DNA of 64,000 bases. Origin: Microcyclospora pomicola. Its lineage: Eukaryota > Ascomycota > Dothideomycetes > Capnodiales. The notes beneath the pieces are model-generated. The model saw only the letters and a list, made by a program, of their open reading frames with translations. It was not told where the DNA came from and did not search any database. Shown here piece by piece: positions 1 to 64,000 of this stretch (its first letter is position 1; every line of letters starts with the position of its first letter). The stretch is from assembly GCA_002786065.1 (NCBI GenBank), contig NHNY01000024.1, positions 4,030 to 68,029 of the forward strand. Direction: 5' to 3'. The translations under genes and the position numbers were made by a program.

Positions 1-547
1 CTCGGTGATCATCCTCGCACAAGAGATTATGAACTTCGCTGACGACCTAGGGCAGGAACGAATCCTAAAGAAGAAAGATAAGACCGTCGACTTCCTTGCT
101 TCTTTCGTGATCTACTACTACCCTAAAGTAGTCGGTCAACGATCTAGGAATTTTCTCGCAAGCTAACAAGGGAACGATTACGGGTTCCCTAGGGGCTAGT
201 TAATTGATAAGTCACAGATCATAAGAGCTGCGAAGAGGCTTAGACTCTAGTTTGCGACGGTGACTACCTCTTCATACTACTAGGAGGAGTTCCTAAGAAT
301 CCTCCTCGCAGAGTCCACCTCCGCATTGAATCTGTCGACATCGCCGCCTCCTCCGACGATCGAAGCTCCCACTCCGAGTCCTGAAACGATTCCGGTCGAG
401 GGTCGTAAGACAGAGTCGTGTGAACGGCCTCTAGAGACACCCCGGAGTCCTTAGGCGCGAGAGTCGACTCCCTAACCTCCCTCCTACTTACCTATTACAA
501 GACACACTGTCAACAGTTCCCTAATAGCAGACGTCCCTAGCGCGTAC

Positions 548-2680
548 ATGTCCGGAGGACAACCTAGGGACACCTGCGAAGTCGAAGACGAGCTGTCCCC
601 TCGCTTCGAAGACACCGATAGGGTGTTCGCCGAGAATCTTGCCCTCCGGTCAGAACTCGAACAGGTGCGTCGTAAGTTGCAGCGAGCTGTGAACTAAGAC
701 ATCCAGGATTTTGTTAGGAGCCGTAAGAACGCCCCTCCCCCCGAGCAATACCCGTAGCAACAGCAGTACAAGCGTGAAACGGAGTCCTACAGGGATCCGC
801 GTCCGCTAGCTAAAGAGTATGTCACGATAAGCGACCTACAGAGGATCCTCGCCGAACACACGCAATCCATTGTCAGGGAGATAGCCAAAGTCCTACAGCG
901 TAAAGCACAGCCTTACGGTCCCTCTCCAGGCGACTAGGCACCTCGCGGTAAAAGACCTCTAAGTCATTACGAGGAGCTTCCTCATTTTGCCCACTATAGT
1001 GCAGGACGAGATGGCGCAGCGGCGGGACACCTACTAGGTTCGCGTAATGGTTTCCGTCCGATAGGAGGAGTCCCTTAGTTGCGAGACGAGGCGTACTCCC
1101 GATCTGATCCTCGCTCAGACATTCCTCCTCAGTACAAAACCCGGAAGGAACCGGAGTTCAAACCAGAGCGCGTAGGTTTTTTCAATCCGAACCTCGGGCC
1201 TAACTACGGTGAAGGAGACGTCGTGCAATACGGCGGAAAGATCTATTACCGTTCGGTCCATATGTTCATCTAAGCGGCGTTAGATTATGCGATGACTATG
1301 CCGGATCATGTAGTCCGTATAAACCTCAACCATTGTTTTCAAGGCACCGCGGCAACCTAGTTCATTCACAGTCTTCCGCTAGAGGTCCGTACGTGGATCC
1401 GAGGTAGTAAAGGAATCGAACGTTAGGAACAAGAGCTTTTCAAAAAGTTCAAGATGTCCACAACTAGAGCTATGGAAAAGATGCTAGCCTAAAAGTACGA
1501 CTAGACGTCCGTTAAGAATAGCGAGACCGTAGCCTAGTATATCATAGCGACTATTAGGTACGCGAAGGAGGCAAACTTCGTTGCACTAGAGCAACAGTTG
1601 CTGGTAGCCTTCAAAGGTATCGACCTAGATTTGCGCATTAATATCTATCGCCCAAACGCATACACTACACTAGACTCCTTTACTAGTGAGTGCGAAGCCC
1701 ACGCAGAGACCTAGGAAGACCAGGCACGTAAGCGAGCCAATTATTATTCTTATCGTAAGTACGACAGAGACAACGGTGATGAAGGGCGATTCGACAGATA
1801 CGGCCGTAAAGGTCGTGCTGCCGAAGGACCCGCCGAAACAGGAAGATTCTCGTCTAATCTCCGTTAGGACGGCTCTCTCCGAGACACGCGTCGCCAGCGC
1901 AACTAGGACGACTAAGCGCGATACCAGGACGAGGGACGAGACCGTTTCAAACCTCGCTACTCAAGAGACGACGATAAGAAGGAGGTGACGACTATCAAGA
2001 CGACCGGCCCTAAGCTAAACGAAGGCAAGTCCTAGAACCAACGCGACGATCGAAACTGCGAGTCCACTAGGACGAGGGAGTCGGCAGGCCGCTCTTAGGG
2101 CCGGCGAGACGAAAACAATAAGGACTCGTCCTAGCGATGGAACGATCGCAAGTCCGATGATAAACGTGAAGGCTAGCGCGACTCCGAACGGCGACGAAAT
2201 TATTACGTTGATGATAATAATGATAATAACGGAAGTTATAAGGAGACCGCGCCGGATAACGCTCCAGACTCGGACTCTGCTTCGTCGGCGTCGTTTGAAG
2301 ACACCAATTTCGTCTCTATAGGAGGACGGTCGCCGACCTCGCTACAGGCATTGGTGCAGCCGACGAAGTCCTCGCCACTCGCAGCGACCTTGCAGCCATA
2401 CTCCGGTTCACTTAAGCCGGACCTTATCTGCAAGACGTGCAGCAACCGTTTCCAGTCGAACAATACCTTACATAAACACATCCGCATTAGCCACCCAAAA
2501 GGCTTGCCGACGGTTTCGAAAAACACGGCCGTGACTGAGGTCCTCCCGAAGGCGTCGGGCAGCTACGCGTTAAAATCGTCGAAGAAAAACCGCAAGAAGG
2601 ACCGTCAAGCTAGCGCGTCGCTAAAGGTCTCTAACCTTAAAGAAAGCAAAACACTGCAGCCAGAGATTATCTAGTCCGCG
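548..2680 (+). pseudogene. Gypsy gag-like region with a C2H2-type finger (fossil)
   Basis: Coding-like plus-strand sequence lies upstream of the protease region. It is rich in charged residues (Arg, Asp, Lys, Glu), as in fungal gag proteins. Near 2,430-2,495 there is a finger of the pattern C-x2-C, a spacer, then H-x(4-5)-H, with an aromatic and a leucine in the usual C2H2 positions. It takes the place usually held by a CCHC knuckle. The region is broken. The start at about 548 is a guess from a coding-like run that begins with a Met. Confidence 0.55.
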
Positions 2681-2749
2681 AATGTCAAACCCGCGAACAC
2701 AAGAGGTCTCGCGTACCGCACTTAGTTCTATACCCGATGCAAGATTCGA

Positions 2750-3320
2750 GTCCGCTTAGTAAATAGGAACGAGACCGACGTCGCGGTGTGCCTTAACACG
2801 GGAACAGCTATTACACTAGCGGATAAGAAGTGGTTAGTCGGAGCCTACCTAGGCCTGCCTATACTAGAGATAGAGGATTCGATCCTATTGGGCGGCGTCA
2901 CTAGCAAGACCAAGTCGATACAATATGCGAATGTCCCCCTAGCGTTTCCCGGGACTTATGAAGGTAGACCGGCAATCTTCTAGACTACACGTGAGGTTCA
3001 CCTCGTGGACAACCTTAAGGCAAAGATGTTGATCGGGATAGATGTTATCGGGCTGGAAGACATCTTGATAAACACGCGGCTGAGGCTAGCCACGATAGCC
3101 GGCAAGGTCGACATTCCGATTGAAGTTGAACATAAGGGCGGCCCGATCGTGCAAAAGGTCGTCACAACCACCGAGAGGACGGTGGTCCCGCCCAAATCGG
3201 TAGTTAGAGTACCTATACATTTTGTCGGAGACCTTCCTAACGATAGGGACTACGCTTTCGAGTCTGATGGACAGACCGCGGGCGTTGCCGTCTACAACCA
3301 CCTTATAGACAGTTAATTCA
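2750..3320 (+). pseudogene. Gypsy retropepsin-like protease region (fossil)
   Basis: Between the finger and the reverse transcriptase lies a stretch with a Thr-Gly core followed by hydrophobic strands and an ILLG-type segment. This is the layout of a retroviral-type aspartic protease. The position in the polyprotein order supports the call more strongly than the motif does. It is broken. Confidence 0.5.
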
Positions 3321-3769
3321 CTCGCACTATAGTCCGGAACGATACCGACTCGCTGGTAATCCTTCCCTAGAACAATCGATTAGGAATGATCATAGAGTGC
3401 GAATATGAAGGGGTATACGCAGTCTATGATGACGAACACGGCATCGCCGCTCTCCGCCCTTCATAGACAGTCGTGGACAAAGATCAGGAATGGCTTTACT
3501 AGAGTAGGGTGACCATTTATAGATCCGAAGACGATCGGAATGTCCTCGCAGAAGTCGTCGAGAGATATCCGGACTTGTAGAGAGACCGCGGTACCGTAGT
3601 CGACATGCCAAAGGAACAATAGATAAAGATACCCTTTAAGCATAACTACCTCGACTATATTCCAAAACCCAAGATGTATAATCTCGGGAAAAGAGACTAG
3701 AAAGTCGTGGATGATACCCTTAATCCGATGCAACGATAAGGGAAGGTCGTCTACACTACACAACCTACA

Positions 3770-4440
3770 CCTTTCGGGTTCCTAGTATTTGTCGTCTAGA
3801 AGAAGGTTCCCGATAGGAAAGGAGGAGTCGTCGACAAAGGTCGCGCGGTAGTAGACATCCGTAGCGCGAACAAGATTTCGATCCCGGACTCCTACTAAGT
3901 CCCGTTACAAGCCGATATGTTTGCGCTGTTGGCCGGTTGCATATACATCTCTACTGTAGACATAATCTCTTTCTTCTACTAGTTTCCGATTGCGCCAGAA
4001 GACTAGCACAAGATGACTATTAACACTTACCGAGGTTAGGAGTCTTTTCGTGTGGCAATTATAGGCTACTGCAATTCGGTACAGCATGTCTAGCGGTCGA
4101 TAGACAATTTCCTACGGCTATGCCGAGCTTTCGCGCGAGCATACATCGACGACTTAGTAATTTTCTCAAAGACCTTAGATGACTACCGGCGCTATCTCGA
4201 TAAGGTTTTCAAAATCCTGAACGAGAGACGCTTAAGCGTGTCCCCTAAGAAGTCCTTCCTAGGATATCCGTCTACCACTTTGTTAGGCCAGCATGTTAGC
4301 GGTATAGGCATAGCCACGCACGAAGAGAAACTCAAGGCGTTAACCTCACTCGAGTTCCTATACACCTTGCAGAAGCTAGAATACTATATTGGTTTGACTA
4401 ATTGGCTCCGCACTTCCATACCTTATTACGCTTAGGTTTC
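3770..4440 (+). pseudogene. Gypsy reverse transcriptase region (fossil)
   Basis: The characteristic blocks are visible: a DIRS-type segment, a STVDI-type block, an FRVAI-like block, the catalytic YIDD box near 4,143-4,154 and a following SPKKS/FLGY-type segment. These are blocks of the Ty3/Gypsy reverse transcriptase. The gene is broken and cannot be functional. Confidence 0.85.
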
Positions 4441-4599
4441 TAAACCCTTACAGCGTAAGAAGACCCGCCTGTTAAAGGCTAGACCCGTCGAAGGTAGTGC
4501 TAGAAAGAAATATGCGGCTCGGACTTTGCTCGGCAGCGGAGATGATCCTCCGGATATGGACGAACTCAAGAACTCGTTTACACTCTTGCAACAACAGTT

Positions 4600-5255
4600 C
4601 GCGGACTCTACGGACTCCCTCCTGTTCTATCCGGATCCGGACCGTCGTCTGTACATAGACGTAGACTCCTCTTTCGAGTAGGGTATAGGCGTAATGATGT
4701 ATATAGTTAAGGGAGATCCAGATCCTGCTATAGAGAACGGTCGGGCGCTGTTGTTTCTACGCAAGGACATTTAGGTAGTTACCTTCCTTAGCAAAGCGCT
4801 AACGCCCGCCGAGTCAAGGTACTAGCCGACAGAACTCGAGGTCGGTGGAGTTACCTAGGTGGTGAAGAAGCTACACTACTACCTGTAGGCTAGCCGACAT
4901 CTAGTAACGGTGTTCACCGACCATCACGCTGCAGTTGGATTAACTAAGCACCACTCATTAACGACTACGACCTCTACTGATCGATTGAACCTCAAACTCG
5001 TCAGAGCGGCCACGTACCTGTCGGCTTTCCGTCTTAATGTGGTGTATAGACCAGGACGAATCCATCTCGTGCCGGACGCTCTTAGCCGTCTAATAACGAA
5101 GAAACCAGGCGAAGACCCCGACACGGAAATGCTAGACGTCGACGCCGATGATTGGCATCGTGGAGACGCGCCAACTTTCCATGTCATGCTCGTAGAGATG
5201 GACGCCGAATTCCGGGAGAGACTGGCTCTACAGTACGAACATGACCCCTACTAGG
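4600..5255 (+). pseudogene. Gypsy RNase H region (fossil)
   Basis: The sequence contains a VFTDHHAAV-type block, an LS(A)F-type segment and a YRPGRIHLVPDALSRL block. These are the typical end of the Gypsy RNase H domain and the connection towards integrase. It is broken. Confidence 0.85.
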
Positions 5256-5439
5256 CGCGTGTGTTGCAAATAGTCCTCTAAGCGCAGGCGAGGAACGCGG
5301 CTGACTCTACTAATGACGCCTTGGTGCTTCGCCCCAACGCGCGAAGTGGTCTCCGCAGAGACGAGTTCAACAGCCCTTTAGGACTCCTGTTCTTTAAAAG
5401 GAACAGACTGCTATACGCGAGGGACACCGAGAACGGCAG

Positions 5440-6490
5440 AGATCGTTTGTGTATTCCGCGTTCTATAGTGCCGGACATCTTCCGACAGGCTCACGACGAG
5501 AGACACCATCAAGGGTTCTAGCGAGTATACGACAGAGTCCGGGAGTCCTTCTTCATACACTATCTCTTGCGTAAGCTCAAGAAGTATATTCGTTACTGCC
5601 TAGAGTGCCGCAGGAACGAGACGCTTAGACATACGCCCTATAGAGAATTGAATCCAATACAGCCTAGGTTGGAGGTCTTCTGCGAAATGACAATGGACTT
5701 CGTGATGCCCTTACTGACGACGAAGAAGGGCAAGAATGCCTTACTTACCGCCACTGATAAGATGTCTAAGAAGGTCGCGCTCATCACGGGTAGAGACGAC
5801 TGGAGCGCTGAACAATAGGCTGAACGTTGGCTCGTCAAACTTCAGAAGATGGATTGGCCCATACCCGCAGTCCTTATCTGCGACCGAGACCCGCGCTTCC
5901 TCTCCGGATTCTAGGCGAAGGTCCTAAAGCTCCTTAATGTCCGTATACTTGCCGCTACCGCATACTATCCACAGACGGACGGTCAGTCGGAACGAACGAA
6001 TCAGACGGTGGAAATAGCTATGCGATACTTCGTGACGGGCTCGCCGGACCGCGACTAGAGTGAATGTCTGCCTGCGCTGCAGTCTATTCTGAACAACTCT
6101 CGTAGCGCGACTACCGGCTATGCCCCTAACGAGGCCATCATAGGATTTAAGACCAACCTTAACTTATTGAATGTCCTGGACTCACTTCCGGAGCAAGACC
6201 ACGCCGCGGTACAAGCCACGATCAGACGCGAGATCTAGGATGCCATCGCTATAGCTAACGTGTTCATAAAAGAAAGGTACGACAGCAAGCATAAGCTACT
6301 GTCCCTCCGCCCGGGAGATATGGTGTTCCTCCGCCTGCACTACGGGTACAAGTTAGTTGGAGATATGCCGGCTAAGCTCAGCCATCAGCGAGAAGGCCCT
6401 TTTAAGGTGCTCGCTAAGGTCGGCAGCCTCGCCTACCGATTGAAGCTCCTAGCTGCGTACAAGATCCACCCGGTGGTGTCCATCGCCTAG
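5440..6490 (+). pseudogene. Gypsy integrase region (fossil)
   Basis: An N-terminal HHCC zinc module is visible: HDERHHQGF near 5,490, then C-x2-C (CLEC) near 5,596. It is followed by a DFVMPL-type start of the catalytic core, a Gln-Thr-Asp-Gly-Gln-Ser-Glu segment near 5,970 and a GDMVFLRL-type block near 6,317, which is usual in the C-terminal part of chromoviral integrases. It is broken. Confidence 0.85.
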
Positions 6491-6639
6491 ATCGAACCGG
6501 CGCCGAAGGGAGATGATCCTTTTAGAAGGACAGCCGGCTACGAGCCAGGTCCGATCGCCGTTGCAAACGATGATCCTACAGACCAGTACGAAATCGAACG
6601 ACTAGTCGCGAAAAGAATCACTACCAGGAAAGGAGCGAC

Positions 6640-6755
6640 GGTTACCTAATATCGTGTAAAGTGGAAGGGTTAGAACAACCTCCACAACGCCTAGTATGAC
6701 GAGGATGATCTTAGCAACGCCAGGGACCTGATCGACGACTATGAACGCTAACACC
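6640..6755 (+). pseudogene. Chromodomain-like C-terminus of the Gypsy polyprotein (fossil)
   Basis: A YRVKWKG-type strand near 6,650 is followed by acidic residues and an aromatic-containing helix ending in DLIDDYER near 6,730-6,750. This matches the chromodomain at the end of chromovirus integrases, which in this family is thought to guide insertion into heterochromatin. It is broken. Confidence 0.7.
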
Positions 6756-7204
6756 CTAATGATAGAGGATTCTGTCGCCTAAAGACGCGCCGTCCTAGCG
6801 CGAAGGCGGGCGCCTCACACCCTTAGGGGTTGTGAATCTTCCTCTAGGACGCGGATCATTTTTCGGAAGCATGTTTTTCAGCAGGACAGGACTAAGTTGG
6901 CATCGGTATTCTTCAAAGCATGCCTGCAACCTTTCGTGTAGCCGTTTAATCTTAAGGAGTCGTGTTGCTTTCTAGCATGTAACAAGCCGTTGTTTGTTTA
7001 CGATTGTCGCGACACCTCTGCGGCGGTGGCGACACCATTTGTTTTTTCGTGTCCGCACCACACAACACATCTACCAAACTTCACAAACCTTTATATCTAC
7101 ACAATCACACCCTACTATAAGCATACCAACCTAGTTCGTCCTCTAAGCATATTCCCTCCTTAGTCGAACACGTCCTTGTCACGTTGACCGCGGTGCACGA
7201 CACC

Positions 7205-7225
7205 CTAGGAGTATATAAATGAGAG
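7205..7225 (+). promoter_or_regulatory. TATA-like box upstream of the extra Gypsy open region
   Basis: A GTATATAAAT-type TATA element at about 7,210 sits some 450 bases after the end of pol and just before the extra coding-like stretch. It could be an internal promoter for a separate transcript, or chance in a TA-enriched sequence. Confidence 0.35.
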
Positions 7226-7259
7226 CTTCGAGCTTGGATTCGTCTCCCTATAGCAGCGT

Positions 7260-10200
7260 CTTCTCCTTAAGCACTAAGAACTACTTTTTCCCCAATTTGA
7301 AAACCTTCCTGCGGACCTCTAGTAGGTCTCTAACTGCCCTCTAGCGCAACTTGCACTAGCTAACCCACGGAAGGGGTAGTACCGTAACGAGTTTCACCAA
7401 CTCCTTGACGCATTTGTTACCGGCACGCACGTAGGTGACATCGCGAGCTACATCCTTTTCTGCTAACCCTACCTCCGCAGTAGGGACATTGTCGAAAGAC
7501 TCCGTTAGAGCGGCTACACCTCCCTTTTCTATCTACCGGGCATAAGGCAGATCCGCGGCATTCGTTATTGCTCACAGGTCGACGAAGAAGCTTTCCAATC
7601 GTTAGTCGGCGACCGAACACGTTCCCCTAATTACGCACTATTACACTTTACTCCTGATTTAGAAGTCCCTCCTCCGCCAGCCACTTCTCTTAGAACAGCG
7701 ACACTAGCGGCTCGCAAGGCGAATTACCAGGTTGTAGGCACCGTCCTCTCACAAGAGCCTGCCCCCGTCGAGGACACCTATCCGCCATTACCTACAACGG
7801 CGCAACTCCCCTCCTCTACCCTACTACCTGTCTCCGAACAAAATCTTACGGCATATAACGCCGCTTCGCGACTCCGATACAGCCCCGGTTACAAGAAGAT
7901 CGTTCGTGAGCTGGCCGAGGAGTCCGATACTTCATACTCCGACCTAGGTTAACTATTTGTCCCTCTAGCGTCAAAGCGGGAAACCCTGGCGCTCGAGCGG
8001 ACAGCCTTCTAGAAGGGAACGAGGTTCCTTATCGAAGGTCAAGCTAAGGTCCTTCGAGAACAAGACGTCACCTTCCTAGCCTGCGAACCACCCTACGAGA
8101 TCGCGTGGACTTCTAAGTGGCTAGTGGCTCTCCTGCTTGCTGTTAACTTAGACAAAGAGTGGGCCTTTAACGACTTCCGACTCCTGCTTACAGCACTCAC
8201 GTACTGTGACAAAGAGTCCTAGGCTTTGACTGTCTAGTTGTTCTCCGTCGACGCGCCTATACGTTTGGGACATAATCTTTTCACTGACCTTTAGATTGCA
8301 AACTACAACCAGTCCTACGACATTCCTGAAAAGCTCTAGTTCCGCTACGAAGCTACTGAGCCTCCAGAAGGAGTCCAATACGCCACGAAGTGCGACCCGC
8401 GCGCTTAGATGGACTTCGCGCCTACTAACGCTGACCTGAACATACAAGACTCGCCCGAAAGCTCGCCCTCCAACGACTACGTCCCGGCCTATCCAACCGG
8501 TTTCTCGAAAAAGTAGGAAAAGTTCTTCGGAAAGCACAGCTGCTTATTCCCTGGACAGTCGCTCTCTAACGACCTTCCTAGCACTTTGCGTTAGGGGCAC
8601 GAATCCGCCTTAGTCTTGTTCTTCGCTGTAAACCTCGCACACCATTGGAAACGCCAGGTTTTCGTCAAGGATCTCAATCTTTTATTTGGCAACCGTCTCA
8701 CACGGAGGATCACTTCCTACATCTTCCACGACGACGATACCATTCAAAGCGGCTGCTAAATCTTAAACAGCCTCTTACGCGCGTATTGTTTGGCAAACTT
8801 CCGTGACCTCAATACCGTGAAATTCGTCAGTCGGGGTTCTATCGCACAGGACAGCCTGAACGTCAAACTCGCTGACGCATTTGACCACAACACCTAGAAC
8901 AAATTCACTACCGAAGAGGCGAAGGAGCGTTCTGCCCCTGTCCAGGATTCCACTACGGGTCAACACGAATCCCGCGCTAGTGTGGACACAGAGCCTAACC
9001 TCCCTACCGCATAGAACGACGCCCCGAAAGAGAACGAGTCCGACTCGAGAAGTGAGACCGCTGACACTCCGGAACCCGCCCCGACTGCGCACTTCGGCTC
9101 TACCCTCCGTACACTCAGCTAACTAGTGCGAGCGGGAGTCGTCCTTCCAAAAGAGACCCTCGAAGAGGCAGCGATCCGCGCCAGAGAGCAAGGTCTCTAC
9201 ATTCCTAAGTTTAAGCACCTGGTGTGTTGGAAGGAGTCCGATTAAGTCCTTTCCATTTACGAGGACGTGGTTTGCGACCTCTCGCTTTTCCGCTCGACTT
9301 CTAACTTCGCGATCGAGTCCGCCGATCTTCGCTCTATCAAGCGTTGCGAAGAAAAGTACACCGACTTGCGCACTAGTTACCTAATCATCACCACCCTCGT
9401 TCAATTACTCGCAGAAATTATTTACCCGATTCTCCTGCAAACCTACGGCTTTACCTTACGCGAACTAGTCCTACAAGCTCGTTCTTACGGTCTCGCTACA
9501 CGAAACCTCGTCAACGGACTTGTCGACTTCCGCAACCTCTAGCCCTAACACTTAGAGGCCGCTCTTAACGTTACCACAAACCTGCACAACAACCCCATTT
9601 AAGCACAACCGGTTACTACAATGGCTGGCGGCGGAATGGCACACCTCCCTACGCAAGGACACCGCAAGCCCTTCTATAAGCTATAGACACCTGGCGCGAA
9701 GACCGCCTCTACGGAGGTTAAGCCGGCATCGCATTCCGAGATAGACATGAAGCGGACCGCGCATCTCCTTATGTACACGACTATTTGCTGGCCACTATCT
9801 TTCCTCCTAAATAGAGAACAACTCCCGCCTTCTGGAGTCATGCTGATGGATATGTATGTCGGACGACTCGCTGAGCTTTGCTATCGCTTTAATGTTATCA
9901 GCAAGCAGCACCTTAGCAAGCACTAGGGTAGAGATTTTACGAGCTAGGGTTTTCCGCACCCTGCTCGTAGACAATCAGGACCACCGGCGGTCGTGAAAGT
10001 CAAAGGAACTTAGTACCTAATGAAGATATGCTAAGCATACTCCCTTATAGGGGAGGCACAGATCAAACACCTCTTCCGTGATGAGCCTGCTAAGCTGGAC
10101 CAAACCGAGAAAGACGCTTTAGGCTCCTTCCCTTAGACCTCTCCTAACTCGCAGGAGAGGTATACCTATAACAGCTACATGCAGAAAGTCCCTAACAGCG

Positions 10201-11560
10201 AGATATGCGGCGCGGACCTCGACAATCCCATTATGTAGAACCTCGTCACTTACCTAGCGACAGTGGATATAGACCGGGTTTCCGACGAGTTTTACGACTT
10301 CATGCTCGACACTGATAGACAGATCCCTAATAACGTCCGACAGGCTATCGTTTAACAGGACGTTACATCTAACCCGCTGTAACCCCTTATCGTTAAGGAC
10401 ATTAACTGGAGTCAGCTTAGCAGTCGCTACATCAACCTGATTTAGAACCCGCTCGACCCGGATATCTACCCGACCTTGTGCTATATATACCCTTCTGAAG
10501 TCGAGTTCCTATCGCCAAAGCGACCCTCCGCTAAGCGAACCTTCGCGAGACGAGCCTCCACACTACTAGACAACTCCGATACAGACATGCTGGACGTCGA
10601 GGAGATCCTCCTGCCTAAACGGAGCGCCCGCAGCATTCCTAAGGAGATGTCGGACTGTAGCTAGACAGTGACCAACGTAAGGGACTCTAACGCACTCTAG
10701 GCAGTCAACACTACGGCACAGGTCTTATTCTATGCTCTACTATCCAGCGTATTATACATGCAACGTACTACCGAGCTCCTCCGCGCGATAGCCGACGGAC
10801 GCGATAGGGAGTCCTCCGCCCCTCTCCGCAAGATTGCAGACCGATTGGACGGTTCCGCAGCCGCGAGTCTTAATGCAGCCATAGCAGCACGAGATACCGC
10901 CTCCCGCTTCATAAGGAACCTTATTAGGGACTGTACTGAGGAACTCCCTACACGACCCCTGCCTATCTCCGCGGAAACCTACAGGACCTTAGGTATATAG
11001 AATGCAAAGAAGGACCTCTTACAGCAAGCACTAGACAACGGCAAGAAGACCAAATCCCTCGTGCCTCTGAATCAGTTCTAGAAGCTCCTGCCGCCTTTGC
11101 TGCCGTCGTCTGCCAAGCCCTCTGACGACGCCGAGGACTCCTACATGGCGGAATTAGACTCTAGCATGACGACACCTACGTCACTAACTATCCAGCTCGG
11201 CGAGCCTACGCACTTAGGGAGCCGATCCAGTGCCCGCAAGCGCCGCTAAGCGCCCGAAGACCTGTTCTCACCTCCGGAATTCTACTCGTCGGACTCTTCA
11301 CCAGAACCTCTGACTAAAGGCGTCGCCCGACTGAAGGTCAAGCCTGGCACCACCCCGCGAAAGATTCCCCTACCTATCTTCGGCCTACCGAAGAGGAACG
11401 TTTCGTCCCTAACGCTAAGCGCGACTCTATCCAAGGCACAAACGCGCGCAAACTTCCTTAATTAAGCAAACCCGTTCGCAACGCCGGTCAAAGGGAAGTC
11501 CTCTGCTAGACGCCGCGCTACGACACTACAAACAGGTGACAAAAAGCGCTGACGGACTTC
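7260..11560 (+). pseudogene. Large extra coding-like stretch between Gypsy pol and 3' LTR, unknown function (fossil)
   Basis: After the chromodomain the plus strand keeps strong coding character for about 4 kb, with Pro/Ser/Asp/Glu-rich segments and some helical segments (for example near 9,270-9,540). It is decayed in the same style as pol. It occupies the position where env would lie in retroviruses. I see no signal peptide, no convincing transmembrane anchor and no known domain, so I do not call it env. It could be an additional ORF of this lineage, or a separate element caught between pol and the LTR. Confidence 0.5.
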
Positions 11561-11697
11561 GCCAGCTGGTCAACAGTCCTGATCATCATTAGGACACCCT
11601 TTTCTACAATCCCGATTCCCCTCTTTCCTAACGATGTCCGACCACACATCCGCCACTCGAAGGTTTTTTCCTCTGGTCACCGGGACGGTGACTGTTA

Positions 11698-11712
11698 TAG
11701 TAGGGGGGGGGT
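11698..11712 (+). other. Polypurine tract of the Gypsy element
   Basis: A run of purines that includes a long G tract lies directly before the TG start of the LTR, as expected for the plus-strand primer of an LTR retrotransposon. Confidence 0.7.
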
Positions 11713-11989
11713 TGTTACGACTCGCGACTCCCGCACTGGGGAGCGCGACTCCCTCACTGTTATCAGCGTCCTTTACATAGAGTTTCCTTTATAGTTTATA
11801 GTATAAGACACACATTCGTCTGCTAAGATCATTTTCTACTAGTAGATTAGTGTGTTTTTGCCTATCCGACGCCTCTAAGGACTCCTAATTGTCACCTCCG
11901 CTCCTTATAGGACTCCTCCGCCTACTACCGCGCATAGGAGGAGTCCTCTCCACTCGCGGCGTAACTACAGGACTCCCTAGCCCGCGACA
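11713..11989 (+). repeat. 3' LTR of the Gypsy element (end approximate)
   Basis: The sequence begins TGTTACGAC directly after the purine tract, a common start for fungal Gypsy LTRs. A CA end near 11,989 would give an LTR of about 277 bases. Homology of the next DNA to the right transposon copy resumes near 12,000-12,020, which fits an LTR end here. No second LTR is in the window, so the exact end and the target duplication cannot be confirmed. Confidence 0.6.
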
Positions 11990-12059
11990 CTTTTCTTCTA
12001 CACTCTCTTACTATATTACCCTATAATGTGTGGTTCACAACTTAGGTCTTATTAGCACA

Positions 12060-12842
12060 CGTTGTCTCTTTAGAAAGGGTTATCTCGGCTGTTATTTAAG
12101 ATGTCGTTAATCTCCTTTGCAGCCTCTCTTACACTTCTACTGCGCTAAAGACTCTGTATCTCCTTCGCTCCTAGATCCCGAACAACTCTATCCGCAAGCT
12201 AGCGAGGCTTAACAGTTCGTCTAGAACGAGTTGTATAGCTGCTTTGTTCTGCTAAAGAGTCGCTATTGTCTAGAGAGGCGTAATTTAGGAAAGCATATAG
12301 CGAGGCTTAGTTGTTAAAGACACAGTTTCTATAAGCCGTATTTGTCTTCCCTGCTATAGTAGCGCATTACTAACTAGTAGTTAGAATCTATTGTACAGTT
12401 TGAAAAGATTGATTTACGAACCTTAAAGTGTCCCTTTCCCTCGTTACATCTTAAGCACTCTACTACTACTTTGTTATGCTTCGCGATTTTCCTACTAGAG
12501 TTCTAAGTCAACCTCTGCCCTGTTTGCCTGTTAAGATCTTTATACATACCGACTCTAAACAATCAATGCGTCGATATAACTCGCTCAGTTACAGATAGTG
12601 TCTAGTTCAAAATCTTCTAGGTAGCGAAGAAAGACAAAGTAGTCTAGGCCTTTAAACATCTCTTCCTAGCGGCTGTTCATATTAAATCCTGTATCTTCTA
12701 GCTGTACAATATGTTAGTCTTAAAGGATGCTTTAGCGAGACTCCTAGGTCTAACTTACCTGTTGTTTAGTTATAGCAAGAATAAGCTTATCTTCTCTAGA
12801 TTATTCTAGCAGATCAAGAAGTAATTAAGGTATAAACGGCAT
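12060..12842 (-). pseudogene. Transposon cargo copy 4' (Cys-rich, DUF3716-like), decayed
   Basis: On the minus strand this is collinear with the right-copy gene at 44,863-45,620. It shares the segment around a Tyr-Arg-Asn-Cys motif near 12,310-12,350 and the tail block near 12,150-12,190, which corresponds to 45,525-45,600 on the right. It is decayed and shows no long open frame. Its function is unknown. Confidence 0.55.
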
Positions 12843-13699
12843 CGTAGCTTACGTATTGTTTGTACTAGTAGAAATATGATTTTGTTAATAGTTAAAGGAA
12901 GGAAGTAATGTAAAGATCTAATAGTAAAAGCTTTAGTATAGCAAGCAAAAGCTACTAGTTATTAAAGAGAATTAGAAAGTAGTTTGTCTCGCTAGTAGTA
13001 AACAAGTCTTTGTGCATATACAAACTAATAGCAGTAGCTAGTAATAGAATGTTGTTTATCTAACATATACTAGTAAGTTAGAATAGGGGAAGTAAAGCTA
13101 TAAAGTAAAATAAGAAGGTTGCAAATCAGCAAAGCCTAGTTATATACGTAATAGAGCTAAGTCGCGCTAGTTTGTACATACTATAATTTTCGAAGGTGTA
13201 ATAGCTTAATATGCTTATATATTCTATATATGACTTTAGAGAATAGTCTAGGTAAGATAGCAACTCTATCTGCTATCGATAGGTCTTAGAAGCCTTTGCT
13301 AATAAATGCTTTGTTTATAGCTATTTTAGTACTATATAAATTTGATTTCCTTTGAAACATGCTTATCTCTAGTGCTATAGTAGCTATAAAGCTCTTAACA
13401 ATACTATGTATATCTTCTAAAGAGTATCTATTATTCTTCGAATTATATCCTTATTTTAGACGATATTACCTATAATGCATCTTATATAGCTAGAAAGATA
13501 AGTTAGAATACTCTCTAAATCTATATAGGCCTTTTAATAATACTACTAGAAGCACAAAGCCTAAGCAAAAAGTCTTATTCCTAGATGTACCTAGTTTAAA
13601 ACAATTAGGACTATATGTTTACAAATTAGCTATACACAATATGTCCTCGCTGCTATTAGTAGCTTTTAAACCCTAAATCAGACTCTAAACTCCCTACTC

Positions 13700-14437
13700 T
13701 AAACTTTTAAGAAGTCCTAGTAGCCTCTATCTCCTACTCTATTGTTCTCTATCTTAACTACATTTGTCCTATGTTCCTTCTTAGCCGCGCGTTAAAACCG
13801 CTTTGTACTACTACTTCTTCATCCTTTTTAAGGCTGTTAATAGGTAGATTAGCTACATATAATCCTATTATTAATCTAGAGACAATTTCTATAGGCACTA
13901 TCTACGAAGCCCTCGATAGTATAGTATTCCTTTTGTTATATTAGCAATAGTTATACAGTTAGAATAAGTAATCTTATATTAAAGGGGCTATAAGTATATT
14001 GCTCCTCCTTTATCTACTAGGTAAAAGTCCTTTTCTTCTCCTCGTAACAGTCGTAGGGCTCTCCTATAGGTTTGTCGCTACTAAAGCTAGTTAGTCCTAC
14101 GTATTACTAGAAGCACAAATTGTACATACCGAGACTAGGCGATTAATAAGTTGATAAAGTTCTTAAAGCTAGGCATTATAGTTAGGCTATTAGTTAAAGT
14201 ATAGCGGACGAATCTCCCTTTGTTCCTAGATAACGCTTCTTTCTAGGTATTGTCGAGGCGGACTCTAAGATCTTCGATCTATATAATGTTAGCTATGTCT
14301 AGTAAGCTGTAATAAAGAACTTACCTTATCCTTTCTTAGATCTAATACAGCTACACTATAATTGTCCTTAGGCCTTTTAAATAGATAGTGCAAGCTATAG
14401 TTAGAGTAATCGTCTTCTGTAGCAGTAGGGGCTATCT
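13700..14437 (-). pseudogene. Transposon cargo copy 3' (Cys-rich, DUF3716-like), decayed
   Basis: This matches the right-copy gene at 43,275-43,990 on the opposite strand. Both share the unusual 5' leader (compare 14,440-14,600 with 43,105-43,275), the first splice donor, and the block ending in a Tyr-Arg-Asn-Cys motif (13,880-13,930 against 43,795-43,850). It has many breaks. Its function is unknown. Confidence 0.55.
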
Positions 14438-14914
14438 TTTATACGTATAGATTCTTTAAAAGTTAAGTAGCTATTATAATATAGGAAGATCGAAGAAGGT
14501 TAGAGATAATTGTTGTTAGAAGGTAAAGAAGAGGTTAAAGAAGAGGTGTTAATGTAATAGAGGATAAGGAAACAGATTAAATCACCGTAATTGCTGCCTA
14601 AACAACATATTCTTTATTATATACATACTATAGCTAACGAGTGTGTATTACAAACTATATAAACAGTCCGACTAAAGGCTAGAAGTGAATAAGGAAGGTA
14701 GTAGATAAACTGCTAAGGTAGAAGCTATATCGACTAATAATAGCAGGGGGCAATAGCTAGAGCATACATTGTACATACAGAGAGGCTTTTAAACTTAAAG
14801 ATGCTATAGAGGAAAGTAGCGTTAGAAGACTTAGTTACATTAAGGAATCTTACTAGGCAGTATACTTATATAATGTGAAGGCTAGATGCTCGAGCACGCT
14901 CTTCTAGTTCTAAG

Positions 14915-15840
14915 GTTAACGATTGTACATGTCGTATATTCTATCGTCCTTCTATTTAATTGCGTATAAAGCTTATTAAGAAAAATGCTGAAATGCAGTT
15001 AGATTAGTAAGTATGTTAGGCTAGTGATTTTAGATCAAGATGTTTCGGACATGCTTGCTACTAGACTACCGATGATGTATATAGTATAATTGCTAGCCCC
15101 TAGCTTAGATCTAGCAAGATGCGAGCTAGGAAGAATACTGAATTGCCCCTAGGCTACCGACTGCTCGAACCTACAAATCTTTATTTAGGGAATCTTAGCA
15201 TAGCTAGAGCGAAAACGCTAGATTGTGCAGGCCGTATATTTGCTAGTTCTACAATTTGCTCTAAGAACTAGAAACTCGGGAATGCTACCGAATCTTGACT
15301 AGGCTAGTAACTACATCGACCTACGAATCCTTCTTTAGAGAGCCTTTATGCAGCCACGTCTAGACGGCCGGATTGTGCAGACCGTATATAAGCTAGTCCT
15401 ACATCTATCTTTTAAAACTAGAAAATTAGGGGCGCTGCTGAATCTCGGCTAGGCTAGCGACTACATCGACCTGTAGATTGTTCTTTAGAGAGCTTCTGTA
15501 CGGCCGCGTCTAAACGGCCGGATTGTGCAGACCGTATATAAGCTAGCCCTACATCTATCTTTCGAAACTAGAAAATTAGGGGCGCTGCCGAATCTCGGCT
15601 AGGCTAGTAGCTGCATCGATCTCTACGCTCTTCTTTAGAGAGTCTTATTGTAGCTATAGCTAGAGCGGATTATTGTACAGACCGTATATTTGTTAGATCT
15701 ACGCTAATAACTAGAAAATTAAGTCTTAGAAGACAGCTAAATCTCGACTAGGCTAAAAACTACATCGACTCTCTAGCTCCTTTACTAGGGAATACGTTGC
15801 TTACATAATATAGATCCGTAATTGTACCTGCGCTATGCCC
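14915..15840 (-). repeat. Array B': seven units of 150 bp in the left transposon copy
   Basis: An ATTGTRCAGRCCGTATAT-type box (reverse complement of the box in the right copy) starts at about 14,922, 15,071, 15,222, 15,372, 15,522, 15,672 and 15,821. The steps are 149, 151, 150, 150, 150 and 149. Each unit also carries a CTAAATCTCGGCTAGGCT-type segment. The array has the same place and unit number as array B of the right copy. Confidence 0.85.
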
Positions 15841-15982
15841 GCTCTTCTATTGCTTAACATAAAGACGATATTAATTATAAGGCATGCTAGATTCTTCGAT
15901 CTTGCCTCTTTTTATACTAGGCTCTATATATATGTATCGAAAACTATTATTATTAAAAGTAGCCCTATAGTTTAGTAGTCTA

Positions 15983-16155
15983 CTACTTAGGATCTCTCTA
16001 ATCGAGTAGGCTTTGTGCCTGTTCTAAGCGCTTTTCTACAGTTAGGAAGAATTCTAGTCTACTTATTATTAAGTAAGTAGACTCGACTCTTCCTAATTGC
16101 AGAAAAGCGCTTAGAATAGGCTTAAAGCCTACTTAATTAGAGAGATCCTAAGTAG
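15983..16155. mobile_element. MITE-like hairpin inside the left transposon copy
   Basis: Two arms of about 80 bases starting CTACTTAGGATCTCTCTAAT form a near-perfect inverted repeat around a loop of a few bases near 16,070. The corresponding place in the right copy (about 41,600-41,830) lacks it, so it is a later insertion. Arms this long with almost no spacer suggest a foldback MITE. A TA lies directly left of it but the right flank reads CA, so a TA target duplication is unproven. Confidence 0.6.
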
Positions 16156-16544
16156 CACATTTTTGTTCTTTATATCACAACAAGACCGAGACTAGATTGT
16201 ATAGCTTGTATATAGATTCAAATTTGTTTTTAACTAAGTTTAATAGTATATAGGTTGGTTTATAGACTATATAGATATATATATATGTTTAAGACTGTAA
16301 TATACTAAACAACATTACGTAATACTTAAAGACTTGTTTAAACATTGTATATATCGAAACTTGTTCTAGAATCGGTTTAAATATTTTATTAACTTAGTAA
16401 CTCTAAAAGCTAAATCCCTTAAGTAAATTAACCCCTTTAGTCAGAACTATACCTTAGAGCTGTATGTTTATTATTAAAGCTAGCTCTGCATCTGTAGCAA
16501 TTCCTCTTATTCTCTTAAATACTATAGCTCTATCTTAGATAGAC

Positions 16545-17265
16545 CTCTGTTATCCTTACCTTTTCGAATTGCTTAGATCTCCTTTACTCTAGGATCCCGA
16601 ACAACACCCTTAGCTAGCTTTATAAGCTTCGATTCGCGACTAGACCTAGTTATACAGAGATAACCTCTAGTAACAGGGTCACTTTAATCGACAAGGCGGC
16701 TGTTAGGAAACTCGCATTATAAGGCTTAATTGTTAAAGGTACAGTTTCTATAGGCAGATTTTAAGCTCCTATCCCTTATCTTGTAGTTCTTTTCGAAGTT
16801 TAGCATTTATTATATAGTTAGAAAGTAGAGACTACCTACCTTAAAAAGTCCTTTTCCTTCTCTATATCTCTTATAATTAATCTACTATCCTCCTAACTTT
16901 ACGGTTTTACTACTGTTTCTATTAGCTTTGTTCTCTAGACTTAGTAGCTATAGACAGTTATACATACCGACTCTAGATAAGCAATACATTAACATAACTT
17001 AGTCAGTTCTATACTATGTCCTTATAGAAGTTCCCTAGATCATAAAGAACAACAGGCTAAGATCGCTTTTTTAGAATTTCTTCCTAGCTATAGCTACGAT
17101 TAAATCCTATAGCTTTTAGCTATATAATGTTAGTGTTCTATTATATAGGTATAGGAAGACCTAGCCTTAAACACACATGCGATTTATCTATAACAAGTAT
17201 ATACTCCTCCTTACTATGCTGATTTTAAGTTACGACAACGAGTTTAGAAGCGTCTGTAGGCATAG
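16545..17265 (-). pseudogene. Transposon cargo copy 2' (Cys-rich, DUF3716-like), decayed
   Basis: On the minus strand this starts with the same Met-Pro-type beginning as the right copy at 40,806. It keeps the RNCTFNN-type segment (16,720-16,760 against 41,315-41,340) and the tail with a GTTCGGGATCCTAGAG-type block near 16,595. It is decayed. The same intron positions can be proposed as in the right copy. Confidence 0.55.
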
Positions 17266-18104
17266 CGCTTTGTAGTAGAGTTATACTAGTAGAAATCTAG
17301 GGTTTAAAGCTATTAAAAGGTATAAGGTGTAAAGAGGAGGTAGATTCAAAGTTGTTATATATAAGGTTTAAGTAGATTAAAAGGAAAAGGATTATATAAT
17401 GTTATAGTTTGTTAGCGACTAAACAAGAGATTGTACATATGCAAACTGTTACCTACTAAAGACAATGGTCTACGCTAAACTCGTGCAAGTAAAGTGCATA
17501 TAATGCTGATTCTAAATTGAAACCGATCTCGTTAAGTAAGTAGTAACAACCCTAAAAGGACCTAAATGCATTGCTAGGGCTGCTGCTAAGCGCAGTTGTA
17601 TTGTATAGAGCGATTTAGCAGAGTTTTAGGGGGTTATAGATGTTGTTAGATTCTAACATTAAAGGCTAGATATGATCTAGGTATATTAAGCACTCTAACA
17701 AACGTGCTAATAGATTGCGCTATAGTAACCTTTCGTAGATTACCTAGCGTTGTGTAGCTTGTAATTCCGGTTAAGCATTCTATAAGCTAGGGTCGAGGCT
17801 CTAAGGATGCTAGATAATATACCCCTAACCTTGATTATAGAGCATTAAGACATTAATACGTACGCTTTTCAGCTTATAGCCCTAGTTGTTAAGTACTATA
17901 ATGCCGTCTGTACATTTCGAAAAGTATAGCGAAATGTGAGTAAGACTAACAAAATCACATTATATTACTTTTTAGACTCTAAGGGCTAGTAGAAAAGACA
18001 ACTCCCTAATCGCACCTGCTCGTTAAGGTTATCCGCTGCTATTAATCTAGAATGTAAATATATAAACCGTTTATAAAGCCTACATCCCTCTCTAAGCTCC
18101 TAAG

Positions 18105-18870
18105 ACCTTCCTCTAGTTTCCCTGCGCTTACTGCTAGAGTTAGACAAACCCTCCTCTATGTTTCCTTTCCTAGCTGTATACCGCGCTGCTCTATCCCTCG
18201 CTACCCTATCGAGCTTCTCTTGTTTACGCCTTTTCTCCTCCTCTATAGCCTTATAAGTATTAGAATGCTCGTATATTAGCTTATTACTAACCTAGACGCA
18301 ATTTCTACAGGCATTGTCGAGATTGCCCTCGAAGACCCTATAAGTCTATAGACCGTTAGCGCGCTATTGTACATATAGAATAGTTAAACTTACTCTAAAT
18401 AGGCCTTGTTGTTTACGCTATACTACCTTGTTATCTACCTAGCCTTTAAATAATAGTTCATAGCAATAATAGAAATCCTCCTACTAGGTTCTACTATAAT
18501 AACAAAGGTTAGCTCTATCTACATCGTTACGAGGGGATTGTACATACCGACTCTAGACGATTAATACATCTTAGTAGTTTAAACAGCTATAGTCGAGGCT
18601 CTCGAAGGTATCCTAACAATCCTTACAAATCTTAAATGCTGTTCCCTCGTTCTGCTCTAACAGCTAGATCTGATCTTCGTTTAGCGTGACTCTAAGTTCT
18701 TGTAGCTATATAATATTAGCCTGGATTTATTAGCGAAAGTAAATAAAGAAATACCCTGTTTCTATTAATATGCAGATATAGTTAGTTCTAATTTCTAACC
18801 TTCTTCTTTTTGATTAGCGCCTTAAGATTAAGTACCGCTATGCTAAGTGCTTTGTAGTAGTGCGTTGTAC
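18105..18870 (-). pseudogene. Transposon cargo copy 1' (Cys-rich, DUF3716-like), decayed
   Basis: This matches right-copy gene 1 (39,190-39,970). The Cys block with an Asn-Cys pair (18,300-18,345 against 39,735-39,775) and the Ser/Gly/Lys/Arg-rich tail (18,110-18,165 against 39,900-39,960) are nearly the same sequence. It is decayed. Confidence 0.55.
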
Positions 18871-19329
18871 AGGTAGTTTTGTTAAGAGGATTAGGGCTAA
18901 ATAGTAGTAGAAGGGCGGAGGAAAGTTAGAGCAGATAGTATTTGTAAGGTAGAAAGAAGGTTAGGGAGAAGATGTTATTAAAAGGAATGTCGAGGAAACA
19001 GGAAGAAACGTAGTTTTTAGATATAAATAGTTACTGCTGTTTTATGTACAGAACGCAGCTAATTACATTAGCTAACACTATTAACTAAAGATAGCTATAG
19101 TAAAGAATGATTAGTAAGTAAACTAAACTAAACTAATATATAAAGGGTAATTGCTTACTAGCCTAAAGCTATTAATAAGTAAGGAATGTATATGCCGAAA
19201 GCATAGTAAATAGAGTTCTGCTATAAAGGAAATTAATGTTAGATAGATAAGTAAATAAGATGCAAAATCTAAGTCTACAAAGCAAACTTAGATTTATGAA
19301 ATACCTGTAGTATTAATTTAGAGTACTAC

Positions 19330-20260
19330 GTAAGGATTGTACAGACAGTATATTTGCATACCTTTTAATCAATGCAAGCGAGAAGTTCCTTAGGAGACAT
19401 GCTAAATCGCTACAAGGTTAGTAGCTTAATAGCTATAGTAAGGTTTAATCCCTACATACTTATATAGCCCTCTTATATACCGATAATTATGTATACAGTA
19501 TATTTTGTAGTCCTTTAGTTTAGATATTAAACAAGCAATCTAGGAGAAGTGCTGAATTGCAGCTAGGTTAGTAAGCGACACAGCCTAATGTCTTTAGGTT
19601 AAGGAGCCTTATAGCTACTAAGCCTTATAAGGTAGACAATGTACGCTGTATAATTGCTAGCCTTGTAACTAGACTAAGCTAATAGTAGCTTAGGGGCACT
19701 GCCGAATTACTTCTAGGCTGCTGACTGCATCGACTAGTAGAATTATGTTTGCCGAGCTTTCCTAACGCTAGAGCTTAAACGCAAGATTGTGTACACTGTA
19801 TAATCGCTAGCCCTTAGCTTAGACCTAGTAAAGCATTACTAGGGAAGAGTACTAAATCTCGCCTAGGCTGCCGACTTTATTGACCTAGCGATACTTCCTC
19901 TAGGAGCTTTTCTATAACTAGAGCTTAAAAGTAGGATTATACACGCCGTATATCCGCTAGTCTACTGCTACGCTAAGTAAGCTAGGATTTAGGAGAGAGG
20001 CTAAATCTTAGCTAGGCTGCTAACTACATCGACCTATAGACTCTTACTCTAAGGTCTTTTAACTAGCTATAGCTAGAGAGCATAATTATACATGCTATAT
20101 ATTTGTAAGATGTCTACGTAAACCCTAAAGATTGATATCTAGAAGAAGTGCTAAATCTTAGCTAAGCTGCTAACTGTAGCAGTTTCGGAGTTTTTCTTTT
20201 AGAAGCTATCCTAAGGCCTAAGCTATAGTACGCGATTGTATAGACTATATAGCTCCTTAT
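19330..20260 (-). repeat. Array A': seven units of 150 bp in the left transposon copy
   Basis: The ATTGTACAG...TATAT box begins at about 19,336, 19,486, 19,637, 19,786, 19,936, 20,085 and 20,235, with steps of 149-151. Unit number and spacing equal those of array A of the right copy. Confidence 0.85.
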
Positions 20261-20763
20261 TCTTAGCCTTCCTTATACCTAATATAATTTGTGTCCTTCC
20301 TAAAGCTATTGCCGAATTGCTGCCTAGATATAGATTAGATAGATCTATATTATCTAAATCTCGCAAATGTATAGCTTCTCTTCTTCTAGGCTATTGTATA
20401 TATTATATCTTATACGACCTATTAATTAGTGCATTATAGACTCCCTAGAGACTGTAGATAGCATAACTGTGATTTGAAAGCTTAACGTAGGCTTCGAGTT
20501 AGTAGAGGGTAATGCTTTTTTCAGACAGAATTTAGTAACTAACTATACATACTATGTTCTCAATTCTAGCGCTATCTAAGATAGCAATGTTTTGATAGTT
20601 TAGGGATAGTTATAGCGAGGCTTTAATAGGTTAGGTATAGTAATGTCATAACGTAAGACAAGTATAGATAAATAGGAGTCCTACTAATAGACTATTTTAG
20701 ACCTTCACCGCCTTCAGTAACTAATGTACATTTGGTTTATCATTACAGAGTTTTAAAATGATT

Positions 20764-20838
20764 ATTGTAAGCGAGGCGCGAGCGGGAAGTAGCGAACCCA
20801 AAACTGATGTGGCCCAAAATCCGTTATGACCCACCGTA
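20764..20838 (-). repeat. Terminal inverted repeat of the left transposon copy
   Basis: The reverse complement begins TACGGTGGGTCATAACGG. It agrees with the left end of the right copy at about 65 of the first 70 positions, and similarity continues for a further 80 bases or so inside. The six bases after it (20,839-20,844, GCGAGA) are the predicted target duplication; the partner end is not in the window. Confidence 0.85.
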
Positions 20839-21007
20839 GCGAGATCTACTTCACCTCGGAAAGCCTGTGCTTACAGCTCCGCCCATCCGAGATGGAGCTC
20901 GACATATCAAATGGGCCGATGCTCTGATTCCATAATGCTCTACTAGGTCTGAAAAGCTGTATTTCATACTCTCCCATCTTTCTTTGTTCTGTATCTCCAT
21001 TCACATC

Positions 21008-23059
21008 ATGGCACCGCATCCCCAAGACACAGCTTACGAGGCCTCGATCCAAGATCCCGCGAAGTTCTGGTCCTATCAAGCACAGCAATTGACCTGGCAT
21101 AAATCACCCAAGACAGCTTTCCAGCGCTCCACCCGCCAGCTCAAGTCGGTGTCGCATCCTACATGGGCTTGGTTCCCGGACGGCGAGATCAGCACTAGCT
21201 ACAACTGCATCGACCGGCATGTCGAAGCGGGCCATGGCGACCAGATCGCAATCATTTGGGACAGCCCGGTGTCTGGCAGTAAAGAGACGATCACATATGC
21301 GAAGCTACTCGAAGAAGTGGCCACGCTTGCGGGAGTGCTGCGGGAGGAGGGCGTGAAGAAAGGCGATACGGTGTTGGTCTATATGCCTATGATCCCGGCC
21401 GCATTGATCGGGATCCTCGCGGTCGTGCGTCTGGGCGCAATCCATGCCGTGGTTTTTGGCGGATTCTCGGCGACGAGTCTGGCACAGCGGATCGAGGCAT
21501 GCGGTCCCAAGGTCATCTTGACAGCGAGCTGTGGAATCGAAGGTGCCAAGGGCCCACTTCCCTACCAACCCATGGTCCGCGGCGCTATCGAGCAATCGCC
21601 ATTCAAGCCTTTCAAGACGCTCATATGGCAGCGCGATCAGCACCGATGGGATGATGTGAAGAAAGAGAACGGCGAGAGAAATTGGCAGCGCTGCGTGAAA
21701 TCGGCGCGGAACCGGGGGCTTCGCGCGGACAACGTGCCGGTGAAGAGCAATGATGGATTGTATATCATCTACACATCAGGGACGACGGGACTGCCGAAGG
21801 GAGTCTTGCGAGAAGCAGGCGGTCATGCTGTCCAGCTGAATTTCACCGCGCGGTATATCTTTGGCATACGAGGGCCAGGAGATGTCCTCTTCACTGCATC
21901 GGACATCGGCTGGGTGGTCGGTCACAGTTATATCATATACGCACCTCTGCTTGCAGGAGCTACGACGGTGCTATTCGAAGGCAAACCCGTGGGGACCCCA
22001 AATGCCGATACGTTCTGGCGGATCCTGGAAGAGTACAAAGTGAACAGTTTCTTCACTGCTCCGACAGCACTCCGTGCGATCAGAAAAGAGGATGCGAAGA
22101 ACCACTATTTCGAGACCCGGGCTGCTCGAGGCGGCCTCAAGAACCTCCGCGGATTGTTCCTAGCTGGCGAACGCTCCGAACCGGCTATTGTGTCGATGTA
22201 CCAGGAACTGCTCTCCAAACACTGCGCGCCGAATGCTGCCGTGATTGACAACTGGTGGTCGTCCGAGTCTGGGTCACCTATGACCGCACTAGCCCTACTC
22301 CCGTCTGTAGGTTCTGATTTCTCCGATCACACTTACACCAAACCGCTTCCCATCAAGCCCGGCTCGGCCAACAAGCCCGCCCCTGGCTTCGACGTGCGCA
22401 TCGTCGACGACGACGGCACCGAGATCCCCCGCGGGAACATGGGCAACATCGTCCTCGGGATCCCCCTCGCGCCCACTGGTCTCACCACACTCTGGAACGA
22501 CGCGGAGCGCTTCTATAAGGGCTACCTCGCGCGCTTCCACGGCCGCTGGATCGACACGGGCGACGCGGGCCTGATCGACGCCGACGGCTACGTGCACGTC
22601 ATGTCGCGCTCGGACGACATCATCAACGTCGCGGCGCACCGGCTGTCGACGGGCGCCATCGAGCAGGCCATCTCGTCGCACCCGGCCATCACGGAAGCCG
22701 CCGTCGTCAGCCTTCCCGACGCCCTCAAGGGCCACGTCCCCTTCGCCTTCCTCGCCATCCCCGACCCACCGCCGGACCTGCTCCAGGACCTCAACGCGCG
22801 CTTGCGCACCGCCATCGGCCCCATCGCCAGTCTGGGTGGCTTCATCGCCGCGCCTGGCATCATTCCCAAAACGCGCAGCGGCAAGACGCTGCGGCGCGTG
22901 CTGAAGGAGTTGCTCGAGCATGCGGTCGAGGGCCAGTTCGACAAGGAGGTGACGGTGCCGGCGACGGTCGAGGACCCGAGCGTGGTCGAGAAGGCTAAGG
23001 TCGCGGTCAAGGAGTATTTCACGACAGGCGAGGGGAGGAAACTCAAGGCGAAGCTGTAA
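21008..23059 (+). CDS. Short-chain acyl-CoA synthetase (propionyl/acetyl-CoA synthetase type), likely peroxisomal
   Basis: A single-exon protein of 683 residues from the ATG at 21,008; a frame-compatible upstream extension has no ATG. It belongs to the ANL adenylate-forming family and should activate a short-chain acid (acetate, propionate or similar) with ATP and then CoA. Visible marks are the P-loop-like YTSGTTGLPKG near residue 260, the W-W-SSESG segment near 415, a TGD motif near 520, and a C-terminal PKTRSGKTLRR whose lysine is the catalytic and acetylation-regulated one in this family. Length and motif order fit the AcsA/PrpE/ACSS3 group. It ends in Ala-Lys-Leu, a type 1 peroxisomal signal variant. 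It is convergent with the asparaginyl-tRNA synthetase gene. Substrate is not decidable from sequence alone. Confidence 0.88.
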   Translation: MAPHPQDTAYEASIQDPAKFWSYQAQQLTWHKSPKTAFQRSTRQLKSVSHPTWAWFPDGEISTSYNCIDRHVEAGHGDQIAIIWDSPVSGSKETITYAKLLEEVATLAGVLREEGVKKGDTVLVYMPMIPAALIGILAVVRLGAIHAVVFGGFSATSLAQRIEACGPKVILTASCGIEGAKGPLPYQPMVRGAIEQSPFKPFKTLIWQRDQHRWDDVKKENGERNWQRCVKSARNRGLRADNVPVKSNDGLYIIYTSGTTGLPKGVLREAGGHAVQLNFTARYIFGIRGPGDVLFTASDIGWVVGHSYIIYAPLLAGATTVLFEGKPVGTPNADTFWRILEEYKVNSFFTAPTALRAIRKEDAKNHYFETRAARGGLKNLRGLFLAGERSEPAIVSMYQELLSKHCAPNAAVIDNWWSSESGSPMTALALLPSVGSDFSDHTYTKPLPIKPGSANKPAPGFDVRIVDDDGTEIPRGNMGNIVLGIPLAPTGLTTLWNDAERFYKGYLARFHGRWIDTGDAGLIDADGYVHVMSRSDDIINVAAHRLSTGAIEQAISSHPAITEAAVVSLPDALKGHVPFAFLAIPDPPPDLLQDLNARLRTAIGPIASLGGFIAAPGIIPKTRSGKTLRRVLKELLEHAVEGQFDKEVTVPATVEDPSVVEKAKVAVKEYFTTGEGRKLKAKL

Positions 23060-23324
23060 AGGGCGATCAGAAAGGGAAATAAAAAGAAGAGTGGAATGCG
23101 GTTGGAAAAGCTGCGCATTTCTCTATCTGATGTCTCTCTGGGTATTCTTCATTTGGGAGGGCCAAGGCGTTATCTAAAGCTACGAGCCTGTGGCGACCGA
23201 GAGGCAATCTCATGACCATATAAGATGAACGAGTTACGTGATCCGAACCATAGCATGGCCCCGCGAGCAACCATCTTCGACCCTGACTACCCTCGCAACC
23301 GCAGCTCTGCACAAGATGCAGAGA

Positions 23325-25061
23325 TCAAGGCTTGCATCTACCCATGTATCTCGGATACAAGCAAGTATCCCTCACGGTATGTTGCTTGCAGAGCCAGGCC
23401 AAGAAGCGCTCGAGACCCAGTCCATAGCCGCCGTGCGGGCTGGTGCCGTACTTACGTTGATCCGTGTACCAGTAGTACGGCTCCGGGGCGATGCCTTCCC
23501 GCTTATAGGCCTCCATGAGCTCGTCGTTGTCGTACATTCTCATGCTGCCGCCGACGATCTCACCAACGCCCGGCATCAGGCAGTCGACCGACTCGGTCAC
23601 GCGGGGGTCCTCCGGGTCCTTCTGCATGTAGAATGCCTTGATCTCGGTCGGGAAGTGGGTCAGGAAGATGGGCCGGTTGATGATGTCGGTCATGCGGCGC
23701 TCGGCGGCCTCGGCGATGTCGTCGCCGAAGCTGTGCGGCTGGCCTTCTTCGTTGGGGATGTTGTGCTCGTTCAACCAGTCGATGGCGTCGGTGTAGCGCA
23801 TGCGCTTGAAGGGGCGCTCGGGCATCTGGAACTCCGGGTTGAGTTCTTGGATCATGGCTGCGATGCGTGGGTTACCCATGACGTGCGAGAGGACGCCGCA
23901 CATCAGATTCTCGATGTGCGTGAGGAGGTCGTCGAAGGAGATGAAGTCCAGCTCGGCTTCGACGTGAGTGTATTCGGAGAGATGGCGGCGGGTCAGCGAC
24001 TTCTCGGCACGGAACGACTTCTCGATGCAGTAGACATTTCCGGCGAAGGGAATGGCGGTTTCGAGGTACAGTTGCGAGGATTGAGTCAGGTAGGCTTTCT
24101 CGTTGTAGTAGTCGAACTCGAACAGGGTGCTGCCACCTTCAACTTGTGTTTGGACCAGAGCAGGGGGCGATACTTTCACGTATCCCAGCTCGTGATACTT
24201 CGCGTTGAAAGCGAACTCGACCGCATCACGTACGAACATGACCGAAGAAGCAGTCTCGCCTCGGAGCACTAGATGCCGCATGTCAAGAAGCGTTTGCGCA
24301 TCTCCCTTCGCGGTGACCTTGTTGGTGATGGCCTCATCACCGCCGGGCGCCTTTCCGATGATCTCGAAGTAGTCTGCATGCAGCTCACGGCTGTTGGGAG
24401 CACGCGCGCCTTGCGGTACGTTCCACATCTCACCAGTGATCATCATGCTGCTCTCACGAGTCAAGGTCACAGCATCGTAAGTCTTGGCAAGTGGTCCCGT
24501 CAGCACGCACTGCATGTAGCCAGTACCGTCTCTTAGTGTGATGAAGAGAACATCCTTCTGCTTCCGCTCACGGTGTACGCGACCGAACACACGAACTCGT
24601 GTGCCTCGATCCGGGCTGGAGTAGTCGACTTCCTTCGTTCTCTCTCCGCTGCCGAGCTTGACGATTTCGGGTCGAGTCTCTCCCAAGGCGATCTTGACAG
24701 CTTTTGGAAGGCTGGAGTCTTCAGTGAGGACGATCTTCTTGGCCTCTTCCAGCGTCTTCTCACGATCTTCATTTTCCTTCGCCTGCCTCAATGCCAATTC
24801 CTTCTCCTTGCCGGCCTTTTTCTTCTGCGCGTCGGCGTAGTTGGCCGCTTTCTTCAGAGCAGCCTTAGCTGCGGGCTTGTAAGTTGGCGCATCCTCACCC
24901 TCATCTTGTCTCTTCACAAGATAGGTCGCCTGATCGGTATGTTGAAGATATGCGAATTGCACCGTCTTGTATGGCTTGGACTGTGAACCGTCTGCGCCCT
25001 CGGTAGTGTCTTGCCCAACGTCTTCGTCAATGTGAATCGGCTTCTTTTCTGTGTCCGCCAT
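23325..25061 (-). CDS. DED81: Asparaginyl-tRNA synthetase, cytosolic
   Basis: A single exon of 578 residues on the minus strand. It charges tRNA-Asn with asparagine for cytosolic translation. After a Lys/Glu/Ala-rich N-terminal extension with coiled-coil character (about residues 70-110), an OB-fold anticodon-binding domain starts near residue 150 (VRVFGRVHRERKQKD). The class II catalytic core follows, with motif 2 (FRAEKSLTRRHLSEYTHVE near 350) and motif 3 (GYGLGLERFLAWL near 550), ending in YPRYMGRCKP. The EYTHVEAE and YYWYTDQRKYG segments favour AsnRS over AspRS. Length is close to the human enzyme (about 550). The gene is complete and opposes the acyl-CoA synthetase gene with 265 bases between stops. 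Confidence 0.93.
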   Translation of the reverse strand: MADTEKKPIHIDEDVGQDTTEGADGSQSKPYKTVQFAYLQHTDQATYLVKRQDEGEDAPTYKPAAKAALKKAANYADAQKKKAGKEKELALRQAKENEDREKTLEEAKKIVLTEDSSLPKAVKIALGETRPEIVKLGSGERTKEVDYSSPDRGTRVRVFGRVHRERKQKDVLFITLRDGTGYMQCVLTGPLAKTYDAVTLTRESSMMITGEMWNVPQGARAPNSRELHADYFEIIGKAPGGDEAITNKVTAKGDAQTLLDMRHLVLRGETASSVMFVRDAVEFAFNAKYHELGYVKVSPPALVQTQVEGGSTLFEFDYYNEKAYLTQSSQLYLETAIPFAGNVYCIEKSFRAEKSLTRRHLSEYTHVEAELDFISFDDLLTHIENLMCGVLSHVMGNPRIAAMIQELNPEFQMPERPFKRMRYTDAIDWLNEHNIPNEEGQPHSFGDDIAEAAERRMTDIINRPIFLTHFPTEIKAFYMQKDPEDPRVTESVDCLMPGVGEIVGGSMRMYDNDELMEAYKREGIAPEPYYWYTDQRKYGTSPHGGYGLGLERFLAWLCKQHTVRDTCLYPRYMGRCKP

Positions 25062-25575
25062 TGTGTTTGTGGTCGCGTGAGCAGAGCGCTTGAAAGGTCA
25101 ATGGCAGAAGGCCAGCTATTTATGAAAGCCAGCGCGGGCACAGTCAGGCATGACTACAACTTTTGGTGGGGTGGGAATTCTGCCGCAGTCCTTCACCGCC
25201 CGACACTCGCTCTGCGAGTACTATTATTGTGACACAACTCCCACAATCCTCTTCCTGAACCGACCAAGCCACAAAGATTCCCTTTTCTTCAGCATCCATA
25301 AGAAGGAGCTGACATTTGAGATTGATAGCTTGGCAGTTTTCTGGATGACAAGCCCATGATTGTTCTCATCGGAATCTGAACATATGGCTATGCTGCGCCT
25401 CTACGCCATTGAACCTCCATGTATCACTGGCGACCATAAGTCTGCTAACATCAAAATCTCTGGATGTGTGCAGTGGGTGACACAGCTCTGGACATCTCGA
25501 TTCTGATGTGGACTGCCTGTTGTGAGGTCCGGCGTACTCGGCATGATAACATAACTTATTCAATATACCTGGTGC
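25062..25575. other. Intergenic region, 514 bases
   Basis: It holds the promoter of the asparaginyl-tRNA synthetase gene at its left side and the 3' end of the deacetylase gene at its right side. I see no coding region, repeat or RNA gene in it. Confidence 0.6.
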
Positions 25576-26881
25576 TCACCCCTGACGAGTCTGTAACTGT
25601 ATATCTGGGTTCTTCATAATCTCACCAGGCTTCGCCGGCATCGTGGCACCAACTGGCGGTGTGTTCTTAGACTTGAAATCGTCGCAGATCTGATCATTGT
25701 CAGAATCAATTGCAATAACGGCGGCCAACATGTACTGACCTGCTCCATAGTGACCCACTCCACGCCTTCTTTGGTGTTTATGTATTCGATGATTCTACGG
25801 TCTGTTAGCAGATAAAGTGGAGCTGGGTAAGACGGCAGTACCTCTCGAGCATCATCAAGGCATGCGGGTGACCAGACACATCCGGATGCACAGTGACGGG
25901 AAACACGAACTCATCATATTCACCTAGGCCATGAATTATTAGACTGTTGGCAATTTAGCAGCACTCGACCAAATACGTACGGTAGAAGTAATTGAACTGG
26001 TCCAACCACAAATCTTCCACGTCTTTGGGATTCACCCATCCATGGCTATTCTGCACACAATGTTAGCCTGATACTGAGACAACAGCTAGGTTATGCTTCA
26101 AGAGTTAAGTTAGATCGAGTGAGACACTTCACTTACCGGAGCCGCCTTTATGAACATCATAGGTGGAAGATCGTCTAGATACCAACTCGCGGGAACCTCT
26201 ACCAGTCCAGTCATGGTGCCAGGCTCCAAAGGTTTCATCCAATTGTCTGGATGTTTCTTGTAATCAATTGGGATCCATTTGTCCCCCGTGCGTAGCCAAT
26301 AGCATTGACAGTCATGATGGGAGAAGCTATGGTCGTATTCCAGGCCGTACCTGAGTCAACTTCATCAGCAGAATGCGCTACGAGATCAGAGACGAATTGA
26401 TGTCCACTGACTTCAGCATCAGCTCAGCGCCCTCCTGACTACTTTCCCACCAAGGTGCCACAATCCCTCTCGGTGGTTTCCCTTGGAACTCTGTGATGAG
26501 CTTGTAGCACTTATCCATGATTGCTGTCTGCTGCTCCAGCGTCATAGAAGCTGGGTTCTCATGGCTATAGCCATGCAGTCCCATCTCATGGCCCTTTTCA
26601 GCAATCATGCGGCACTCTTCCGGGAACGTTTCCAGAGAGTGTCCAGGGATAAACCAAGTGGTCGTGATGTTGTACTTCTCAAACATCTTCAGCAGTCGAC
26701 GAACGCCGATTGTACCGGCAAACAGGCCACGAGAGATGTCGGAAGTGGAGTCTTGGCCGCCATATGATCCCAACCACCCAGCGACCGCGTCAATGTCGAC
26801 TGATATACAGCATTGTATCTCTATCGACCATTAGAACGCGACATGAAAATCGTCCGTGGAAATCGTACTCTTCTTGCCCAT
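25576..26881 (-). CDS. Polysaccharide deacetylase (NodB-fold, HpPgdA-like), seven exons
   Basis: Exons read on the minus strand as 26881-26869, 26799-26412, 26350-26137, 26050-25981, 25923-25842, 25794-25740 and 25689-25576, giving 311 residues with all phases agreeing. The first exon is only 13 bases. Residues near 5-20 read KIDIDAVAGWLGSYGG, with the family's metal-binding Asp. HGYSHENP near 80 supplies the two histidines and RGIVAPWW near 120 is the third motif. HPDVSGHPH in the C-terminal half is also typical. The family removes acyl groups from polysaccharides or cleaves cyclic amide bonds in a metal-dependent manner. No signal peptide is visible, so a cytosolic role is likely and a wall chitin deacetylase role is doubtful. 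It is divergent from the carboxylase gene. Confidence 0.85.
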
Positions 26882-27567
26882 CGTGAGTGCTACTTATCTG
26901 ACGAAGGAAGACTTGAATATGGTAGACCTCGGTTTGGGATAATTGAACTGTTGATGAGACACGGACAAAGCATACAAATGACGGAGCTGGGAGTCGGCAT
27001 ATATACATATAGCTCTATCAGAGCTTCTAGCTCCAGGGCGTCTTTGCAGCTTCATTTATGACGTCTTCCTATCTATGGCTGGCAATGACAAGTTCTCTCG
27101 ACAATTCTCGTCCGGACTGGATAGTGTAGATGTTTCTGAGATATTGTATTGACGTATTGTGATCTGGTCGGCCTCTGCAGTCCAAGACTGCCATTCCTGT
27201 CTTGGTGCTCAAGATATGACAGGTCAACACCTACATAGAAGCGGTATGTTGTCGCCCGCCTGATCTCCGATGCCAGATTGCAATGCTGGTCTATTCAGAA
27301 ACGCCGTAACATGAGCAGCCGATACAGATTGATGAATACTCACAGTGCGATGTTGTTGTGCTTGATTACTTCTATAGAATAGTTCTGCTGTTGTCGAGAC
27401 TCGATCTGCGGGCAAAGACGATGACCTCGGCTCACCACAGCTCAATGTACCTCACGAACTCGCTCTCTCCGTCAATAGCACATACCTCTCATTCGCGTAG
27501 TAGTGAGATGATCGTCTTGCCTGAATTCAGGTGATCAAGTTCATCGTCTACCTAATTCTTGCCTACA
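26882..27567. promoter_or_regulatory. Divergent promoter region between deacetylase and biotin carboxylase genes
   Basis: 686 bases between two start codons facing away from each other. It must hold both promoters. A TATATACATATAG-type stretch lies near 26,998-27,011. I see no supported gene, repeat or RNA in it. Confidence 0.5.
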
Positions 27568-29652
27568 ATGGTGAAACCGCGTCATATCAAGCGTCTCCTG
27601 GTCGCCAACCGGTAAAGCAATCCAACATCGACTAAATATCTGACATGTAATGACATCCAAATCGATAGGGGAGAAATCGCTACTCGGATCTTGTCTTCAG
27701 CCCGCGAGATAGGAATTGAGACTTTTGCAGTATATACTGAGAACGATGTCGGCCACTGCAACAATGCTGGCCATGCAATCCAACTCAAATCCCCGGCATC
27801 TTACATGGACATCTCCGAGCTTTTGCGAATCGTCAAGGATTACCAGATCGATGCCGTCCACCCTGGATATGGTTTCCTGTCCGAGTCTGCAGAGTTCGCC
27901 CAACTAATGTCAGACGCGGGTGTCTTGGTGGTGGGCCCCGGTAGCAAGACTCTCGAGAACACGGGAGATAAACTAAAAGCCCGAATCCTCGCTGAGAAAT
28001 GCAATGTACCAGTCCTACCAGCATTGCTCGATCCGACATCCACTGTGGAGGCTGTTGAGAGGTTCGCCTCGAGTCATGGTCTCCCGATCATGGTCAAAGC
28101 TGTGGATGGTGGAGGCGGACGCGGGATCCGGCTCATCGAGGATATGAGAGACCTTCGAAGCCTGGTGACCCGAGCTATCGAGGAGAGTCCATCAAGACAG
28201 GTCTTTGCGGAGAAAGCAGCTGTCAATGGGTTTCGCCATGTCGAAGTCCAGGTCGTCGGTGACGCTCACGGCAATGTGATGCACCTCTGGGAAAGGGAAT
28301 GCAGCATTCAAAGACGTTATCAGAAGATCGTGGAGCTTGCCCCGAGCACGATAGCGAATAGGAAGATAGTCGCACCAGTGATAGAAGCTGCTGTGCGTAT
28401 GGCGAAAGAGGTAAGTTTTCTCGTTTTTTCCAATCGAGGAAAGGTGTACTGAGCTAACGACGAACAGATCAAATACTCTTCGCTAGGAACTTTCGAGTTC
28501 CTCCTGAACCCTGCTACGGCAGAGTTCTTCTTCCTAGAGATCAACCCTCGTCTTCAGGTAGAACATACCATTACTGAGTCAATCTGTACAACCGATATCG
28601 TCAAAGCACAACTACGACTCGCACAAGGGGCATCTTTCGAGGAAGCTGGTCTTGCCGGTCTCACACACCATCCTCTCAAGCCACCACCCCTCCACTCCAT
28701 ACAGCTTCGCATCACTGCCGAGGACCCAGAAAAGAATTACTCCTTAAGTATTGGCAAAATCCAATCCTTCCGTTTCCCATCTGGCAACGGCGTTCGTGTC
28801 GATACTGCTCTGGTCAACAACATCCCTGCGATCGTCACTTCCGACTTTGATAGCGTGATAGCCAAGCTCATCCTCACTGCGTCCACCTGGCAGGACGTCG
28901 TGCTCAAAGCCCGACGCGCTTTAGAGGATACATCTATAACAGGAATCCAGACTAACATCGCCCTCCTTCGGGCCATCGTGACGCATCCGGACTTTGAACA
29001 CGGTGCCTGCGACACCCAATGGCTGGAGAAGAAACACCACGACTTACTTGCGCGCAGCCGGGAGTTCTCCAAACCACGCAACCCCTTCCACGGCCTGGTC
29101 GCCGCGCAGTCATCGAGCTCATCAGCGTCTGCTATCTCTGGTTCATCGACATTATTCCGCAAAGATGATGCATGGTCTCTGTCCTTAACCCCAATGACAG
29201 GATCAGGAGTATCGGCAGCAGCAGCAGAGAAACAAACACATCATCTTCAACTCACCAAGATCCTGCGGAATGACTTCCCTACCTCCCTCTCGGCGGCCAT
29301 AACCTTCACGGCCCCTGGTGCAGCACCGCAAGCCTACACAATGGCTTTAGACAGTACATCCAACTCCGCCGCTGCAATGAGCAGCGCGCATAGACAGGGC
29401 TCCCGCGCCGATGCAAGCCATGTCATTGTGCCGTTCGCCGGCAAACTGGTCGAAGTGCTCGTCGACGTCGGGGATGTGGTGCGCAAGGACGATGTGATAT
29501 GTGTGATCAAGCAGATGAAGATGGAGCTCGAGGTGCGGAGCCATAAGGCTGGGGTGTGCACCTGGGTCACGGAGGCGGAGGATGATGAAGACGTCGCTGA
29601 GGGGATGCTGGCCGCGGTCATTGAGGATGAGAAGGTTGGTGCGAAGCTCTAA
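27568..29652 (+). CDS. Biotin-dependent carboxylase, biotin carboxylase plus BCCP domain (MCC-alpha-like)
   Basis: Exons 27568-27611, 27669-28410 and 28468-29652 encode 656 residues, with introns of 57 bases each. It should carry out ATP- and bicarbonate-dependent carboxylation of its own biotin and pass the group to a partner carboxyltransferase, which is not in this window. Visible marks are the N-terminal KRLLVANRGEIATRI, the ATP-grasp loop GGGGRGIRL near residue 165, the HVEVQV strand near 205, EINPRLQVEHTITE near 290 and the biotinyl site KQMKMEL near 610, followed by a hammerhead end. The common Ala or Val before MKM is Gln here. The protein begins directly at the carboxylase fold without a mitochondrial presequence. 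Length and layout fit an MCC or propionyl-CoA carboxylase alpha-like subunit; the substrate is not decidable. Confidence 0.85.
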
Positions 29653-29791
29653 AATTGGAGCGGTCCTGCCCGTTGGTATGTATTCGGTATATCGTTGGCA
29701 TGAGACATGTGTCCTGGACCACTATGGTATACAAAACGTCATGTCATCCATTGACTCTTTGCCTTCTTGACTCATTGCCTTGTTGACTCAA

Positions 29792-30868
29792 TTACAACAT
29801 GACCAGCCGTCCATTATCGTTCGTGATCCGATCATTCAGATACGCCTGGTTATGCTGCCAGGCGCCTCTGCCATCCCCAAGTTCAGCGACCAACACGCTA
29901 CCGTCATTCTCCAGCCTGATCTGCCTCGCGGTAGCCGCGAAATTTCCTCCCCGTGCCCACTTCAACTCTCCATTCTCGTTCGTAAAGCAGTCATTAAGAT
30001 CAAGGCTCGACCACTGATGATGGCCATGCACATCTGCCACCTCCGCCACGAGAGTCGAATGGCCTTCCAGTCGCACCGCTCTCGCCGACGCACGGAAGTT
30101 ACCCGCGATGACCCCTGCGCCTCCACCTTCGCGTCCGTGCTTGCGATGCTTCTTCTCATCGTCAGAGCTATCCGAGGACGAACTACTGCTGCTGCTGCTG
30201 TGCGAGCCACGGCGAGATCTGGGCTTCTTCTCCTTCTTGTGCTTCTTCTTGTACGAGTCCTCGAGCATGGATCCGGCGATGGCGCCGCCGATCCCGCCTA
30301 GCAGGCCATGGTGGACTTTGTGGCCGGCAAAGCCTCCTGCCGCGCCGCCGGCGAGTGCGCCCATGACTCCGCGGTCTTCGGCGCCTTGCTGTGGCGGGTA
30401 CGTGCCATATGGATTTTCGTTCGCCGGGAGGGGTCCATGGGGCTGCTCGAAGTGGGCGCGGAAGTTGTCAACTTCGCCACCTGGAGGAGGATATTGTTGG
30501 CCATAGGGCGGGTATCCGGAGTCGGTTCCATAGCTTTGCTGTTGTTGCGGGGGCGAGGCGTACTGGTAACCTCCATCCTGAAGTGGAGGAGCATTGTAGT
30601 TGTTCTGGTTCGGTTCAGATGGATAGCCCTGGTAGGCCTGGTTGTTCGATGCGTAACAAGACTGTGCAGAGCCATTGAAGCCGCTACCTTGCTGCTGAGG
30701 AGGAGGCGGACGAGGACGCTGCCCGTACTCCTCGCCTGGGCCATAATTGCCGTACCCTCCATACCCAGACGGCTGCTGATATCCATACTGTTCGCCGCTA
30801 GACGGCGGATATCCATACTGCTGCTCGCTTTGGTAGTCTTCTTGACTTTGTGGTGGGTAGCGAGTCAT
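29792..30868 (-). CDS. CVNH-domain protein with Pro/Gln/Tyr-rich N-terminus and glycine zipper
   Basis: A single exon of 358 residues. About the first 160 residues are low complexity (Gln, Tyr, Gly, Pro). A glycine-zipper stretch of GxxxG spacing near 165-200 (GALAGGAAGGFAG and GGIGGAIAGS) is followed by a Lys/Arg/Ser/Asp tract. The C-terminal 105 residues form a cyanovirin-N homology domain with two sequence repeats, each containing an N-F-x-A-x-A-R-x-(V/I)-R-L-E segment. CVNH domains bind mannose-type glycans. No signal peptide is seen. The zipper suggests association with membranes or self-assembly. The cellular role is unknown. Confidence 0.82.
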   Translation of the reverse strand: MTRYPPQSQEDYQSEQQYGYPPSSGEQYGYQQPSGYGGYGNYGPGEEYGQRPRPPPPQQQGSGFNGSAQSCYASNNQAYQGYPSEPNQNNYNAPPLQDGGYQYASPPQQQQSYGTDSGYPPYGQQYPPPGGEVDNFRAHFEQPHGPLPANENPYGTYPPQQGAEDRGVMGALAGGAAGGFAGHKVHHGLLGGIGGAIAGSMLEDSYKKKHKKEKKPRSRRGSHSSSSSSSSSDSSDDEKKHRKHGREGGGAGVIAGNFRASARAVRLEGHSTLVAEVADVHGHHQWSSLDLNDCFTNENGELKWARGGNFAATARQIRLENDGSVLVAELGDGRGAWQHNQAYLNDRITNDNGRLVML

Positions 30869-31565
30869 CGTGATTCTGGCTGAAAGAACCGTTTAGATGT
30901 AATGGGACTGGACAACGAGGACAGTCGCTAAAGGTTGCAAACTTGAAGAAGTCAAGACAGATGGATGGAGGGATATTCTAGGATTCTAAAGACTCTTACA
31001 TGTACCTGCCTATGTGATCCCCGTGCTTATGATGGGTGCAGCATTGTAGGAGCTGAAAGGCGGCACTGCCGCCCATACACAGCCACACCGTAGGTAACTC
31101 TTGAGACGAAGATCGACGTCTAAGGCTGGTCATAGGTTGACACTCAGCACGTCAGGCCGATATTGATTGGGCTATCGTTCGGCATGCCCGAAAAGTTATT
31201 GTTGCTTCAATGTTAGTCGCGGAAACCATGTTAAGATCGCTGATCAGATGTTGTGTAGTGGGTGCTGCCGCTATGAGCAGCGACTTTCCATTAGGCAGTT
31301 CAGCGCCCGTGCCTCCACTGCTAAGAGACACTCCCTGGTAAATCTCAGTCACGAAGTCCAGTTAACAAACACCATTATCCAAGGATTCTGATCGGAATAA
31401 GGTCGCGTGGAAATGCCGCCGTCGTCTACCCAGGACGTGACGAAAAGTCAACCCCCAAGGTGCTGGTCTTTGAATAGGTATGTTTACACATTTGAATATG
31501 GTTTGGTACATTACAGCAGCATCCCAATCGGTGCTCCTGCGATTGGCCCTATCCCGACGTCGTCC
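30869..31565. other. Intergenic region, 697 bases
   Basis: It contains the promoter of the CVNH gene and the 3' region of the bS18m gene. Short open frames occur but none has a recognisable product or coding bias. Confidence 0.5.
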
Positions 31566-32362
31566 TCAGAAAAAGCCTCTACCAGCTCTTCCACTCCCTC
31601 GTTCTCTTCTCGAGATCTCCTCTCGCAGTATCTCGGGATGTCGATGTACTGTCGGCATCAAGCCAACACCCATCGCTCGTCTGATCGCCTTGGCCATCCG
31701 TCTTTGGTTGACCGGCCTCAGCCCGCTCTCTTTTCCACTCATGATTCGGCCCATAGGAGTGACGTATTCACTCATCATCGCCATGTTCTTGTACTCCTTC
31801 CTCGGATCAATGCCCATCTGATCGAGCACGTCCGATCGGATTTTGCCATTTGTCGGCGAGTGGCGATGCAACTTCTTCCACTTGCTCATCTCCACGCCCG
31901 AAAGATCGTGAGGAGCGTATACGTCGCCGAGTCGCCAGCGGCGGGTCTGCTGTTGCTCGAGATCGCGACGCGAGAACTCCCGGTTGAAATCTGCTGCAGC
32001 TGCTGAGCTGGTAGGTCGAGGGCGCGTAGAGGCTTGCTCGATCACGCTTGCAAGGTCGAAGGGGGATGATGGGCTGGGTGCCGATGGTGGTGGAGGTGTG
32101 GTGGTGCGTGACTGCTGTACCCTTGAGCGAGGGGCCAGAGTATCTTGTTTCTGGCTGGTGGCTAGCCAATCTGTGCTGGGGTTAGTACCCAAGGAGGAGC
32201 ATGGAATGCGCACATGGTCCTACCAGCCATTACACCTGTGGAGTTTGATGGTTGCCGCTGCGGTGGCTTCACGGAGGTTGTGATGGTTCGTCGGCATTGT
32301 TGACAAATTGATGATACTGAGTGAGCAATATTCAGTCTTCGCATCGCATGCTCGAGCGCCAT
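31566..32362 (-). CDS. RSM18: Mitochondrial small-subunit ribosomal protein bS18m
   Basis: Two exons (32362-32224 and 32170-31566) join at a 53-base intron with a TACTAAC branch site, giving 247 residues. The N-terminal part is Arg/Ser/Thr-rich with a Cys-x2-Cys pair and fits a mitochondrial targeting sequence. A variable Pro/Ser region follows. The S18 core is clear: GDVYAPHDLSGVEMSKWK near residue 140, MMSEYVTPMGRI near 185, and the basic block NQRRMAKAIRRAMGVGLMP near 210, ending in the family's THRHPE-type motif (here VHRHPE). It is part of the mitoribosomal small subunit. It is head-to-head with the CIA84-like gene. Confidence 0.88.
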
Positions 32363-32628
32363 GATGTCGATACAGTCAATATACGATGGGTGAGATATGA
32401 GGTCGTGGTGATTGAATGTGGTGAATGGTCGTTCCCATGCCCTCAAAAGTCCACTCTCACCTCCGCATCTCCGCAGCTCATCATAAAGGACTACCTACCT
32501 CATCACCTTCGTCTCTCAATGCCAGCCTGTCAGCAGACTGAACATGTCACGGTCCGAGAGATGATATCCATTATCTTTCAATAATTCAGCAGCATATTGG
32601 CACACTCTAAATATCGCATCTCGATAAA
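32363..32628. promoter_or_regulatory. Shared divergent promoter of two mitochondrial protein genes
   Basis: Only 266 bases separate the start codons of bS18m and the CIA84-like PPR protein, so the two promoters overlap or are one bidirectional unit. Confidence 0.6.
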
Positions 32629-35190
32629 ATGCCGTCCCAGCTGACGCGCCATGTTTTCCGCCGACTCATCGCCAACGAGCCCATCATATACTCCGGGTGC
32701 CTTCGACGACAACGACCCTACAGCTTGCTAGCACACACGAGGGATTCAAGGCCCAGGACATCGCGGCGTGATGGACTTCAACATCTTAAAAAGCATGGTT
32801 CGTTCCAGAGACGAACGTTTCTCAACAATCTTTTCGGTGTTCCCAAACAGCACCGAAAGGATGCGCTCCTGGATCCTGGCATTGACATCATGATGGACTT
32901 GGTGAAACGGCAGAGCATGAGCGCAAGACTTCCGTCTAGACACAAAGTTCGCTCGGCTTTGATAGATTTCATGAACACCAAACGTGCTCAGAACGCAAAG
33001 GTCGAAGACACGCAGGCAGAGCTGGTATTACCAAGCGTAAAATACATTCTGGAGGATAAGTCACTGTATGCCGAAGAGGGTATCAACAGGTGGTTGCGGA
33101 TAAGCCAGCTCTACAAGATCCTCCGTGCTCCACCAGATCGATTGTGCGATGCACATGTCGAGATTGCGAAAATCATACTCGGACAAAAGCTAGATCTGCT
33201 GCCTCGTTCGCAAATGGTCAAGGTTGTGTGCCATGCGTTGTGCAAAACCGGACAACCAGAGCAAGCGCAAGACTTTGTCCTCCGATATCGTGTTTCCGAA
33301 GATGCCACTGTGCATGAGGAGACAACAGTTGACAATCTACAGCACGACGTTGCCTCGCTTGCGGAGGAGAAAGCGAAACTTGGGCCAGGGTTGATACGCA
33401 AAATCGGAGAGAACAACAACATCTCTGCAACGGACTACAGACACTGCTGGCGTATGGTGGCAAGAACTTTCGCCGACCAAGGCAACGAAACCGAGCTTCT
33501 CAATACCCGTGCAATGGTCGAGAAAGATGAAAGCAATGCATTCTGGAATCTCGAGATGATGATACATTGCTACACCGTCCAGAATGACCGGGCGAAAGTT
33601 GAGGATGCTTGGAAGCTCTATTGGGACAAAACGGTCCATATGGGGCACAAGGTGCAAAAGGGTGGACTCGAGCTTGTTCTGGGCAGGCTACTCCCTTGGT
33701 GTGCTGCGGAGCAGCATCTTGAATTCGGCCAGCGCGTTGTCCGAGACGTGCTGACGATGACGCCCACCAAAGGAATCTGGGACTTGATCCTTGTCTGGGC
33801 CGTGTCGACTGGCAAGGGTGTTGACGAAGTAGGTCGCATGATCGAAGTGATGGAAAACAGCATACCACATCCGGAACTCGATCTAGGGCCACCCAAAGCT
33901 AATGTCACGACCTTTAACGGGCTCGTTGGAGCAGCAATTTCGAGAGGCGATCCGTACATGGCCGAGCGATTCATTTCGCTGGGCAAAGATCGAGGAGTCC
34001 AGCCGGACGCCAAGACTCTTGTGCTGCAGATGGAGTATCGCCTAAGCGTGAACGATGTCGATGGGGCTTTGACAGCCTACAAACATCTTCAGGCAGACGA
34101 ATCATCGGAAGTCGACGATGGCGGTGATGTGGCTGCCATCAACAAGCTTATCGCTGCATTGTGCGAGAGTGAAGTCCATGACTTCGATACTGTCATGAAC
34201 GTCGCTGCCGACCTTTCCGACCGCAGAGCAAATTTTGAGCCGCTCACAGTCTCGAAGTTGACCTTGCTGCATCTCAGTCGGGACGAGATCCCCGATGTGA
34301 TCGATCTGCTCAATACTCACGCCTTCCATTACTCCTTGGCAGAACGCGCAAGCATACGCGATACCCTCATCTCCTCCGCGATCGATCCTGATACCCCAGC
34401 TGCCCGCGCCTGGGACAGCTATATGGTTTGTCGCGAGATCTTCGACGAGCTGTCTCGCGAGCCACGTACACGTATCATGTCTGCATTTTTCGACCGCAAA
34501 CGTGCAGATATCGCAGTCCACGTGTTTAACCACATGCGTATGCACAATCGGTCGGACACGATCCCCGATATCTCTACATACATCACAGCCTTCAATGGCG
34601 TCGCCAAAGTTCGCGACTTCAGCAGTCTCGAGCTGATCCACAATCAGCTGAAACTCGACTTCAACATCAACCTCAACACGCATATTCGTAATGTGCTGAT
34701 TGCTGCTTACTCCGCGTGCGGGAAGCCTCGCCAAGGTCTGGCATTCTGGGACGACATTGTCGCGTCTCGTGAAGGACCTAGCTACAATAGCATCCACCTT
34801 GCGTTGCGCGCGTGCGAGCGATCTCCGTTCGGAGATACTAAAGCACAGGAGATCTGGAAGCAGCTGCGGTCGCGGAACATCCAGCTCGACTCGGCGTTGT
34901 GGGCGTCGTACGTCGCCGCCTTGATCGGGAATGGCGATGTAAGGCTCGCCATCTCCACCCTGGAAGCCGCCGATGAGAAGGGCGAACTCGACGTGGACGC
35001 ATTCGTCCTCGGCAGCATGCTCATGGCCGCGCCAGAGCGTGATCTACAAAAAGAAGTCGAGCTGTGGGCGACGGAGAGATATCCCCAGCTGTTGACCGAG
35101 CTGGAGAAGACGGGCGTGAAAACATTCAAAGACGGCAGCCGTGCTTTCGGCATCGATCGCTCGATCTCGGCGATGGAGGACGCCAGCTGA
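32629..35190 (+). CDS. Mitochondrial PPR-like protein, probable complex I assembly factor CIA84
   Basis: A single exon of 853 residues. The N-terminus (MPSQLTRHVFRRLIANEP, then repeated Arg with almost no acidic residues) is a strong mitochondrial presequence. A RRTFLNNLFG segment and an LDPGIDIMMDL segment near residues 65-90 resemble the start of CIA84 proteins, as I recall the family. The rest is almost entirely helical with pentatricopeptide-like pairs, for example TTFNGLVGAAISRGDPYMAERF, near residues 425-460. CIA84 binds membrane-arm assembly intermediates of complex I. Length is close to that family. If not CIA84, it is still a mitochondrial PPR protein. Confidence 0.75.
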   Translation: MPSQLTRHVFRRLIANEPIIYSGCLRRQRPYSLLAHTRDSRPRTSRRDGLQHLKKHGSFQRRTFLNNLFGVPKQHRKDALLDPGIDIMMDLVKRQSMSARLPSRHKVRSALIDFMNTKRAQNAKVEDTQAELVLPSVKYILEDKSLYAEEGINRWLRISQLYKILRAPPDRLCDAHVEIAKIILGQKLDLLPRSQMVKVVCHALCKTGQPEQAQDFVLRYRVSEDATVHEETTVDNLQHDVASLAEEKAKLGPGLIRKIGENNNISATDYRHCWRMVARTFADQGNETELLNTRAMVEKDESNAFWNLEMMIHCYTVQNDRAKVEDAWKLYWDKTVHMGHKVQKGGLELVLGRLLPWCAAEQHLEFGQRVVRDVLTMTPTKGIWDLILVWAVSTGKGVDEVGRMIEVMENSIPHPELDLGPPKANVTTFNGLVGAAISRGDPYMAERFISLGKDRGVQPDAKTLVLQMEYRLSVNDVDGALTAYKHLQADESSEVDDGGDVAAINKLIAALCESEVHDFDTVMNVAADLSDRRANFEPLTVSKLTLLHLSRDEIPDVIDLLNTHAFHYSLAERASIRDTLISSAIDPDTPAARAWDSYMVCREIFDELSREPRTRIMSAFFDRKRADIAVHVFNHMRMHNRSDTIPDISTYITAFNGVAKVRDFSSLELIHNQLKLDFNINLNTHIRNVLIAAYSACGKPRQGLAFWDDIVASREGPSYNSIHLALRACERSPFGDTKAQEIWKQLRSRNIQLDSALWASYVAALIGNGDVRLAISTLEAADEKGELDVDAFVLGSMLMAAPERDLQKEVELWATERYPQLLTELEKTGVKTFKDGSRAFGIDRSISAMEDAS

Positions 35191-35269
35191 ATTGCAGAAA
35201 GCAAGCGTACATATGTATAGAGAATGTATGATGCATCATAACGGCTTATCTGCTTAGAGATAGAGCTAT

Positions 35270-36646
35270 TCATGCGATCGTCTCCGTCCTTGTCCTGGTC
35301 TTACCATCCGTGCAAGCCTTCCGTCTCAGCTGTAGCAGGGGATATTTGTAAAATGCGCGCAGTCGTTGCGCACTGACAGCAGTCCAGACGTTGCCATCCG
35401 CCGAGTGACCCGTGACAAGCTCCCACGGCTCGATCGTCACTCCCCGCCGCCCTGGCGGTGTATTCGGCCGCTTATCCCACAGCCACTTCTCCCAGTCGCG
35501 CCGGCCAGACAGTCGCAGCGCCTCTCTGCCGTGCGCCGCAACCTCTTCGTCCCAGAACGCGCGCGTACAGAAGGGCCGGTGGAACTCCGCAGGCACTGTG
35601 TTGCACAGGAGAACCTCCGCCCGATCGCGTTTGTGCAGGTCCCGTCGGTGCCGTGGCATGTGATCGGGCCACAGGGTCGTGAAGTCGTCACCAGGCGAGC
35701 CGCAGCAATGCATGCTGATGGCCTGGGAGGGATCCCGGCAGGAGGACAGCTTGATGGTCTTGCCGCCGAAGATGCGGGCTTCGAGTTCGTCGCCTTCTTC
35801 GGCCACGGCGCTGCCGGGGAAGAAGAAGCGCTCGAGCGGACGGGCGGCAGAGGCTCCTCGGACAGCGTAGATGGCGGCGTGCGCGAGCTCGTGCATGATG
35901 GTTGCGAACAGCTGGGTGCGAAGACAGGCGCGCTCGTCGTCGCTGAGGACCGTCGTACGCGTGATGAGCCCGTGGTAGAAGTCGGAGGATAACCAGATCT
36001 TGGTGGCGCAGCCAGGAAACCCGATCCCACTTGGTTTGTCAGGTACCGGTCGACTCCAGCCGGTGGCATCATATGGGTCGTCTTGCGCGGTGTTGAAGCC
36101 GATGAGAATGCCGAATGAGAGTTCCCACAGTTTCGCCGTCGTTGCCAGTTCCTCGTCCCTACTCAGCGGTCCACTCGGTCCTTCATACTCGAAGTATCTG
36201 AAGCCCTTGGGAGCTGTAATTTCATGTGGCTCCTCGAAGAAGATGGTATACCAGAATGGAAGTAGCCACTGCTGTTCGAGACATCTCGAGACAGCCATGC
36301 AGACTTTTTTGGCCGGAGTACTGATTTGCAAGTCCGAATTGTCTTCAAGTTCATGTCCTCCAGCCCAGAACATGTCCTCGCGAACCATAGGGTGCAGATG
36401 GAGTAGCTTCGTGCTGTAGCATGTCCCAATAGAGCCGGGTGATAATGATGCCGTCCCATATCCAGGCATTCTCCAGTACCGAGCAAAATCTTCGAAGCGG
36501 CTGGCAAAGTCTTTGACCGTCTGGCATCCAGTCCCTGGACGTGTAAGCTTTTCGGTGGGTATGCTGGCACAGCTTATGTTTTCATACATTTTTGCAGTAC
36601 CCAGCAGACTCATAGCTATGTTGAATAGGAGCACTTCCAATCCCAA
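35270..36646 (-). CDS. Putative zinc metallopeptidase-like protein with HELAH motif
   Basis: A single exon of 458 residues on the minus strand; a second Met 11 codons downstream (about 36,613) is an alternative start. Near residue 251 it has ATIMHELAHAAIY, an HExxH zinc site in a helix, and about 35 residues later EEGDELEARIFGG, whose acidic residues could supply the third ligand. Eleven or so cysteines are scattered through the protein. I recognise no named family. Similar single-domain zincin-like proteins are common in plant-associated ascomycetes. There is no clear signal peptide. It is the last host gene before the right transposon, with stops of this gene and the CIA84-like gene 80 bases apart. 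Confidence 0.68.
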   Translation of the reverse strand: MGLEVLLFNIAMSLLGTAKMYENISCASIPTEKLTRPGTGCQTVKDFASRFEDFARYWRMPGYGTASLSPGSIGTCYSTKLLHLHPMVREDMFWAGGHELEDNSDLQISTPAKKVCMAVSRCLEQQWLLPFWYTIFFEEPHEITAPKGFRYFEYEGPSGPLSRDEELATTAKLWELSFGILIGFNTAQDDPYDATGWSRPVPDKPSGIGFPGCATKIWLSSDFYHGLITRTTVLSDDERACLRTQLFATIMHELAHAAIYAVRGASAARPLERFFFPGSAVAEEGDELEARIFGGKTIKLSSCRDPSQAISMHCCGSPGDDFTTLWPDHMPRHRRDLHKRDRAEVLLCNTVPAEFHRPFCTRAFWDEEVAAHGREALRLSGRRDWEKWLWDKRPNTPPGRRGVTIEPWELVTGHSADGNVWTAVSAQRLRAFYKYPLLQLRRKACTDGKTRTRTETIA

Positions 36647-36971
36647 GCACGTAAGCTATGGCATGGCATAATAATATCGATGACTTCACCACTAATGACT
36701 GCTTGTGGTGAATGCAGGAATATCAGTACGGATGGACATCTGGGGAAACATGGATGGTTCCGTGACAGCCAGACCGCCCATCTGCTGATGTACATAGCGA
36801 TCAATGGGGGAAGCATCGTGATGAATGAGCATATTGCTCTTGCCTTTGTCCTTGCAGCATGTGCTCTTGATATCTATCGCAGATGCGAGCCCGACCTACC
36901 TTGATCCTCAGTAGTGGAAGCAGCGAGCAAGCACAGCATGTGAGCTTACGTGTAGGTCATCCAGACTAAGG
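36647..36971. other. Intergenic region between the metallopeptidase-like gene and the transposon
   Basis: 325 bases of host promoter region. No coding sequence or repeat is supported. The six bases that follow it are the transposon target duplication. Confidence 0.5.
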
Positions 36972-36977
36972 TACACG
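36972..36977. repeat. Target-site duplication, left (TACACG)
   Basis: TACACG lies directly before the left terminal repeat, and the same six bases follow the right terminal repeat at 49,390-49,395. A 6-bp duplication marks an insertion by a transposase that cuts with 6-bp stagger. Confidence 0.85.
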
Positions 36978-37047
36978 TACGGTGGGACATAACGAACTTT
37001 GGGTCACATCAGTTTTGAGTTCGCTACTTCCCGCTCGCGCCTCGCTT
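36978..37047 (+). repeat. Left terminal inverted repeat of the right transposon copy
   Basis: Begins TACGGTGGGACATAACGAAC. Over 70 positions it agrees with the reverse complement of the right end at about 61. Confidence 0.9.
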
Positions 37048-37433
37048 ACAATAATCATTTCGCAGTTCTGTAATAATAATCCATATGTACATTAGTAACC
37101 AAAGGCGGTGAAGGCCCAGAATAGTCCATTGGCAGCTTTCCTATCCATTTGTGTTTCTGTAGCTCTGTGACACAACCATCTTTAAACCATCAAAACATCG
37201 CTATCTTAAGTAGCATCATCATTAAGAACACAGTATGTACAGTCTGTTAATAATGTCAATCCTCAAAGAGCATCGCCGCCTACCGAACCGACGCCCGCAC
37301 CAAATTGTTATATAAAGGTTATCCTATCTCGAGTCTTTAGGGAGTCTCCCTTGTACCGATTGAACTGCTACAAAAGATACGACATGTACAATAGCACATA
37401 AGAAGAGAGGCTACGTGATTGCGAGGTCTAGGG

Positions 37434-37457
37434 AATATAGATCAAAATTGATCTATA
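37434..37457. repeat. Subterminal palindrome of the transposon
   Basis: ATATAGATCAAAATTGATCTATAT-type palindrome. A related palindrome stands at about 20,315-20,350 in the left copy, after the same GCGAG-type flank. Its retention in both copies suggests a role such as transposase binding or hairpin formation. Confidence 0.6.
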
Positions 37458-37799
37458 TCCTAGTAGCAACTTAGCAAGAGCTTCAGGAAGGATAAAAATG
37501 GCGCTGAACGTAGAGAAGGGCAAATATCGGGCTGCACAACTGTTAAAGAAAAGCCTAGATAGCGTAAGGTTGTCCGGTTTGTAGATCCCTAGGTAAAAGC
37601 ACTTACTAACCTAGAAGTATTTCAGTGTACTCTCTAAATCCTAGCTTGTGATGCTTAGGGTGAGGACAAGTGTCTATATAAAGCGTATAATCCTACGCCT
37701 AAGCTTAAACCTCTAAGGAATCCTCCTAAAAAGATTCTTGGATTCAATACAGTTAGTAGCCTAGCTATGATTTAGCATTCCTCCTAAATATCGATTTAT

Positions 37800-38745
37800 A
37801 GGGTTTAGGTAGACATCTTGCAGATATACTGCGTGTACAATCGTCCGCTCTAGCTATAGCTAGTAGAAAATCCCTAGAGCAGGCGTCTATAGGTCAATGC
37901 AGTTAGCAGCCTAGCAGAGATTTAGTAGCGCCTCCGAGTTTCCAGTTCCTTAGGATGGTTGCTAGATCGGCAAATATACAGTATGCATAATCTTGTCTTC
38001 TAGCTATAGCTGCGCAAAAGCTCCTTGAAAAGAGAATAGAAGGTCAATAGAGTAGGCAGCCCAGCCGAGATTCAGCAACATTCCTAAGTTTTTAATTGCA
38101 GAGGACAACCGTAGGGTCAGCAAATATACCGCCTGCACAATCCGACCGTCTAGCTGTGGCTGCGCAGAAGATCTCCGAAGCAGAACCTACAGGTTATTAG
38201 AGTCAGCAGCCTAGCCGAGTTTCAGCAACACCCCCGAGTTTCCAGTTCTAGAGGATAATCGTAGGGCTAGCAGATATACCGCCTGCACAATCTAGCCGTC
38301 TAGCGGTAGCTACGTAGAAGTTGTCCGAAGCAGGACCTCTAGGTTAATAGAGTCGGCAGCCTAGCTGAGATTCAGCAATGCTCCTAAGCTGCTACTGGCT
38401 TGGTCTAGTTGCAAGGCTAGCAACTATATAGTGTGTATTAACTACAGTGTAAGGCTTAGCAGTTATGAAGCTCCTTAATCTACAGACATCAAGCTGTGCT
38501 ACTTACTAGTCTAGCTGCAATCTAGCATTCCTCCTAAGTCGCTCATTTCCTGTCCAAATTAGAAGGCTAGGGAATATACGGCATGCACAATTATTAGGGT
38601 AGGAGGCAGTCACGTACAAACGCGGGGATCACACCTTTCGAAGGCCGTTAAGCTGCCACCCTGTAGCGATCCAGCATGTTTCCTAAGCATCTTTCTGCAA
38701 GCACTAAGTGTATAGCACGCAAATATACTATCTGTATAAACATAG
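37800..38745 (+). repeat. Array A: seven units of 150 bp
   Basis: The box ATATAC-n3-4-TGYACAATC starts at about 37,825, 37,974, 38,124, 38,274, 38,424, 38,574 and 38,723, with steps of 149-150. Each unit also contains a CCTAGCYGAGATTCAGCAA-type segment and a TCTAGCTATAGCTGCGCAGAAG-like segment. Units diverge by base changes but hardly at all by length. Confidence 0.9.
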
Positions 38746-39189
38746 TATAACGCTCCACTTAGACTTTAATGGCGTTCAAGAATCTTACCTGCTTTGTAGA
38801 TTTTAGTCCTGCCCCTTATTTGCTTATCTGTCTAACATCCATTTCCTTCACAGTAGAACTTCGTTCGCTACGCTTTCGGCATGTACATTCCTTACTCGTT
38901 AATAGCCCTAGGCTAGTAAGCAAGCATCGCTTATGTGTTGGTTCAGTTTACTTGCTAATTATTCTTCACTACAGCTATCTTTAGTTAACAGTGTCAGCTA
39001 ATGCAGTTAGCCGTCTTCTGCACATGAAAGGGCGTTGATTGTTCACGCTTAAACGCTTTGTTTCTTTCTATTTCCTTAACATTCCTTTCGACACTATCTT
39101 CTCCCTAACCTTCTCTCTACCTCACAACTATATCTGCTCTAACATTCCTTAGCCTTCCTACTGCTATTCAGTCTTAATCCCTCCTTCGA

Positions 39190-39970
39190 ATCTACGTGTA
39201 CAACGCAGCATTAAGCAGAACTCAGCATAGCGGTCCTCGACCTCAAGGCGCTTATTAGAAAGAAGAAGGTCAGAAATAAGTACCGGCTACATCTTCACAT
39301 TAACGGAAACAGGGTATGTCTTTATTCACTCTAGCTGATAAATTTAGGCTGACATTGTATAGCTATAAGAGCTTAGAGTTACGCTGAATGAGGATCAGAT
39401 TTGGCTGTTAGCGCAGAACGAAGGACAACTATTTGAAATTCGTTAGGACTGTCAGGATACTTTCGCAAGCCTCGACTGCAGCCGTTTGAACTACTAAGAT
39501 GCATTGATCGTCCAGAGTCGGTATGTACAACTCTTTCGCAATGTTCTGAATACAGCTAACCTTTGTTATTATAGTAGAACCTAGGAGGAGGACTTCTGTC
39601 ATTACTGTGAACTATTGTTTAAAGGCTCGGTAGATAACAAGGCTGTTCAGCGCAAACGCAAAGGCCTATTCAGAGTATGTTCAACGATTCTACATGTACA
39701 ATGGCGCGCTAACAGTGTGTAGACTTGCAAGGTCTTCGAAGGCAATCTTAACAATGCATGTGGAAATTGTATTTAGGTTAGTAACAAGCCATCGTGTAAG
39801 CATTCCAACACCTATAAGGCTGCGGAGGAAAAGAAAAAGCGTGAATAAGAGAAGTTGGACAAGGTAGCGAAAGACAGAGCGGCGCGGTATAAAGCTAGGA
39901 AAGGAAACTTAGAGGAGGGTTTGTCTAACTCTAGCGGCAAGCGCAGGGAAACTGGAGGAGGCTCTTAGGT
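39190..39970 (+). pseudogene. Transposon cargo gene 1 (Cys-rich, DUF3716-like), decayed
   Basis: Introns are recognisable by GTATGT donors and GCTAAC or GCTGAC branch sites: about 39,313-39,361, then 39,521 to about 39,580, and one inside the Cys domain at about 39,671-39,719. The predicted parts give a basic first exon, a middle exon ending in LIVQSR just before the donor, then a Cys domain with C-x(n)-F followed by TCKVFEGN and ACGNC, and a Ser/Gly/Arg-rich tail. The Cys spacing resembles the fungal domain DUF3716. The first Met is not found. Function unknown. Confidence 0.6.
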
Positions 39971-40805
39971 ACTCAAACAGAGATGTGGGCTTTACAGACG
40001 GTTTGTGCATTTGCATTCTAGGTTAAAGACAGTAGATAACCTTAACGAGCAGGTCAAATCAGGGAGTTGCTTTTTCAGTTAGCCTCTGGACTTCAAAAGT
40101 AATATGTTATGATCTTAGTTGTCTCCCTTACTTCTCGCCGTTTGTTTCCGAATACACAAAATGCATTATAGCCCCTAGCTATTAGGACTGTAAGATGGAA
40201 AGTACTTGTATTAAGGTCTTACTACTCTACAATCGAGGCTAGGTATATTTTATCTAGCATCATCAAAGCCTCGACCTGGGTCTTTGGAATGTTTAACTGG
40301 AATTACGAGCTGCATAACGCTAGCTAACCTGCAAAACGACTATTATAGTAGAATATCTCAACACACTTAGTAGAGTGCTTGATATACCTCGATTACATCT
40401 AAGCTTCAATGTTAGGACTCGATAGCAATCCTAACCCTCTCTAGCGCCACAGAATCACTACGTACAATACAATCGCGCTTAGCTGAAGCTATAGCAATGC
40501 TTTTCAATCATTTTAAGGTCGTCGTTACTTACTTAGCAAGATCATGCTCACTTTAGCATCAGGATCATATGCACCTCACTTGCACAAGTTCAACGCAAGC
40601 CATTGTCTTCAGTAGGCAACAGTTTGCACATGCACAATTCTTTGTTCATCCGCTAACACACCAAAACCGTCCTCGTCCCTCTGTTCTTCAGTTCACTCAA
40701 ACTTAGACCTAACAACATTTGGTCTACCTCTTTTATATACCTTATATCTTCTAACATCTTGCAACCCTCGGTTTCTACTAGTATAACGTCTTTATAAAGC
40801 GCTAT

Positions 40806-41580
40806 GCCTGTAGACGCTTCTAAACTCGTCGCTATAATTCGAAACCAGCAAGGTGAAGAGGAATATGTGCTTGTTGTAGATGAAACGCGTGTACGTTTAA
40901 GAGCCGATCGTTTCCATACCTACATAGCAGAGCGCTGACATTGTACAGCTGAACAATGTAGGGCTTAATCGCAGTCGTAGTTAGCAAGAAGTTCTAAAAA
41001 AGCGAGCTTAGCCTGTCGCTCTTTGGAACCTAGCCAACTTCCGCAAGGACACAATACAGAATCGGGCAAGTCATGTCGATGCATTGCTTATCTAGAGTCG
41101 GTATGTACAATCTCTTTTAACTGCGGAGCTAGGAGAACATAGCTAACTGAAACAGTGGAAAGGTTGTAAAGTTAGGAGAAAATCAGATGAACTGTAAGAG
41201 ATGTAGAGAAGAAAGAGGGCTCTTTAAGGTAGATGCATTCTGCTTTCCAACTGTACAATGATTGCTAACCTTAGAAAGGAGTGCAAAACTAGAGATAGGA
41301 CCTTAAAACATGCCTGTAGAAACTGTACCTTCAACAATTAAGCCACACAATACGAGTTTCCTAACAGCTGCCCTCTAGATCAAAGTGACCCTATCGCTAG
41401 AGGTTCTGTCTGTACAACTCGTTCTAGTCGTGAATCCAAGCCTTTAAAGCTGGCTAAAGGTGTTGTTCGGGATCCTAGAGCAAAGGAGATTCAAGCAATT
41501 CGAAGTGGTAATAATAGCAGGGCTTTGTCTTAGAGGGAGTTACAAGAGGAAGAGGATGAGCAGCTAAGGAACAGCTAGTT
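40806..41580 (+). pseudogene. Transposon cargo gene 2 (Cys-rich, DUF3716-like), decayed
   Basis: A TATAAAG box lies eight bases before the ATG. Exon 1 (MPVDASKLVAIIRNQQGEEE and on) ends at a GTACGT donor near 40,890, and the acceptor is a TTGTACAG near 40,948. The next exon ends at GAGTCG before the GTATGT donor at about 41,100. The Cys domain is split by an intron at 41,221-41,266: CKRCREERGLF before it, and EC...ACRNCTFNN after it. The pattern C-x2-C-x6-F-x2-C-x10-C-x2-C resembles DUF3716. It is the best preserved of the four but has several in-frame stops. Confidence 0.65.
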
Positions 41581-41849
41581 TTAGTGAACATGCTGCAGCT
41601 CTAAGTTATGGGTTTGATTAAGGGGTTTGGTTTCTTAAGGGAGTTTGGTGTTTTAGAGCTTCAGGTTTAATAAAGCTTCTATAAAGATCCTAAATCATAT
41701 TTCGAGATGTACAATGTTAAAGCAAGTCTTTGAATGACATTTCAAACTGTCTGCTACAGGGTATCTACTGACATATATATATAGTCTTCTATCAAAAGGG
41801 GTGAGCTTAGCTGAAATTGAGCAGCTCCCCTAAGTTTTTAGGACTAGAA

Positions 41850-42795
41850 GACAGCTATAAAACGAGCTAATATACGGTCTGTACAATCGCGTTCCTAAGC
41901 TTTGACTACGCAGAAGCTCTGTGAACAAAGAACGGAAGGTCGATACAGCCGCCAGCCTAGCTGAGATTCAGCGGCCCCCCGAGTTTCCGATTCTCGAGGG
42001 TAACTACTAAACGAGCAGATATACGGTCTGCACAATCTAGCGGTCTAGCTATGGCTGCGCAAAAGCTCCTTGAAAGCAATTTCGACAGTCGATACAGTCG
42101 CCAGCCTAGCCGAGATTCAGCAACTCCCCTAAGTTTCCGGTTCTCGAGGGTAGCTACTAAACGAGCAGATATACGGTCTGCACAATCTAGCGGTCTAGCT
42201 ATAGCTGCGCAGAAGCTCCTTAAAGGCGAAATCCGACAGTCGATACAGTCACTAGCCTAGCCGAGATTTAGCAACTCCCCTGAGTTTCTAGTTCTAGAGA
42301 ACAATCGCAGGCCTAGCAGATATACAGTCTACACAATCCATCTGTCTAGCTAGGGCCGCGCAAGAATCCTCTAAAGCAGAATCTATAGGTTATTAGATTC
42401 GGCATCCTAGCCAAGATTCAGCAAGTTCCCCGTCTTTCCAATTCTAGGAGATGATCGCAAGGCCAGCAAATATACGGACTGTACAATCTGGCGCTTTTGC
42501 TTAAGTTATACTAAAACCCTGCAAAAGACGGCTAGTAGGTTACAGCAGTTAGTAGTCTAGAAGCAATCTAGTATTCTTCCTAGATCACATCTTGCTAGAT
42601 CTAAGCTAAGGGCTAGCAATTATACTGTATGCACGATTACTAGTCTAGTGGCAAGCAGGTCTAAAGTCTCTTAATCCAAAACTACTAGCCTAACATAATC
42701 ACCGACCTATCTTCATTTTAGCACTCTCCCTAGCTAGTTTATCACGAGTCCAAATCGTGCGGTAATAAATTTTACCGCCTGTACAATGTTTGTTC
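41850..42795 (+). repeat. Array B: seven units of 150 bp
   Basis: The same box starts at about 41,870, 42,019, 42,169, 42,320, 42,470, 42,620 and 42,770, with steps of 149-151. It lies about 4,045 bases after array A. Units 2 and 3 are almost identical (ATATACGGTCTGCACAATC), suggesting recent local exchange before decay. Confidence 0.9.
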
Positions 42796-43274
42796 GGCGT
42801 CAGCGCAAATCGATTATGTTCAGTTCCCTGACTTTCACATCACATAAGTATACAGCCTAACAACATTTCTTGATATAGCTAAGTCACCTAATGCTGTCTT
42901 CGCTCGTAGCATCCTTTCATTCGGATAGCTTTCCAGATGTACAATGTATGCCTCGATGACTACCTTCTATCTACGTCAGACAACTTAGTTCTTATCTCGG
43001 CGGTTCACTCGCCACCCTCCTCGTTTACTTCTACTTCAATGCGACTGTTCACGAGCCTTATAACACACGCTCGTCACCTGCAGTACGCATATAACAAAGA
43101 TCGCGTTGTTTAGGCAGCAATTAAGGCTATTTGATCTATTCCTTTGTTATTTACTATATCAACACCTCTCCCCTAATATCTTCTCCACCTTCTAACAACA
43201 ATCATCTCTAAGCTTCCTCGATCTTCCTACTCCACAACAGCTCCCTAACCCTTACGAAATCTACATGTACAAAA

Positions 43275-43990
43275 GATGACGCCTACTTTCCAGGAAGACG
43301 ATTCCCTTGACTATAGTCTTGACTATCTGTTTAAGAAGGCTAAAGATAATTTTGGTGTAAATGCACTAGATCTGAGGAAGGATGAGGTACGTTCTTTTAC
43401 AGAGCTCAGCAGGCAAAGCTAACATTGTACAGATCCAAAATCTTGGAGTTCGCCTTAACGATAAGCAGAAAGCAGCGTTGCTCGCGAACAAAGGGAAATT
43501 CGTCCGCTGCCATTCTAGCAATGTCCCAACTATAAAGCCTAGCTCTAAGAACTTCGTCAACGCATTGATCGCGTAATCACGGTATGTACAATTTACTCCA
43601 CTAGTAATGCGCAGGACTAACTCGCTTCAGTGGCGAGAAAATGATATTAGAGGTCTATACCTGTTGTGAGGAGAAGGCAGTGACTTTCAGCTGGCATGAT
43701 AGGCAGACTCGCTTAACTTATAGCCCATTCGAGGTAAGACCAAAGAATCCTGCTATACAATCATTGCTAACAAGAATGTAGCACTGTCACGCTATCGAAG
43801 GCTTTGCGGATAGTGCCTATAGAAACTGTCTCTAGACTAATAACAGGTTTTTGTGCAGCCGGTCTGGCTATCAGAAGACTCTGCAAGGATAAAGAGGAAG
43901 CTGTATAAAGCGGTTCCGACGTGCTATAGAGAGAGAACATAGGACAACTGCAGTCTAGCTTAAAGACAATAGAGTAGGACATAGAGGCTT
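43275..43990 (+). pseudogene. Transposon cargo gene 3 (Cys-rich, DUF3716-like), decayed
   Basis: The ATG at about 43,275 opens an acidic first exon (MTPTFQEDDSLDYSLDYLF) that ends at a GTACGT donor near 43,388. The middle exon after TTGTACAG (about 43,432) holds an open stretch of about 45 residues ending in NALIA before the GTATGT donor at 43,582. The Cys domain is split by an intron at about 43,735-43,790, followed by CHAIEGF and YRNC. It follows the same exon plan as the other copies. It has stops and is not functional. Confidence 0.6.
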
Positions 43991-44862
43991 TTAGGTCCTC
44001 CTAAAAAGTTTAGAGTAGGGTGTTTAGAGTTTAGATTTGCTTTCAAAGACAATTAGCGGCAAGAGGGACATATTGTGTATGTTCAATCTGTTGACATGCA
44101 GCCCTAACGGTTTAAAACTAGGCACATCTAGGAATCAGACTTTTAACTTAGGCTTTGTGTTTCTATAGGTATCTTTAAAAGGTCTTTAGATAATTCAGAG
44201 GTGTTCTATCCCACCTTTCTAACTGTACAAAATGTATTGTACGTGATGTAGTCTATAAGCTAGATGTAGCTTAGAAGTCAATCAATACTCTTCAAAAGAT
44301 ATATACAGTATATTCACGAAACTTGGCGACACCGTAATCTTAAGAAAGAGTATGTATCAAGGGAGACTAAATTTGTGCAGTCTAAAAACATCTAGTAGCA
44401 AAGCACGACTTGGCAAATCCTTCTAAAACCAATCGACAGTAGATAGAGTTGCTTTCTTACCTAAACCATTCTTAATGATTACACATAGAAAGTATGAACA
44501 CCTTAAGTCATTGCGTATCCAATACTTATTGCATGTACAAAGCAGCGCTACTAAGATGCGTTCTATATATGCCCAAATTCTGCTGATTCTTACTTATCTT
44601 TTTTCACTTTATAGCTTCACTTCCTCTGTAGCTAGACAGCATATGTCAACTTCCTATTGCTAGCTACCCTTAATAGTTTACACATGCACAAAGACTAGTT
44701 CACTATTGACAATACAAACTACTTCTTTGTTCACTACAACAGTTAGTACCTTTTGCTTGCTATACTAAACCTTTTATTGCCAACCTCTACATCTTTTCCT
44801 CCCTCTAATTATTAACAACATTATATTTCTACTAGTACAAACAGCACGTAAACAACGATGCT

Positions 44863-45620
44863 GTTCACGCCTTAATTACTCCTCGATCTGCCGGAGCAGT
44901 CTAGTAAAGATGAGCTTGTTCTTGCTATGACAAAAGAGAGGGTAAGTGGACTTTAGGAGCTTTGTAGCAACACTGTCTAGGACTAATAGATTGTACAGCT
45001 AAACAATGCTAGATTTAATATAAATAGTCGCTAGGAAGAGATGTTCAAAGGCCCAGACTACTTTGTCTTTCTTCGACACCTAGAGGATTTCGATCTAGAC
45101 ACAATTCGCAATCGTGCTAGCTATATCAACGCACTGATCATCTAGAGTCGGTATGTACAAAGTTTTCCGCATCTCAGCAACTTAGAGGCTAACCGAAAGC
45201 CACAGGGGAAAGATCGCGAAGCATAACAAAGTAGCAGTAGAGTGCTTAAGATGTGACGATGGAAAAGGACATTTCAAGGTTTGTAAACTACCTTTTTCGA
45301 GCTGTACAATGAAAGCTAACCGCTAATTAGCAATGCGCTACTATAGCTAGGAAGACAAACACAGCTTATAGAAACTGCACCTTTAATAACTAAGCCTCGC
45401 TATGTGTTTTTCCAAACTATAGCCTGCTAGACAACAGCGACTCTTTAGCAGAAGCAAGCAGCTGTACAACTCGTTCCGGGCGAACTGTTAAGCCTCGCCA
45501 GCTTGCGGATAGGGTGGTTCGGGATCCAGGAGCGAAGGAGATCCAGAGTCTTCAGCGTAGCAGGAGTTTAAGAGAGGCAGCTAAGGAGATTAGCAACATC
45601 TCCAATAACAGCCGTGACAA
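44863..45620 (+). pseudogene. Transposon cargo gene 4 (Cys-rich, DUF3716-like), decayed
   Basis: It starts at an ATG near 44,863. The first intron ends in TTGTACAG near 44,998. The second exon codes for an RNRASYINALII-like end before the GTATGT donor at 45,151. The Cys domain reads CLRCDDGKGHF, then an intron at about 45,281-45,331, then QC...YRNCTFNN. The tail shares a GTTCGGGATCCAGGAGC-type block with gene 2, so genes 2 and 4 are sisters and genes 1 and 3 correspond by position. It is decayed. Confidence 0.6.
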
Positions 45621-45930
45621 TCTTTTCTAAAGGTACAATCAGGTGCAATCAGGAAAGAGGCATAGAATATACATTATAGAGTGATACAATGGAGGTGGAG
45701 AAGGAAAGTACGAGTGTTTTATTAGTGTAGGTTTGGTTAGTAACTTCGAGATAAGAGCTATACAATAAGGTTTCAGCCTTAAAACAGATCTTAAGCTGCT
45801 AGCTTCTATCTTTGATTTAGATGCAAAACCATAACATTACTACTAGACTTTGTCTAATTAGTTGAGAAGTCTATCAATTCGCTACTTCATTTCACTGTTC
45901 GTCTATTGTACATCTTAAAACAATACAGCA

Positions 45931-47640
45931 ATGGCTCCAAATACGCTGATCGACCCGACGTTCTATGTAGAGCTTTGCGACCGATTCCAAAATCAAGGCG
46001 CTACATACAAAGCACTTCAAACCTGGCTTTTCCAATGCGGTATAATAGCTTCTACGTGTACAATCAAACGCACCATCGCAAACCTTAGAGCGCAGAAGAA
46101 CAAATCGAATCCAGACACGCTATTTCTCCGAGTACTTATTAGTACCTTGTTCTATGTGGATAACTAGTCGGACAACGAAATAGTAGAGAGCCTTCAATCC
46201 TAAGCCAATATTGTAGTCAAACCGTGGAGGATTGTACAGATTAGAAAGGCTATAGGCTTAGTAAGAAGACTATAAGCAGACCAAATAGCAGAAAAATCAG
46301 AGATGATGAAGGACATCATCCGTAAAGAGCTTGATAAAGGGGAGGTTATACTTTATAGCCGTACATTCATGATTACGTATTTGAAGCGTCATGCCAGCCT
46401 ACACATCTTAAGGCATGCTCTAGTTACAAAATCAAAATCTACACATACTAATAATCTTGATTAGGCATACATTAGATCGCCTTTTGCGCGACCTTGACCT
46501 AAACAGCGTGTACAATAGACGTAATGTTGTGGACAACCGTCGGGGCAGATATATAACCTCTGGTCTAAACGCTGTATGGTCTATCGACGCGCATTGTAAG
46601 CTTGAAGAGTTCGGCATCCAGATCTATGCTGCAATCGATGCCTACTTAAGAAAGGTAATATAGACATATTGCGGAATTTCGAGCCGTACATCAGTGTCTG
46701 TACTAGCACAGTTCGTTAATGTGCTTGATACACTTCGGGTAGCACTAAAAGTTATACAGTTAGACAAGGGAAAGGAGGTACTGCTAATGGCAGATGCTCA
46801 GTTTACAAACGCTAAATCGATGCGTACAAACGACATAGCGTTTCGCGATTGCTATGTCTTTAGCACTAGCACATCCAATTAGCGTGTTGAATCGTAGTAG
46901 AATCAATTAAGTGGAAGATCACTATAGGTCTGGCGTGTAAGTAAAGTCTAATTTGAGCTGCAGTCCTAGCAAGATCTGACATGTACAATTGACGTTATAG
47001 ATACTGTTCCGGAGATATGCTACAGAAGGCTTGTACAACAAGAATCTCGCTGCTGACCGTATCGCACTACTCTACATCTATATGCTAGTACTTCGTGGTA
47101 TTGTGAAGCGGTTCACAACGATGTGGAATGTACATCCGATCCGGAAGCAAACTAACTGGCCTTAGGTTAAGGCTGGGAAGCTAGAAACCCTATATGCTAA
47201 CACTACTGTTGTGGATTGTAGGTGTCCGGTTGACGCAACTCTGGTAGCTAATTTGCGCTACGCGTGCGAGGGTTTCGGTATGTACAAAACATAAACTAGC
47301 GGTTATAGACAGACTAAATTTCTGACATGGTAGGCAAATCTTAGATATGGACGAATACCTTCTAGATACAACTATAAGCTTTTGTAAAAGTTTGCTGCAG
47401 CGACAGGGTATTTTGTATTAGCTAGCCGATACGATGGCTTTTGTACAGTCGGTATCAATGCGCAAACACGAGCAAGGGTTTCGTGTTCTTCAAGAAGCGC
47501 TTATAGAGTACGTGCTGCATAATCCTACAACACCCTTGTTAGAGACTAGAGCTCTATACGGAGGATTAATGTAGGGCACGGTATTAGAGCCCGTAATGGC
47601 GGTGTACAACGAGATTGTGCGAGCCCCGCACAGTGCTCAA
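45931..47640 (+). pseudogene. IS3EU-like integrase-type DDE transposase, decayed
   Basis: Starts MAPNTLIDPTFYVELCDRF. A helix-turn-helix-like segment with TIKRTIANL lies near residue 48. The catalytic region shows WSIDAHCKL (first acid, near 46,580), a segment with YAAIDAY, QLDKGKE (second acid, near 46,763) and an STSN...RVES segment (third acid, near 46,880), followed by TTMWNVHPIRKQTNWP near 47,115-47,160 and a DMDEYLLD segment near 47,350. This order is that of eukaryotic integrase-like transposases with the W-x-D-G-x-x-K-L signature. A possible intron lies near 46,425-46,466 and another starts at the GTATGT at 47,279. Several in-frame stops make this copy dead. Confidence 0.78.
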
Positions 47641-47949
47641 GCTTTTGAAATGCTACCTAATCGATTCGATATATAGTTAGGTAAAGATCTTGATTTCTCA
47701 TTTCCAAAGGTCAATTGCACAATAGTCAAGCACAGTCTTACTTCAAACACTTTGTACACGCCGAAAACAACTTTTTCATCATGAAATTCTGGTGTCCAAG
47801 CCTCGCCTGCAAGGTAAATCCTAAGATCGACGACCACAGCACTTATTTCTTCATAATAGACTAATGTCCAGCTTGCGGACTTCGCAATCCGATTCTGCTA
47901 TCAAATCGGCGTGTACAAAACTCGAAACACACAGCGCTCTTAAGAACAA

Positions 47950-48840
47950 TGTCTTATGCTAAGGTAAACGTGATTGATCTTGTGGACGATAACGAAGACA
48001 CACCAGAGGCCGCACTAGCCCAGTAGGTCTACTAAGGCGGATTAGCAAACTTGCTCCAAAACAGATCAGCTGTACAATCTAGTTACGATATGATCGCTTA
48101 TCGTGACCGTGCTAATACAGTTAAAAAAACGATTTTGGATGCTAGCGCTGCACTAGTGTCTTAGCAAACCTAAAGACTAGCTTTCGAGCCTTTAGCAACG
48201 ATGTTAAAGCTAAATCTAACTGTACATTGCTTCATTAGACGCTACAATGTAGATTCTGAAGACGTGGATGGTCGTAGGACTTACAACTGGTTCAGACATA
48301 GTATGGTTGCGTAGAACCCTACCCTCATTTTCTGATTTATCTCGTTACTAAATGCTACTGTACAATCTTAGACACAGCCGAAATAGGCAGCATCAAAGAC
48401 TTCAAGTCACACAATTAGGGACATTTTCTCGAAACAATATCCGAGGAATTCGATCTCTATTCCTTCGTACACTACAAAGACAACAGTCGAATCTTCGTAA
48501 GCCTTATGTACAATCTAGCAGGGAGACAGCTAGATCCGATAAGAGTTTAAGAAAGGGCATTTAGAGATACTACTCTCTCGGAGCTTCTACAGCATGACTT
48601 CAAGACTGACAGAAAGAAGAACCATAACATTTGGATATTCTGTGAGCGTCCTGAGCCTAGAAACGCACTGCACAATGAACTAGAAGTTGAATATAAGGAG
48701 AAACCAAAGCCTGTGACTACTAAAGCCTCGAAAAAGGACCAGAATTCAAAGCTAAAGGCGAAGCCTAAGAAGAAGTCTGCACCTAGCCAAACAGTCAAGC
48801 AAGAAGATAATGTACATGTACAATCGATAATTGAATAAGA
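47950..48840 (+). pseudogene. Transposon accessory gene of unknown function, decayed
   Basis: Starts MSYAKVNVIDLVDDNEDTPE near 47,950. A middle part near 48,190-48,310 encodes an MLKLNLTVHCFIRRYNVDSE-type segment. The last part (48,550-48,838) is open for about 90 residues and very rich in Lys, Glu and Pro, with a basic KLKAKPKKKS stretch that could bind DNA or act as a nuclear signal. I recognise no domain. It is broken and its exon structure is unclear. Confidence 0.45.
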
Positions 48841-49319
48841 TTGCTTATAATTGATTTATATGTCACAGAACACAGCTGTGAAAGCTAAGCCAAGCTAAGA
48901 GCTTGCACTAGGTTTGACTAAGAGCCCTACAGCCAATCTTCTAGATGTTAGTCTATTCGTCAAACAAGTATTTAAGCTGTACAACTCTCTCTCTGTCGCA
49001 TCATGTACTGACCATTATCTAGAACACCCTACCGAATAGATTACACAAACGCTTAATGTCAGACTTAACTATCTCACCACCGCGCGAAAATGATGATTTT
49101 AGCTTCGATATGGACGCTTATCTTGCCCCTGCTGATTGTACACGTAGTAAAAAGAGTCGTCGGTGATTTTGGCGGGTCAGTGCTTGTAATGACTCTGAAG
49201 TGCAAATCTTCGTTCTGTATGCGAAGGGCAAAGACTGGGAACACGTCACGTGTGGCAGAATGATAGCAGTGTTTTGTACATATGCTTACGTATCACGAAG
49301 GGGGTAGTTGAAATATGAC

Positions 49320-49389
49320 AAGCGAGACGCCAGCGGGAAGTAGTGAACCCAAAACCGATGTGACCCAAAATCTGTTATGACCCACCGTA
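49320..49389 (-). repeat. Right terminal inverted repeat of the right transposon copy
   Basis: Ends GTTATGACCCACCGTA, the inverse of the left end, over about 70 bases. Confidence 0.9.
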
Positions 49390-49395
49390 TACACG
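49390..49395. repeat. Target-site duplication, right (TACACG)
   Basis: Identical to the six bases before the left terminal repeat at 36,972-36,977. Confidence 0.85.
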
Positions 49396-50177
49396 GCATT
49401 CTCAGGCATGCCCGATGCAATTGGTGAAGTACATAGCCAGACTGTGATTCTCGGTGACACCTACGCTGGGATCCCTTGCTGAGAGCCCGGTAGGATGTGC
49501 CATTCGATCTCACGAATCCCGATGTTGGTCCTGCGCGAGCTCCATCTAGGCCAGATTGTGGGCAGAACGCGGATGCCATTGCTAACGACTCTTAGCGATT
49601 CCGAGTTCCAGACCAATCACCGCTACCAGGAAATTGGGCACTGTACCGACGCCAGCCATATGAGCTCCTCATCAGCCCTGAGGCTTGAAAACCAGCGCAG
49701 ACTTCGTGTTGAAGGTAGTTACTGCAAGCTCCGCGGACCAGTCGTGAAGCAATATCCTCAGATCCATGATACCTGTAGGAAGGCTTTCAAGATTCGCATC
49801 TTACGTTGTCAAAGCCCCGCCGTCCAGCTCGTGGTCGCCGTAAGGACCGCCGTCTAGAGCGCGGGCAAGCCGTAGCGGTGGCGCCCCTGGTCGGCGGGCA
49901 GGATTAGCATTGGGACAAGCTGGAGAAAATCAAGTGGCGCCAATCACATGCAAGTGGGTCGCCCTGCCAGGGCCACGCGACATAAGCGCACCGACTTCTT
50001 GTTTGCAAACCATCTCGAACCCACCTTCAGCTCGACGAGCCGAGACCATTTGCTAGTAGATTGAAGATTTCGCTGTTCATCTGTTTCCTCCACTCCCTTC
50101 CACCTTCACCAGATCTGCAGTCACCCAGAAGCCGACGACCTCTAAATCCCCCTTGCCCATCCACTACCTACCAGATC
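49396..50177. other. Intergenic region right of the transposon, 782 bases
   Basis: Base composition returns to the host level immediately after the target duplication. Open frames are short and unrecognised. The last 150 bases are CT-rich and probably the promoter and leader of the small membrane-protein gene. Confidence 0.5.
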
Positions 50178-50824
50178 ATGGCCGGCCTCGGCGCCCTCGT
50201 TCCGCTGATCGTGCTCTTCATTATCGTCGGCGTGGCTGCCTTCATAGGCTACGGGCTGTATGAATGGTCCAACGAGCTGGCCGACAAGGCAAGCAAGAAG
50301 CTCGAAGCCAAGAACATGTCCTTCAGCAAGGACGGCGGGCTGCGCGTTGGCGTCAAGGATCTTCGAGAAGAGAGCTATGCAGACAAGACGCAAAAGTACG
50401 TGTGTGTGTGGCAGACGCCGTATGCCGGAGCTCCTCAATCTGCGACGCGCGCGAGCTAGCCTATGCGAGCCAGCTCGCACGCGTGGGAGAATGAGAAGCG
50501 CAAGCAGGCAGTTGGTGCGGTGAGCAGTGGAACATGAAAGTCAACTAACGCGCAACGATGAACAGTGTCCTGGTGAATGTCTGGAACAACGCATCCTTCC
50601 CCAACTATACCTCGCATTTCGGCTGGAACAAGCAGGCCAAGGCCAAGACTAGCCAGCCACCACCACGACCGTCGACATCACGAACGAGTTCGAACTCATC
50701 GACGCCAGCTCCCGCGCCGTCGGTGGCAGGAGCACGAAGCTCGGTGCGCGCGAGCCCGGTGCTGCAAGGGCCGGCGGTCCCGGTGCAGAGGAAGAGTGGG
50801 CCGAACATACCAGGCGGCTGGTGA
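50178..50824 (+). CDS. Small single-pass membrane protein, unknown function
   Basis: Two exons (50178-50395 and 50566-50824) join at a 170-base intron with GTACGT donor and CTAAC branch site; the product is 158 residues. The start MAGLGALVPLIVLFIIVGVA opens a strong N-terminal membrane helix (about residues 6-28), followed by an acidic and basic soluble segment, a conserved-looking VLVNVWNNASFPNYTSHFGW stretch across the junction, and a Ser/Pro/Thr-rich disordered tail ending in IPGGW. The intron is supported by the agreement of frame and by the loss of coding character inside it. I do not recognise a family. Confidence 0.68.
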
Positions 50825-51287
50825 GGGTGTGGCTCTGGGCAGGTTCAATCTGTGGACGTTAAATGGGGCCCCTCAATTTGATGCAGATGCGATCAGCAGA
50901 GACAGGTTTTTCCAGTGGTACAAATTGGCGTTCGGGAAGATCGCATGACCGGGTACAGACTGCTAAGGGTAGGGTCGCGGAAGCAGGTTACAGTGGCGTA
51001 GAAGCACGGCTGACATGATGACGACGATGCAGAGAGACGGTGATTAAGGCATAGCAGATGAACATCGACGAGAGCAATGATAATGTGAGCGAAATTTAAG
51101 CGACTGCATCATGATCCCAACGCCTCGCTTCGTAGATGGCGTTTGAAGCCACACATGTGACAGCGTTCGCACAAGCCAATCCGACCCTTGACAACGCCCG
51201 AAAACATCCCACGTCATCAGTAGTTTTTCCCAGCGCACCCGAAAACTCCATGCAGGAATCCGGTCATCTGAACTCCGATCCAATCAC
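50825..51287. other. Intergenic region, 463 bases
   Basis: The 3' regions of two convergent genes. Nothing else is supported. Confidence 0.5.
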
Positions 51288-52664
51288 TCAGTACTTAAAT
51301 GTTGACTTGTCGAGGTTGCGCAAAGCTTGCACGTCGCGATTTGCTTCGAATCCCAGCTTGTGGCTCGGGATGTCTTGCAGCGGACGCGGCGAGGTGGTGT
51401 GCGGACTTCGACTGCTCGTCCGTTGTGGGTGTTGGCCACTCTCGCCAGCATTGAGCATCGCAGAGATACTCGGAATCGTTTGACCCGAGTTGACGGGCCC
51501 GGAAGAGGATGCGTGGTTCAAGGCTGGACGAGGAGGAGTGGTCCCTGCCGGTGCTTGCTGCTCGCTAGGGGCTGCTGCTTCTTTGCCCGGGCTCTGATGA
51601 GAGTCTTGACGACTATCCTTTTCAGAGTGAGGTGGAGCACCAGGCCTCTGCTCATATGGCCCCTGGTGTGGCGGTCCGTAATGCTGTGGTGGACCGTGAA
51701 GCGGAGGCGGGTGGTAGGGATACGGATGTGAGTAGCTGTATCCGCTGTGATGAGGCGGGGGAGGATAGTAGTGCTGCTGTTGCGCTGATGTTGGTGGTGG
51801 CGGCGGTGGCGGGCCACTACTGCTGTGTGCTGGAGGAGGTCTATCATATGCTGTCGGGGGTGGCGCAGGACCATAGGCCGAGTGGGGAGGAGGGGGAGGA
51901 TACTGCATGTTCTGCATGTGCGATTGTCCGGGGTATTGTCCATGGCTGGGATGAGGTTGGTGGTAGTATGGGTACTGTCCATGTGGAGGTGGCGTGTGCA
52001 TGGGGCTTGGTGGTGTCCACGACGGAGGATGACCATACATGTAGTGGGGAGCACGACCGTACTGCTGGTTTGGAGAGTGTGTGTAGCTTGGAGAACCCAT
52101 GGGCCCGCGGGTCACGGGTGGAATGGCACTGTGTTCGTTCACTGTCGACTCCGGGTACATGCCCTTCTCGGGACGGATGGATCGCAATTGTGGATCGCTG
52201 GTAGGCTGCATGAGCGTCTGTGAGGTCGCAGCTGTCCTCGAGAAGTAGCTGATAAGGTGGAGGTGTTGGCCATTGCTCGTAGTGATCGAGAAGGACTGCT
52301 TCATGAGCCCGTCCGGCTTGTATCGATAACCATCAGGACCATCTTCCTGCTCAGGCTCGGCAGCACCGCCTGTGCTGTCGCGATTCGCATTCTTGTCAAA
52401 GCTGCTGCCACCGCGCTTACCCTCCATCTCACGGTATGTCAAGAAGCTGCCAGAGACACGGCTTGCGCTCCATGACTTGCCGTCGGTCCAGCGTCGCATG
52501 CCCGCTTCGCGCTCATCCCACACGAACACCGAGCCAGACTTGATCGATTGTCTTTCCTTTTCGGACAACCGACGTTGGACTCTTGGAAGCAGACCAAGGC
52601 GACAAGCCTCGAACAGTAAGATGGCATCAGCAGGAGTCCGGACATGGCCGTTGTAGGTTTCCAT
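51288..52664 (-). CDS. WOR1: WOPR-domain (Gti1/Pac2) master transcription regulator, WOR1/RYP1/SGE1 type
   Basis: 458 residues in one coding exon. The WOPR domain is unmistakable: METYNGHVRTPADAILLFEA at the start, RVQRRLSEKERQSI, then SVFVWDEREAGMRRWTDGK near residue 50 and SASRVSGSFLTYREM (first half), and YRYKPDGLMKQSFSI near 120 (second half). The rest is Pro/Gln/His/Tyr/Ser-rich, as in all fungal homologues. These regulators bind DNA through the WOPR fold and control morphology, sporulation and effector expression; the exact METYNGHVRTP start places it in the Wor1/Ryp1/Sge1 branch and not the Pac2 branch. It has a probable 5' leader intron and a very long upstream region. Confidence 0.93.
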   Translation of the reverse strand: METYNGHVRTPADAILLFEACRLGLLPRVQRRLSEKERQSIKSGSVFVWDEREAGMRRWTDGKSWSASRVSGSFLTYREMEGKRGGSSFDKNANRDSTGGAAEPEQEDGPDGYRYKPDGLMKQSFSITTSNGQHLHLISYFSRTAATSQTLMQPTSDPQLRSIRPEKGMYPESTVNEHSAIPPVTRGPMGSPSYTHSPNQQYGRAPHYMYGHPPSWTPPSPMHTPPPHGQYPYYHQPHPSHGQYPGQSHMQNMQYPPPPPHSAYGPAPPPTAYDRPPPAHSSSGPPPPPPPTSAQQQHYYPPPPHHSGYSYSHPYPYHPPPLHGPPQHYGPPHQGPYEQRPGAPPHSEKDSRQDSHQSPGKEAAAPSEQQAPAGTTPPRPALNHASSSGPVNSGQTIPSISAMLNAGESGQHPQRTSSRSPHTTSPRPLQDIPSHKLGFEANRDVQALRNLDKSTFKY

Positions 52665-52698
52665 TGTGATGGTTGCGCAGAGTGTGACGACGAGAGAC

Positions 52699-52758
52699 TG
52701 CGGATGTGGTCAGCATCGACGCTCGAGTCGCAGAAACTCGAACTGTAGGTCGACTTAC
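52699..52758 (-). other. Probable 5' leader intron of the WOPR regulator gene
   Basis: On the minus strand GTAAGTCG, then GCTGAC and CCGCAG, define a 60-base intron ending 34 bases before the start codon. The splice signals are standard for the organism; expression data would be needed to prove it. Confidence 0.45.
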
Positions 52759-55700
52759 AGCGGGTTTGGGGTCCCAAATGACGCACCGCTAAGCGACCGT
52801 CGCAGAGGAAGGTGATACGATCAAGTCAGGCTCGCGGGTGTAGTGCGAGGCAGGGAATTTCTCTTCAGTGCTGGATGTGTCGGACGTCAAGTGGTGAATG
52901 GGCATGTTAAGGTTAAGGTCAAAGCAGAATTAGGGTACATCATCCGGCTTACTGAGCCCGCCCGTGAATGGCTTTCCGCCAAGCAGCTAGCGACCCGGCG
53001 GCATGTCGCGGCGTCTCACACGATCGAGCCACGTCTGAGCCACCACGGCCTTCTACCCGCCATGCTACCACTGTATATACTCAACGTCACCGAGTCATCC
53101 TGTCCTCACATACGCATCGAGACCCTGTACGGATGGAATAACAGCACTTCTCGTCGACCGGAATGCAGAGATCAACCTGTTCACATAGTCGCGATCAGCT
53201 GCAACATACGATGATCGCGAGGATGCTGCAGGGTTAGCAGGGTGTCTCCATGCTCACTCGCAGGCGGCTCTTAGACTCAACGCCATGCTCTAGGTCATGC
53301 AGTGTTTTAGGTCTTTTGCACGCTTGGCGATTGCTTGGCCTCGCCTATCAAACCTCGGAGAGACTCGATGTTGATGTGGAGCTGATCGGGTGTCGACAAG
53401 GTCAGCACATCGGCTCCAAGGCTTACCCACCATCACCGTGTGAACCAAGCTCTAGCGTACGGAGGAAGAACCACACATATTGAGGGATCGCGCACTCTCG
53501 CTCCACGGCGGTCTTCAGCACTGGTTCCTCTGGTAGATTTGGAAAGCTTACCAGCCATTAGCAGGCCAAGCAGAAGCCCGAACGGCTCGTGGTCAGTGAC
53601 ATGAAGACTAATATTAATGACAAGCAACATTGCTCTCTTAGCACTATTCTTAGAGCCAACAAGCTGGAAGGTGAGTCTGTCAGCACACGCTTGTTGCGGT
53701 ACAATACATGCTACAAGCCATGTCTCTAGACACGATCGAGATGTAGTGCAGCCGTGTTGGATCAGAGTTCGGGCTGAGAGCAACAGCACCATTACTTTGA
53801 CGAGCCCGCCGAGCACCTCAGAGTTTGGCAATACAAGGTTCGAGGACATCTGTGGCTGATAGAACTCAGCTCTAGTCCAATCATGGCGTCCCGACATGAA
53901 GAGGTTTCCTCCACATGTGAGCCAAGCCCATGCTAAGCACTAACTTCTGCGCTACCAGATTAGCTTTGTTGGCCTTATCATGCCTTTACATAACCTTATT
54001 TCTACCTTTCCGTGTCTCCCCTCACGTGGAGCGGTTCGCACGGCACGAGTTTGACGCCAGCGATTGGCGTTGACGTCGGGCAGGACCGCGGCAGAGAGCG
54101 CATGACTATCAGGCCACGTCAGCATTGTGATCGCAAGAGTGAAGAGTGAAAGCATCGTTTGCCATCATTCCTCTCCCACCTGTTCATGAGGAGAATCGAT
54201 GAACGAGACCGCAAAAATCCGAATCTCGAAGGCTCATGCGTGGAAGCGTTGCAAGATCTGTAGCACATATTTCCGAACGGAGCCACTGACATTCGGCTGT
54301 GTTTGCACCACCTCCAGGGAGCTGCCAAGACACCTGGAAGCTCTAAATCGACAGCCACAGTACGAAAGCAGCTTTCCACATTCCCCACGAGACGCCAAAG
54401 CCGCCACTAATCTTGGCGACCTGATGCGGATTCTGCCTTGGCGGTCGATACGTGCTCAGGTCGATAATAAGCATAATATGAAGCAGAAACCTTTTCTCGA
54501 CCTTGATAGCTGTGAAACTTGTGGGGATGTCTACATGGCCTCATCTCCGTCAATAGAACGGTTTTCCATACCGTCGGTCAATCGGTACTATACAAGGGCT
54601 CCTGATCGCGCTCCTTGACCATTCATATAAGTCTGTTCGATCCCCCGAGAGTTCGCGGACACACTAGTTCTACTCGTTCAGGCTAGCGAGTTTGTGGAAT
54701 CCTATCTTTGAGACAAGTTGAGTCGCAGGGACCCTGTACTCTACCACAATATTCGTGCGTGTTTGTATCGAGGGCCAGCGACGAGAATATCGAGCAGAGA
54801 AACAAGCTGTGCAAGTTCCTGCAGCCCCAGCATCGAGTGCTTAATCACTTACAAGGTGTCCATGCTGGCGCCACCCACACGCCGCGGAGGCGAGTAGCGA
54901 GTGGGTTCTGCTTTACGATCGACATACTGCCCCCCGAGTATGCGCGCTACTCCTTGAACTCTCCACTTTCGCAATGTCATCGCCGTGCTCATCTCCCGCG
55001 GTGACCATGAAAGCGACGTCACAGCAGGTCCTCAATTGGCATCTTCACGATGATATGTGTCACGCTTCCGAGCCTAGTGCTGGGATATGCTTAACGGCTA
55101 GATCTCTAGTTCACGCATCTTAATGTGGACATCAGACGATGAGCTCGCTCCACATTATCGTACAACTATTGGCGGCAACCACGATGCATCATGATGCAAG
55201 ACCAGGCTCGGAACGCTTGGGGCCACGAGGCTGTCCATCGAGCCAAATATGGGTCGGTGGCAGACGCTGTTCTGCTGCCGAGATCGAGATGTCCTGCCTG
55301 TGTCTTGGCGTGCCGTACAACCTTGTCACCGTATGCGAGAGCTGAGCGACCTCGGTTTCGTGCTCGGGAGCCACGAAAACCCGCAGGACATACTGCACGA
55401 CATGTTCTTCCAACCTACTGCTGCCTTGTTACCTCTGCAGCTCGAAAGATGCAAATGAGCCAAGCGTGGTGACACAGTCTTCATCCTCCTATCCCGCTCC
55501 ACGAACCTGGGACAGAACGGCACCGACCACGATCCTTCACAACGCAACTCTGACCTTACGCGATCTGTTGTAAACAAATCCGAAACCCCGAAGTGTGCCG
55601 TTCAGACGGCGCGTCGATAAACCACACGAGCGCCCAGAATCCATGACTAGCGCCAAGCCACCCAACAATGCTTGAAGCTGAGGTGCGCCCGAGTGCCTAC

Positions 55701-56660
55701 TGACCCACGGCATACCGTAGGTGCACGTCGGCGCGTCCGACACTGCACATACATGGTACAGATGTGGTGAGGGCAGAGTCTCACAAGATTAGAATGTTAA
55801 AGTTGTCTGTAGGCTATCAAGGCACATAGATAAGAGAAGTCGTCTCGTAGTCAGTATTGTCGATAGTACAGTACAGTGTACAGAACGCCACCGGCCAAGC
55901 TCTATCCACATGAGAAGGATTCATGTTCCAACAACGCAAGCCTAAATCTGCGCTCTGACCTTTCGTTGGAAGGACTTGCGATAAGGTCGTTAAGGTTTTC
56001 CCTCCCAACCGAGCCAACCACTGCAAGCCATTTGAGCCATGACTACAGTAGCGACAGTGGGCTGTGGATCGGGTAGGGAGCTACCTTACCATGATGCTTA
56101 TACCAGTACAGCATTGCTTGGCTAACAAGGACGTTCTGACATGCACCATGCGCTGCCGTGACAAACAATGGATTCATGAAGTTGGAACTGCTCGGCCTGG
56201 GATATGCGCTGTTGATAGCGATTTTGCTTTGGTTATCGAGTGCCCAGGACTGAACCCTAAGCCCGGCCATCTGCCAGCAATAGCTTGAGAATCGGGCATG
56301 CCATTCATCTCTAATGGCGCTGCAAGCATTGCTCTCGAACAAAGCACATGCCTCGTCAACACAGCTGTTGTGCGAATGCAACTGGATCAGCTACCAAACT
56401 CACGCCTGAGGAAGAAGCTCTCCCTATATGCGAGAGAGCGCCGCTGTCGCCAGTGATATCACGATGCTCCGCGTCAACAAGCTAGGAACAGAGATCAACT
56501 CATGAATACTCGCCTACGTAAGTGGAGTAGCATCTGAACAGCCAGATTACAACTCTTAGTCCACTTTCGAAAAAGTTCGAGTGCGATGTAGCCTGGTTTG
56601 CCCAGCCTTACATCAATCGTCAATAGCAAGAAAACTCATTTGCATCATTAAGAATCGTCA
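52759..56660. promoter_or_regulatory. Long upstream region of the WOPR regulator, no supported gene
   Basis: About 3.9 kb between the WOPR gene and the condensin gene. Open frames up to 154 residues occur on both strands (for example 54,199-54,618 plus, with three C-x2-C pairs, and 53,433-53,897 minus) but none shows coding bias, a domain or splice context that I can trust. Master regulators of this class often have very long promoters. A TTAAAGTT element lies at 55,797-55,804. No repeat or RNA gene was recognised. Confidence 0.5.
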
Positions 56661-59600
56661 TTATGCCGCAGTCTCCACGACCTTACAGCCTTCCGCGATA
56701 GTCTTGGCAATCTCTTCGTTCTTGTGCGGCAGCAAGCCCAGCGCGAAGGCGACATCGTTCCATTGGCGTTCGCTTTCTGCGCGGGCAAGGCGCGGCGCCA
56801 ATTTGTTGGCAAGCTGCTTGGCGAACTTGTCCTACGCAAGGGATAATATGTCAGTCAAGCGTCACATGGGGTGGAGTGCGGGTGAAACTTTACCTTCTCG
56901 ATAAATGTCGCCAGGAATTTGATGATCCGGCGGAACTGATCTTCTTCTAGACCGTCATCGGACGACAGCAAGCTGAACATGTCGATGAAGTTGTTGTAGA
57001 TGGCGTTGTCTTTGGTCGAGAGCTCGGCGAAGAACATCCGGCTCATGTCGCGCAAGACCAGATCCGAGTCCTCGACGCATTTCGCCATTTGCGCCATCTG
57101 ACCCTTGACCTTGATCTGGCCGGCCAAGATCAAGAAAGTCAGAGTCATCATACATGTGCGTCTGACCTGCAGGGCACGGTCGGACAGGCGACGGTACAGG
57201 AAGTCGGTGTTGTCGGACACTAGGTTGTTGAAGCAGACGGCCATGTCGCCAAGTGCAACCATCAAGTTGCTCCTGGTTGTGGGGGAAGGCGAGCGCTCGA
57301 GAATGGTGACGAATAGGTCGAGGTTAGCATCACAATAGTCTCTGCTTACGCACATCAACTTGGCCATGCACAGAGCGGCCTGTGCTTGCAGTTCCGCGTT
57401 GGGATATGCGGTGTTGTTACTACAAATCTCCTGGACAAGCGGACCAAAGTTGGCGAGCAGTGACTGACGACCGTAAAGGATCTCACGCTCGCGTATGTTG
57501 TTTATTGCGTCAACGAAGTCGTCCTCATTTGTACCAGCCATCAGATCGAGTTCGTCCTCCTCTTCCTGCTTCTTCTTGTCCTCGGCCGTCTTGGCTGCTG
57601 GTGTCTTGGCACCCAGTGATTTCTTGGTAGGTGAGGCAGCGGTGGCAGTCTTTTCTTTGTCTGCCTTCCGACGCTTGAAGTCTTGCTCGCACAGGTCTAA
57701 GTGCACAATTTGTTTCAAACCGACATGTCCCACGGTGAAGAGAAGCTGAGATAACGCGTGGGCAGACTCTCCATCGTCGCTGGGTACATTTTCAGGTGCA
57801 GTCTCCTCAACCACCTCTTGCTCAGGCAGGTCACTCATTTCGACATCGCCATCATCATCTACATCGCCAGTATTTGCTGCCTCTGCCGTGGGTGGGACAG
57901 TTCTAGGAGCGAATACAAGCTTCGTCTTGGAGCGGATGACTTCGCCGCAGAGTATGTCGGGATACTTCGACAATGCGTATATGGCACCAACCGCTTTTTC
58001 TGCTAGGCCATACCACTCACTGTTGCTGCTCTGTACGTCCAGAAGACTGGCCAGACGGACCAAGACAGCATGATCATTTGGTAGCCGTGTGCTGGGTTTT
58101 CCTTGAGTGCCTTTGGTATGTTTGTTGTCCGTCATCCGCATCAGTGCAATGCACGTGTACCGAGCAAGGACAAGATCCTTCCGGCCCATGGCTCCAAGCC
58201 CGATGCGCAAGCACGTCTCCATTTCTTGTACTATGATGTTGGGGTCTGCAAGTGCCAGCATACCCAGGATAATGATTGCTCCTCGCCGCTGTTGTCTACT
58301 AATCTCCTGCTTCTGGACACCATAGACCTGCCAGAGCTTTTGCAGGACAAGCTCGGACACCTGTTTCTCCTTCATCATGGTCTCGAGCAATTTCTCCATG
58401 CTAGTTAGCTCCGCAGGTGAAGCACCGAACGTCAGGCTGATCATGTTTCTGGCCACGTATGTTGCTGCATCACTAGCTGAGAAGTGTTTGGGTGCATCGA
58501 AGAACAAGCCCTTGTAACACTCTACCAAGTGAGAGGTGACGCCCTTTCCTTCATCATTGTTACTGTTCGTCCAGATGAGACGCAACATTCGTCTGATTCC
58601 AGCTTTTGCCGTTTCAAGGTGGTAAGCATCAGAAATGACGAAGAAATCCATGGCCTCTACCACTTCGGTTTTGGTCTTGGATCCGAGCAGCTGAGTCACC
58701 AGTAAGCTTGCCTCCTGCAGTACTTCAATGAAGTCTAAGGCATGCTGGTAATAAGTACGCGTGAGCTGCAGTTTCCGGAGAGCATCTGCCGTTGCTGCGT
58801 CTTCCTCTGCTTTCTGTAATGCGGCCCGTTGCTGCTCTTCAGACATTGGTGGCTCTTCCACCTGGGTTGGCTCATCTACCAGACCTGTGTCCAGGGTCAT
58901 CTCCGGATTGTCACGCTCTTCGAGACCAGTGCCTGATGGTGGCTTCAGCGCATCAATCTCCGCTTCGCAAGATTCTAGTCTTTCATTCCATTCGCGATGA
59001 CTTAAGAGACCACCATGAAGCACCGCGAAGGGATGAGTTGCCATCAACCGACCAAGCAATTTCATTGCATTTCGTCTGACATTGCTGCTCTTGTCTTCCA
59101 AACTCCTTGTCGCAAGTTCTGCCGCGGTTTGTCGTCGCTTTGGATACTTCGCTTCCAGATCGCAGAGCTTCGCAAATACTTGGATGGCTCTACATCTACA
59201 GTACGGGTTGATGTCCAGAAATCGCTCCTCCAGCACGTCAAAGAAGGCGTTCAGCTGACCTTTATGGTTCTCACTCCGTTCGCCTTCCTCCTGCGTTGAC
59301 AGCATCGCGATCAGGTTGCCACAAACCTCAATAATAGCACATCTCAGCGTGTAGTTCTCGCTCTCCAAGAGTTTGGCCAGATACGTCACTTGCTTCTGCA
59401 CTTGACGGGGCTCCAGTTCTGACAGGCGCGCAACGAATGTTGATACAGACTTCGGTCCTTTGGTATCGTTGGCGCTGAACTCCTTGTTCGATAACTCTTT
59501 CATAACCTCTTCAGCCAACTGTGGGTAATCGTATTGCTGAATGAGGATGCTCAAGAACTCGGCCATGGGATCTGCCAGATGCTCGAAATATGATAGGTTT

Positions 59601-60445
59601 TGAATGACGCTGGTCTGTGCTCCGTATGCATGTCCATGATGCTTGATGGCCACACATAGTACCTTGAAAACATGCATGCGCACTCCGGTATTCTTCACTC
59701 GAGTTTCGCTCTCCAGAAGCAAATATGCCGGGCGTGTGAACAAGCCGATGAAAGTGTCGCGTTCGCTGGTAGTTACGAAGATCTTGCCCAGTTTCAGTTT
59801 CATGACTTTGGTCATGGTATCCAACGCTGTTTGTAGTTGTCCGGAAGGGTCCCATGGGCCGTCTTTCTGTGCTGCTCCTTTCCCTTTGGTTCCCTTCGCA
59901 CCCTTCACGCGCGCTGGCGCTGCCGTCGACTTCTCAGCACTTTTGGCTTCCACTGCAGCGACGCACCATTGTAGTAAGAAAGCAAAAACCTCAAGGATTT
60001 GTCGGTGTTGCGCAGTCTCAATTTCTCCATCCTGCTCTTCATGGTAGATGATCTCAGCCTCTGCTCCCAGACCACTGATCACCAAATCAAACACCTTACT
60101 AAGAGATGCTGGGGGGATGAAGGGCGTCTGTCTAGATGGGTTGGATGACCCACAATCAGTACCGGAGCTGCGCGAAACGGAATTCAATGACAAATTTAAA
60201 GGAACAGTGGGAGCGCACTTGAGGAGAAACTGCAGGCTATGCAAAGTGCCTTGCTGTGTGATGGCTTCTGGATTCTCTCCAACAGCGCTGATTATCTCGT
60301 TGAGAACACCATTGATTAGGCCTGTCGTAAATGCATCCGGGTCGTTCTCGCAGTCAAGCAGTGCTGCATCCGCCTCAGGCGTGACAATCGATAAAGGGTC
60401 GTCCAGATATGCCTTGAGCGACACGTTAACATCGAAATCGCTCAT
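56661..60445 (-). CDS. cnd1: Condensin complex subunit 1 (Cnd1/YCS4/CAP-D2)
   Basis: Two exons: 60445-56894 and 56831-56661, with a 62-base intron near the 3' end; 1,240 residues, normal for the family. It is the HEAT-repeat subunit of condensin I, needed for mitotic chromosome compaction. The start MSDFDVNVSLKAYLDDPLSI, the region near residue 610 (MDFFVISDAYHLETAKAGIR and RRMLRLIWT), a DNA-repeat-like HEAT block after residue 1,000 and a KQLANKLAPRLARAESERQW end after the intron are all typical. An acidic Glu/Asp/Lys-rich linker lies near residues 880-990. The end of exon 1 reads through into a short non-family tail if the intron is not removed, which supports the splice. Confidence 0.93.
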
Positions 60446-60727
60446 CTTGAGACTCCTGAGCGCGATTGCGCGGGTTCCAGCACGTTGAATCGATTCAATT
60501 CATTTAGATCCCGCGATTCAGAATGATATGCAGTCGTTGCTTTGTTTACTGTCGTGGTCAGCTTTTGTTTACGCGGCGCGTATTCCGCCGCGCTTGCCAC
60601 CTCCACCACATCACGAAGTGACTACTGCAAGGTACAGTACATGGATCACGGAGATTTTACACGTCTTTATTCTCCTCCGGACTCTACGAATCAGCCGGAC
60701 GGACACGCAAATGAGAGGTGATCAATA
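60446..60727. promoter_or_regulatory. Shared promoter of condensin and Cdc7 genes with two forkhead-type sites
   Basis: 282 bases between the start codons. TTGTTTAC occurs at 60,542-60,549 and again at 60,565-60,572, the consensus of forkhead factors, followed at once by ACGCGGCGCG, which resembles an MCB-type element. Both genes act in the cell cycle. Confidence 0.55.
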
Positions 60728-62116
60728 ATGACGACTGCGCTCAAATGTCCGCGGGAGCAAGTGACGGTGCATATGGACGACGTGATCAAGCATGGTGACA
60801 GCACCGAGGACGAAACTGATGATCTGGATGAGAGCACGGCCGCACGAGAAGACAGCGCAGACACCGTGTCTGATGGCGACGAGACCGTGGATGAAGCTGT
60901 GCAAGAAGACATCGAGCGATTTGAGTCGAGCTTCAAGAACATCACCCAACGGTATCGCCTCATCAACCGCATCGGCGAAGGCACTTTCTCCACCGTGTAC
61001 AAAGCGGAGGACCTGTTATACGAGCACTACGAGAATGGATGGGACTTGGATGCCGACAAGGAGAATCGATCCGACTCGACCACCACCAAGTATAGGCCCA
61101 ATGAAAGGACGCACAAACCCCGGTTTGTGGCAATCAAGAAGATTTATGTCACCTCCTCGCCTCTGCGGATCATGAACGAGCTGGCACTGTTGCACGATCT
61201 CAGAGAGTCACCCAATGTTTGTCCGTTGATCACCGCCTTCCGGCATCAAGATCAAGTCATTGCTATTCTGCCGTACTTTCAACACGAGGACTTCCGGGAG
61301 TACTACCGCGATATGAGCATCGCAGATGTGCGGGTCTACTTACGATGTCTCTTCACCGCGCTGGCTTCCGTCCACGATGCCGAGATCATCCACCGGGATA
61401 TCAAGCCGACCAACTTCCTGTACTCGCCATCGCAACAACGTGGCGTCCTGGTCGACTTCGGTCTTGCGGAGCGCGAAGGCACCGACTACATGCATTGCAA
61501 CTGTTGCTACGAAGGGGCAGATCGTCAACGAAAGATCCGGAATTCCGTTTACGCGTCCACTCTTTCTGCAGCACAATCAGCAAACCAGCCCACGCCTCGC
61601 CCCACCTATCCATCCACAGACACACGATCATCGCGACGCGCCAACCGTGCCGGGACCCGTGGCTTTCGCGCGCCCGAAGTGCTGCTAAAGTGCACCGCCC
61701 AGACATGTCTGATAGACGTATGGGCCTGCGGCATCATCCTCCTCACCTTCCTCAGCAAGCGCTTTCCCTTCTTCCACTCCGTCGACGACATCGACGCTTT
61801 CATCGAGCTCTGCTGCATTTTCGGCAAGAAACGCATGCGCGAGACGGCCCTCCTGCACGGGCAAGTCATGCACACCAATCTTCCGACGCTCACCGAGCAG
61901 GGGCCCGGGTGGGAACGGATCCTGCTCTGGAGCACAGGCCGCAATAAGAAGACCTCCGAGGGCACCGGGCTCTCCAAAGAAGAACTCGCGGCGGTCGAGT
62001 TCATGCGCTGCTGTCTCGAACTCGACCCGGCCAACCGCATTACGGCGGAAGATGCGTTGCAACATCCGTTTCTGCTTGAGGATGAAGATATGATGATGGA
62101 GGACAACTCCCGTTGA
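60728..62116 (+). CDS. cdc7: Cdc7/Hsk1 family protein kinase (catalytic subunit of DDK)
   Basis: A single exon of 462 residues. With its Dbf4 partner it phosphorylates the MCM helicase to fire replication origins. Kinase marks are the glycine loop IGEGTFSTVYKAE near residue 83, VAIKKIYVT near 137, HRDIKPTNFLY near 223, DFGLAER near 243, and GTRGFRAPEVLL near 310. An insert with C-x-C-C (HCNCC) and a charged stretch between the DFG and APE segments, and another insert near residue 105, are typical of Cdc7 kinases. Acidic residues fill the N-terminal 65 positions. Length is normal for fungi. It is head-to-head with the condensin gene. Confidence 0.92.
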   Translation: MTTALKCPREQVTVHMDDVIKHGDSTEDETDDLDESTAAREDSADTVSDGDETVDEAVQEDIERFESSFKNITQRYRLINRIGEGTFSTVYKAEDLLYEHYENGWDLDADKENRSDSTTTKYRPNERTHKPRFVAIKKIYVTSSPLRIMNELALLHDLRESPNVCPLITAFRHQDQVIAILPYFQHEDFREYYRDMSIADVRVYLRCLFTALASVHDAEIIHRDIKPTNFLYSPSQQRGVLVDFGLAEREGTDYMHCNCCYEGADRQRKIRNSVYASTLSAAQSANQPTPRPTYPSTDTRSSRRANRAGTRGFRAPEVLLKCTAQTCLIDVWACGIILLTFLSKRFPFFHSVDDIDAFIELCCIFGKKRMRETALLHGQVMHTNLPTLTEQGPGWERILLWSTGRNKKTSEGTGLSKEELAAVEFMRCCLELDPANRITAEDALQHPFLLEDEDMMMEDNSR

Positions 62117-62846
62117 GTTCGCGTTGATGACGATAGGCATAATAGCATTCCGATGCATAGATCATGCGTGATGAATCTTTTCGGCGTTTCTATGGCTTGG
62201 GACGAACGGGCATCGCATTGCGTGGCATAGGACCGTGGCGGATGCGGACGAAGCATGATCTGTGAGGCACACCTCGATACCCCCTTCTTGTACATACATG
62301 TCGTTTCACAGATCTCACATGCAGAATATTTATCAAAGTAAACTCTCGAACATGTTTTTTTGCTATAGATAACTTGCTCGTGAAACCCCCAGGTTTGTGT
62401 GAAAGGCTAGGTACCACGTTTCGAAGCCCAGCTGGCTCTGAGGAATTCCTTGAGTATCTGAGTAGCGACGACAGTAACAGTCATCCTAACACGTGAATTT
62501 CGAGTAATAAACATGCCGCAACCTAACAACCCGGCTGAAATGCTCATCCCAAGAAACGCGGCGCTCATCATCATCATCATCAACGCATGAACTGCCCTCC
62601 GTATCAAGTATTCATCAAGTCATCAAAATCGTGATATTTGCTGCCGCACGATGGAGAATGCAAAACAGCCGTGAATAGTCGTGCGCACCACCGAGGGTTG
62701 CGAATGGGGGATTTATCATCCCGACGTTGAAAAGAGCAGATGACTTCGTTGGGAGGACGCTGTGTTTTGTGCTTGGCTTGCTTGCTTGCTTCATCACCTC
62801 ATCGCTTCATAACTTCAACCTCGCCCATCGTTCATCATGACATGCA
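62117..62846. other. Intergenic region between convergent genes, 730 bases
   Basis: Carries the 3' ends of the Cdc7 and phospholipase genes and a short CAT repeat near 62,566-62,585. No gene, RNA or mobile element is supported. Confidence 0.5.
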
Positions 62847-64000
62847 TCATATCTGCGGCTTACTCGCCGAATTGACCGGCGGCGGTGGCCCGGCAGTGTC
62901 GGGGTACGGCAGTCGACGGCCGAGATCGCCCATATTCATGAACGTCTTCGGTTGTTGCTGGTAGGAGTAGTGGTTTGTATGCATCTCGGCTGGGGACGGA
63001 GATCGCCGGTGGGAATCATTGTACGGCAGGGGTGTCTTGGGCGGGAGAGGTGGCGGAGAGGGTCGTTGTTGTTGGAAGTCGCCGCTGGGGCGTGGTGAGG
63101 GGTTGGGCGCGTATTGTTGTGCGGAGTGGTGATGGAGGCTCTGGGATGGTTGCACAGGGCGGTAGGCGGGCGATTGCGGAGCGGACATTTCGTATGACTG
63201 GCGGGAGTAGGTACCACTGCCTGGTGTCGACTGGTCGTAGGGATTGTTGGGATTGCTGTCGCGGTGGTCTACTTGTGCTGGCGAGTTGGGGACTACGGTG
63301 TACTTCTGGTCAGCGATGCTGGGTCTGTGTTCGTACTGCTGGGAGGCCGGGCGGAAGCCCTGAGATCCTGTTGGAACCTCGTCGCCGGGAAGTTCAACGG
63401 CCATGGGATTGGAAGGAGGTGGTAGTGGAGCTGAGGTTGGCAGAGGTCGATCCCAAGGGTTCTGCCAACTGTCGCGAGCTGGCTGTCCGTCTTGTTTCCG
63501 AGCGTCTGCGCGCTCCTGTCGCGCTCTGGCGAAATGGATCTTTGCCATCTTCGCTGCGGCGGATTGTGCCATTCCAGTGACATCGTCCTTGGCCAGATAG
63601 ATCCGAGTATTGGAACTGATCTCGGCAAGTCTGGCCCACTCATTCATCCCAAACTCTCCCACGCCAATCTCTACATTCAGTCGGTAGTAGTTTTCCCGGG
63701 GCACGCCTCTCTTGGAGAGATGGTCCCGTAGCATGTACTGGTGGCTGTCCTCGCAAGCTTCGAGCTTAGAAATCAGCCTTCTCCGTGCCTCTGCGTAATC
63801 ACCCATGATGCTGCCTCCCAGTACGCCCTCCCACCATTCAGAGTGTCTTTGATTATTTCCAGCAGGTCGTTTTCCTGTACCAATACTCATGAACACCCCA
63901 ATTTCTCTCCCTGGCCATTCAGTCTGCACTGCTTCATCGAGAACGAGTGGCGAGGGATTGAACATTCCCGCTCCCTCGTCCAAATACACCGATTGGCCTA
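62847..64000 (-). CDS. Patatin-like phospholipase, C-terminal part; 5' part outside window
   Basis: The open frame runs off the right edge, so the N-terminal portion with the catalytic serine is missing from the window. Of the part seen, about 384 residues, the start reads VYLDEGAGMFNPSPLVLDEA, which is the second catalytic Asp region of patatin domains, followed by VFMSIGTGKRP. A region on a helical linker follows (to about residue 200), then a long Pro/Gln/Ser/Tyr-rich tail. Patatin enzymes hydrolyse acyl chains from lipids through a Ser-Asp dyad. The start codon lies beyond the window; the Met-like codon at 63,989 is internal. Confidence 0.82.
   Translation of the reverse strand, partial: GQSVYLDEGAGMFNPSPLVLDEAVQTEWPGREIGVFMSIGTGKRPAGNNQRHSEWWEGVLGGSIMGDYAEARRRLISKLEACEDSHQYMLRDHLSKRGVPRENYYRLNVEIGVGEFGMNEWARLAEISSNTRIYLAKDDVTGMAQSAAAKMAKIHFARARQERADARKQDGQPARDSWQNPWDRPLPTSAPLPPPSNPMAVELPGDEVPTGSQGFRPASQQYEHRPSIADQKYTVVPNSPAQVDHRDSNPNNPYDQSTPGSGTYSRQSYEMSAPQSPAYRPVQPSQSLHHHSAQQYAPNPSPRPSGDFQQQRPSPPPLPPKTPLPYNDSHRRSPSPAEMHTNHYSYQQQPKTFMNMGDLGRRLPYPDTAGPPPPVNSASKPQI

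Follow-up and report, generated by a model that had tools for sequence, protein, structure and literature searches.

In the VANC/VANDAL system of Arabidopsis, a transposon family is rich in its own short motif, related families carry other motifs, and an element-coded protein has been shown to be bound there (PMC5735166, PMC10398659). VANC21 motifs are described as mainly non-coding and often in tandem repeats (PMC5735166, PMC10398659), and a figure legend gives the VANC protein DUF1985 and DUF287 domains (PMC5735166). The words "spacing" and "nucleosome" are absent from the main text of that paper. The IS3EU transposons (PMC10045372, PMC12730594), including Styx of Zymoseptoria (PMC10853768), are described as having TACGG..CCGTA ends, 6-bp duplications and a DDE core, and their end criterion is TAYGG..CCRTA (PMC12730594). 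These descriptions, by which alone the comparison is made, do not mention a motif lattice.

The Microcyclospora pomicola element has the ends, duplications and DDE core in common with the IS3EU transposons. Like VANDAL it is rich in a short motif, TGTACA, which is present at high density in its own family only, and a related family displays another motif; however a bound element-coded protein is here supposed. Unlike VANC21 motifs, the sites cross open frames from end to end at nucleosome-length steps of whole DNA turns, and the wide limits of the tandem arrays exclude 44 of the 47 exact sites.

The element and its encoded proteins

The window is the whole stretch of 64,000 nucleotides that was analyzed, and has two copies of the element, termed R and L. 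The features are as follows.

36978..49389, no strand: complete IS3EU-type DNA transposon, copy R, with terminal inverted repeats, TACGG...CCGTA ends and target-site duplication
36972..36977, no strand: target-site duplication tacacg, left
36978..37047, forward strand: left terminal inverted repeat, 70 nt
37086..49280, no strand: lattice of TGTACA with 47 exact copies, the first at 37086 and the last at 49275; those at 47032 and 48811 form no separate steps
37744..38428, no strand: left tandem array of 150-bp units, delimited by self-BLAST, 1 exact site
39340..39970 (approximate), forward strand: DUF3716-like paralogue 1 (C57 homologue L039:3192-3434, E 3.1e-3, 17.8 bits)
40940..41533, forward strand: DUF3716-like zinc protein region, paralogue 2 (C57 homologue L039:4697-5050, Pfam E 3.9e-4, 20.7 bits, cut-off 22)
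41804..42501, no strand: second tandem array of 150-bp units, homologous to the left one, 2 exact sites
43426..43902 (approximate), forward strand: possible fourth DUF3716-like paralogue, recognized visually in the C57 homologue by an ACGNC...C stretch
44990..45643, forward strand: DUF3716-like zinc protein region, paralogue 4 (C57 homologue L040:2136-2450, E 4.5e-4, 20.5 bits)
45931..48838 (limits inferred), forward strand: transposase region with DDE core (rva_4; C57 homologue L040:3247-3771)
49320..49389, reverse strand: right terminal inverted repeat, 70 nt
49390..49395, no strand: target-site duplication tacacg, right
12062..20838, reverse strand: left copy L, inverted, truncated, AT-rich and RIP-like, with a lattice of 16 exact sites

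The 70-nt terminal inverted repeats of R are 87% complementary. R, C57 (a clean 12.3-kb copy elsewhere in the genome) and C28 all display TACGG...CCGTA ends, which agree with TAYGG..CCRTA, and these three copies with both ends are each flanked by a 6-bp target-site duplication, i.e. tacacg (R), agacag (C57) and ctgcgg (C28). The transposase of C57 matches PF24764 (rva_4, E 2.9e-17) and, weakly, the NCBIfam IS3 model (E 0.0012, 18.2 bits against a cut-off of 160). In R, 20 of the 961 codons compared in this region are stops (14 TAG, 6 TAA). The element is an IS3EU-type transposon which also encodes predicted DUF3716-like zinc proteins, whose matches fall below the Pfam cut-off. The segments 40940–41533 and 44990–45545 are 64% identical in DNA, with site spacings of 162/148/159 and 162/149/160 bp respectively. 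The piece L040:193-483 of the possible fourth paralogue gives no match to Pfam.

Proteins related to those of the element are found in other fungi. No transposase relatives were confirmed in viral_contigs and genome_contigs, and no proteins related to the DUF3716-like piece were found at E ≤ 0.001. Comparison with solved structures gave one match with the AMT1 zinc module, not significant at E 0.25, and two for the N-terminus of the transposase, likewise not significant. The VANC domains DUF1985 and DUF287 have no match among the pieces scanned (nine, plus eight of ten in a second set from the family), a literature search for DUF3716 found nothing, and Rfam gives 0 matches at gathering scores.

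Site counts and periodicity

Exact TGTACA occurs 47 times in 36978–49389, where 200 dinucleotide shuffles have a mean of 3.1 and a maximum of 10, and it is the top hexamer of the element by enrichment z-score. When up to one mismatch is allowed there are 135 sites, compared with 65 in shuffles. Adjacent sites are about 155 bp apart. The best period of the exact sites in R is 155 bp with a power of 24.3, which none of 2000 random placements reaches (99.9% quantile 11.5), and with one-mismatch sites included the power at 140–170 bp is 17.4, the shuffle maximum being 8.9. The predicted peak at about 150 bp thus exceeds that of shuffled sequences, and the pattern is stronger than the original prediction stated. 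The 150-bp arrays are not its source: masking of the TRF array rows removes one of 47 sites and leaves a power of 23.5, and masking of the wider self-BLAST limits removes three and leaves 21.8 at 155 bp. The left copy, where the periodicity was also to be looked for, has a best period of 157.5 bp over its 16 exact sites (power 11.5, 0 of 2000 placements; adjacent-gap test 1 of 2000).

The original prediction listed 31 sites between 44685 and 49275. All of the coordinates are correct, 23 being exact TGTACA and eight having one mismatch. Its statement that off-phase copies are very few stands for exact sites, of which 44685–49389 has 25 (1.5 in shuffles, maximum 5); those beyond the list are 47032 and 48811, the latter overlapping 48817. 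It does not stand when one mismatch is allowed, as 54 sites are then present, and the eight one-mismatch members were therefore picked from many.

C57 has 51 exact sites, R has 47 and C28 has 33. In the 23.4-Mb genome, runs of three exact sites at 136–166-bp steps give 46 forward matches, all in family copies, and the reversed-pattern control gives one. The lattice extends from 108 bp inside one end of the element to 109 bp inside the other. The palindromic TGTACA is the core of an extended motif of about 17 bp, ATTGTACA-N4-GAA, which is found in both orientations, 39 of 51 being one way.

Gap lengths

The gaps between sites cluster at about 138, 149, 160 and 170 bp, i.e. one DNA turn per step, a quantisation that the original prediction overlooked. 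Single gaps in R are 138, 148–152, 158–162 and 171–176 bp. For the 33 gaps of 120–200 bp in C57, coherence is best at 10.9 bp, where it is 0.70; the jittered null has 0.20, and 0 of 5000 trials reach the observed value. On-phase bins hold 32 of the 33. For the lattice list, the exact site at C57 position 9916 (window position 47032) was set aside as off-lattice, and sites with one mismatch entered it only if they closed the chain. Sixteen sites close it in nine of 15 long gaps, the chance per gap being 0–14%, and the resulting 59 gaps have class means of 137.3, 149.3, 160.0 and 170.1 bp. In the other six long gaps no chain of allowed steps closes, and quantisation in the 15 longer gaps taken alone has P 0.06.

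Conservation of the motif

Between copies that are 73% identical the hexamer is retained far above background. From C57 to C28, 29 of 51 hexamers are identical compared with 13% of matched hexamers, and in the reverse direction 29 of 32 aligned hexamers are kept compared with 26%. The numbers kept in other copies are 44 of 51 in R (background 56%), 13 of 31 in L (9%) and 23 of 37 in C7 (43%). Among the 51 sites of C57, 21 are in the open frames examined, and all three phases are read. Non-paralogous intervals are alike only in the 17-bp motif: once pairs closer than 120 bp and the 10 paralogous pairs are set aside, flank identity is 0.256 against 0.252 expected (1263 pairs). Conservation of the hexamer, its use in all three coding phases and the lack of anything common beyond the motif point to selection on DNA, in agreement with the original prediction, and show that selection retains the motif whatever the coding phase.

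RIP was considered as the origin of TGTACA and rejected, since C57, which is not RIPed, has more exact sites than R or C28, and differences in relatives are mostly at RIP-able positions of the hexamer. In R, C28 and L the frequency of RIP-type mutation neither rises nor falls systematically away from the sites, thus linker protection leaves no visible footprint.

Phasing of AA/TT steps

AA/TT (WW) steps at 20–75 bp are phased to the exact sites of C57 with P 0.0005, and in each half separately with P 0.002 and 0.001, these being P values of a test that began as an exploratory look and are not fully blind. Ten of the 51 sites (nine of paralogous intervals, and 9916) were set aside for the non-redundant test. 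The phasing is symmetric on both sides of the sites, with SS in antiphase, and the left-anchored phase continues through the interval with drifts of 0.5, 1.1 and 2.8 bp. It resembles rotational nucleosome positioning, in that AA/TT is helically phased to fixed points as in a sequence-positioned nucleosome array; this is seen in C57 and more weakly in R and C28. The spectral maximum in C57 is 10.6–11.5 bp, varying with the subset, which is higher than the period of about 10.2 bp usual for nucleosomal DNA. In R and C28, which are RIPed, the largest peak is at 8.8–8.9 bp and the 10–11-bp band is above the null (P 0.004 and 0.026).

The 10–11-bp signal is lost when the anchor is moved 3–4 bp and is back at 5–6 bp, a return that must occur with a statistic blind to phase. 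TA by itself shows no phasing to the sites (P 0.20), and the 16 one-mismatch sites by themselves give a non-significant P of 0.16. Anchoring at interval midpoints (dyads) gives no phasing (P 0.5–0.8), as would follow if the midpoint shifts by half a turn between gaps of 149 and 160 bp.

Other IS3EU-like families in the genome

A distant IS3EU-like family is studded with a different motif, GCGAGT, which runs through its open frames. This is expected if motif and binder co-evolve. No period or helical phasing of GCGAGT was found in the C1 family (39 sites) or C20 (18 sites), and phasing of WW steps to it has P 0.06. The C11 relative has no convincing motif (GCTATA, z 7.6).

Possible function of the lattice

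The lattice suggests that the sequence of the whole transposon is shaped for holding in a regular protein array. The best explanation, which we judge about equally likely to be right or wrong, is a nucleosome-length lattice whose linkers at TGTACA are occupied by a probably element-encoded protein, serving self-recognition, anti-silencing or compaction. A single nucleosome, or some comparable wrapped unit, would take up each interval, and TGTACA would sit at the centre of the very short linker between units. A palindrome-binding protein, most probably a DUF3716-like paralogue or the transposase, would fill the linkers and so hold the whole transposon as a regular array of about 80 units in helical register. 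Gap steps would be whole turns because neighbouring sites have matching relative rotation at such spacings only, by which bound proteins may touch each other or the fibre may keep one geometry. The element may in this way mark its own DNA and resist host silencing, comparable to VANC for VANDAL; alternatively the marking may serve to fold 12 kb so that the ends can meet. Binding sites and nucleosome phasing, both among the meanings originally proposed, gain indirect support from the quantised gaps and from the AA/TT phasing in C57. In a more specific form, offered tentatively and with somewhat less than even confidence, the full 12 kb of the element, genes among them, would be composed to a chromatin ruler, with its own protein in every linker of a helically coherent array of about 80 nucleosomes, for recognition, folding or protection of the element as a whole, and the different motifs of IS3EU families within one nucleus would be private addresses.

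Unit spacing in one-turn steps is likewise described for quantised linker DNA in yeast (PMC2522279), there as a genome-wide nucleosome statistic, whereas here it concerns a motif that recurs along a mobile element. Introners in nucleosome linkers, as described (PMC9860276), also link mobile DNA to splice-like sequences and to spacing of nucleosome size; however here no inserted sequence is seen at the sites, and the motif is also within open frames. None of the literature matches listed for TGTACA and transposon looked relevant by title and start of abstract. We know of no earlier case where chromatin-unit spacing can be read as a selected, coding-phase-independent motif along a whole mobile element. 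If the explanation is true, the element would be a natural test system for linker-length quantisation in vivo, for how sequence programmes regular arrays and for how a transposon distinguishes its own DNA from that of the host, and a DNA-binding role would be suggested for DUF3716, a domain of unknown function.

The lattice might instead be bound by a sequence-specific host factor, with the transposon either making use of a chromatin organiser of the host or caught by it. Cellular regulators are known that have palindromic sites centred on GTAC, and DUF3716 has no assigned role; however the confinement of three-site runs to the family (46 of 46) and the different motif of a distant IS3EU-like family that shares the nucleus, which fits element-specific binders better, make this unlikely. 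Non-nucleosomal wrapping is also improbable. Here the transposase or an accessory protein would form a chain of roughly 150-bp loops, or a filament, that brings the ends together, with helical quantisation arising from loop closure and phased AA/TT representing pre-bent DNA. The approach of the lattice to both ends and a WW period above 10.2 bp favor it, and quantised gaps with phased AA/TT suit short protein loops equally well; against this, the mean spacing is nucleosome-sized and a 12-kb lattice seems excessive for synapsis, which to our knowledge other cut-and-paste transposons manage without one.

An RNA-level motif, either splicing signals or a PUF-type UGUA element, is very unlikely: some sites match donor-like GGTATGTACAA or acceptor-like TTGTACAG, but the extended motif occurs in both orientations, inside and outside open frames, and displays gaps in helical steps and AA/TT phasing along the DNA. 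There is similarly little probability that the element grew from tandem units of about 150 bp, with TGTACA as the remnant. This had been proposed originally and fails for the lattice as a whole, where flank identity over the 1263 interval pairs is close to expectation, sites within the DDE transposase frames use all three phases and gaps take several whole-turn values. Such growth is still valid for the two genuine 150-bp arrays within the element and for the paralogous genes. Copies also differ by several large indels of roughly unit length (−140, −152, +150 and +151 bp), the last making the second array of R about one unit longer than that of C57.

Copies of the element and encoded proteins

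The transposon displays both ends in three copies in the 23.4 Mb genome (58 contigs), and partial copies are present on contigs C7, C40 and C56 and in the window as L.

Window 36978–49389: R, both-ended copy
Window 12062–20838: L, partial inverted copy
C57:260940–273212: both-ended copy on contig C57
C28:218259–230787: both-ended copy on contig C28

The TpA/ApT ratio is 0.81 in the C57 copy and 0.76 in host stretches of the window; it is 1.32 in R, 1.58 in C28 and 1.70 in L. The C57 copy is not RIPed and has 51 exact TGTACA sites, and for these reasons it is the main test copy. The copies form two groups, R with C57 and L with C28, and nearly all indels relative to C57 are common to L and C28. 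Copy L also displays a self-complementary stretch of ~173 bp (87%) at window 15983–16155, near the extra 353 bp that C28 and L have relative to C57. This is perhaps a small foldback insertion.

The element ends are TACGG..CCGTA, 6-bp target duplications are found in all three both-ended copies, and the DDE core of the transposase matches rva_4 (E 2.9e-17). By these sequence features, and with criteria from PMC12730594 and PMC10045372, the element is assigned to IS3EU, where it looks like a new member. A search of the protein collection with the transposase gave 36 relatives at E ≤ 0.001; those with names come from Tuber, Letharia, Peziza, Kalaharituber and Oleoguttula, and the host is accordingly taken as fungal. 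Three pieces of the encoded protein sequence are DUF3716-like (E 3.9e-4 to 3.1e-3; 17.8–20.7 bits, cut-off 22), and a fourth is suggested by an ACGNC stretch recognized by eye. Of the 961 codons in the R transposase region (window 45931–48838) that were set against C57, 20 are stops (14 TAG, 6 TAA), in line with the expectation for CpA-to-TpA (RIP-like) change. The C57 frames are longer than their counterparts in this region.

The TGTACA lattice

The original prediction was that a TGTACA-like hexamer recurs about every 150 bp through the transposon. The 31 sites it listed are all correctly placed, 23 being exact and 8 having one mismatch, and the exact sites of R show a period of 155 bp (power 24.3) that none of 2000 random placements reached. 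Compared with 200 dinucleotide shuffles, R has 47 exact sites vs a mean of 3.1 and a maximum of 10, and with up to one mismatch its power is 17.4 vs a shuffle maximum of 8.9. The tandem arrays do not account for the peak: 46 of the 47 sites remain when the TRF rows are masked (power 23.5), and 44 when wider array limits are masked (power 21.8). The claim that off-phase copies are few holds for exact sites only; with up to one mismatch there are 54 sites in window 44685–49389.

TGTACA is the top enriched hexamer of R (47 vs 3.3 expected from dinucleotides), with z = 16.6 and 19.3 in two tested parts of the C57 copy. The top-hexamer z in 11 host stretches of 4.8 kb (seven from the window and four from other loci, simple repeats filtered) is 4.3–6.0, with one exception of 9.4. 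At window 48811–48822 there is an overlapping pair of exact sites (TGTACATGTACA), the second of which is on the lattice.

A forward-strand scan of the genome gives 46 runs of three exact TGTACA sites at 136–166-bp steps, all in copies of this transposon family, and the reversed control pattern occurs once. TGTACA pairs alone show no genome-wide excess (118 vs control 131).

Triple TGTACA matches per contig (forward strand)
C7: 5
C17: 17
C28: 7
C56: 1
C57: 16

The spacing is quantised. In C57, 33 gaps of 120–200 bp between neighboring exact sites are at 138, 148–152, 158–162, 168–172 and 176 bp. At the best period, 10.9 bp, coherence is 0.70, compared with 0.20 for jittered gaps, and none of 5000 jittered sets attains it; on-phase bins hold 32 of the 33. 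The 27 gaps of R give 0.745, best at 11.3 bp. Quantisation is weaker in the 15 longer C57 gaps alone (P 0.06); one-mismatch sites fill nine of these on the lattice, where the chance rate per gap is 0–14%, and do not close the other six. These fill-ins bring the C57 lattice to 66 points; among its 59 single gaps the class means are 137.3, 149.3, 160.0 and 170.1 bp, and one gap measures 176 bp. The distance from the left end to the first site is 108 bp, and that from the last site to the right end is 109 bp.

Conservation and coding phase

C57 and C28 are 73% identical. Of the 51 hexamers in C57, 29 are identical in C28, compared with 13% of hexamers matched for composition; in the other direction, 29 of the 32 C28 sites that align (33 in all) are conserved vs 26%. 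Other comparisons agree, i.e. R 44/51 vs 56%, L 13/31 vs 9% and C7 23/37 vs 43% (P 0.015). Variable hexamer positions are mostly the RIP-changeable G and C, and flank positions −8 to −6, −1 and +6 are likewise better kept. Of 63 lattice intervals, 45 are equally long in C57 and C28 and eight differ by one base. The nine indels of ≥3 bases are +31, −140, −152, +5, +9, +353, +150, −4 and +6.

The hexamer had also been said to fall in different frames and residues. This is seen in the C57 open frames, where it gives Cys-Thr, Val-Gln or Val-His, or lies around Tyr. The 21 placements, which are in stop-to-stop frames and not proven exons, split 5, 5 and 11 over the three phases, and five (C57 2385, 2553, 6304, 6463 and 10165) are splice acceptor- or donor-like. 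Interval flanks have nothing in common beyond the motif (mean identity 0.256 vs 0.252; 1263 pairs, 10 paralogous pairs set aside). The oriented motif is ATTGTACA-N4-GAA, with one direction in 39 of 51 sites. Selection on the lattice hexamer at the DNA level is thus supported.

Splice donor-like (GGTATGTACAA) and acceptor-like (TTGTACAG) sequences coincide with the lattice hexamer, as if splice sites of the element genes were built on it. The positions are:

Window 39524, 41104, 43585, 45154, 47281
Window 40942, 43426, 44992

Helical register and possible function

AA/TT/TA/AT (WW) steps were analyzed 20–75 bp from each site, with the motif excluded. In C57 they are phased to all 51 sites (10–11-bp band maximum 2.83 vs 0.86, P 0.0005) and to the 41 non-redundant sites (3.11 vs 0.95, P 0.0005). 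The phases on the two sides of the site are symmetric (0.6 and 10.1 bp), the G/C counterpart (SS) runs in antiphase, and each half is significant alone (P 0.002 and 0.001). The signal is carried by AA/TT (P 0.002); AG/CT/GA/TC phasing has P 0.046, and that of TA, CA/TG, AC/GT and GC to C57 sites is below significance. WW phasing is not found at 58 off-lattice one-mismatch sites (P 0.29), and P is 0.16 for the 16 fill-in sites alone. The phase is maintained over the interval and drifts slowly, by 0.5, 1.1 and 2.8 bp. In the RIPed copies R and C28 the largest WW peak is at 8.8–8.9 bp, which counts against a helical register, although the 10–11 band is still above null (P 0.004 and 0.026).

In the simplest physical reading, each interval would hold one nucleosome, with a short linker at TGTACA. 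A mean of ~155 bp would suit fungal chromatin with short linkers; no nucleosome repeat length for this fungal group was found among the literature matches listed. The overall WW maximum in C57 is 11.3 bp for all sites, 11.2 for non-redundant sites, 11.5 on the left and 10.6 on the right. The canonical nucleosomal period lies below this maximum, which counts against nucleosomes. Non-nucleosomal wrapping, or a looping chain serving end synapsis, is kept as a rival and fits the helical data as well as nucleosomes do. If nucleosomes are present, a palindromic site would lie in every linker, which would imply a bound protein. The binder, the chromatin state and any benefit to the element are inferred. 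A study of yeast (PMC2522279) reports linkers quantised by helical turn.

By analogy, VANC of Arabidopsis serves as the nearest functional model; it is an element-coded protein described in PMC5735166 and PMC10398659 as recognizing a dense family-private motif and removing silencing. In contrast to that system, TGTACA sites also occur outside non-coding repeats, and therefore no membership is claimed. No description of such a lattice was found among the literature matches listed, in a collection with few subscription papers.

A distant family with GCGAGT

The DDE query gave six further relatives (45–54% protein identity), three of which were examined for motifs. The relative at C1:1347700–1352150 has 39 GCGAGT/ACTCGC in 4.8 kb vs 4 expected, in all three open-frame phases (23 placements from 22 sites). 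The C20 relative is 92% identical to C1 over 2.2 kb and has 18 GCGAGT sites. The C11 relative, ~70% identical to C1 over ~950 bp, keeps two of the six C1 sites there and has 10 sites in 7 kb. GCGAGT sites show no periodicity. The motif is dense but aperiodic in this family, and thus a high density of family-specific motifs may be more widespread among IS3EU-like elements, and ruler-like spacing peculiar to the TGTACA family.

Neighboring host open reading frame

Window 35270–36655, minus strand: host open reading frame, 461 aa

The one relative found for it at E ≤ 0.001 is a protein assigned to Quercus suber (58% identity across 65%), perhaps through fungal contamination of that assembly.
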